From positions 10,555 to 42,780 of the forward strand of contig JAIDPF010000065.1 of NCBI GenBank assembly GCA_029062895.1: 32,226 nt of DNA, read 5' to 3'. Under the pieces are notes generated by a model. It did no database searches. It was given only the letters and a program-made list of their open reading frames with translations, and had not been told where the DNA came from. Shown piece after piece: positions 1-32,226 of this stretch; the stretch's first letter is position 1; every line of letters starts with the position of its first letter. A program made the position numbers and the translations under genes. The stretch comes from Lachnospiraceae bacterium. GTDB taxonomy: Bacteria > Bacillota > Clostridia > Lachnospirales > Lachnospiraceae.

Positions 1-347
1 GTTTCTTCCGCCTCCGCGCTTTCTCCGTCTTCCTGCGCTCCAAGCAGCGCCGCGATCTCATCCGGCGTCATCATATGGTTCGGATCCTCATCTACTTCCG
101 GCTCCGCTCCTTCCGTCATGGAGAGCAGTGTTTCCACCGACATATCTTCCATATCGCTCCAAGGCTGATTCACCAACGACTTATCCGCGGGCCGATCTTC
201 CACAGGCGGTTCCTCTGCGCGCTTTTTTAAATCCTCTTCTTTTTTCAAAGAAGCTTCCGCCTTCTTATCTGCAGGTTCCTGCAATTCCATATTTTTTTGT
301 ATGGCCTCAGCCAGTAATCGATCAAGATATTCTTCCGTAGAACTCAT
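1..347 (-). CDS. Partial acidic protein with DEIAALL motif (N-terminal 115 residues)
   Basis: Open reading frame that starts at the ATG at 347 and runs off the window edge without a stop, so only the N-terminus is visible. The start has a GAGAAAGG site about 14 bases upstream and follows the SIR2-like gene by 44 bp. The visible part is highly charged, low in complexity and probably disordered: Lys/Glu-rich around residues 28-50, then acidic. Residues 92-103 read HMMTPDEIAALL, which resembles the LSQDEIDALL motif by which FliM and FliY N-termini bind CheY-P. There is no signal peptide or membrane segment in the visible part. I do not recognise the family and cannot give a function; the resemblance to the FliM/FliY motif is only a short-motif similarity. 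Confidence 0.75.
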   Translation of the reverse strand, partial: MSSTEEYLDRLLAEAIQKNMELQEPADKKAEASLKKEEDLKKRAEEPPVEDRPADKSLVNQPWSDMEDMSVETLLSMTEGAEPEVDEDPNHMMTPDEIAALLGAQEDGESAEAEE

Positions 348-391
348 TTTATTAACCATACCTTTCTCACAATAGGTTGATTTTTTATTCA

Positions 392-1090
392 TTAATTCGC
401 AGACAACAGAAAGTTCAATCCATGTTCCTTAATGGAATAACCACGCTCCCCATTTTCTTTTGTGTGCTGATATAATGTAGTATGTATCCGATAAAATTCC
501 GCTTTCTGATTATAAAATGCTAACTTGTCAAAAGCCCATCGGATCACACTTGGATACTGCATCCCCACACCAAGTTCTATCATACATAACCTGCGGTTAA
601 TCGTTGACTGAAGCCATGTCTTATATTGACCCCACTGTTCCAGATAGCCTTCCTCCAGATAGTTTTCCGTACGGATATTGTTAAATGTTAATGGCTTCCC
701 GCACTTTGGGCATACCGGTAACATATCCTCCGCATATTTCCACTGCACTTTCTCCAGATACGGAACCGCTTCCGCGCACAACTCCCTGACCGGATAAAGT
801 TCTTTTGTACAGGCATCCACGCACTGCAACAGCATCAATCCGCCACAGGGACAGACTATATTTTCTTCCCGTGAAAAGGATGTGTATATCATATCATCCA
901 TGCATAGGGAGATCACAAAATAATCTTTCCCTTCAAGCTTCCCCCGCAGATTTGCATACGCGTTTCTGCACCTTTGTACATCTCCATCCTCGGTAAATTG
1001 CAATTCCGTTCCAATGCCAATCAGTACCTTATCAGCCTCCTGTAGACTGTTTTTTATCTTTTTCCACGCATCGTCTGTTTCTAATATCAT
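392..1090 (-). CDS. Degenerate SIR2-like zinc-binding protein
   Basis: A 232-residue soluble protein. Its layout resembles the SIR2 (NAD-dependent deacylase) fold: an N-terminal GIGTEL segment (residues 25-30) sits where sirtuins have the GAGxS nucleotide motif, followed by a KDYFVIS strand and cysteines at C80, C82, C90 and C94. A CPKC pair follows at C127/C130, and then an IELGVG segment (171-176) similar to the late Rossmann strand of bacterial SIR2-like proteins found beside macrodomain genes. The usual catalytic histidine context (FxxHG) is not apparent, so enzymatic activity is doubtful. The gene is preceded by the cheV terminator and followed by the partial acidic gene. The family call comes from recognising the motif order, not from a search; a plain zinc-ribbon protein is the alternative. 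Confidence 0.6.
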   Translation of the reverse strand: MILETDDAWKKIKNSLQEADKVLIGIGTELQFTEDGDVQRCRNAYANLRGKLEGKDYFVISLCMDDMIYTSFSREENIVCPCGGLMLLQCVDACTKELYPVRELCAEAVPYLEKVQWKYAEDMLPVCPKCGKPLTFNNIRTENYLEEGYLEQWGQYKTWLQSTINRRLCMIELGVGMQYPSVIRWAFDKLAFYNQKAEFYRIHTTLYQHTKENGERGYSIKEHGLNFLLSAN

Positions 1091-1166
1091 GATCCGTTAT
1101 TCCTATCAATGCTATTCCCTAATCAGGACAGTTCTTTACCATATTACGTTCACATCATCCTGCTTC

Positions 1167-1198
1167 CTGAAAATAGCGCACCCTTAGGATGCGCTACT
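1167..1198 (-). terminator. Intrinsic terminator downstream of cheV
   Basis: On the minus strand a nearly perfect hairpin with arms TAGCGCATCC and GGGTGCGCTA (1174-1196) is followed directly by TTTTC. It lies about 50 bp past the cheV stop codon and before the SIR2-like gene, so it should separate the two transcripts. Confidence 0.8.
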
Positions 1199-1245
1199 TA
1201 TTGTTTTCTTATTGGCTATGTACAATAAAGCTACGCCCATCCGAC

Positions 1246-2142
1246 CTATCTTTCCAGCACCTCATCAATTACCTTGACAAGATTGCCTATCTCCGGTTTG
1301 GACAGCTGTGCATTAGCTCCAAGCTGTTCTCCTTTTCTTCTCATCTCATCGTTTACAAGTGATGAGAAAATAATAACAGGAATACTGCGCAGCTGATCAT
1401 CATCCTTAATCAGCTTTGTCAAGCGGTGTCCATCCATCAGCGGCATCTCAATATCTGTAATCACAAGATGTACATTCTGATTCAGAGTTCCCTCTTTCTT
1501 GCATTTCTGTATATAATCCCAAGCCTCCTGTCCATTCTCCATATGGTGCAGATTATTGTATCCCGCCTTTTTCAGAGAATCAACAATCAGTTTATTCAGC
1601 AATGCAGAATCTTCCGCAATCAGAATCGGAATGTCGCATCTTTCCCTAACGCCCAGCGCATCAATCTCTTCCAGTCTAAGTCCCGTCTCAGGACTGATAT
1701 CCGTAACGATCTTCTCGAAATCGAGAATAATAACTAATTGACCATTGATCTTTACAATACCTGTTGCCACGCTTTCCTCTGCCGTCGAAATCGTGGAATC
1801 CGGTCTAATAATCTCTGTCCATGATACACGATGTATCCCCTCGACAGCCTCAACATGGAATGCAATATCCAGTTTGTTAAAGTTAGTAACGATAAGTAAG
1901 CCACCCGGTTCAGATTCGCCACGCTGCAGGCAGTTTTTCAGATCAATCGCTGTAATCATCGTATCCCTCGGCATAAAAATACCTTCAACGCTTGGATGCG
2001 CATTTGGAACCGGTGTAATCGGCTGATAAGCAATAATCTCTCTGATCTTTGCTACATTGATTCCATAAGCATTGCCATCGATCGTAAACTCCAATATCTC
2101 CAGCTCATTTGTTCCATTCTCCAAAAGTATCTTTGATTCCAT
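1246..2142 (-). CDS. cheV: Chemotaxis coupling protein CheV (CheW-receiver fusion)
   Basis: A 298-residue protein with a CheW-like domain (about residues 12-150) followed by a response-regulator receiver domain (about 172-298). The receiver has the acidic pair ED at 177-178, the phosphoacceptor Asp230 in VITDIEMPLMDG and the conserved Lys282 in the SKPE motif. In the known family, CheV couples chemoreceptors to the CheA kinase at the cytoplasmic membrane, and phosphorylation of its receiver contributes to adaptation. Length and domain order are normal. It is a single-gene unit with its own promoter (2194-2223) and terminator (1167-1198). GAGAGGTG lies upstream of the ATG. Its presence implies that the organism is motile or descends from a motile one. 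Confidence 0.93.
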   Translation of the reverse strand: MESKILLENGTNELEILEFTIDGNAYGINVAKIREIIAYQPITPVPNAHPSVEGIFMPRDTMITAIDLKNCLQRGESEPGGLLIVTNFNKLDIAFHVEAVEGIHRVSWTEIIRPDSTISTAEESVATGIVKINGQLVIILDFEKIVTDISPETGLRLEEIDALGVRERCDIPILIAEDSALLNKLIVDSLKKAGYNNLHHMENGQEAWDYIQKCKKEGTLNQNVHLVITDIEMPLMDGHRLTKLIKDDDQLRSIPVIIFSSLVNDEMRRKGEQLGANAQLSKPEIGNLVKVIDEVLER

Positions 2143-2193
2143 AGTTTTGCACCTCTCAACACATTAGTCCTAAAACGAACAGTTCACTAAGCT

Positions 2194-2223
2194 ATTATAA
2201 CACAACAATATCATAAAAGTCTA
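2194..2223 (-). promoter_or_regulatory. Probable sigma-A promoter of cheV
   Basis: On the minus strand, TAGACT (-35, 2218-2223), an 18-bp spacer and a perfect TATAAT (-10, 2194-2199). The predicted start of transcription is about 45 bases before the cheV ATG. Confidence 0.6.
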
Positions 2224-2231
2224 TTAAATCT

Positions 2232-3173
2232 TTAAAATTCTATTTCTTTTAGATATCTTTTCACTGCATCCCGCCAATCAGGCAGTGGCTGGAATCCATT
2301 CTCCACAAGTTTCAACTTATCCAGTCTGGAATTAAATGGTCTTTTTGCTTTGGAAATACCGTATTCCTCTGTAGACACAGGAGATACGGTCAGCCGCTGC
2401 GTCCGATACTCCTCATGTCCAAGCTCGGCTGCCTGACGGAAAATCTCCAACGCAAATTCATACCAGCTGATATATCCTCCCTCATTGGTGGCATGATAAT
2501 AACCATATTTTTCCGTTTCTATCATATCAACCAAAAGCCTTGCAAGATCATAAGTATAAGTCGGCGTTCCGATCTGATCATTCACAACCGTAAGCTTCTC
2601 ATGCGTCTTGCCGATCTTCAACATCGTTTTGATAAAATTACTGCCATTGACACCGAATACCCACGCAATCCGCACGATAAAATAGCGTTCCAGCGTTTCT
2701 GCAACTGCAAGCTCGCCTTCCAGCTTCGTCTGTCCATATACGTTTAACGGCTTATAATCCTTGCAGTCCGGCTTCCATGGTTCTGTGCCCTCCCCGTCAA
2801 AGACATAATCTGTAGATAAGTATAACATTTTCGCGTCCAATGACTTACATACTTGGGCAATATGCCTTGTCCCATCCGCATTGACCGCCCGCACTTTTTC
2901 CAGTTTATCATCATCCTCCGCCATATCCACGGCTGTCCACGCAGCACAGTGGATGACCGAGTCCGGTTTATGATCTGTCAATATCTTCTCTACCGCTGCC
3001 AGATCAGTAATATCCAGTGCCACATAGGGCATGGTAGTTACATCCGTTCCATCTGCCGTCCCTGCATATTCCGGCGTAATATCCGAACCGATTCCTTCAT
3101 GACCACGCTTTTTTAATTCATTCATGACATCATGACCCAGCTGGCCGTTGACACCTGTTACAAAAATTTTCAT
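2232..3173 (-). CDS. rfbD: dTDP-4-dehydrorhamnose reductase (RfbD type)
   Basis: A short-chain reductase of about 313 residues. In the RfbD family it reduces dTDP-4-dehydro-L-rhamnose with NAD(P)H in the last step of dTDP-L-rhamnose synthesis for cell-surface polysaccharides. Visible features are the N-terminal dinucleotide motif TGVNGQLG, the aspartate of VALDITD, the STDYVFDG segment and the YGQTK catalytic Tyr/Lys motif, followed by the QIGTPTYT substrate-side motif. The start is placed at the ATG at 3173 (MKIFVTG), which has a GGTGG site 8 bases upstream; an upstream in-frame start at 3188 would add five unconserved residues. No rfbA, rfbB or rfbC genes are nearby, so the rest of the pathway must lie elsewhere. 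Confidence 0.88.
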   Translation of the reverse strand: MKIFVTGVNGQLGHDVMNELKKRGHEGIGSDITPEYAGTADGTDVTTMPYVALDITDLAAVEKILTDHKPDSVIHCAAWTAVDMAEDDDKLEKVRAVNADGTRHIAQVCKSLDAKMLYLSTDYVFDGEGTEPWKPDCKDYKPLNVYGQTKLEGELAVAETLERYFIVRIAWVFGVNGSNFIKTMLKIGKTHEKLTVVNDQIGTPTYTYDLARLLVDMIETEKYGYYHATNEGGYISWYEFALEIFRQAAELGHEEYRTQRLTVSPVSTEEYGISKAKRPFNSRLDKLKLVENGFQPLPDWRDAVKRYLKEIEF

Positions 3174-3315
3174 CTTAGCACCACCCATTTCAGTTTTTAT
3201 GTCCTATCTTTCACCCCTTAACATTTTCCGGCATATCTTTCCGTTATACAAAGAAGCGTACCCGCAGATACGCCCTCCTATCCATAATTATGCAGCGGAT
3301 GTATTAGCGATCGCT

Positions 3316-3747
3316 TTATGCCTCAACTTCAACATCCGAAGTGCAGTGCGCGCACTTGCAGGCCTCCTTCGGGATTTCGCTCCTGCAATATGGGCATATC
3401 TTTGTCGTCTTTACAGGTTCTTCCTCTTTCTTATGACCGATCGACATCAGTTTATTGATTCCCTTAAGCAGGCAGAACAGAATCAGCGCCATAATCAGGA
3501 AATTAACAACTGCCGACAAAAACGCGCCATAATCGAACACAACACCGCCGATCACAAACGTACCGCCGATTACTACCCCCTCGCCGTTGGCTCCGCCGGT
3601 ACAAAGAGCAATCAACGGATTGATAAAGTTGTCTGTCAAAGATGTTACAATTGTGGTAAACGCGCCGCCAATGATCACGCCCACCGCCATATCCATAACA
3701 TTGCCTTTTAACGCAAATTTCTTAAATTCCTCCATAAATTTCTTCAT
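3316..3747 (-). CDS. mscL: Large-conductance mechanosensitive channel MscL with C-terminal zinc ribbon
   Basis: A 143-residue membrane protein. Residues 1-105 are typical MscL: the amphipathic N-terminal helix (MKKFMEEFKKFALKGN), TM1 with the MAVGVIIGGAF motif, a periplasmic loop and TM2 (about 74-96). In the family it forms a pentameric pore that releases solutes on hypo-osmotic shock. After the usual Lys/Glu-rich cytoplasmic segment there is an extra zinc-ribbon-like tail, with CPYC at 118-121 and CAHC at 132-135. The start is the ATG at 3747, which has a strong GAGGGGAAAG site; the longer open frame to 3786 adds an unconserved leader. It is a single gene between rfbD and a lipoprotein gene. 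Confidence 0.92.
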   Translation of the reverse strand: MKKFMEEFKKFALKGNVMDMAVGVIIGGAFTTIVTSLTDNFINPLIALCTGGANGEGVVIGGTFVIGGVVFDYGAFLSAVVNFLIMALILFCLLKGINKLMSIGHKKEEEPVKTTKICPYCRSEIPKEACKCAHCTSDVEVEA

Positions 3748-3837
3748 TGTCTTTCCCCTCTTTCTATCTTTATAGCAATAACACACCTCTGATCATTCTA
3801 TCCGTCATCCGTCTGCCGAACATTCCGCAACGCCTCC

Positions 3838-4602
3838 TTACAGCAGTGTCGTCTCAGCGCGGCTGTCCCCCAGCTTCATGGTCATCTTGATGCTGGTAAA
3901 GTTTTCTGTATCCGCCGCCGGCATCTCGATCAAAAGTACCGCATCCACAGCCTCCCCTGCCGGAATCGTATCCCGATACATTATCAGATCATTGGTTAAA
4001 AGCGTAGTCAATGATGTCTTCGTAATATTCCCATTGATACGGAAACTGAATTTTGCGCCCAGTGACGCCATATCCAGCTTATAATCACTACCGCTTACAT
4101 TCTTCAGAGTAAATGTAAACACAACCAGTTTGCTGTTGGATGAAGTTGCTCTGGCAACACCCTGCCAGTCATTTCCCTCCGTGCTCACCGGATAACTATC
4201 ACATACCAGATAACCTGCATATTCTATCTCAACGCTGCCGGACAGTCCCAAAAAGGAATCCATATCCGTATAGACCGGTTCCCCCGGTTCGGAGGAATCT
4301 TCCCTTCCACCGTCGTTTTGATTACCAACCGCAGCTTGCTGCATCGCCTGTTGTTCCTGTACCAGCAACGCCAGCTCCGCGTCCCTGATCAACTCTTCCT
4401 CTGCTTCAAGGCTTTGTTCCTCTGTCAATATCGTATTCTGATAATTGGCATCATATTTTAACAGCAGCTGGGCGGCGTATTCCGTTACCATGCTCTGCTG
4501 CTCCTCAGTCATGTCCGGAATCGCATTGCCGCATCCGCTCAATGACATCATCAAAACCGCACCCACAAACGCCGTGGATATTCCTGCCAAACAATTTTTC
4601 AT
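3838..4602 (-). CDS. Secreted lipoprotein of unknown function
   Basis: A 254-residue protein with a lipoprotein signal peptide: MKN, a hydrophobic stretch and the lipobox LSGC with the lipidated Cys at residue 24. The middle (about 30-100) is Glu/Gln-rich and probably helical. The C-terminal half (about 110-254) is beta-rich, with VVFTFTLKNVSGSDYKLD resembling the Ig-like domains of DUF4352/DUF5067-type lipoproteins, which bear on protein-protein contacts at the membrane surface. The start at 4602 is fixed by a GGAGGAGA site and by the signal peptide; the open frame extends upstream to 4620 without support. It has its own promoter (4638-4666). The substrate or partner is unknown. Confidence 0.8.
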   Translation of the reverse strand: MKNCLAGISTAFVGAVLMMSLSGCGNAIPDMTEEQQSMVTEYAAQLLLKYDANYQNTILTEEQSLEAEEELIRDAELALLVQEQQAMQQAAVGNQNDGGREDSSEPGEPVYTDMDSFLGLSGSVEIEYAGYLVCDSYPVSTEGNDWQGVARATSSNSKLVVFTFTLKNVSGSDYKLDMASLGAKFSFRINGNITKTSLTTLLTNDLIMYRDTIPAGEAVDAVLLIEMPAADTENFTSIKMTMKLGDSRAETTLL

Positions 4603-4637
4603 CTGTCTCCTCCAAAACAATTTCCATAATCTTAATC

Positions 4638-4666
4638 ATTATAGCGAATATTATTTAAAATTACAA
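4638..4666 (-). promoter_or_regulatory. Sigma-A promoter of the lipoprotein gene
   Basis: On the minus strand, TTGTAA (-35, 4661-4666), a 17-bp spacer and TATAAT (-10, 4638-4643), about 35 bases before the lipoprotein start and downstream of the histidine kinase stop. The lipoprotein is therefore probably transcribed independently of the two-component system. Confidence 0.7.
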
Positions 4667-4725
4667 TTCCTTAGTTTCATTTTTTATGATATCCATTCGG
4701 CGGAAAATGTTACCACTGCAGATCC

Positions 4726-6207
4726 TCATGCCGTTTCAAGTTCAAAATAAAATTCCACGCCATCTTCATGATTGATCACGCCGTACGCCTGTCCGATACG
4801 TTCCATGACAGCCTTCACGATAGACAGTCCGATTCCCGTGCCGCCATACTCTCTGGTGCGCGCTTTATCAACTTTATAAAATTTATCCCAAATATGCTCC
4901 AAACTCTCTTCCGGGATCTGCTTTCCGGTATTAAATACGCTGACGCGCACTTTACCATACGCCTTCGTTACGGCAACCTCTATCAATTTTTCCTTCCTTT
5001 TTTCCGATACCGCCGCATGATGGATCGCATTGGAGAGAAAATTGCGAAAAACCTCCTCAATCTGGTATTCGTCCGCCCAGACGCTGACCTCCTGCTCCGG
5101 CTCAAAGACTACACGGATCCCTGTCTGCACAGCCAATATCTCAGAGGACTGAATACAGTTTCTGATCAGATCGGTCAGATCAAACCGTTCCATCGAAATG
5201 GCATCCGCATCAGACTCCAACTGGCTTAAAGTAATCAGATTTTTTACCATGCGGTTCATCTTTGCCGTCTCATCCATGATGACCTCACAGTAATACTTCT
5301 GGCTCTCCGGATCCTCCGTAATACCCTCCATCAGCCCTTCCGCATATCCCTGAATGATCGCGATCGGCGTCTTCAGTTCATGAGAAACATTGGCAACAAA
5401 TTCCTTACGCATATTGTCGATTCTGATCTGGCTCTCCACATCCCTCTGAAGCTTTAGGTTTGCAGATTTTAGGGAAGATATGGTTTCCTCCAGCTTCTCT
5501 GACATGAGATTAAAACTCTCGCCGAGGATCGCTATCTCATTCTTATCATTGCCCTCATATCTGGCGTCAAAATCAAGCTGCGCCATGCGCTTGGAAAGAT
5601 CGGCAAGTTCCAAAATTGGTTCCCCCACTTTCTCCGATACGATCCAGATCATAGCCACAGCCAGTACGACTACAATCATCAAGACATTTAAGAAAAACGC
5701 GTTTGCCATGTTGGCACTGTTATGAATGCCCTCCATCGATGCCCGCAACATGAAAAAATTACCATTGTCCAGATTGCCCCACATGACAAGATATTCCGCT
5801 TCTCCATTCTGGTCAAGCAGATTACTGATCGTATAATTGACTCCTTCCAGAATCACCTCCTGCGTGTCATCACCCCGTTCAAATATGATGTCCCGCAGCT
5901 GACGGTTAAAATCCTCCGCGTCATTGATCGATGTCTTAATTGTATTGGAAGCCGCGTCGGTAATAATAAAGCTGATACTATATGTGCTGCAGATCTTTTG
6001 GATCTCTTCATCAAACTCCTCTGTCGCGACCAGTTCCCGGTTGCTCCAGTCATTAATGACCGTATAGATTTCCATCAGATTATCTCGTTTTTTGGAGACA
6101 TAATACCGTTCTAGCAAGAATGCATTGCATACCCAGAACAGAATCTGCATTGCCGACAAAAGAACGATAAATATAAACGCAAGCTGTTTTTTAATGGAAT
6201 ATTTCAT
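4726..6207 (-). CDS. Membrane sensor histidine kinase
   Basis: A 493-residue kinase of the OmpR-partner class. TM1 is about residues 8-30, an extracellular sensor region runs from about 31 to 167, TM2 is about 168-190 and a HAMP linker about 192-244. The HisKA domain has the phosphorylated His276 in FVANVSHELKTP, and the HATPase_c domain has the N box (NFLSNAIHHA) and the G box (YGGTGIGLSI). It would autophosphorylate on an unknown signal and pass phosphate to the adjacent response regulator. I chose the ATG at 6207 (MKYSIKKQLAFIF); an in-frame GTG at 6219 lies only 1 base after the GAAAGG site, so it is less likely. The 169-bp gap from the regulator gene is unusually large for such a pair. 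The signal cannot be read from the sequence. Confidence 0.92.
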   Translation of the reverse strand: MKYSIKKQLAFIFIVLLSAMQILFWVCNAFLLERYYVSKKRDNLMEIYTVINDWSNRELVATEEFDEEIQKICSTYSISFIITDAASNTIKTSINDAEDFNRQLRDIIFERGDDTQEVILEGVNYTISNLLDQNGEAEYLVMWGNLDNGNFFMLRASMEGIHNSANMANAFFLNVLMIVVVLAVAMIWIVSEKVGEPILELADLSKRMAQLDFDARYEGNDKNEIAILGESFNLMSEKLEETISSLKSANLKLQRDVESQIRIDNMRKEFVANVSHELKTPIAIIQGYAEGLMEGITEDPESQKYYCEVIMDETAKMNRMVKNLITLSQLESDADAISMERFDLTDLIRNCIQSSEILAVQTGIRVVFEPEQEVSVWADEYQIEEVFRNFLSNAIHHAAVSEKRKEKLIEVAVTKAYGKVRVSVFNTGKQIPEESLEHIWDKFYKVDKARTREYGGTGIGLSIVKAVMERIGQAYGVINHEDGVEFYFELETA

Positions 6208-6246
6208 TATAATAACCACGCCTTTCTGTTACCAGCAAATTATAAT

Positions 6247-6338
6247 GCACTTTAGTGCTATGCCGTAGGCACAATAATTGCAAAACGAATAAATTCGTTT
6301 ATTAGCTCCATGTCAGAGCTGTTTTACCGTGATAGCAC
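6247..6338. other. Hairpin-rich element between response regulator and kinase genes
   Basis: This non-coding stretch contains several small perfect inverted repeats: GCACT/AGTGC (6247-6258), TGCC/GGCA (6261-6271), AAACGAA/TTCGTTT (6283-6300) and AGCTC/GAGCT (6304-6320). An outer pair, GTGCTAT (6255-6261) with ATAGCAC (6332-6338), could close an 84-base branched structure but competes with the first two hairpins. No long U-run follows on the minus strand, so it is not a clear terminator. It may be an RNA processing or attenuation structure between the two genes, or a decayed repeat. The inverted repeats are seen directly; any role is inference. Confidence 0.4.
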
Positions 6339-6376
6339 ATGCCCTTTTCCAGCCTGCATCATAAAATATATCTTTG

Positions 6377-7051
6377 TTATACTTCAAATTTATATCCCAG
6401 TCCCCAGATCGTATGGATCAGTTCGCCTTTCTCTTTCAGCTTGCTCCGAAGCTTCTTCACATGAGTATCGATCGTTCGTGCATCCCCGAAATAATCATAG
6501 TTCCAAACATGATTTAAAATCTTTTCTCTGGAAAGGGCAATACCCTGATTCTCCATAAAATAAGTAAGAAGTTCATATTCCTTATAACTAAGTTCCACCG
6601 GCTCTCCATCCACACTGACGATATGCGCCGCATGGTCGATCACGATACCACCCGCCTCCATCGTTTCCTGTTTTTCTTCTCCAATGGCCCGTCGCAGGAT
6701 CGCCTCTACTCTGGCAACAAGGATTTTCGGGCTAAAGGGTTTGGAAATATATTCATCCACCCCAAGTTGAAAGCCTAAAAGTTCATCCCGCTCTTCCCCA
6801 CGGGCGGTAAGCATAATAATCGGCACTTTGGATGAGCTGCGTATCTCCTTGCACACCTGCCAGCCGTCCATCTGCGGCATCATCACATCCAAGATAACCA
6901 ACGCAATCTCCTTGTCATTATAGAAATAATCCATCGCCTGAGTGCCGTTCTCCGCTTCTATTACTTCATAATCCTTTTTCACAAGAAAGTCCTTCACCAG
7001 CTTACGCATTCTCGCTTCGTCGTCAACTACTAATATCTTGATCTTATCCAT
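6377..7051 (-). CDS. OmpR/PhoB-family response regulator
   Basis: A 224-residue DNA-binding response regulator. The receiver domain covers about residues 4-118, with acidic residues D10-D11, the phosphoacceptor Asp55 in LVILDVMMPQMDG and Lys104 in ISKPFSP. The winged-helix DNA-binding domain (about 130-224) ends in the typical THVKKLRSKL and TIWGLGYKFEV segments. It should be phosphorylated by the histidine kinase encoded just downstream and act as a transcription factor. The start at 7051 has an AAAGG site 11 bases upstream and begins with the conserved MDKIKILVVDDE; the frame extends to 7099 without conserved sequence. Target genes are unknown. Confidence 0.93.
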   Translation of the reverse strand: MDKIKILVVDDEARMRKLVKDFLVKKDYEVIEAENGTQAMDYFYNDKEIALVILDVMMPQMDGWQVCKEIRSSSKVPIIMLTARGEERDELLGFQLGVDEYISKPFSPKILVARVEAILRRAIGEEKQETMEAGGIVIDHAAHIVSVDGEPVELSYKEYELLTYFMENQGIALSREKILNHVWNYDYFGDARTIDTHVKKLRSKLKEKGELIHTIWGLGYKFEV

Positions 7052-7140
7052 ATATTGCCATGCCTTTCCTTCATACATCTGCACGCAGGCTGCAAACACC
7101 GAATAACCAGTACCGTTTTCTTGCCAATGCCCGATGCTTT

Positions 7141-7169
7141 TCTATATTTTAACCGATATTTATGGACAA
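7141..7169 (-). promoter_or_regulatory. Candidate promoter of the two-component system
   Basis: On the minus strand, TTGTCC (-35, 7164-7169), a 17-bp spacer and TATAGA (-10, 7141-7146). It gives a leader of about 85 bases before the response regulator. Each hexamer matches consensus at four of six positions, so this is a moderate candidate. It lies just downstream of the nrdR terminator, where a promoter is expected. Confidence 0.45.
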
Positions 7170-7189
7170 TGTGTGAAATCAAAAATTTT

Positions 7190-7235
7190 TCATAAAAATA
7201 AGAAACCCCGCCGGAACATTCCGCTCCGACAGGGG
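7190..7235 (-). terminator. Intrinsic terminator of nrdR
   Basis: On the minus strand, CCCCTGTCGGA and TCCGGCGGGG form a G+C-rich stem (7206-7235) with one small internal mismatch, followed by TTTCTTATTTTT. It lies 23 bp past the nrdR stop codon. Confidence 0.85.
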
Positions 7236-7257
7236 CCACAACTTTAACCTATGGCTA

Positions 7258-7707
7258 CTACTCCAACACCTTTTTCAATTCATCCATAAAGGTGTTGATA
7301 TCTTTAAATTCACGATAAACAGAAGCAAATCTGACATAGGCAACTGCTTCCAGATTTTTCAGCTTCTCCATAACAATCTCCCCGATGACAGCACTGGGAA
7401 TCTCCTTTTCCTCCCTGCTGAAGATCTCAATCTCCGCTTCATCTATCAGTTTATTGATCGCATCCGCGCTGATCGGACGCTTATGGCAGGCACGAAGAAC
7501 CCCAGCTTCGATTTTCTTGCGGTCATATGCTTCCCGGTTATTATCCTTCTTGATGATGATCAATGGAATCGTCTCAACCTTTTCATACGTCGTAAAACGC
7601 TTATCACACTCATCGCACACACGACGACGACGGATAGAGTTATTCTCCTCAGCCGGTCTGGAATCAATTACTCTGGTATTCTCATGACCACAAAACGGAC
7701 ATTTCAT
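7258..7707 (-). CDS. nrdR: Transcriptional repressor NrdR
   Basis: A 149-residue protein of normal family length. The N-terminal zinc ribbon has CPFC (residues 3-6) and CDEC (31-34), and is followed by an ATP-cone domain (about 46-136) containing the IIIKKDNNREAYDRKKI segment. In the known family, NrdR senses dATP/ATP through the cone and represses ribonucleotide reductase genes by binding paired NrdR boxes. The gene is monocistronic, with a strong promoter (7768-7796), a GGGGGAAAG ribosome binding site and its own terminator. No nrd genes are in the window. Confidence 0.96.
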   Translation of the reverse strand: MKCPFCGHENTRVIDSRPAEENNSIRRRRVCDECDKRFTTYEKVETIPLIIIKKDNNREAYDRKKIEAGVLRACHKRPISADAINKLIDEAEIEIFSREEKEIPSAVIGEIVMEKLKNLEAVAYVRFASVYREFKDINTFMDELKKVLE

Positions 7708-7742
7708 ATTGCTTTCCCCCTGAACATGATATATGACAAAAG

Positions 7743-7763
7743 TGTTACATAATTGTTACATAT
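7743..7763 (-). repeat. Tandem TATGTAACA repeats in the nrdR leader
   Basis: Two copies of TATGTAACA (minus strand), 12 bp apart start to start, lie just downstream of the nrdR -10 box, within the expected early transcribed region. The spacing is close to one helical turn. They do not match the usual NrdR-box pattern that I know. They could be an operator for an unknown regulator, or chance in an A+T-rich leader. Confidence 0.35.
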
Positions 7764-7767
7764 ATTA

Positions 7768-7796
7768 AGTATATTCGATTTTTTTCATTATGTCAA
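7768..7796 (-). promoter_or_regulatory. Strong sigma-A promoter of nrdR
   Basis: On the minus strand, a perfect TTGACA (-35, 7791-7796), a 17-bp spacer and TATACT (-10, 7768-7773), about 60 bases before the nrdR start codon. It lies downstream of the glycosyltransferase that ends the cobalamin operon. Confidence 0.85.
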
Positions 7797-7869
7797 CTAT
7801 TTTATGGAAACCTGTCATTCCTTCTTTCACAGAAATATCCATAGATATCAATATCAAATCATCAGAGGG

Positions 7870-8940
7870 TTATCGACTAATCGCTGCCAGTCGCTCCTTT
7901 GCCCTGGGATAATCACCGCAGGCCGTGTAATAATGCTTTGCATACTCCAGATTTCCCAGACATTCACAGATGACGCCCGCATTATAATATGCCAGAAAGG
8001 AATTTGCTCCTTTGGTATATGCCTCTTTCGCTTTGGTGGCATTTAAAAATGCTTCCACCGCGCGGTCAAACAGGCCATTGTTCATATAGATCAGCCCCAT
8101 CAAAAAACGGAAATCCGCCGTATCACCAAACTCCTCATAGATCCCTTCCAAAGAAAGCGCCCGCTTTGTCTGCCCGGACTTTAATAAAGAATATCCATAG
8201 GCCTGAACCATGTCGATGACATATTCCAGCTTCGGATTCAGATCCTGGCTAAGCGCCCTGTCAAATGCAGCAACAGCCGCAGCATAATCCTTCGCAACAT
8301 AATACGATTTCCCCAGCTGATAGCAGAGATACGGATCTTCTCCTTTTGCTTCCAGTTCCCGTTCCAGCAGGGTAATATTCCGCTCCACCTTCGCTTTCAA
8401 CTCCGCCTCACTGCCGCAATAACCATCATGCCGCACAACGACACCAGTCTGATATGCCCTGTAATCTTTGCTGCTTTCTTCTGAAGTCACAACCTTCGGA
8501 ACAATCTGTTCATGAATCCTGCCTTCATAATGATAGTATCTTCTGTCATAGATCCTGCTGATATACTCACTGATCTCCTGCTGCTCTCCATCGCGGTCCA
8601 GAAGATTGATTCTTCTGATTCTTCCCACCATGCCGGCATGTTCTTCCACCACCTTCGCCAGAGTGTCCAGTTCCATCTCCTGCACATACTCATCACTATC
8701 CAGCATCATGATCATATCATGGGAGGCTTTCGAAGCAGCATAGTTTCTTGCCAATGAAAAATCATCCTGCCACACAAAATCAAAGATCTTGTCCGTATAA
8801 TCTGAAACCATCTCCTTCGTTCCGTCCGTGGAACCGGTATCTACGACTACAATCTCTATCTCGTTCCTCTGCAGCGCCTGCAGACACGATTGCAATCTCT
8901 CCCGCTCATTTTTTGTTATGATACACACAGTCAATTCCAT
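7870..8940 (-). CDS. Family 2 glycosyltransferase with TPR tail
   Basis: A 356-residue soluble protein. The N-terminal GT-A domain (about 1-200) has the opening LTVCIITKNE, the nucleotide-site segment VVVDTGSTDGT and the metal-binding DSDE at 81-84. The C-terminal part (about 205-356) contains tetratricopeptide-like helical repeats such as YLCYQLGKSYYVAKDYAAAVAAF. Relatives transfer sugars from nucleotide donors to proteins or cell-surface polymers. The start is the ATG at 8940, 9 bases after an AAGGGG site. It follows the Cys-rich gene by 14 bp, so it is probably co-transcribed as the last gene of the cobalamin operon. No step of B12 synthesis needs such an enzyme, so its place here is unexplained. 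The substrate is unknown. Confidence 0.85.
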   Translation of the reverse strand: MELTVCIITKNERERLQSCLQALQRNEIEIVVVDTGSTDGTKEMVSDYTDKIFDFVWQDDFSLARNYAASKASHDMIMMLDSDEYVQEMELDTLAKVVEEHAGMVGRIRRINLLDRDGEQQEISEYISRIYDRRYYHYEGRIHEQIVPKVVTSEESSKDYRAYQTGVVVRHDGYCGSEAELKAKVERNITLLERELEAKGEDPYLCYQLGKSYYVAKDYAAAVAAFDRALSQDLNPKLEYVIDMVQAYGYSLLKSGQTKRALSLEGIYEEFGDTADFRFLMGLIYMNNGLFDRAVEAFLNATKAKEAYTKGANSFLAYYNAGVICECLGNLEYAKHYYTACGDYPRAKERLAAISR

Positions 8941-8954
8941 AAACATCTGCCCCT

Positions 8955-9191
8955 TCAACTTTTTAACAAATCAATGATCGCCTCATAGTTCTCCGGCTCA
9001 TGCGGAAAAGTGCAATTGCTGCATATTTTAATTTTATTACCGTTCTTCTCCATATACTGAGGATTTCCCGGACAGTTTTCCCTGTGATATAACGGGCAAT
9101 AACAGAACAGACAATTTAGCTCCTCCCGATCTTTATGACACGGAAAATATTCACAGGAAGTATTTTGAAAAAAACGATAATTATTGTGCAT
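8955..9191 (-). CDS. Small cysteine-rich protein (PF04071-like)
   Basis: A 78-residue protein with eight cysteines (C13, C18, C27, C30, C32, C40, C57, C60), including the dense LNCLFCYCPLY segment and a CSNC pair. This is the pattern of the 'cysteine-rich small domain' family, which I know from cobalamin loci of methanogens and Clostridia, sometimes joined to cobyrinic acid amidase genes. It probably binds zinc or an iron-sulfur cluster. The start overlaps the cbiA stop by 11 bp and has a GAGG site 7 bases upstream, indicating translational coupling with cbiA. It has no signal peptide. Function is unknown; a metal-handling or redox role in corrin synthesis is inference from context. Confidence 0.8.
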   Translation of the reverse strand: MHNNYRFFQNTSCEYFPCHKDREELNCLFCYCPLYHRENCPGNPQYMEKNGNKIKICSNCTFPHEPENYEAIIDLLKS

Positions 9192-10551
9192 CTCTATACC
9201 TCTTCACTTTATCTACAAAACTTTTCACAAACGCGGGATTTGACGGATAATAAAGATGGGGAAAACCGATCCAATAATTTTTATCACACATCACACAGAA
9301 ATATGTCTTATGGGTAACCGGCTTATATGCAATACAGTCACTTCCATTATTCTCACTGTCAAAATAATGGAATTCGTGTCCTTTTATTTTTTCATGTTTC
9401 GGTAAAAAATGACTATTATTTTCCTCCAGCTCAATATATCCGAATCGCACCAGCTTTCCTTTATCATAGCACACATCAGGTAAAATTCCCACCATAGCAT
9501 GACTTTTTCCTTCTTTATCTATGATAGCAGCATGTAAATACATAAATCCGCCGCATTCCGCCACCATGGGCATATCATTCTCCCATGCATTTCTTATTTC
9601 CCTATGCATTTCCTTATTAGCACTAAGCGCTTCTGCATGCAACTCAGGATATCCGCCTCCGATCAAAAGACCACTACACCCATCCGGAAGTTTTTTGTCA
9701 TGAAGCGGTGAAAAGTATTCTAGTCTCGCTCCATATTCCCGAAGCATAAGAAGATTGTCTTCATAATAAAAACAGAACGCCTCATCCTTAGCTACCGCAA
9801 TGATTGGTGTATGACGATCGTCTTCTTTGTTTTGCGCTATAGCATTCTTATATTCAAACTCCTGCGCTGTTTCTGCAATTTCAATGATCTTGTTTACGGA
9901 AACTGTCTTTTGAAATTCATCCGATATGGACCGTAACAATGTTTTTACATGATTCGTTTCATCCGGTATCCTTAAACCAAGATGTCTGCTTTCTATATGA
10001 AAGCATTTTCGATCTTCCAGATAACCTAAAACACTGACATCCAACTCCTTCTCAATCATAGGTTTTATCATCTCATAATAAGATTTGGAAATTCTGTTTA
10101 AGATCACTCCTTTCATAAGATGTTCCGTATCATATGTTAAAAATCCAGCAATCAGCGAAATTACGGAACGTCCCATTCCTTTGGTATCCACTACAAGGAT
10201 AATCGGCGTTTTTGTTATCTTGGCCAAATGATAAGAGGAACCTTCCTCCCTAACTCCTCCAAGTCCGTCATACATTCCCATAACGCCTTCCAAAACGGCA
10301 AAATCCTTTTCTGTTCTGTCTTTGAGAAAAAGGGCTTTTGTCTCTTCTTCTCCGGTAAAAAAAGTATCCAGATTTTTAGAAGGAACATCTATCACATTTT
10401 TATGAAATATGGGATCAATATAATCAGGACCGCATTTATAAGAAACAACCTGCTGATCCCTTCCTTTTAGCGTCTGCAGCAAAGCGCAGGTAATCGTTGT
10501 TTTCCCGCTCCCGCTTTTGGGAGCGACTATCATAATACGCCTAAGTCTCAT
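9181..10551 (-). CDS. cbiA: Cobyrinate a,c-diamide synthase CbiA
   Basis: A 456-residue glutamine- and ATP-dependent amidase. In the known pathway it amidates the a and c carboxylates of cob(II)yrinate. The N-terminal dethiobiotin-synthetase-like domain starts with IMIVAPKSGSGKTT (P-loop) and includes the VLEGVMGMYDGLGG motif. The C-terminal type I glutamine amidotransferase domain has the nucleophile Cys in MVAECGGFMYLH and a later His (GHEFHYFD). The start is the ATG at 10551, with a GAGG site 9 bases upstream, overlapping the end of the cbiJET gene by 11 bp; the frame extends to 10569. It is followed by the overlapping Cys-rich gene. Confidence 0.94.
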   Translation of the reverse strand: MRLRRIMIVAPKSGSGKTTITCALLQTLKGRDQQVVSYKCGPDYIDPIFHKNVIDVPSKNLDTFFTGEEETKALFLKDRTEKDFAVLEGVMGMYDGLGGVREEGSSYHLAKITKTPIILVVDTKGMGRSVISLIAGFLTYDTEHLMKGVILNRISKSYYEMIKPMIEKELDVSVLGYLEDRKCFHIESRHLGLRIPDETNHVKTLLRSISDEFQKTVSVNKIIEIAETAQEFEYKNAIAQNKEDDRHTPIIAVAKDEAFCFYYEDNLLMLREYGARLEYFSPLHDKKLPDGCSGLLIGGGYPELHAEALSANKEMHREIRNAWENDMPMVAECGGFMYLHAAIIDKEGKSHAMVGILPDVCYDKGKLVRFGYIELEENNSHFLPKHEKIKGHEFHYFDSENNGSDCIAYKPVTHKTYFCVMCDKNYWIGFPHLYYPSNPAFVKSFVDKVKRYRDAQ

Positions 10552-12607
10552 GTTGGATTTCCTCACCAAACTTACTAAAGTTAAAAGAACATATCCAGAC
10601 GGGATTTTCCGCCTGCATTAAATGATGCTGTCCAGCCCTTTTTGCCCTGTTTACCTGAATTTGTATTACTTCTTCATTTTCCACCGAATACAAAGATAAG
10701 AGTTCTTTCATTACAGAGACGGTCTCCATACTGACCGCATTTAAAACTACCCGCATGTTTGGATTAAGCCTATATAAAGCGGATAATATCTCTTTCCATC
10801 TGCCGCCGGTTCCTCCAACGAAGGCATGGGTAGGAACCGGCAGTCCGGAAAATCCCTCCGGAGCTTCTGCGGTAACAACCGATATATTTTCAGTTCCAAA
10901 TTTTGTGATATTTTTTTTGATCAAATCCGCCGCCTCTTTGTTCCTCTCTATTGCAAATACCTGTATATCATCCGATAAACTAGCAATTTCAATAGCAATG
11001 GAGCCCGTTCCGCTTCCAATATCATATACAACGGCATCTTTGTGTAACTTCAACTTACAGATACTGACTTCCCGTATTTCCTCTTTCGTCATTGGGACTT
11101 TATCTCTGATAAAATCCGTATCTGCTTTACCATGCGTCAACTTCCCCTGTTCCACATAGGGATTTTTAATACAGCAGACATACAAACCTTCTTTCCTAAT
11201 CCCGCAGCATTCTTTTGGCGTCAATGTTCTGATACTTTGTTCGGGATAGGACAACTGGTAACCTACAGATATTTCACACCCATTCATATCCGCCTTTACC
11301 AACATCTCTCCCAGCATGGCGAGATCTTTTGCCCCCGATAGCAGCATGAAAATTTTGGATTCCCTCTTTAATCTGCGTATCAGATTAGGAAGTTCTTTTC
11401 CATGGGTACTGTAGACCGCGGCATCCTGATAACTTTCTCCCAGAACGGATGCAAGATAAGCGACCGAAGAGATTCCCGGCATAAGTTTTATGGATGCGGA
11501 TAAATTACCGTTCTCTGTTTCCTCCCGTAAAGCTTTGTATAATGTCTGACATCCGCTATAAAATCCACTGTCCCCCGAGAAAAGGATCACCGTCCGGATC
11601 TTCTCCGGCGAAAGTTTTTGTTGTATTTCTTTCAAATACGGAATCACTTCTTCTGCTTTGTAAAACGATTTTTTCTCTATCCTTGGATGATACCTCTCAA
11701 TCATTCGGTGGGCACCCAGTAAAATATCCGCGTTTTCTATTTTCTGAAATACTTCTCTGGTCAGGTTATCCTTACTTCCCATACCTACGCCTGCCAGAAC
11801 GATTTCCATCCGCTCTGTCTGATCAATACTTTTTTTGCAGATGTCTTCCAATTTACGACAGACTTCATCAAAAGAATATCCCTGATCCTGTTCGTGCCTG
11901 CCAATGACGCATACATTAATATTCGCATTTTCTGCCGCATCCATTTTTTCCTTATAGCCGCCGATCCTGCCGCTCGCCTTAGTCACCAGATATTTAATCT
12001 GATACTGACGGATCATCGCTTCATTCATTTCTTCTGTAAACGGTCCCTGCATCGCCAGAATCTGTTTTCCTTTTATGTCCTGATCCATACAAAGTCTGAT
12101 GCTTTCCAATCCCGGCAGCACTCTTACATAAAGTCTGCTCCTGATTTCTTCAAAACCGCAATAAACCGGTAATTCTTTGCAACCGGTGGTTAATAAAATA
12201 TTACCTTCTGTTTCTACCAGTGTCCTAGCACACTCCTCATCGGATTTATAATAAGATACCGTTCCTTCCGTCCTTTCCTTATCTGCTGTCTCCCGTTTTA
12301 GGCGATAACAGGGAATATCCGTTTCCCCTGCTGCCGCCTTAATATTTTCCGTAATCATTTCGGCATAGGGATGTGTAGCATCCACCACCGCCGCAAAACT
12401 TCCTTTATGGATATACTCTGTGATCTCTTCCCGATTCATTCTTCCACGATGTATCTTTGCCAGGGGATGTTCCTTTAGGACAATTTCCCCATATCCTGTT
12501 GCCACACATATGGTATGGGAAATCCCTGCCGCGCATAAACGCTCTGACAGTCTCCGCCCCTCTGTCGTTCCCGCAAATATTAGTATTTCTTTCATTTCCT
12601 CCCGCAT
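10541..12607 (-). CDS. cbiJET: CbiJ-CbiE-CbiT fusion: cobalt-precorrin-6A reductase, C5- and C15-methyltransferase
   Basis: A 688-residue protein that joins three enzymes. Residues about 5-262 are CbiJ, the NADH-dependent cobalt-precorrin-6A reductase, with ILIFAGTTEGRRL and the VVDATHPYA motif. Residues about 267-485 are CbiE, a tetrapyrrole methylase with VLAGVGMGSKDNLT and the FSGDSGFYSG site. Residues about 490-688 are CbiT, the C15-methylating and decarboxylating enzyme, with PMTKEEIR and the SAM motif VYDIGSGTGSIAIE. The three act consecutively on the same intermediates. The start is placed at 12607 (MREEMK), 6 bases after a GGGGG site; an ATG at 12595 overlapping the cbiH stop as ATGA is the alternative. 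The frame is uninterrupted, so this is one polypeptide and not a frameshift artefact. Confidence 0.92.
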   Translation of the reverse strand: MREEMKEILIFAGTTEGRRLSERLCAAGISHTICVATGYGEIVLKEHPLAKIHRGRMNREEITEYIHKGSFAAVVDATHPYAEMITENIKAAAGETDIPCYRLKRETADKERTEGTVSYYKSDEECARTLVETEGNILLTTGCKELPVYCGFEEIRSRLYVRVLPGLESIRLCMDQDIKGKQILAMQGPFTEEMNEAMIRQYQIKYLVTKASGRIGGYKEKMDAAENANINVCVIGRHEQDQGYSFDEVCRKLEDICKKSIDQTERMEIVLAGVGMGSKDNLTREVFQKIENADILLGAHRMIERYHPRIEKKSFYKAEEVIPYLKEIQQKLSPEKIRTVILFSGDSGFYSGCQTLYKALREETENGNLSASIKLMPGISSVAYLASVLGESYQDAAVYSTHGKELPNLIRRLKRESKIFMLLSGAKDLAMLGEMLVKADMNGCEISVGYQLSYPEQSIRTLTPKECCGIRKEGLYVCCIKNPYVEQGKLTHGKADTDFIRDKVPMTKEEIREVSICKLKLHKDAVVYDIGSGTGSIAIEIASLSDDIQVFAIERNKEAADLIKKNITKFGTENISVVTAEAPEGFSGLPVPTHAFVGGTGGRWKEILSALYRLNPNMRVVLNAVSMETVSVMKELLSLYSVENEEVIQIQVNRAKRAGQHHLMQAENPVWICSFNFSKFGEEIQHET

Positions 12608-13329
12608 ATGTACCCCCGCTTTGTAACCAGCTTTCCGTTTATGATTTCCGAACCGGAATTTCCTATAAATACAGTAGTAAACATATTTAACTGCCTTTCC
12701 TGCAAATCCCTTAAAGTACAAGTTACCGCCTTTATTCCCTCTCTTCCGATATTTTCAACATATCCACAGGGACGTTCCTCTTCCATGTATTGCAGTAAAA
12801 TATCGCATGCCTTCCTCAGATGGTCTTTTCTCTTATGGCTGGCCGGGTTATATAGGGCAATGGCAAAATCCCCTGCTGCTGCCGCTGCTAATCTCTTTTC
12901 GATTGTTTCCCACCGGGTTAAAAGATCACTCAAACTAATTACACAGAAATCATGATTCAATGGCGCTCCCAAAACCGCCGCTCCACTACATGCCGCCGTA
13001 ACACCCGATATGATCTCAAGCTCCGTATCAGGGTACTCTTTTCCTATTTCATACATCAGAGACGCCATACCATAAATCCCCGCATCGCCGCTGCATATCA
13101 AAGCCACCTGTCTTCCCTCCACCGCTTTTTCAAAACATAATCTGCAACGTTCTTCTTCCCGCCGCATAGGTGTAGACATCATTTCCTTATCCCGAAACCG
13201 CTCCCCAAGAAGTTCTATATAAGCAGTATAGCCAACAATAAGATCAGCCTTTTCCAAAGCCCGGATTGCCTCTACGGTCATCATTTCTTCTTTGCCCGGT
13301 CCCATTCCTACAACATAAACCCTACTCAT
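12592..13329 (-). CDS. cbiH: Cobalt-precorrin-3B C17-methyltransferase CbiH
   Basis: A 245-residue class III tetrapyrrole methylase. In the anaerobic pathway it methylates C17 and contracts the ring, giving the delta-lactone of cobalt-precorrin-4. It has the N-terminal VYVVGMGPG motif, the SAM-pocket segment LICSGDAGIYGMA and the family-typical ALYNPASHKR, which marks the CbiH/CobJ type. The start is the ATG at 13329, with GGAGAA 9 bases upstream, overlapping the cbiG stop by 8 bp; the longer frame to 13359 has no conserved residues. It lacks the C-terminal ferredoxin-like extension seen in some CbiH proteins. Confidence 0.94.
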   Translation of the reverse strand: MSRVYVVGMGPGKEEMMTVEAIRALEKADLIVGYTAYIELLGERFRDKEMMSTPMRREEERCRLCFEKAVEGRQVALICSGDAGIYGMASLMYEIGKEYPDTELEIISGVTAACSGAAVLGAPLNHDFCVISLSDLLTRWETIEKRLAAAAAGDFAIALYNPASHKRKDHLRKACDILLQYMEEERPCGYVENIGREGIKAVTCTLRDLQERQLNMFTTVFIGNSGSEIINGKLVTKRGYICGRK

Positions 13330-14386
13330 CGAATGTGATTCTCCATTCCCTTTTTGCAATTGCTATGGTCATTCCGTTTTCCACATGCTTTTCATAAATA
13401 ATCTTACCCGTACCTTTGCATGCCTTTAATGCGGCACGCTCACATACATTATCAACGCCTGCTTTTTCCATTACAAAGGCAGAAGCATGAAACTCTCCCT
13501 CCATCTCTTTCAACTGCTCCGCCGTATAGGTAATAAATGGCACATGATACTTCCGGCTCCAAAAAAGGAGTCCCTTTTCATCTTTTTTCCGGTCTATCGA
13601 CGCCAATGCCAGGATCTGCTCTGCCGCTATCCCTGTTTCTTTCATGATCCGCGTGATGAACTCCTCTATTTCATCCGCTCCCTTTCCTCTTTTACATCCC
13701 ATTCCGATCACATACTCTTTTGGTTTTAACAATATATCCGAATCAAAATGATCTTTTTTTGTAGTGATCACAATTTCGACATGCTTCTTCGGCGGATACT
13801 CTATGATATGTACGCCGTACGGCAGTCTGCTGCATTTACTAAGATGTCCGGCTTCTACAGATACGGCAATTTGCTTATCCTCCAGCACTTTGGATGACAC
13901 CTTTGCAATTCCCTCCTTATTAACAATGATAAGACCGTTTCGTTTTGCAAATAAGTCCACTGCAAATTTATGGCCAAGATCTGTCGCCGTTGTAATCACC
14001 GGAACAGCCCCTATTGCGTTGGCAATCCGCATGGCAATCTCATTGGCTCCCCCCATATGCCCCGAAAGAATCGGAATAACATGTGCCCCTGTTTCATCCA
14101 TTACTAACACCGGACTGTCATGGAGTTTATTCGTAAGATTTGGAGCTATCGCCCTGACTGCTATCCCGCAGGCGCCGATAAACAGAAGAATCTGATTCTC
14201 CTCCATCCGGTCTTTCGCCCATTTTTCTATGGTATCTTCTACCAACGTAACAGGATGGACTGTCTCTGCATCCCAAGCCGCGGAATACTTTGTATAAATA
14301 ATAAGCGGTTCTCCGCTCCATATATTGGCAAGTTGATCGGAAAGTAAAAGTCCCTTTTTCGTAAAACTTATGACGCAGATATCCAT
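13322..14386 (-). CDS. cbiG: Cobalt-precorrin-5A hydrolase CbiG
   Basis: A 354-residue protein. In the anaerobic pathway CbiG opens the delta-lactone of cobalt-precorrin-5A and releases acetaldehyde, and it marks the oxygen-independent route. The central domain shows the CbiG signature GACGIAVRAIAP and the following LSGHMGGAN motif. The C-terminal domain begins near YVIGMGCKRG. Its start codon overlaps the cbiF stop as TAATG, so the two are translationally coupled. Confidence 0.94.
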   Translation of the reverse strand: MDICVISFTKKGLLLSDQLANIWSGEPLIIYTKYSAAWDAETVHPVTLVEDTIEKWAKDRMEENQILLFIGACGIAVRAIAPNLTNKLHDSPVLVMDETGAHVIPILSGHMGGANEIAMRIANAIGAVPVITTATDLGHKFAVDLFAKRNGLIIVNKEGIAKVSSKVLEDKQIAVSVEAGHLSKCSRLPYGVHIIEYPPKKHVEIVITTKKDHFDSDILLKPKEYVIGMGCKRGKGADEIEEFITRIMKETGIAAEQILALASIDRKKDEKGLLFWSRKYHVPFITYTAEQLKEMEGEFHASAFVMEKAGVDNVCERAALKACKGTGKIIYEKHVENGMTIAIAKREWRITFDE

Positions 14387-15150
14387 TAATGTTCTTCCTT
14401 TGCCTTCCTGAATTCTGTTGAAAAATCGGGAGCATATAATCTTGATCTATTATAATTGTGATGCGCGATTACCTGTCCCACCAACACCAGAGCCGTTTTT
14501 GTAATCCCATACTGTGATGCTGTTTTGCCCAATGTCCCTACCGTACAGACATATGTTTCCTCATCCGGCCAGGTCGCTTTATATACAATTGCAGCCGGTG
14601 TATTCTCATCATATCCTCCGCTTATTAATTTATTATGTAGTTCCTCTATCATGCCCGCGCTAAGGTAAACAGCCATGGAGGTCTGATGTGCGGCAAAACT
14701 TTCAATACGTTCCTTTTCCGGCACTTTGGTTTTTCCTTCCATCCTTGTAATAATCAGGGACTGTGAAATTCCCGGCAGCGTATATTCCAGATTTAAAGAA
14801 GCCGCCGCGCCAAAACAGGCGCTGACCCCCGGACAGCTCTCATAATCGATGCCCAATCGGTCCAATTCATCCATCTGCTCCCGGACTGCCCCATAGATAC
14901 TTGGATCACCGCTGTGAAGCCTGACGACACATTTTCCCTCAGACGTTCCCCGGCATATGATCTTCACCACTTCCTCCAGAATCAATTTGGAACTATCATA
15001 AATTTCACAGTTTTCTCCGGCATAGTCCAAAAGTTCCTTATTAACCAGCGACCCCGCATATATGATGATATCTGCCTGTTCCAGCAGATGCATCCCCCTG
15101 ACTGTAATTAAATCTGCCGCCCCCGTTCCTGCGCCAACAAAGTAAACCAT
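14386..15150 (-). CDS. cbiF: Cobalt-precorrin-4 C11-methyltransferase CbiF
   Basis: A 254-residue tetrapyrrole methylase. It begins with VYFVGAGTGAADLITVRG and carries the SAM-site motif RLHSGDPSIYGAVREQ and the CPGVSACFGAAA segment, all typical of CbiF/CobM. It methylates C11 using S-adenosylmethionine. The start at 15150 lies 43 bp inside cbiD but is well supported by AAGGAGG 7 bases upstream, and no later in-frame start would keep the conserved N-terminal strand. The long overlap suggests tight translational coupling to cbiD. Confidence 0.95.
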   Translation of the reverse strand: MVYFVGAGTGAADLITVRGMHLLEQADIIIYAGSLVNKELLDYAGENCEIYDSSKLILEEVVKIICRGTSEGKCVVRLHSGDPSIYGAVREQMDELDRLGIDYESCPGVSACFGAAASLNLEYTLPGISQSLIITRMEGKTKVPEKERIESFAAHQTSMAVYLSAGMIEELHNKLISGGYDENTPAAIVYKATWPDEETYVCTVGTLGKTASQYGITKTALVLVGQVIAHHNYNRSRLYAPDFSTEFRKAKEEH

Positions 15151-16226
15151 CCTTCTGCCTCCTTACTTTTTGCCAATTCCCCAAATTCATTGGAATACAT
15201 AATGCAGTCGATCTGTATTTTCTTCTTTGCACGTTTCTCCAGGTAGTAACAGATTCTGCTCATGGCATAATCCATCACATCCTGCCGCTTTCCGGTCTGC
15301 TCCAGAATGCGGACAGCCTCTTCGGTAACAACGCAATCCAAAATCTGACATACCTTTTGCATTTCCACCCCATGCCTGATAGCAAACGCCGCCAGCAGTT
15401 CCATTCTACAGTCGCCTTCGGCGGAATGGGTATTCATAATTCCCCCTGCCGTCTTTATTAACTTTCCCACATGTCCGGTAAGCAGCATTTTACGAAATCC
15501 CAATTCTACTGCCATGTCTATCGTATCCCCGATAAAATTACTGCATTTCACACTTTGATCAAGATCATATCCATACTTTTTTTTCATAAACTCAAGACCG
15601 TAATTCCCGAGAGAAACCGCCACATAATCAAACCCCTCCGCTTTTCTCTGTTTCAGTTCTACCCTGATGGTATCTAATATGGCCTGATTACTCATCGGTT
15701 CCACAATTCCGCTGGTTCCCAGTATGGAAATACCGCCCACGATCCCCAGTCTGGGATTAAATGTTTGCTTTGCAAGCCGTTCTCCATCCGGCACCGAAAT
15801 TTCAACATATAAACTGCCTTTATAATCTGCAAGCTCACATACCTGCAATACTTCCCTCTCTATCATTTCCCTTGGCACATGATTGATCGCAGCCTTTCCC
15901 ACAGGCTGGTCCAAACCGGGTTTTGTCACGCGCCCTACACCCATACCGCCGTCAATATATATTTTCTCTTCCCCATCTTCTCCCAAAACAACTGTTGCAT
16001 AAACCAAAGATCCTGTGGTTACATCAGGATCGTCCCCTCCGTCCTTCACTACTGCACAACTGACTTTCGTCTCCCTGCGGGTGATATCCACAAGCTGCGC
16101 CGTATATGGAATTCCCTTTGGAGTTTCTATCGTGATCTCTGTTTTCTCTCTGCCGGTTAGGAGCATATAAGCAGCAGCCTTTGCTGCGGCGGCCGCACAG
16201 CTTCCTGTGGTAAACCCATACCGCAT
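15108..16226 (-). CDS. cbiD: Cobalt-precorrin-5B C1-methyltransferase CbiD
   Basis: A 372-residue protein, normal for the family. It starts with the diagnostic RYGFTTGSCAAAAAKAA motif and continues with a VKDGGDDPDVT segment, a GVGRVTKPGL segment and a HVGKLIKTAGG segment, all characteristic of CbiD. It transfers methyl from S-adenosylmethionine to C1 and is specific to the anaerobic pathway. GGAAGGAA lies upstream of its ATG, which follows the cbiC stop by only 2 bp. The 3' end overlaps cbiF. Confidence 0.95.
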   Translation of the reverse strand: MRYGFTTGSCAAAAAKAAAYMLLTGREKTEITIETPKGIPYTAQLVDITRRETKVSCAVVKDGGDDPDVTTGSLVYATVVLGEDGEEKIYIDGGMGVGRVTKPGLDQPVGKAAINHVPREMIEREVLQVCELADYKGSLYVEISVPDGERLAKQTFNPRLGIVGGISILGTSGIVEPMSNQAILDTIRVELKQRKAEGFDYVAVSLGNYGLEFMKKKYGYDLDQSVKCSNFIGDTIDMAVELGFRKMLLTGHVGKLIKTAGGIMNTHSAEGDCRMELLAAFAIRHGVEMQKVCQILDCVVTEEAVRILEQTGKRQDVMDYAMSRICYYLEKRAKKKIQIDCIMYSNEFGELAKSKEAEGWFTLLAQERGRQI

Positions 16227-16228
16227 TT

Positions 16229-16870
16229 TTATTCCTTCCTTTCCAGTTCATACAAAACGGCATTACAGATAGCCGCCGCCACATTGCTTCCGCCTTTCCT
16301 TCCACGATTCACGATATAGGGCACATCCGTTTTCATAATTAACTCCTTAGCGGCTTCCACATTCACAAACCCTACCGGAACCCCTATGACAAATGCCGGC
16401 TTCCATGTCATCCTCTGTATCATTTCATACAGTTGTATCAAAGCCGTAGGAGCGTTTCCTATTGCAAAAATAACAGGTTTTTCAATCATAGCAGCCATTT
16501 CCATGCTGACAGCGGCACGGGTCGTCTTACGTTCCTTCGCCAAACGTGCAATTGTTTCTTCCGCCATAAAGCAATGCACTTCGCCTCCATATTTTGCAAG
16601 ACTTTTTTTATTGACCCCTGCAAGCGCCATATTCGTATCCGTTACTATATCCGCGCCACTGACCATCAACCTTTTAATAACGTCAACAGCATTCTCTGAG
16701 TAGCAAAGCGTCTGTGTATAATCAAAATCTGCCGTGGTATGTATCACCCGCTTCGTAATCATCTCCTGTTCCTTAGGAAGTTTGATCCTCCTTTTTTCCA
16801 ATTCTTCCGAAATGATCTGAAAGCTTCTCCTTTCAATTTCCTCCGGAAGTAAATGTTCTATTTCCTTCAT
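16229..16870 (-). CDS. cbiC: Cobalt-precorrin-8 methylmutase CbiC
   Basis: A protein of about 213 residues that moves the methyl group from C11 to C12, forming cobyrinate from cobalt-precorrin-8. The catalytic histidine lies in the VIHTTADFDY motif, and the ADIVTDTNMALAG and PVGFVNVEAAKE motifs are typical. The start is uncertain: the ATG at 16870 (MKEIEHL) fits the family length, but the best Shine-Dalgarno-like run (GGAAAGG) is 13 bases upstream; in-frame ATGs at 16882 and 16909 are alternatives. Confidence 0.93.
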   Translation of the reverse strand: MKEIEHLLPEEIERRSFQIISEELEKRRIKLPKEQEMITKRVIHTTADFDYTQTLCYSENAVDVIKRLMVSGADIVTDTNMALAGVNKKSLAKYGGEVHCFMAEETIARLAKERKTTRAAVSMEMAAMIEKPVIFAIGNAPTALIQLYEMIQRMTWKPAFVIGVPVGFVNVEAAKELIMKTDVPYIVNRGRKGGSNVAAAICNAVLYELERKE

Positions 16871-16895
16871 CCCGATCCACATACCTTTCCAAATG

Positions 16896-17927
16896 TTATA
16901 TTTTTTCAACCGCCCTTAATAAGATCTCATTTTCCTCCCTGCTTTTTACGGCAATCCGGTAAAAGCCTTTGGATAATCCCCTGAAATTCCCGCAGTCCCG
17001 TATTAAAATCCCCTGCTCCAGCAGATTTTCATACAATGGTTTTTCACTATAAACCAAAATAAAATTGGCTTCACCGGGAAAGACCCACAATCCTTCCCGC
17101 TTCATCCGGTCTGATAAAAATTGACGCTCTCCTTTTATATAATGAACCGTTTCCCGGACAAAATCCGATTGCTCCGCGCAAACAATTCCCGCAGCCTGCG
17201 CAAAAACGGAAAGATTCCACTCAGGGAGATGACGTCTTATCTTATCCAACAAAAAAGCATTGCTGCCGGTCAAATATCCCAGCCTTACTCCGGGAATTGC
17301 AAAAATTTTGGTAAATGCCCGGACAATTAAGAGATTCTCATATTCGGATATCTCCGATACCATGGAAAATTCCTCTCCGCAAAATTCTATGAAGCATTCA
17401 TCCAACACCACGATTATTTTATTTTGTCTGCAAATCTGCAAAATTTTTCTCAAATACGTCTTATCCAGCAGTCTTCCGGTGGGATTATTGGGATTTCCTA
17501 AAAAGAGCACATCCGTATCCTCTGTTAATATTTCCGGAAAATCCTCTTCCGGCAAATAGTCGTTCTCTTTCCGAAACGGATAAAATACAATATTTTCACT
17601 CGCTGCGGCTGCCGCATACTCATATCCATAAAAGGATGGAACCGGAATCAATACTTTACGCGGTTGTAATCCATGTACAACTGCCATAAAAAGCTCCGAT
17701 GCACCATTCCCAAACAGCAGGGATTTCTCTGGAATCCTGAGCATACCGCCAACTGCCTTTTTTAAATCTTTTTCCGCAATATCCGGATAATTAGAGCATG
17801 CCGTTACCGTTTCATACAAAACCGACTCTACTGCTTTTGGCATTCCAAAGGGATTCACATTGATAGAGAAATCAATATCAACATGATTATGATAAATATC
17901 ACCGCCATGTATCCCGTTCACTTGCAA
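16896..17927 (-). CDS. cobD: Threonine-phosphate decarboxylase CobD (TTG start)
   Basis: A 343-residue PLP enzyme of aminotransferase class I/II. In the Salmonella naming, CobD decarboxylates L-threonine phosphate to (R)-1-amino-2-propanol phosphate, the side-chain donor used by CbiB. Visible features are the N-terminal HGGDIY and DFSINVNPFG motif, FLGNPNNPTG and the PLP lysine in FTKIFAIPGVRLGY. The start codon is probably TTG at 17927: GGGAGG lies 7 bases upstream, embedded in the end of cbiB, and there is no ATG near. A GTG at 17921 is the alternative but is spaced less well. It pairs functionally with the preceding cbiB. Confidence 0.92.
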   Translation of the reverse strand: MQVNGIHGGDIYHNHVDIDFSINVNPFGMPKAVESVLYETVTACSNYPDIAEKDLKKAVGGMLRIPEKSLLFGNGASELFMAVVHGLQPRKVLIPVPSFYGYEYAAAAASENIVFYPFRKENDYLPEEDFPEILTEDTDVLFLGNPNNPTGRLLDKTYLRKILQICRQNKIIVVLDECFIEFCGEEFSMVSEISEYENLLIVRAFTKIFAIPGVRLGYLTGSNAFLLDKIRRHLPEWNLSVFAQAAGIVCAEQSDFVRETVHYIKGERQFLSDRMKREGLWVFPGEANFILVYSEKPLYENLLEQGILIRDCGNFRGLSKGFYRIAVKSREENEILLRAVEKI

Positions 17928-17928
17928 T

Positions 17929-18915
17929 TCACATCCTCCCGAAAATGATATAGGAAACTGCCATCAATAATAAACAGGTAACTTCTCCCAGCCACGCCGT
18001 AAGATACATCAGCCGGTTGACGCGCCTGATATCCTCATATTCCACTTTTCTTAAGGCATCCCCTATATAAGGTTTCTTTACCAGCTTACCAAAATAGAAC
18101 GCATCACCAGCCAGTTGAATCCCCAGTGCTCCGGCGCAAACCGATTCCGTCTGTGCAGAATTGGGACTGGCGTGCTGGCGTCTGTCCCTCTTATATATGT
18201 AACAGGCATTCTTTCCCGAAAAACATTTCCCACTGCCAAATGCTGCTGCAATCATAAGGTATGCACTGATGCGGGCGGGAATAAAATTCACAAAATCATC
18301 CAGTTTCGCTGCCGCCCTACCGAAATACAGATATTTCTCATTCTTATATCCAACCATGGAATCCATGGTATTTACGGCTTTATAGAAAAATCCCATAACA
18401 GGACCGCCCAAAGCCGTATAGAGCATCGGGGCAATAACGCCGTCCGATGCATTTTCCGCCACCGTTTCTATGGCTGCCTTTGCTATGCCCTCTTCATCCA
18501 AAGCCGCCGTATCCCTTCCCACAATCATAGATACTGCTTCTCTTGCCGCTTCAGGTTGTCGATCTTTCAAACATCTGTACACTTTCATGCTTTCAACCTT
18601 CAGGCACTTTACCGCCAGAAGCTGATAGGTCATTATTGTCTCTACCACAATTCCCATAACGGGGTGAATCCGGTATGCCCCCAGCAATAAAAGCGCAGTT
18701 GCTGCCACTGTGATCCCCGGTACGAAAACAGCCAATACAATTCCTCTTTTTAATTTGTCCGTATCTTTTTTTATGTCTGCTTTCTCCAGCAGAGTCTTTT
18801 CCAATACCCTTATAAGATTTCCTATCAAGCGAACCGGATGCGGCCAATGATGTGGATCGCCTAAAAATAAATCTAAAAGAAATCCCAAAAAGAATGACAA
18901 AATATGATACTGCAC
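17929..18915 (-). CDS. cbiB: Adenosylcobinamide-phosphate synthase CbiB (GTG start)
   Basis: An integral membrane protein of about 328 residues that attaches aminopropanol phosphate to adenosylcobyric acid. Family motifs are FLGDPHHWPHPVRLIG near the N-terminus, VAENASDGVIAPMLY in the middle and the KAVNTMDSMVGYKN segment. Several hydrophobic helices are present, including one near each end. The start is placed at GTG 18915, 7 bases after a GGGGAG site; an upstream GTG at 18930 is also in frame but lies on that site. It overlaps the ribosome binding region of cobD. Confidence 0.93.
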   Translation of the reverse strand: MQYHILSFFLGFLLDLFLGDPHHWPHPVRLIGNLIRVLEKTLLEKADIKKDTDKLKRGIVLAVFVPGITVAATALLLLGAYRIHPVMGIVVETIMTYQLLAVKCLKVESMKVYRCLKDRQPEAAREAVSMIVGRDTAALDEEGIAKAAIETVAENASDGVIAPMLYTALGGPVMGFFYKAVNTMDSMVGYKNEKYLYFGRAAAKLDDFVNFIPARISAYLMIAAAFGSGKCFSGKNACYIYKRDRRQHASPNSAQTESVCAGALGIQLAGDAFYFGKLVKKPYIGDALRKVEYEDIRRVNRLMYLTAWLGEVTCLLLMAVSYIIFGRM

Positions 18916-18945
18916 TGCCCCACTCCCCACCGCATACTGGTGATC

Positions 18946-19596
18946 CTATAATTTTTGTATATCCGTTATTTTAAATATTTTGTTATGATGTTCTGCCATA
19001 TCCCTTATTTCATATTGCAGCTTGCACCGGTATCCTTCCCCGTTAGAAACCTGATATTCAAAATAGCTGCCACCGCCGTAACTGCTTAGTATGGACATGA
19101 TCGTACCGCCATGAACAATGATTCCTACGGGTTCGTCTTCACACATCATGTTTTTTGAAAATTGAGAAAGCAGATCCACCATCTTATACATCCCTATCCT
19201 ACATCGATGAACAAAAGTTTCCCTGCTTTCCCCTTCCGGAAAAGGAAGTGTTCCGCCGCTGTCAATCCAGTTCTGATATTGCAAATCATTTTGTAAGTCT
19301 CTATAATTTTTTCCTTCAAAGATCCCAAAATCAATTTCTTCCCATTCCTGAATCATGACCGGTTTCTTTTCCGGATAGAGGATCTTTGCTGTCTCCACGC
19401 ATCGTTTCATGGGACTTGAAAACACACATCCTACTTCAGGATAGTAACCTGTATTCTTTGCCTCTAAAAGCCGGCTTATGCCTTCACTTGCAAGCGCCTC
19501 ATCCGTTTTACCAAGATAGCGGCGTTCCCTGTTGGATTCGGCAGCCCCATGTCTGATCATAACCAGATCTATTTGATTTTTTGACCGATTCCACAT
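18946..19596 (-). CDS. cobC: Histidine phosphatase, probable alpha-ribazole phosphatase CobC
   Basis: A 216-residue protein of the histidine (phosphoglycerate mutase-like) phosphatase family. The phosphorylated His16 lies in MIRHGAAES, and other core residues are in SSPMKRCVETA and IIVHGGTI. In this operon the likely substrate is alpha-ribazole 5'-phosphate or adenosylcobalamin 5'-phosphate, removing the phosphate left after CobT/CobS action. The first 28 bp overlap the short cobU-like gene, and GAGGTGG lies about 10 bases upstream of the ATG. The family also contains unrelated phosphatases, so the specific role rests on context. Confidence 0.85.
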   Translation of the reverse strand: MWNRSKNQIDLVMIRHGAAESNRERRYLGKTDEALASEGISRLLEAKNTGYYPEVGCVFSSPMKRCVETAKILYPEKKPVMIQEWEEIDFGIFEGKNYRDLQNDLQYQNWIDSGGTLPFPEGESRETFVHRCRIGMYKMVDLLSQFSKNMMCEDEPVGIIVHGGTIMSILSSYGGGSYFEYQVSNGEGYRCKLQYEIRDMAEHHNKIFKITDIQKL

Positions 19597-19952
19597 ATTA
19601 CACGCACCACCTCATCCGCCTGTCCGGCAAGTTCCACCAGAAGTCTGCCTGTCCATTCCCTGTAGTCCCTTTCCATTTTGTCTATAGGAACAATTCCATT
19701 TCCGATTTCATCACTGACAATAATACAATCCGGAAATTCAGCTAACAGAGCCTTCACCTCCGTTTCCGGACATCCTCCATGTCGGATACTTTCTTTTACC
19801 CAATAATGAAAATGATTAATAATTATGATTTTTCCATGATCCTGCGCATTTACCGTCAATCCTCCATCCAATACGACATAATCCTCTGTTACATACCGAT
19901 TCAGGACATAATTTAATTTTCCCTGCGCGTACCCGCCGACAATCAATTTCAT
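19569..19952 (-). CDS. Short CobU-like P-loop protein
   Basis: A 127-residue protein that looks like a shortened CobU. It has a P-loop variant GGYAQGK (residues 6-12) followed by Leu-Asn instead of Ser/Thr, and near the C-terminus the CobU motif SDEIGNGIVP with the downstream EWTGRLLVELAGQADEV. The middle RIxxHRxxR motif of CobU, which carries the guanylylated histidine, is missing. It could be a kinase-only or accessory form, or a partner of the full-length CobU encoded two genes upstream. It is intact and has normal overlaps with neighbours, so it is unlikely to be a decaying gene. Function is inferred from family resemblance and context. Confidence 0.8.
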   Translation of the reverse strand: MKLIVGGYAQGKLNYVLNRYVTEDYVVLDGGLTVNAQDHGKIIIINHFHYWVKESIRHGGCPETEVKALLAEFPDCIIVSDEIGNGIVPIDKMERDYREWTGRLLVELAGQADEVVRVICGIGQKIK

Positions 19953-19973
19953 ATTATTATACCTTCCAATTTT

Positions 19974-20744
19974 TCAACTACACATATTGAATACGGAAGC
20001 GGCTACTACGATGCTTCCTTCACAGATTAATACAAAATATCCTGCCGTATCACCGGTAATTCCCCCAAATTCTTTTTTACAGCGGTAACCATAATACGCA
20101 AAGGAACATAACGCCGCAGCCACTATGACTCCTCCGGCTTTCCATGACTGGAACAGCATAAAGCCGATGCAGAAAACTGTCTGCAGATACAATGTCCCCT
20201 TAACAATTTTTTTATGGGCATGATCCGCAAATAAAAAGAGAAGACCCTCCTTTTTAGCAAGGGGAAATGTTACTGCACTGATTCCGCACAGGCAACGGGA
20301 TAAATAAAATCCAGCACAGAATATGAGAAGCAGCTGTTTATCCCGAAGTTCTGAAAACGCCCCCAGATAAATCAGTCCGTATAATGCCAGCATGATAACG
20401 GAAAACGCCCCCAAATGAGGATCTTTCATAATCTCTAATTTCCTGTCCTTCGACTGGTAGGAATGAAATGCATCCATCGTATCCATGAACCCGTCTACAT
20501 GAATCCCTCCCGTAACCAGCAGCGGAATCACCATTCCGATTACGGTATCACATAATAATCCAATCCCATACCTGATACACAGCTTATTCCAAAAATAAAC
20601 GAAAACTCCTATGATCAGTCCAATCCAAGGGAAAAAGCACAGTACATATTTCATATCCTCTTCTTTCCACTCAAACTGCGGCATGGGGATCCGGGAATAC
20701 ATGGAAAATGATATGATCAAAGATTTTAATATCCTCATAATCAT
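19974..20744 (-). CDS. cobS: Adenosylcobinamide-GDP ribazoletransferase CobS
   Basis: A 256-residue membrane protein that joins adenosylcobinamide-GDP to alpha-ribazole (phosphate) to complete the lower ligand. The family motif GGIHVDGFMDTMDAF is present, followed by KDPHLGAFSV, and several hydrophobic helices cover most of the rest. The ATG at 20744 has AGAAAGG 7 bases upstream. It lies between the two CobU-like genes, consistent with a shared nucleotide-loop assembly role. Confidence 0.94.
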   Translation of the reverse strand: MIMRILKSLIISFSMYSRIPMPQFEWKEEDMKYVLCFFPWIGLIIGVFVYFWNKLCIRYGIGLLCDTVIGMVIPLLVTGGIHVDGFMDTMDAFHSYQSKDRKLEIMKDPHLGAFSVIMLALYGLIYLGAFSELRDKQLLLIFCAGFYLSRCLCGISAVTFPLAKKEGLLFLFADHAHKKIVKGTLYLQTVFCIGFMLFQSWKAGGVIVAAALCSFAYYGYRCKKEFGGITGDTAGYFVLICEGSIVVAASVFNMCS

Positions 20745-20759
20745 CCTGATGCCTTTCTG

Positions 20760-21332
20760 TTATTCAGCAATATCTGCATCATATATACAGAGCGGAATAC
20801 CTACAACTACTTCTACTACTTTATCTGCCATGACTGCAAGCTGCTCATTAATACTCCCTAATGCTTTTATATATTCCATGGTATCTTCATCATAACGGAT
20901 ACCGTCTTCGAATACGTTATTGGATACGATCACCAGATGTTTTAGTTTTTTGTTTAACAGCTGGATTTCCCTGATGATCTTATCCGTTACCACCTTATGG
21001 GACTGCGGTATTTTATCAATAAACATCTCATTGGCAGTCAGATTGGACATACATTCTAACAAGGCAGTATTTTCTGCTTTAACATCTGAATCGGTCATCT
21101 CCATTTTTTGTAATACTCCGCTGATCGACAACGGCTGTTCTATCGTAATAAACCCCTTGCCGTGTCTCATCATCCGATGCCGTTCAATCCTGGCCTGCGT
21201 TTCTTTATCTACATCCGAAGCCTGCATGGTAGCCAGATAATATTTTTTATTTTCTTTCGCTATGTCCATGGTGTATTGCTCCGCATATGCGGATTTTCCG
21301 CTGCCGCTTCCTCCCAAAATCAGTGTCATCAT
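20760..21332 (-). CDS. cobU: Adenosylcobinamide kinase/guanylyltransferase CobU (divergent C-terminus)
   Basis: A 190-residue protein. It begins with the P-loop GGSGSGKS (7-14) and has the RIERHR motif (49-53) that holds the guanylylated histidine (His52) in the known enzyme. CobU phosphorylates adenosylcobinamide and then transfers GMP to it. The C-terminal part is unusual: where other CobU proteins have an EVGxGIVP motif, this one reads SNNVFEDGIRYDE, followed by a recognisable ADKVVEVVVGIP end. The missing motif is kept in the short CobU-like protein encoded downstream. The start has only a weak ribosome binding site, and MM gives two possible first codons. Confidence 0.88.
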   Translation of the reverse strand: MMTLILGGSGSGKSAYAEQYTMDIAKENKKYYLATMQASDVDKETQARIERHRMMRHGKGFITIEQPLSISGVLQKMEMTDSDVKAENTALLECMSNLTANEMFIDKIPQSHKVVTDKIIREIQLLNKKLKHLVIVSNNVFEDGIRYDEDTMEYIKALGSINEQLAVMADKVVEVVVGIPLCIYDADIAE

Positions 21333-21357
21333 TTACTCTATCGCTGCCTTTCGCCTT

Positions 21358-22452
21358 TTATGGAATTCTTTGATACTGTTCTATCCGAAAGTCCGAAAAC
21401 GACGCGCCGCTATGATATATTTGAAGCGCCATATCCAGTAAAGCCATCATCATGACAGCGCCTGTCCCTTCTCCCAAAGCCATTTCTCCGACAATGACCG
21501 GTTCTATTTCCAATGCTCCCATAAGTTTTGCCACTGCGGGTTCCTTTCCCTTATGCGAAGGAATTAAATATTCCTTTGTCCCAGGGACAATCCGCTCTGC
21601 AAGAAGGGCCGCTGTCATACTGATCACCCCGTCCAATACGATTGGTATATGATATACCGCGCCGCCAATGCAGACACCCGCAAGACCTGCTATATCAAGT
21701 CCACCGACTGTAGCTAAAATTGCCACCGCATCTTTATTTTTCAATTCATACTTATTAACTGCCTCTTTGATCACCTGTCTTTTACGAACAAGCCCTTCCT
21801 CCGTAAGCCCTGCTCCCCGGCCGGTAACCTCGTCAGCTTCACACTTTAACAAGGCGGTCGCAACCGCACTGCTTGTTGTTGTATTTCCAATCCCCAACTC
21901 TCCTGTTGCTGCAATATGATACCCTCTCATTTTGCATTCATATACCATATCAATTCCAACTGCAATTGCCCGGATCGCTTCTTCCTCCGTCATGGCCGGT
22001 TTTTGTCTGAAATTTTCCGTACCGCGCCTGATCTTTCTATTCCATACGCCTTCGATCCGTTCATTACCGTTAATACCGATATCTACAGGTATGACGTCTG
22101 CCCCAATCACTTCTGCCAATTTGCATACCGCCGATTGATTTTTGGCCATGGCCTTTACCACCGCAGTTGTAACCTCCTGCCCTGACTGACTTACTTTTTC
22201 CTGAACGATTCCGTTATCTGCACACATGACAATAACCGCTTTTCTGGAAAGATCGATCTTATCTGAGCCAGTAATGCCCCCGATCTGTGCCGTCAATGTT
22301 TCAAATCTCCCCATGCCGTCAATGGGTTTGGCAATGGCATCCCACTGATCACGCACCCGTTTATTGATCTCACGATCCGGTTTTTCTGCCCTTAACTGTT
22401 CCAATTCATCTCTTGTATATTGATTCCATACGAGTCTCTCCAAGCATTCCAT
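21358..22452 (-). CDS. cobT: Nicotinate-nucleotide-dimethylbenzimidazole phosphoribosyltransferase CobT
   Basis: A 364-residue enzyme that makes alpha-ribazole phosphate from a lower-ligand base and nicotinate mononucleotide. Motifs include [18 protein letters not shown], the [13 protein letters not shown] loop and the catalytic glutamate in GEGTGAVM. The start at 22452 is 47 bp inside cbiP but has GGAGGGAA 6 bases upstream, so it is well supported. No benzimidazole-synthesis gene (bluB, bza) is in the window, so the base may be imported or made elsewhere. Confidence 0.95.
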
Positions 22453-23911
22453 AGATTCCCTCCATATCCAGATGCAGTCTTAATGTATCGGCCAATAGAT
22501 CAAACTGTCTTTCCCTAAAGGTTTTATAATCATAAGCCGCATCTCCTTCCAGCGTAACTCCCTTTTTCCCAGCCAATGCCCGTACAACATCCATAGCAAT
22601 ATTTCCCTGATCAAATAAACCATGAACATAAGAGCCGTATATGTTTTCATTGATACCGCTTACCACTATCTTGTGTTCATCAATACTCAGCTGCTCTTTC
22701 TTATGGACTACTGTCTGCCCCATATGTATTTCATATCCATGAAACTTATACCCCGCAATGATTCCCAGCAATCCTTGCAGATCATTGATCACCCCGTCTG
22801 TCTGACAGCGTTTCTTTTCCTGTTTTAATACGGTGGAAACCGGCAGAAGCTCCATTCCCCGAATACTGCCTCCTTCCTCCACACCTTCCGGATCTGATAT
22901 TTCATATCCCAGCATCTGATACCCACCGCAGATTCCAAAAACAGGAATCTCCTGCGCAAGTTTTTTTACAACAGTTTCCAATCCGTTTTGCCGCATCCAC
23001 TTTAAGTCTCCCATGGTATTTTTGCTACCCGGCAAAAATATCATATCCGGGTGATGCAGCTCACTGATCGACGTTATATAACGCACCGACACATTGGGAA
23101 TCGCTTCAAAAACATTAAAATCCGTGAAATTGGATATTCTGGGATAACGTATTACCGCAATATCAATCAATCCCTGTTGTCTTCCCTCAAACCTTTCCGT
23201 CAGACTATCTTCGTCCTCCAGTGATAAGTCCATGTACGGGACCACCCCAGTCACAGGAACTTTTCCTTTTTCCTCCAACATTTCTATTCCCGGATCAAGA
23301 ATAGATTTGTCACCCCGGAATTTATTGATGACCAGACCTTTCACTCTCCTTTTTTCTTTTTCATCCAGCAGCATCAAAGTTCCCAAAAGCTGTGCAAATA
23401 CACCGCCTCTGTCAATATCTCCCACCAAAAGTACAGGTGCGTCTATCATCTCCGCAAGTCCCATGTTCACAATATCATTTTGTTTTAAATTGATTTCTGC
23501 CGGGCTTCCGGCTCCTTCTACCACAATGATATCCGTAAATTCTTCCAACTTATGAAATGCCTTTTTAATCAAAGGAACCAGTTGTTTTTTATAGGCAAAG
23601 TAATCCTTTGCACTCATGTTGCCCAGCACTTCTCCGTTAACGATGACCTGAGATCCTGTATGGTTCAGCGGTTTTAATAAGATGGGATTCATGCAGACCA
23701 TCGGCTCTATTCCCGCCGCCTCCGCCTGCATGACCTGCGCCCTTCCCATTTCCCGTCCCTCCGACGTGATGTAGGAATTTAACGCCATATTCTGTGATTT
23801 GAACGGTGCTGTACGATACCCATCCTGTCTGAAGATCCTGCACAATCCAGCCGTCAGAATACTCTTTCCGGCACCGGACATCGTTCCCTGTATCATGATT
23901 ACTTTTGCCAT
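22406..23911 (-). CDS. cbiP: Adenosylcobyric acid synthase CbiP (CobQ)
   Basis: A 501-residue glutamine-dependent amidase that amidates four carboxylates (b, d, e, g) of adenosylcobyrinate a,c-diamide. The N-terminal domain starts with [13 protein letters not shown] and contains SQNMALNSY and [12 protein letters not shown], diagnostic for CobQ. The glutamine amidotransferase domain has the Cys in [11 protein letters not shown] and the His in [10 protein letters not shown]. It starts 3 bp after the ABC ATPase gene and overlaps cobT at its 3' end. Confidence 0.96.
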
Positions 23912-23914
23912 ATG

Positions 23915-25033
23915 TCATCCAAACCTTTTTGGTAATATGATTTCAATTTCTTTGTTTTCCTTTTTTGCATATTCAAGCAATTCCCTGTTGGCAGACTCCA
24001 ATGTGCCAAAGGATTCTTTACAGCAGATCACTTTCCTGCAAATATCCACTCTTTTTTTTGCAGTCTCTAGCAGCATATCTGTAATTGGTTCAAAACTTTC
24101 TGCTGCCACACAACAGGAGGCCAACGCTTTTGCCACGGGATAGTCAAGATCGTTACAAAACAAAATCCCCGCATCGAACGCTATTCCCTGACGCTGTAGT
24201 CTCCGGTAAACATTTCTACCGGTTCCCCCGCCCGCTATGACAAAAACTTCCGCATTTCCTTTCACCGCATCCAGTTCCATATTGCCGTTTTTTTCGTTAT
24301 AACTACCTGATGATATCCGAAACAGCTTGGAGATATATCCGTCTTCAAAGATCTCCTCAGGACTGCCAAACCGGTCAACATACTTCCCGTTGATACACAG
24401 TATTTTATCCGAAACCCTTTCTGCCAGTTCCAGTTCATGAAGGGACATAATCACGGTCAATCCCCTTTCCTTCCTCATTTGCTGGAGGATCGACAAAAAT
24501 TCTAATTTATATTTCACATCCAAAAAAGAAGTGGGTTCATCAAGAACGATGATCTCCGGTTCCTGACAGATGGCGCGGGCAAGCATGACCCGCTGTCTTT
24601 GTCCGTCGCTGACCCGGGTAAAATCCTGATCCTTAATATCTGTTACATGGACTAACTCCATAGCTTCTCTGACCACCCTGCGGTCATCTTCTGTCAAGAT
24701 GCCAAAATGCCCCGTATATGGATAACGTCCCGTAGCCGTTACATCCTCACAGGTCATCATTTCCGTATGCATCCTTTCTGTCAGCACTACCGCCATTTTC
24801 TGGGAAAATTCTTCTCCGGATAGATTTGCTACATTATGCTGATCCAGATAAACAACGCCTCCTGTCAAGGCGATCTGTCTTGCAATGCTTTTCAGGACAG
24901 TTGTTTTTCCAGCGCCGTTTGGTCCAATCAGAGTTAAGATCTGACCTTTTTCCAGACGGATCTCTATATTCTCTATCAGGGGATGCTTCTGATACCCTAC
25001 GCTCATCTTCTCTGTGAAAAAATAATATCCCAT
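23915..25033 (-). CDS. btuD: Corrinoid/tetrapyrrole ABC transporter ATPase with extra C-terminal domain
   Basis: A 372-residue protein. Residues about 1-250 are a standard FecE/BtuD ATPase: Walker A GPNGAGKT, Q-loop, signature VSDGQRQRVMLARA, Walker B EIIVLDEPTS and the switch His in MSLHELE. Residues about 260-372 form an added domain that opens with VFVIAGGGTGRN, like a Rossmann nucleotide-binding turn, and has AGILFCNDLDYPVAKALA and repeated Cys (CC) pairs. I recall similar tails on clostridial ATPases of this type but no assigned function. The start overlaps the permease stop as TGATG. The transported compound is inferred from the riboswitch operon, so cobalamin, cobinamide or another tetrapyrrole are all possible. 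Confidence 0.88.
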   Translation of the reverse strand: MGYYFFTEKMSVGYQKHPLIENIEIRLEKGQILTLIGPNGAGKTTVLKSIARQIALTGGVVYLDQHNVANLSGEEFSQKMAVVLTERMHTEMMTCEDVTATGRYPYTGHFGILTEDDRRVVREAMELVHVTDIKDQDFTRVSDGQRQRVMLARAICQEPEIIVLDEPTSFLDVKYKLEFLSILQQMRKERGLTVIMSLHELELAERVSDKILCINGKYVDRFGSPEEIFEDGYISKLFRISSGSYNEKNGNMELDAVKGNAEVFVIAGGGTGRNVYRRLQRQGIAFDAGILFCNDLDYPVAKALASCCVAAESFEPITDMLLETAKKRVDICRKVICCKESFGTLESANRELLEYAKKENKEIEIILPKRFG

Positions 25034-26055
25034 CAGAAAATTTTCTCCCTATTTCTCTTTATCATGATCCATATCACAACCGGCGCTCCAAAAATAGCTG
25101 TCATTGTACTGATGCTGATTTCCGTAGGAGCAAGAAGATTTCTTGCCAACAGATCACAAAACAGGCAGAATACACCCCCGCCCAGAAAACATGCGGGGAT
25201 CATCAAAATCGGCATTGTTGTCCCCAGCATGCTTTTTACTATGTGCGGCGCCGCCAGTCCCACAAAAGAAATCGGACCCGCATACGCTACGATACATGCC
25301 GATAAGATACTGGATAATATCACAAGCTCCGTACGAAACAGCCTGATATTAATTCCCATATTTTGGGCATAAGCATCTCCCAACTGATATGCGCTGAGCG
25401 GTTTTGCCATCAGAAAAACTACTGTAAAGGCAGCTGCAATTACACAGGTCATGACAGCCACATGATCCCAGGTCATACCGGAAAAACTTCCTCTTGACCA
25501 GTTGTGGAGATTCACAATATCCGCGTCATCTGCAAAGGTAACCACAAGTTCTGTAATCGCCGAACAGATATATCCGATCATGACACCGCTCACAACTAAC
25601 ATCGCCATGTTATTGACCTTACGAGACATCAGAAGGACAAACCCCATGGATATCATTGCTCCCAGAAAAGCGGCAAAAATCAGCGCCATCGAAGTAACCT
25701 TTATGGAACGTCCCATCAAAAAAACCATAACCAATGCAACAATCATTTTAGCGCCGGAGGAAATCCCCAGCACAAAAGGTCCTGCAATGGGATTATGAAA
25801 AAAAGACTGTAGAAGATAGCCCGCCAATGCCAATGCGCCTCCAAGGATCAACGCGGCAAGCGTTCTCGGCAGGCGAATATCCCATAAAATCCTTTCCATT
25901 GTCTGATCGATTTTCTCTCCCAGCAGATTTCGTAAAATATCCCCTAAGGATATCTTTACACTGCCAATACATATATTAGCGGCAAAAAGCCCAATGACAG
26001 CCATTATAAGAAGTAAAAATGCCGTTATATATCTTATCTTTCTATCTTGTTGCAT
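25033..26055 (-). CDS. btuC: FecCD/BtuC-type ABC transporter permease
   Basis: A 340-residue polytopic membrane protein with about ten hydrophobic helices. The motif LALAGYLLQSFFHNPIAGP and the GISSGAKM that follows are the FecCD/BtuC signature, and the C-terminal FVGLAAPHIVKSM motif contacts the ATPase. It starts with GGGAGG 5 bases upstream, overlapping the end of the binding-protein gene's stop region. It should import the substrate delivered by the preceding lipoprotein, with the downstream ATPase. Confidence 0.93.
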   Translation of the reverse strand: MQQDRKIRYITAFLLLIMAVIGLFAANICIGSVKISLGDILRNLLGEKIDQTMERILWDIRLPRTLAALILGGALALAGYLLQSFFHNPIAGPFVLGISSGAKMIVALVMVFLMGRSIKVTSMALIFAAFLGAMISMGFVLLMSRKVNNMAMLVVSGVMIGYICSAITELVVTFADDADIVNLHNWSRGSFSGMTWDHVAVMTCVIAAAFTVVFLMAKPLSAYQLGDAYAQNMGINIRLFRTELVILSSILSACIVAYAGPISFVGLAAPHIVKSMLGTTMPILMIPACFLGGGVFCLFCDLLARNLLAPTEISISTMTAIFGAPVVIWIMIKRNREKIF

Positions 26056-26065
26056 CCCAGCCTCC

Positions 26066-27202
26066 CTACTCCAAATGGAACAGGAATCTCATTTCCTCTT
26101 CCCCTGTACCGCAGACCATATGATGTATGTCTTCAATCATATATCCGATTGACATAGACTGCTGATACATATCATTGGTGGTACACCAGACATTTCCTTC
26201 CTGAACAGCCTTAAAATCCGCTAAAAGAGAACATTTATCAAGCAGTTCCTCTATGGATGCAACACCGCCGTCTATGGAACTGTTATATATAATAAAATCA
26301 GCATCTTTTGCACTGCTGTAAAATTCTTCCACCTGCATATTTAAAGTAGATCTGGCGGATTCCGGGTCCCCTAACTGATCAAATATATACCTTCCTCCCG
26401 CCAGTTCAATCATTTTGGGAATATAATCGGAACTCTGACGAACCTGTACAAGACCGTTTGAAGTAATATAGAAAAAGGCAACCGTCAAATCCGTCTTTTC
26501 GTCTGCCGTTACATCTTCCAAAATTTCCAACTGTTCCACAAACACACGCTCCGCTTCCTCTTCCTTTCCAAGCAAAGCTCCAAAGAACTTGATCCACTCC
26601 ACTCTTCCAAGCGGATGGGGCTCGTAACTGGAATATTCGATCATAACAGGTATTCCAAAATCATTTAACATTTCAATCACTTCCGGCGAATGGGAAATCA
26701 TCATATTTTCTATAACAAGGGAACAATTTCCCGACATGATCAATTCATAATCCGGCTGATTATATTTACCGGCATAAAGCATACTCCCATTTTCCATAGC
26801 CTCTTGCGCCGCCTCAATATGCCAACCGTCTTCTTTCTGTCCGGAAAACGTAATGGTATCTATGGCATCCAATTGATCAAACATATCCATCACTGCAGAT
26901 GCTACCAGGTAAAGATTCCTGATCGGCCGCTGTAATATAATCACATCCTCCGCCAATCCCCCGGGAATTTCTTTGTTCTCCGGAACCACCAGAATTTCAG
27001 TACCATCTTTAACTGTCAGCAGGGTATAGCCGCCTTCAAAATAATCTACCGTAAAATTCTCTGCATACTGTAAATCCATACTGCCGGTCTTTTCCAATTC
27101 TACTGCCTGGGCTTTGGAAGAAGGACTGCTGCAGCCTCCAAGCCACAGCAATCCCACACCAACTAAGCAGCATATTGTTATTATCCCTATTCTTTTCCAC
27201 AT
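26066..27202 (-). CDS. btuF: ABC transporter substrate-binding lipoprotein (BtuF-like)
   Basis: A 378-residue exported protein with a lipoprotein signal: MWKR, a hydrophobic stretch and the lipobox LGGC, with the lipidated Cys at residue 24. The mature part is of the periplasmic-binding-protein type used for iron-siderophore and B12 (PF01497-like), with segments such as DADFIIYNSS and a final lobe near NVWCTTNDMYQQS. It is unusually Met/Glu-rich and divergent from enteric BtuF. The ribosome binding site is weak. Its partner permease and ATPase follow in the operon. The ligand cannot be read from the sequence. Confidence 0.87.
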   Translation of the reverse strand: MWKRIGIITICCLVGVGLLWLGGCSSPSSKAQAVELEKTGSMDLQYAENFTVDYFEGGYTLLTVKDGTEILVVPENKEIPGGLAEDVIILQRPIRNLYLVASAVMDMFDQLDAIDTITFSGQKEDGWHIEAAQEAMENGSMLYAGKYNQPDYELIMSGNCSLVIENMMISHSPEVIEMLNDFGIPVMIEYSSYEPHPLGRVEWIKFFGALLGKEEEAERVFVEQLEILEDVTADEKTDLTVAFFYITSNGLVQVRQSSDYIPKMIELAGGRYIFDQLGDPESARSTLNMQVEEFYSSAKDADFIIYNSSIDGGVASIEELLDKCSLLADFKAVQEGNVWCTTNDMYQQSMSIGYMIEDIHHMVCGTGEEEMRFLFHLE

Positions 27203-27248
27203 TGACCTACTGCACCGCCTTTGTACATTTGCAAACCTTAACCGCCGT

Positions 27249-28064
27249 TTACTCTAAAGATTTTACAGTATCAGAATGAAATGTTAGCGTATATTCAATT
27301 TCATGTGGCGAACTCATTGCTACCGTATCACCAATCACGTCAATGGGAACATCAAATGCCCCTATGGGAATCTGAAATACGGAATTACCTTCCGTATTGA
27401 CCGGTAAATATTTTTCACCATCTACGATCATATAATCATAATTGGAGCTGCTCCACTCCAGTGTCGCCATCACATTTCCTTCCGCCACATCAATTACCAC
27501 AGGAGACAAGATCACTGCTTTTCCACTTCCGCCTTCAAAGGTAATCTCCATGCTGTATACACCATCTTCCAGACGCTCTCCTATTTCTGTCTGTTCCCCA
27601 TCGGTAACGGGTATCGGATTACAAACGCTTACCTTGTGGTCATACCAAACTTCCTTTGTTCCTACCAAAGCCAGATCAAACTCCGCATCCAGAAAAGGAA
27701 CCGGCACATCAAATCCATTGACCTCTTCTGTCATTCCATCACTGTATGTAACCGTATCCACCGTAGGCGAAAGCAGTTCTGCGCCTTCTTTCTGTGCATC
27801 TTCAGCAAGTCCCGGATAAAGATTTAAAACATTTTGGGAAGGTAAAGAAATATGAATGACCATTTCTCCGTTTTCAACAGTCAGTGTACCTTTTCCATCA
27901 CAGGCCTCGTTTACATGAAACATGCTGTTGTCCGTATGAAACTCTGCCATATATACTCCGTCAGGCAGCGCTGCCGCCTCCGGTTCCTGTACGCTGTCTG
28001 TATCTTTGCAGCCGCTAAACAATATGCATAACAGCAGCATTAAAACCATTACAATTTTTTTCAT
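27249..28064 (-). CDS. Lipoprotein with two beta-rich repeats, function unknown
   Basis: A 271-residue lipoprotein: signal MKKIVMVLM..., lipobox LFSGC, lipidated Cys19. The mature region has two related repeats, about residues 35-150 and 167-265. Both open with DGVY, contain a strand ending in a VENGEMVIHI/VAEGNVMATL segment and close with a hydrophobic FD/FL, IGDT/VGTK, then EI.YTL/WYDHKVS strand. The second repeat contains a Tyr-rich SSSNYDYMIVDGEKY stretch. The layout is loosely like NEAT haem-binding domains, but I cannot confirm this. The start is set at 28064 by GGGAGAA and the signal peptide; the frame extends to 28088. It lies between cbiK and the ABC transporter, so it may bind a tetrapyrrole or metal at the surface. 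Confidence 0.8.
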   Translation of the reverse strand: MKKIVMVLMLLLCILFSGCKDTDSVQEPEAAALPDGVYMAEFHTDNSMFHVNEACDGKGTLTVENGEMVIHISLPSQNVLNLYPGLAEDAQKEGAELLSPTVDTVTYSDGMTEEVNGFDVPVPFLDAEFDLALVGTKEVWYDHKVSVCNPIPVTDGEQTEIGERLEDGVYSMEITFEGGSGKAVILSPVVIDVAEGNVMATLEWSSSNYDYMIVDGEKYLPVNTEGNSVFQIPIGAFDVPIDVIGDTVAMSSPHEIEYTLTFHSDTVKSLE

Positions 28065-28080
28065 ATTTAATTTCTCCCTG

Positions 28081-29259
28081 TTATTCATTTATAACTTCAG
28101 CTGTGTGTTCTACATAAATCTGCTGAATGACATCAATGGAGCCGAGACCTGTGATCTGCACATCTACGCTTTCAAAATTCCCGGAATCTTTAAACATGCT
28201 GATCCATGAATCCTCATCATCTCCAGCCATATCATTATTGGCATGGTCTCCTGCCACAACCATAAATGGACGAAGAATCACTCTCGTATAGCCCGCCTGT
28301 GCTACGGCATCTATCACTGCTTCACAGGAGGTTTCCTCTGGTTCTCCCTCTACCGTACCAATAAATACATTATTGTATCCAAGTTCTGCCATTTGTGTCT
28401 GCATCTGACTATATGACACTTTTGCCGTATGAGATGTACCATGTCCTAAAAATACAAATGCAACTCCGTCTGCATCTGCCATATCCAGACTGTCATATCC
28501 CGCATCCCTGACTGCAGCCTCTGTAAGCGCTATTGCAACGGCCTCTTTATCATCATTAATCACAGTAGCATCTGCACCAACCGCGCCAAGCAGCGGTTCC
28601 GCTACTCTGACAGTTTCAAACTGATTCCGATAAGCTTCAACAGCTTCCATCAATTCATCATACTCTGCACCATGCATCAAATGAGTTGGTTGTATTACCA
28701 AATTCTTTACTCCATTTGACACTGCCCGCTCCAGCGCCTGCTCCATATTATCAATATGCTCCCCGTCACGTGCCTGTATGTGATTGATGATGATCTGCGC
28801 CGTAAACGCTCTTCTCACTGTCCATCCCGGGTTTGCCGCCTGTATCGCATCCTCAATTCCTTTAATATCACTGACTCTGCTGTCATTAAAGGAAGTTCCA
28901 AAACTAACTACCAGAATTTCATTTTCACCAATACCGTCCTGATTACGTGGATCATCTTGGGAAGCATCACCGGTATCCCTGCCGAAATAATCCGGATCTG
29001 CATTTTCACCTTCCACCAACTCTTTCTGGACATCCGTCAAAGCATCCCATGCCGCTTTTGCCTGTGTACATTGTTCGTCCGTATTTTCTGTTCTCCTCTG
29101 GACATAGATTGCATCGATCAGCGCCGCAACTTCGTCAGCAGCTTCCTGATCTGTCATTGTATTTCCGCCAGAAGTCTCCGTTCCCGTTGAACAACCTGCC
29201 AGTGCCAATGAACAAGCCATAACACCGGTTAATAATGCAATACTCCATTTCTTTTTCAT
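28081..29259 (-). CDS. cbiK: Surface-anchored anaerobic cobaltochelatase CbiK (lipoprotein)
   Basis: A 392-residue protein with a lipoprotein signal (lipobox LAGC, Cys23), a helical spacer (about 37-85, including the AWDALTDVQKELVEG motif typical of clostridial surface proteins) and a CbiK domain (about 113-390). CbiK motifs are LVVSFGTSFNDSR, IQPTHLMHGAEYD (His193), FLGHGTSHTAKVSY (His273, His277) and the PFMVVAGDHANNDMAGDD segment. In the known cytoplasmic enzyme, two histidines bind cobalt and insert it into sirohydrochlorin. Here the domain would sit outside the cell, like the periplasmic CbiK of Desulfovibrio. It is the first gene of the operon, 102 bases after the leader terminator, with GAGG before the ATG. 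Confidence 0.9.
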   Translation of the reverse strand: MKKKWSIALLTGVMACSLALAGCSTGTETSGGNTMTDQEAADEVAALIDAIYVQRRTENTDEQCTQAKAAWDALTDVQKELVEGENADPDYFGRDTGDASQDDPRNQDGIGENEILVVSFGTSFNDSRVSDIKGIEDAIQAANPGWTVRRAFTAQIIINHIQARDGEHIDNMEQALERAVSNGVKNLVIQPTHLMHGAEYDELMEAVEAYRNQFETVRVAEPLLGAVGADATVINDDKEAVAIALTEAAVRDAGYDSLDMADADGVAFVFLGHGTSHTAKVSYSQMQTQMAELGYNNVFIGTVEGEPEETSCEAVIDAVAQAGYTRVILRPFMVVAGDHANNDMAGDDEDSWISMFKDSGNFESVDVQITGLGSIDVIQQIYVEHTAEVINE

Positions 29260-29360
29260 ACTTTCCTCGTTTCCGCAGTTTTCTGCATTGTATTTATTAA
29301 ATATGTTCCTACAGAAACGTTTGCCATCCAGCTTACAAGATGCTTGTATTTAGTGCATAC

Positions 29361-29400
29361 ATAAGAAAAACCCTTTCCTAAATTACAGGTAAAGGGTTTG
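29361..29400 (-). terminator. Riboswitch-controlled intrinsic terminator before cbiK
   Basis: On the minus strand, AAACCCTTTACCT and AGGAAAGGGTTT pair (29368-29399) with one bulge, followed by TTTTTCTTAT. It lies between the cobalamin riboswitch and cbiK, the position of an expression platform. When the riboswitch binds ligand, this hairpin is expected to stop transcription; an alternative fold should prevent it otherwise, but I could not identify the antiterminator pairing. Confidence 0.85.
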
Positions 29401-29504
29401 TACACAAAATAAATCTTAAGGAAATCCGTCATTACAGACATCCTTCCCAAAAATTCAACCGTACAACCAGTTACTCGTGGCTTGAAACAAATGTTTCCGT
29501 ACAA

Positions 29505-29676
29505 CAGCAAGGCAGGTCTCCCGGCTTAAAGATCATCGCATTGACCGTCTTCCCAGTTTCCCAGTGACATATTGATCTCTGCTCCCTAATTACGGTGACG
29601 AGTTCGTACAGGATTTTCACCTGTTTCCCTTTTCATCGAAGCTAACCATATTTCTGATTACTCCGACACCTTACTG
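29505..29676 (-). ncRNA. Cobalamin riboswitch
   Basis: On the minus strand, the region contains the conserved core AAAAGGGAA, GGTGAAAATCC and CACCGTAA, then the B12 box AAGCCGGGAGACCTGCC (29511-29527). The closing P1 stem pairs CAGTAAGG (29669-29676) with CCTTGCTG (29505-29512) using one G-U pair. The order and near-consensus sequence make this a clear adenosylcobalamin-type riboswitch. It should turn off the whole downstream operon when B12 is abundant, through the terminator at 29361-29400. Confidence 0.95.
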
Positions 29677-29695
29677 TACATATTCAATTGTTTGT

Positions 29696-29724
29696 ATTCT
29701 AGCATACTTCTATGATCTGTTCAA
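29696..29724 (-). promoter_or_regulatory. Sigma-A promoter of the cobalamin operon
   Basis: On the minus strand, TTGAAC (-35, 29719-29724), a 17-bp spacer and TAGAAT (-10, 29696-29701). The predicted start of transcription, near 29689, is about 13 bases before the riboswitch P1 stem. The -35 box contains the TGA stop codon of the EamA gene. Confidence 0.7.
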
Positions 29725-30605
29725 TCCGTTTTTTGATTTTTGGGTGTAATCTCATTCCATAGGGTAAATCCTAAAATCAGAACGCCGCCGATGACCTGCA
29801 TAACAGCCATGTCTTCCCCCAAAATCAAAACAGATACCAAAACAGCCACAAGGGGATCAATATAGCTCAATATAGCAGCTTTTTGTCCCGGAAGCTCTTT
29901 CAGCGAAGAAAAGTAGAGGCAGTAGGTCACACCGGTGTGGACAAGTCCCACGATCAGCAGGCAGACCCAGCCTGTACCGTTAAGATCAGCAAGTGTGACT
30001 CCGCTTGTGAATCCCACATAGGGAACCAGAACAAGAATTGCAGCAATAAATTGCAACAATGTTCTATGTATGCCTTCCACCTTTTTGATAAACTTATTAA
30101 GCAGAATAACCGTCGCATAAAGACAGGCAGCGCCAAGACCAAAAAGGATGCCCACAAAGTGGTTATTCCCGACCGACAGATCCCCAAGACCTGTAATTAA
30201 TATAATGCCAAGTGTGGACATAAAAAAACAGATCCATTGTTTTGCTGACATCTTTTCCTTAAATAAAATGGGACAGGCTACCGTCACAATGACCGGAGCA
30301 AAATAATAGCTGAGGGTGGCAACAGACACAGTAGTGTATCGATATGCTTCAAAAAGAAATATCCAGTTAAATCCCATGGCCACACCTGACAACAAAAGAA
30401 GGGGAATTTCTTTTTTGATTTCCCGAAACGGAATCTTTTCTTTTGTAAAAAATAGAAAAACCGCGATCAGCAATGCTGCGAGAATTGCCCGGTATAACGC
30501 AAGTTCACCGGAAGATACGGAAATATTTCTTACAAACAGACCAAGAGTACCAAATACTGTCATTGAAATAACAAGCATCAGTCTTGGATTCATAAAACGC
30601 TTCAT
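29721..30605 (-). CDS. EamA-family (DMT superfamily) transporter
   Basis: A 294-residue polytopic membrane protein with about ten hydrophobic helices in two repeats of an EamA domain. Features typical of the family are the first helix MTVFGTLGLFVRN, an early GELALYRA segment, YYFAPVIVTV in the first repeat and the C-terminal SYIDPLVAVLVSVLILGE. These proteins move metabolites, often export, but the substrate cannot be deduced. ATGs at 30608 and 30605 are adjacent; the second sits 8 bases after GGAG. There is no clear terminator after it, so it may read into the cobalamin operon leader. Its promoter lies within a long inverted repeat (30625-30679). Confidence 0.88.
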   Translation of the reverse strand: MKRFMNPRLMLVISMTVFGTLGLFVRNISVSSGELALYRAILAALLIAVFLFFTKEKIPFREIKKEIPLLLLSGVAMGFNWIFLFEAYRYTTVSVATLSYYFAPVIVTVACPILFKEKMSAKQWICFFMSTLGIILITGLGDLSVGNNHFVGILFGLGAACLYATVILLNKFIKKVEGIHRTLLQFIAAILVLVPYVGFTSGVTLADLNGTGWVCLLIVGLVHTGVTYCLYFSSLKELPGQKAAILSYIDPLVAVLVSVLILGEDMAVMQVIGGVLILGFTLWNEITPKNQKTD

Positions 30606-30624
30606 CATAGTTACTCCATAAAAT

Positions 30625-30679
30625 ATAGTTGACTTTATCTACATTATTATAATCCACATATGTAGACAACGCCAACTAT
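30625..30679 (-). promoter_or_regulatory. Promoter with 20-bp inverted-repeat operator upstream of the EamA gene
   Basis: On the minus strand, TTGGCG (-35, 30670-30675), an 18-bp spacer and TATAAT (-10, 30646-30651). The promoter lies inside two inverted arms of 20 bp (30625-30644 and 30660-30679) that match at 16 of 20 positions, separated by 15 bp containing most of the -10 box. Both arms fit ATAGTTG...TCTACAT. A dimeric repressor could bind each arm, or one could bridge both. A copper- or BlaI-like TACATATGTG core spans one arm and the spacer. The cognate regulator is unknown. Confidence 0.65.
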
Positions 30680-30718
30680 TTTTTGTAAAACACATTGTTA
30701 AAATGTTATATTTTGCGT

Positions 30719-31588
30719 TTATGCTGTGGTGTCAAAAATTGTTCCTGCACCGATTCCCATCTGCTGCTCCAGCCATTCATCAACCACTTCACTAGCCTCA
30801 TCCTTCTCCCGTGCCAGTTCTTTTTTCGCCGCTCTTTCGGCGGAAGCCTTTTTCGCCATTACTTTCTCATCAGCTTCCTTCTCCGCCATTTTCTTGGCTG
30901 CCTGTTTTTTCTCAGACCGTTTCTTTGCTGATTTTTCTGCCGCTTTTACCGCTGCTGCCTTTCTTTCCTTCGCTGCCGATTTCGCCGGATCCATATGGTC
31001 ATAGAGAAAGCTCATGCTGCGCACCTGTGCATGGGAGTTAGACGAAGAAACCGGATGATCCGAGGTACAACTGCCACGGTAGGGGATTCCATCCGCACCG
31101 GCAAATTTTTGGTTTGCCTCACACAGTGAAAAGATACTTCCCGTAGTATGGGATGTAACATTTCTACCGTCGCTGTACTGCAATGTATAGCCTTTCTTTC
31201 CTTGAAGTTCGCTGTCCATCAAACCATATACCTTCGCCCGGTACTCCGGATCAGATGCCATTTTCTGTAACTGGGATTGGTCTATGTAAAGATAAAATTT
31301 TCCGGGAACAACTTTGGACGGTTCAGAATCTGTCAGGGTATACTCCGGGAACCATTCTTTAATTTCATTTTTCAAATCTTCCACGCACATGGTTCCGTCG
31401 CCTTCTTGCTGTAAAATCATGGAACGATAATAAGAAACCGCCTGTTTTTTGTAATTCTGAAACCCCTGATTCACATCTTCCAGATATTTATATACTTTCC
31501 TCGGATTCCACGTCGGTTTCGCAGATGAAGTCTGCTTTCTGCCTTGTACCGCGTGGGAGCTCGATGCTGCTGATACTGTGATAGACAT
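30719..31588 (-). CDS. Unrecognised protein with Lys/Ala-rich helical C-terminus
   Basis: A 289-residue protein that I do not recognise. It starts MSITVSAASSSH, a Ser-rich leader with no hydrophobic signal peptide. Residues about 25-200 look globular, with segments such as PGKFYLYIDQSQLQKMASD and a YTLQYSDGRNVTS strand region. Residues about 200-265 are very rich in Lys, Ala and Glu (repeated AKK/AEK words), forming a long charged helix or coiled coil. The ATG at 31588 follows AAGGAG. The sigma-28-like promoter upstream (31634-31661) suggests a motility-regulon gene. Only a weak hairpin (around 30687-30711) follows as possible terminator. Confidence 0.75.
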   Translation of the reverse strand: MSITVSAASSSHAVQGRKQTSSAKPTWNPRKVYKYLEDVNQGFQNYKKQAVSYYRSMILQQEGDGTMCVEDLKNEIKEWFPEYTLTDSEPSKVVPGKFYLYIDQSQLQKMASDPEYRAKVYGLMDSELQGKKGYTLQYSDGRNVTSHTTGSIFSLCEANQKFAGADGIPYRGSCTSDHPVSSSNSHAQVRSMSFLYDHMDPAKSAAKERKAAAVKAAEKSAKKRSEKKQAAKKMAEKEADEKVMAKKASAERAAKKELAREKDEASEVVDEWLEQQMGIGAGTIFDTTA

Positions 31589-31633
31589 AGTTTGCTCCTT
31601 TCAAAATGTGGGTTTTTGTTTGCTTTGGCAGTT

Positions 31634-31661
31634 ATATCGACAGAAAACAGAGAAGCATTTA
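31634..31661 (-). promoter_or_regulatory. Sigma-28 (flagellar)-like promoter
   Basis: On the minus strand, TAAA (-35, 31658-31661), a 16-bp spacer and GTCGATAT (-10, 31634-31641). This differs by one base from the sigma-D/sigma-28 consensus GCCGATAT. It lies about 46 bases before the start codon of the 289-residue protein. No good sigma-A promoter is seen there. Confidence 0.55.
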
Positions 31662-31732
31662 TATCTGTTAATGGGATGATTATGCTCTGTGTATCTCGAT
31701 CAAGCAGACCTCATCCTTGCTTTCTTACATGA

Positions 31733-32056
31733 TCAGTAGGAAACAATAAGCTGCATTTTAAATTTTTCCTCACCGTATACAGCATGTGGAATATCCTTCG
31801 GCATGATCAGCGTCTCACCTTCCTTCAGGAAAAAGACTTCCCCGCCAACGGTAAAACGCCCGTTTCCTTCCAGAACGGTTACCATCGCATCTCCGCCTGC
31901 GGCGTGGGTGGATATTTCTTCACCTTTGTCAAATGAAAAAATTGTCATGCTGACTTTATCATTCTGCACAAGCGTTTTACTGACCACCTGACCAGGCTGA
32001 TATTCAATCTGGTCTTTCAACTGCAATTTTGTTTGTTTTTCAATGTTTTTGTACAT
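31733..32056 (-). CDS. Small cupin-domain protein
   Basis: A 107-residue single-domain cupin. The beta-barrel motifs are visible: ISTHAAGGDAMVTVLEG (motif 1, with one His and a Glu) and GETLIMPKDIPHAVYG (motif 2, with a His). Cupins of this size often bind a metal and may act as sensors or small enzymes, but no reaction can be assigned. GAAAGGAAATGAGTC lies just before its ATG. The upstream 100 bases are A+T-rich, and no confident promoter is seen. It is transcribed towards the Lys/Ala-rich gene, 144 bp apart, which has its own promoter. Confidence 0.85.
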   Translation of the reverse strand: MYKNIEKQTKLQLKDQIEYQPGQVVSKTLVQNDKVSMTIFSFDKGEEISTHAAGGDAMVTVLEGNGRFTVGGEVFFLKEGETLIMPKDIPHAVYGEEKFKMQLIVSY

Positions 32057-32156
32057 GACTCATTTCCTTTCTTAATCATTAAAAAAAATTAATATATCTT
32101 GCAATTTTTCAGGCAATCCGAACGGCTGCCCGATAAACTGGAATTTGTAGAGTTAA

Positions 32157-32226
32157 TCATCTCAAACATTTAACCTCTAACAGTTTCTTTATATCCTCAT
32201 AATGTTCTTGGCATATAACTCTATAA
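32157..32226 (-). CDS. Possible 3' end of an unidentified gene
   Basis: From the window edge a minus-strand frame reads YRVICQEHYEDIKKLLEVKC then LR and a TGA stop (32157-32159). The composition looks like a real C-terminal helix, and it has the same direction as all neighbours. Only 22 residues are visible, so it could be chance, and no function can be suggested. Confidence 0.35.
   Translation of the reverse strand, partial: YRVICQEHYEDIKKLLEVKCLR

What the first reader, a model, noticed from the sequence alone, without database searches (positions are those of the whole stretch)
26066..29259. Surface-anchored chelatase, repeat lipoprotein and ABC importer at the head of a B12 riboswitch operon
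CbiK has a clear lipobox and a surface-protein spacer, so its active site should face outward, while the rest of the corrin pathway is cytoplasmic. The next gene is a two-repeat lipoprotein, followed by the binding protein, permease and ATPase. Seen: signal peptides, gene order, intact CbiK histidine motifs. Known: periplasmic CbiK of Desulfovibrio, and chelatases that can run in reverse on haem. Inference: the module may capture or remodel metallo-tetrapyrroles or load cobalt outside the cell before uptake. No cytoplasmic chelatase (CbiX or soluble CbiK) is in the window.
Basis: partly seen in the sequence, partly recalled or inferred. Interest (0 to 1): 0.75.

Follow-up and report, generated by a model that had tools for sequence, protein, structure and literature searches.

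The report
Surface machine for salvaging B12 precursors
Many gut bacteria that cannot start vitamin B12 synthesis seem to carry a cell-surface set of proteins (a cobalt-inserting enzyme, haem-binder-like relay domains and an importer) that may pick up half-made B12 rings from outside, put cobalt in, and bring them in for completion; the proposed substrate is not yet tested.

The parts
29494..29688 (-). Cobalamin riboswitch (RF00174), about 235 nt upstream of cbiK
   Evidence: cmscan 102.6 bits, gathering 31.5
28081..29259 (-). Exported lipoprotein CbiK-type class II chelatase: signal peptide/lipobox C23, spacer, CbiK domain 115-390
   Evidence: PF06180 E 3.5e-70; PDB relatives 1qgo 6e-35, FetB 9b86 3e-33, Desulfovibrio CbiK 2xvx 1e-29; H273 and H339
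27249..28088 (-). Lipoprotein with two NEAT-type domains, N1 (about residues 34-152) and N2 (about 163-268, counted from the likely start at 28064)
26066..27202 (-). Lipoprotein substrate-binding protein of the ABC importer (PF01497)
   Evidence: PF01497 E 8.8e-23; no PDB sequence match at 1e-3
25033..26055 (-). FecCD/BtuC-type permease
   Evidence: PF01032 E 3.3e-82; best NCBIfam BtuC NF003001 2.4e-65, below its curated cut-off
23915..25033 (-). ABC ATPase with about 120-residue C-terminal extension; best family match is the corrinoid ABC ATPase
   Evidence: NF007082 E 6.3e-59, residues 9-344, below its curated cut-off
22406..23911 (-). CbiP cobyric acid synthase
   Evidence: NF001989 627 bits, cut-off 273
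21358..22452 (-). CobT
   Evidence: TIGR03160 above cut-off
20760..21332 (-). CobU
   Evidence: PF02283 E 4e-32
19974..20744 (-). CobS
   Evidence: PF02654 E 4e-49
18946..19596 (-). CobC-like alpha-ribazole phosphatase
   Evidence: TIGR03162 E 9.6e-28, below cut-off
17929..18930 (-). CbiB
   Evidence: TIGR00380 above cut-off
16896..17927 (-). CobD-type aminotransferase
   Evidence: TIGR01140 265 bits, cut-off 290.55
16229..16909 (-). CbiC
   Evidence: PF02570 E 3.5e-75
15108..16226 (-). CbiD
   Evidence: TIGR00312 above cut-off
14386..15150 (-). CbiF
   Evidence: TIGR01465 above cut-off
13322..14386 (-). CbiG
   Evidence: PF01890 and PF11760
12592..13359 (-). CbiH, in the proposed route the first ring enzyme that this genome encodes
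   Evidence: TIGR01466 above cut-off; no CbiL match over cut-off in the genome
10541..12721 (-). CbiJ-CbiE-CbiT fusion
   Evidence: TIGR00715, TIGR02467, TIGR02469 above cut-off
9181..10569 (-). CbiA
   Evidence: NF002204 above cut-off

Best explanation
The head of the operon is a surface salvage apparatus for early B12 ring precursors. Lipid-anchored CbiK meets a metal-free or wrongly metallated isobacteriochlorin outside the membrane and inserts cobalt. The two NEAT domains (N1, then N2) carry the Co-ring to the binding protein, and the BtuCD-like importer brings it in. Cytoplasmic CbiH, F, G, D, JET, C, A, P, B and the loop enzymes finish the cobamide, and the cobalamin riboswitch switches the set off when B12 suffices. 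In genomes with CbiL the imported ring could be (Co-)sirohydrochlorin. In genomes without CbiL, such as this one, it should already carry the C20 methyl group (factor III level). Shown: gene content, signal peptides, folds by prediction, gene order, fusions, riboswitch, missing upstream genes and their association with exported CbiK. Inferred: the ligand, the direction of metal exchange, the hand-off order and the import.
Against: Exported CbiK also occurs in 31 of 73 CbiD+ HemC+ genomes, in 12 of them as the only CbiK, so export does not require salvage. Of the 47 CbiD+ genomes without HemC, 7 show no CbiK and 3 a non-exported one. Five CbiD+ HemC+ genomes lack CbiL (003, 029, 048, 053, 192), so CbiL may be replaced by an unknown enzyme and 'factor III' is unsure. 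On the exported-CbiK tree HemC status is somewhat clustered (18 changes against 23 in shuffles; 15 of 500 shuffles as low), so genomes are not fully independent. NEAT domains of the top structural matches are haem carriers, and the characterised exported CbiK relative FetB is called haem-binding. The genomes are mostly drafts. A profile of the lipoproteins found no NEAT entry in the PDB by sequence, and the window member is below Pfam's NEAT cut-off. No ligand has been tested.
Confidence: 0.6

Rival explanations
1. The module handles haem or other porphyrins: surface CbiK swaps or removes the metal (as proposed for P. gingivalis FetB/IhtB), NEAT domains carry haem or the freed porphyrin, and the importer takes it up for iron or porphyrin.
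For: The NEAT structures that match best include many haem complexes. FetB is the second-best PDB match of the window CbiK, 3.2e-33. Papers report FetB-dependent Mn-PPIX and propose reverse ferrochelatase activity for IhtB (passages).
Against: 31 of 32 loci scanned have a cobalamin riboswitch. 68 of 69 exported-CbiK genomes have CbiD. The operon continues into cobamide genes, the transporter's best matches are BtuC and the corrinoid ATPase, and the NEAT YxxxY haem motif (recalled) is not kept. Haem iron supply would not explain the link with loss of HemC, CobA and siroheme synthase.
Confidence: 0.17
2. The module is an uptake system for finished or late corrinoids (cobinamide, cobamides); the exported CbiK acts as a binder or has another role.
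For: B12 riboswitch, BtuCD-like transporter, nucleotide-loop genes in the same operon.
Against: Late corrinoid uptake needs neither a chelatase with both catalytic histidines nor the ring-building genes that the same operon keeps, and does not explain why non-exported CbiK is absent in 44 of 47 CbiD+ genomes without HemC.
Confidence: 0.13
3. The missing upstream genes are replaced by unrelated enzymes; the cell makes its own sirohydrochlorin and exported CbiK serves another purpose, or the ring is exported, cobalt-loaded outside and re-imported.
For: Exported-only CbiK exists in 12 of 73 CbiD+ HemC+ genomes. Five CbiD+ HemC+ genomes lack CbiL. Shelton et al. also name an unknown pathway as the alternative.
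Against: HemC, CobA and siroheme synthase are mostly missing together: of 47 CbiD+ genomes without HemC, 3 have CobA and 5 a strong PF13241 match. In Shelton et al. C. scindens and C. [quoted passage not shown] these are not the organism here.
Confidence: 0.06
4. The absences are assembly gaps in draft genomes.
For: The window genome is a draft of 115 contigs.
Against: 97.9% complete; the same-genus genome rated 100% complete lacks HemC, CobA and CbiL as well; 28 of 34 higher-quality CbiD+ genomes without HemC show the pattern.
Confidence: 0.04

Closest known systems
Isd-type NEAT haem relay of Gram-positive bacteria (IsdX1, IsdC, IsdH with an ABC importer)
   Same: Exported NEAT-type domains in series with a lipoprotein binding protein and a FecCD-type ABC importer; long multi-NEAT proteins sit beside some importers
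   Different: An exported chelatase is part of the set; B12 riboswitch control; linked to the corrin pathway; YxxxY haem motif not kept; ligand unknown
FetB of Porphyromonas gingivalis (the same protein as IhtB, recalled)
   Different: Different phylum; described in the passages I read as haem-binding or metal-exchanging; I did not look for NEAT domains there
Periplasmic CbiK of Desulfovibrio vulgaris (2xvx/2xvz)
   Different: Nearly complete de novo gene set reported for that organism; NEAT domains not looked for there
Tetrapyrrole precursor salvagers (Shelton et al., PMC6461909)
   Same: Upstream steps missing, corrin and loop genes kept, mainly Firmicutes
   Different: That work defines the phenotype and tests ALA; the parts I read give no import or capture machinery for precursors
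BtuFCD corrinoid importer
   Same: Binding protein, permease and ATPase families
   Different: Below the curated BtuC and corrinoid-ATPase cut-offs; linked to CbiK and NEAT parts

Membership tests
CbiK class II chelatase (PF06180) | CbiK domain | tested here: met
   236.8 bits, cut-off 26.2
CbiK class II chelatase (PF06180) | Two catalytic histidines in the C-terminal half (Salmonella His145, His207) | tested here: met
   H273 and H339 aligned
CbiK class II chelatase (PF06180) | NCBIfam equivalog cut-off for sirohydrochlorin cobaltochelatase | tested here: not met
   NF047852 180.5 bits, cut-off 400
CbiK class II chelatase (PF06180) | Cobalt insertion into sirohydrochlorin | not testable with these tools
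   needs an assay
NEAT domain (PF05031) | NEAT beta-sandwich fold, N2 | tested here: met
NEAT domain (PF05031) | NEAT beta-sandwich fold, N1 | tested here: inconclusive
   related to N2 by profile; the window's weak Pfam NEAT match lies in N1; two-domain rows to IsdH and IsdB span about 34-265 but at rmsd 15-17; not folded alone
NEAT domain (PF05031) | Pfam gathering score | tested here: not met
   window member 14.4 bits, cut-off 32.8; NEAT listed for 26 of 29 homologues at E up to 1, best 3.1e-8
NEAT domain (PF05031) | YxxxY haem motif in the last strand (recalled; not present in every NEAT domain) | tested here: not met
   N1 WYDHKV and N2 PHEIEY in the window; W140, Y141, D142, H143, H254, E255, Y258 invariant in 29 rows; the equivalence of positions is by eye
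Isd-type haem uptake | NEAT proteins with an ABC importer | tested here: met
Isd-type haem uptake | Iron (Fur) control | not tested
   a cobalamin riboswitch was found in 31 of 32 loci; Fur boxes not searched
Isd-type haem uptake | Haem as ligand, haem-degrading enzyme | not tested
   no assay; IsdG-type enzyme not searched
BtuFCD importer | Curated BtuC and corrinoid-ATPase models | tested here: inconclusive
   best hits, but 220.9 of 334 bits and 200.1 of 537 bits
Tetrapyrrole precursor salvager (Shelton et al.) | Upstream tetrapyrrole genes missing | tested here: met
   HemC and CobA absent, only weak PF13241 hits; HemA, HemL, HemB and HemD not searched
Tetrapyrrole precursor salvager (Shelton et al.) | Complete corrin ring and loop pathway | tested here: inconclusive
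   ring and loop genes in the window, but no CbiL match over cut-off in the genome
Tetrapyrrole precursor salvager (Shelton et al.) | Makes cobamide only with a precursor | not testable with these tools
   needs culture

The most novel reading that the evidence does not exclude
B12 synthesis can be split between cells, and the cobalt step can take place on the outside of the receiving cell: salvagers take up isobacteriochlorins lost by B12 makers, metallate them on the surface with CbiK, and pass the Co-ring through a NEAT relay (N1 to N2 to SBP) into an importer. This would be a NEAT system for a B12 precursor rather than haem, and the capture and import machinery of tetrapyrrole precursor salvagers. 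The P. gingivalis CbiK relative FetB/IhtB might then also serve B12.
Probability: 0.45. Interest if true: 0.9.

Novelty: new variant of a known kind. Interest (0 to 1): 0.8.

Why it matters
A third of the family sample (69 of 200 genomes) carries the exported chelatase with its NEAT domains. If right, the module is the machinery by which gut bacteria live on unfinished B12 rings; it moves the metal-insertion step outside the cell, widens NEAT domains beyond haem, and makes the question of what precursor salvagers import directly testable. It also warns that 'B12 producer' calls based on late corrin genes, or on the mere presence of cbiK, can be wrong for gut Lachnospiraceae.

Tried and rejected
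Second CbiK/CbiX elsewhere in the genome: rejected; CobN and HemH not searched. Repeat lipoprotein as an unknown fold: rejected. Pfam alone gave only a sub-threshold NEAT hit, and a profile of 29 lipoproteins found no NEAT chain in the PDB by sequence. One lineage behind the pattern: rejected, though some clustering remains. Draft gaps: unlikely. The promoter/terminator scan was within chance (3 promoter-like against 1.5 +/- 1.2, 1 terminator-like against 0.5 +/- 0.7). Paper searches listed nothing that I recognised as this module in Clostridia; they cover open-licence PubMed Central only, two of them listed 25 of 4,139 and 15 of 1,415 papers, and I judged by listings plus the passages named below.

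Corrections and limits of the census. Tables were transcribed by hand into scripts. 'CbiL present' means at least 112 bits, including a few under the curated cut-off; 'Met8' means PF13241 E of about 1e-14 or better; CobA means over the curated cut-off; NEAT-L means at least 60 bits. CbiK classes were first set by match length and open frame, then corrected after looking at N-termini: G186 moved to non-exported (CbiD-CbiK fusion), and 16 genomes of the 'other' class (G002, 013, 048, 049, 053, 066, 079, 105, 119, 135, 136, 140, 147, 160, 172, 174) moved to exported. The first signal-peptide rule was loose and also fired on five rows that are cytosolic by eye (L157, L182, L191, L197, L198). A stricter rule over the 68 exported genomes whose N-termini I hold (all but G063) gives 64 lipoprotein and 3 other signal peptides; G080 was missed and set by eye. 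The tree used yet another rule, which mislabelled L009, L125, L148 and L021. Most short CbiK (300 aa or less) of HemC+ genomes were classed by length alone, so the HemC+ row is less certain than the HemC- row, in which every CbiK was looked at. Three rows (G062, G186, the non-exported copy of G063) and L021 were left out of the tree. Fisher tests treat genomes as independent. In one search two further in-family genomes were included: G311 has HemC, G420 lacks it.

Papers: PMC6461909 (passages, section 13, section 15 part 1), PMC7689651, PMC13402209, PMC13227078, PMC545781 (passages), PMC6173696 (one passage). PMC13065792 is not held. Recalled, from no call: cobalt need of CbiL/CbiH, factor II/III release by cobalt-starved producers, the YxxxY motif, the RsmI guess, FetB being IhtB, and the original reports on IhtB and on the P. 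gingivalis corrin pathway.
Full report
WHAT IS THERE. On the minus strand, a cobalamin riboswitch (29494-29688) precedes cbiK (28081-29259), a lipoprotein gene (27249-28088), a PF01497 binding protein (26066-27202), a FecCD/BtuC permease (25033-26055) and an ABC ATPase with a C-terminal extension (23915-25033). The same strand continues through cbiP, cobT, cobU, cobS, a partial cobU-like gene, cobC, cbiB, cobD, cbiC, cbiD, cbiF, cbiG, cbiH, cbiJET and cbiA. CbiK has a signal peptide with lipobox Cys23, then a spacer of about 90 residues, then a full CbiK domain (236.8 bits, cut-off 26.2) with both catalytic histidines, H273 and H339.

THE GENOME LACKS UPSTREAM STEPS. In the whole genome (97.9% complete) PF06180 finds one CbiK and PF01903 only the same gene. 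PF00590 finds CbiF, CbiH and CbiE of the window and one more gene on another contig, probably RsmI (recalled); CbiL and CobA models find only CbiH and CbiF, under cut-off. HemC is absent. PF13241 gives only weak hits (best 3.7e-8). HemA, HemL, HemB, HemD, CobN and HemH were not searched. Thus ring synthesis appears to start at CbiH. The same-genus genome G004 (rated 100% complete) lacks HemC, CobA and CbiL as well.

FAMILY CENSUS. In 200 genomes of the family (cross-tabulated) 120 have CbiD. Of the 47 of these without HemC, 37 have exported CbiK, in each case the only CbiK; 3 have a non-exported CbiK and 7 none; 44 of 47 lack CobA. Of the 73 with HemC, 60 have a non-exported CbiK, 31 an exported one, and 12 only the exported one. 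Fisher: non-exported CbiK against HemC 2.7e-17; exported-only against HemC loss 1.1e-11. In the 165 genomes of higher quality: 28 of 34 against 12 of 65 exported-only, p 8e-10. Of the 37, 17 have CbiL; another 17 have none of CobA, siroheme synthase and CbiL. Exported CbiK is tied to corrin synthesis: 68 of 69 have CbiD, the exception being G063 at 89% completeness. A stricter signal-peptide check finds 64 lipoprotein and 3 other signal peptides among 68 of the 69 genomes, with one more set by eye. On a tree of 69 exported CbiK rows HemC status needs 18 changes (16-18 in bootstraps; 23 in shuffled labels, 15 of 500 shuffles as low), at least 10 forced by well-supported branches: not one clade, though somewhat clustered. 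Exported and cytosolic CbiK lie largely in separate parts of the tree: 6 label changes among 101 rows against 28.6 in shuffles, some of the 6 due to mislabelled or long-branch rows.

OUTSIDE THE FAMILY. In 289 genomes of the class (the window's genome included), 11 have the NEAT pair at 1e-15: 4 in the family and 7 in 4 other families. Of these 7, 6 lack HemC, in 3 families; four of the six belong to one genus. Contexts were read for all 7: 6 show CbiK and NEAT domains by SBP, permease, ATPase and cbi genes, and one is cut by a contig end. All 6 of those CbiK have signal peptides.

REGULATION. 32 of the 36 other HemC-lacking, exported-CbiK loci were scanned with Rfam; 31 have a cobalamin riboswitch on the gene's strand, L148 has none. 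Four loci were not scanned (L123, L124, L140, L152).

HOW IT MOST LIKELY WORKS. CbiL and CbiH of the anaerobic pathway act on cobalt-bearing rings (recalled). If the only CbiK/CbiX is outside, cobalt must go in outside, or without that enzyme, or arrive with the ring. The simplest account: CbiK on the outer face metallates scavenged isobacteriochlorins, the NEAT domains hold and pass the Co-ring, and the BtuCD-like importer takes it in. Cobalt-starved B12 makers are said to release metal-free factors II and III (recalled), which would make such rings available. For this genome the absence of CbiL points to a C20-methylated ring; but five CbiD+ HemC+ genomes also lack CbiL, so an unknown C20 methylase is possible. 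In G186 the CbiK is a cytosolic CbiD-CbiK fusion next to a three-NEAT protein, SBP and importer, as if the metal step had moved inside while capture and import stayed: this fits a ring as the cargo.

RIVALS. Haem or porphyrin handling is the main one: FetB of P. gingivalis, a CbiK relative, is described with haem binding and Mn-PPIX formation, and IhtB (the same protein, recalled) with proposed reverse ferrochelatase activity. Yet P. gingivalis is also named as lacking the steps to precorrin-2, so the same link may hold there; that is a suggestion, not a result. Uptake of late corrinoids does not need ring genes or a chelatase. Hidden replacement of upstream enzymes and draft gaps are treated in the Rival explanations section.

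NOVELTY. The parts belong to known kinds (CbiK, NEAT, PF01497/FecCD importer). The combination and the link with precursor salvage are not in any paper I found with ten searches of open-licence papers. I rate it a new variant of a known kind (an Isd-like relay with an exported chelatase, probably for B12 precursors). It is not filed as a member of the Isd haem-uptake system: ligand untested, haem motif not kept.

Noticed in passing
window 23915-25033: The ABC ATPase carries about 120 residues after the ATPase domain; its best NCBIfam match, the corrinoid ABC ATPase NF007082, covers residues 9-344.
   Followed up: partly
window 19569-19952: A 127-aa protein matching only the C-terminal part of CobU sits between CobS and CobC, beside a full CobU.
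   Followed up: no
L217, L219-L222, L226, L227, L077: Long proteins (about 730-1810 aa) with three to eight NEAT-like domains sit beside SBP, permease and ATPase genes, mostly without cbiK: possible cell-wall capture proteins.
   Followed up: partly
L134/L220 (G186), L197 (G059), L198 (G008), G081:C2: Fusions of non-exported CbiK with other pathway enzymes: CbiD-CbiK, CbiH-CbiK, CbiK with CbiL, HemC with CbiK in one open frame.
   Followed up: no
G003, G029, G048, G053, G192: CbiD+ HemC+ CobA+ genomes without a CbiL match: a different C20 methylase, or import of a later ring.
   Followed up: no
L170 (G102): Tandem duplicate of exported cbiK, one copy fused to N1.
   Followed up: no
L149:1385-1512: A Clostridiales-1 RNA (RF01699) lies between the cobalamin riboswitch and cbiK.
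   Followed up: no
window 30719-31588: Protein with a DUF6033 match and a Lys/Ala-rich C-terminal half, function unknown.
   Followed up: no
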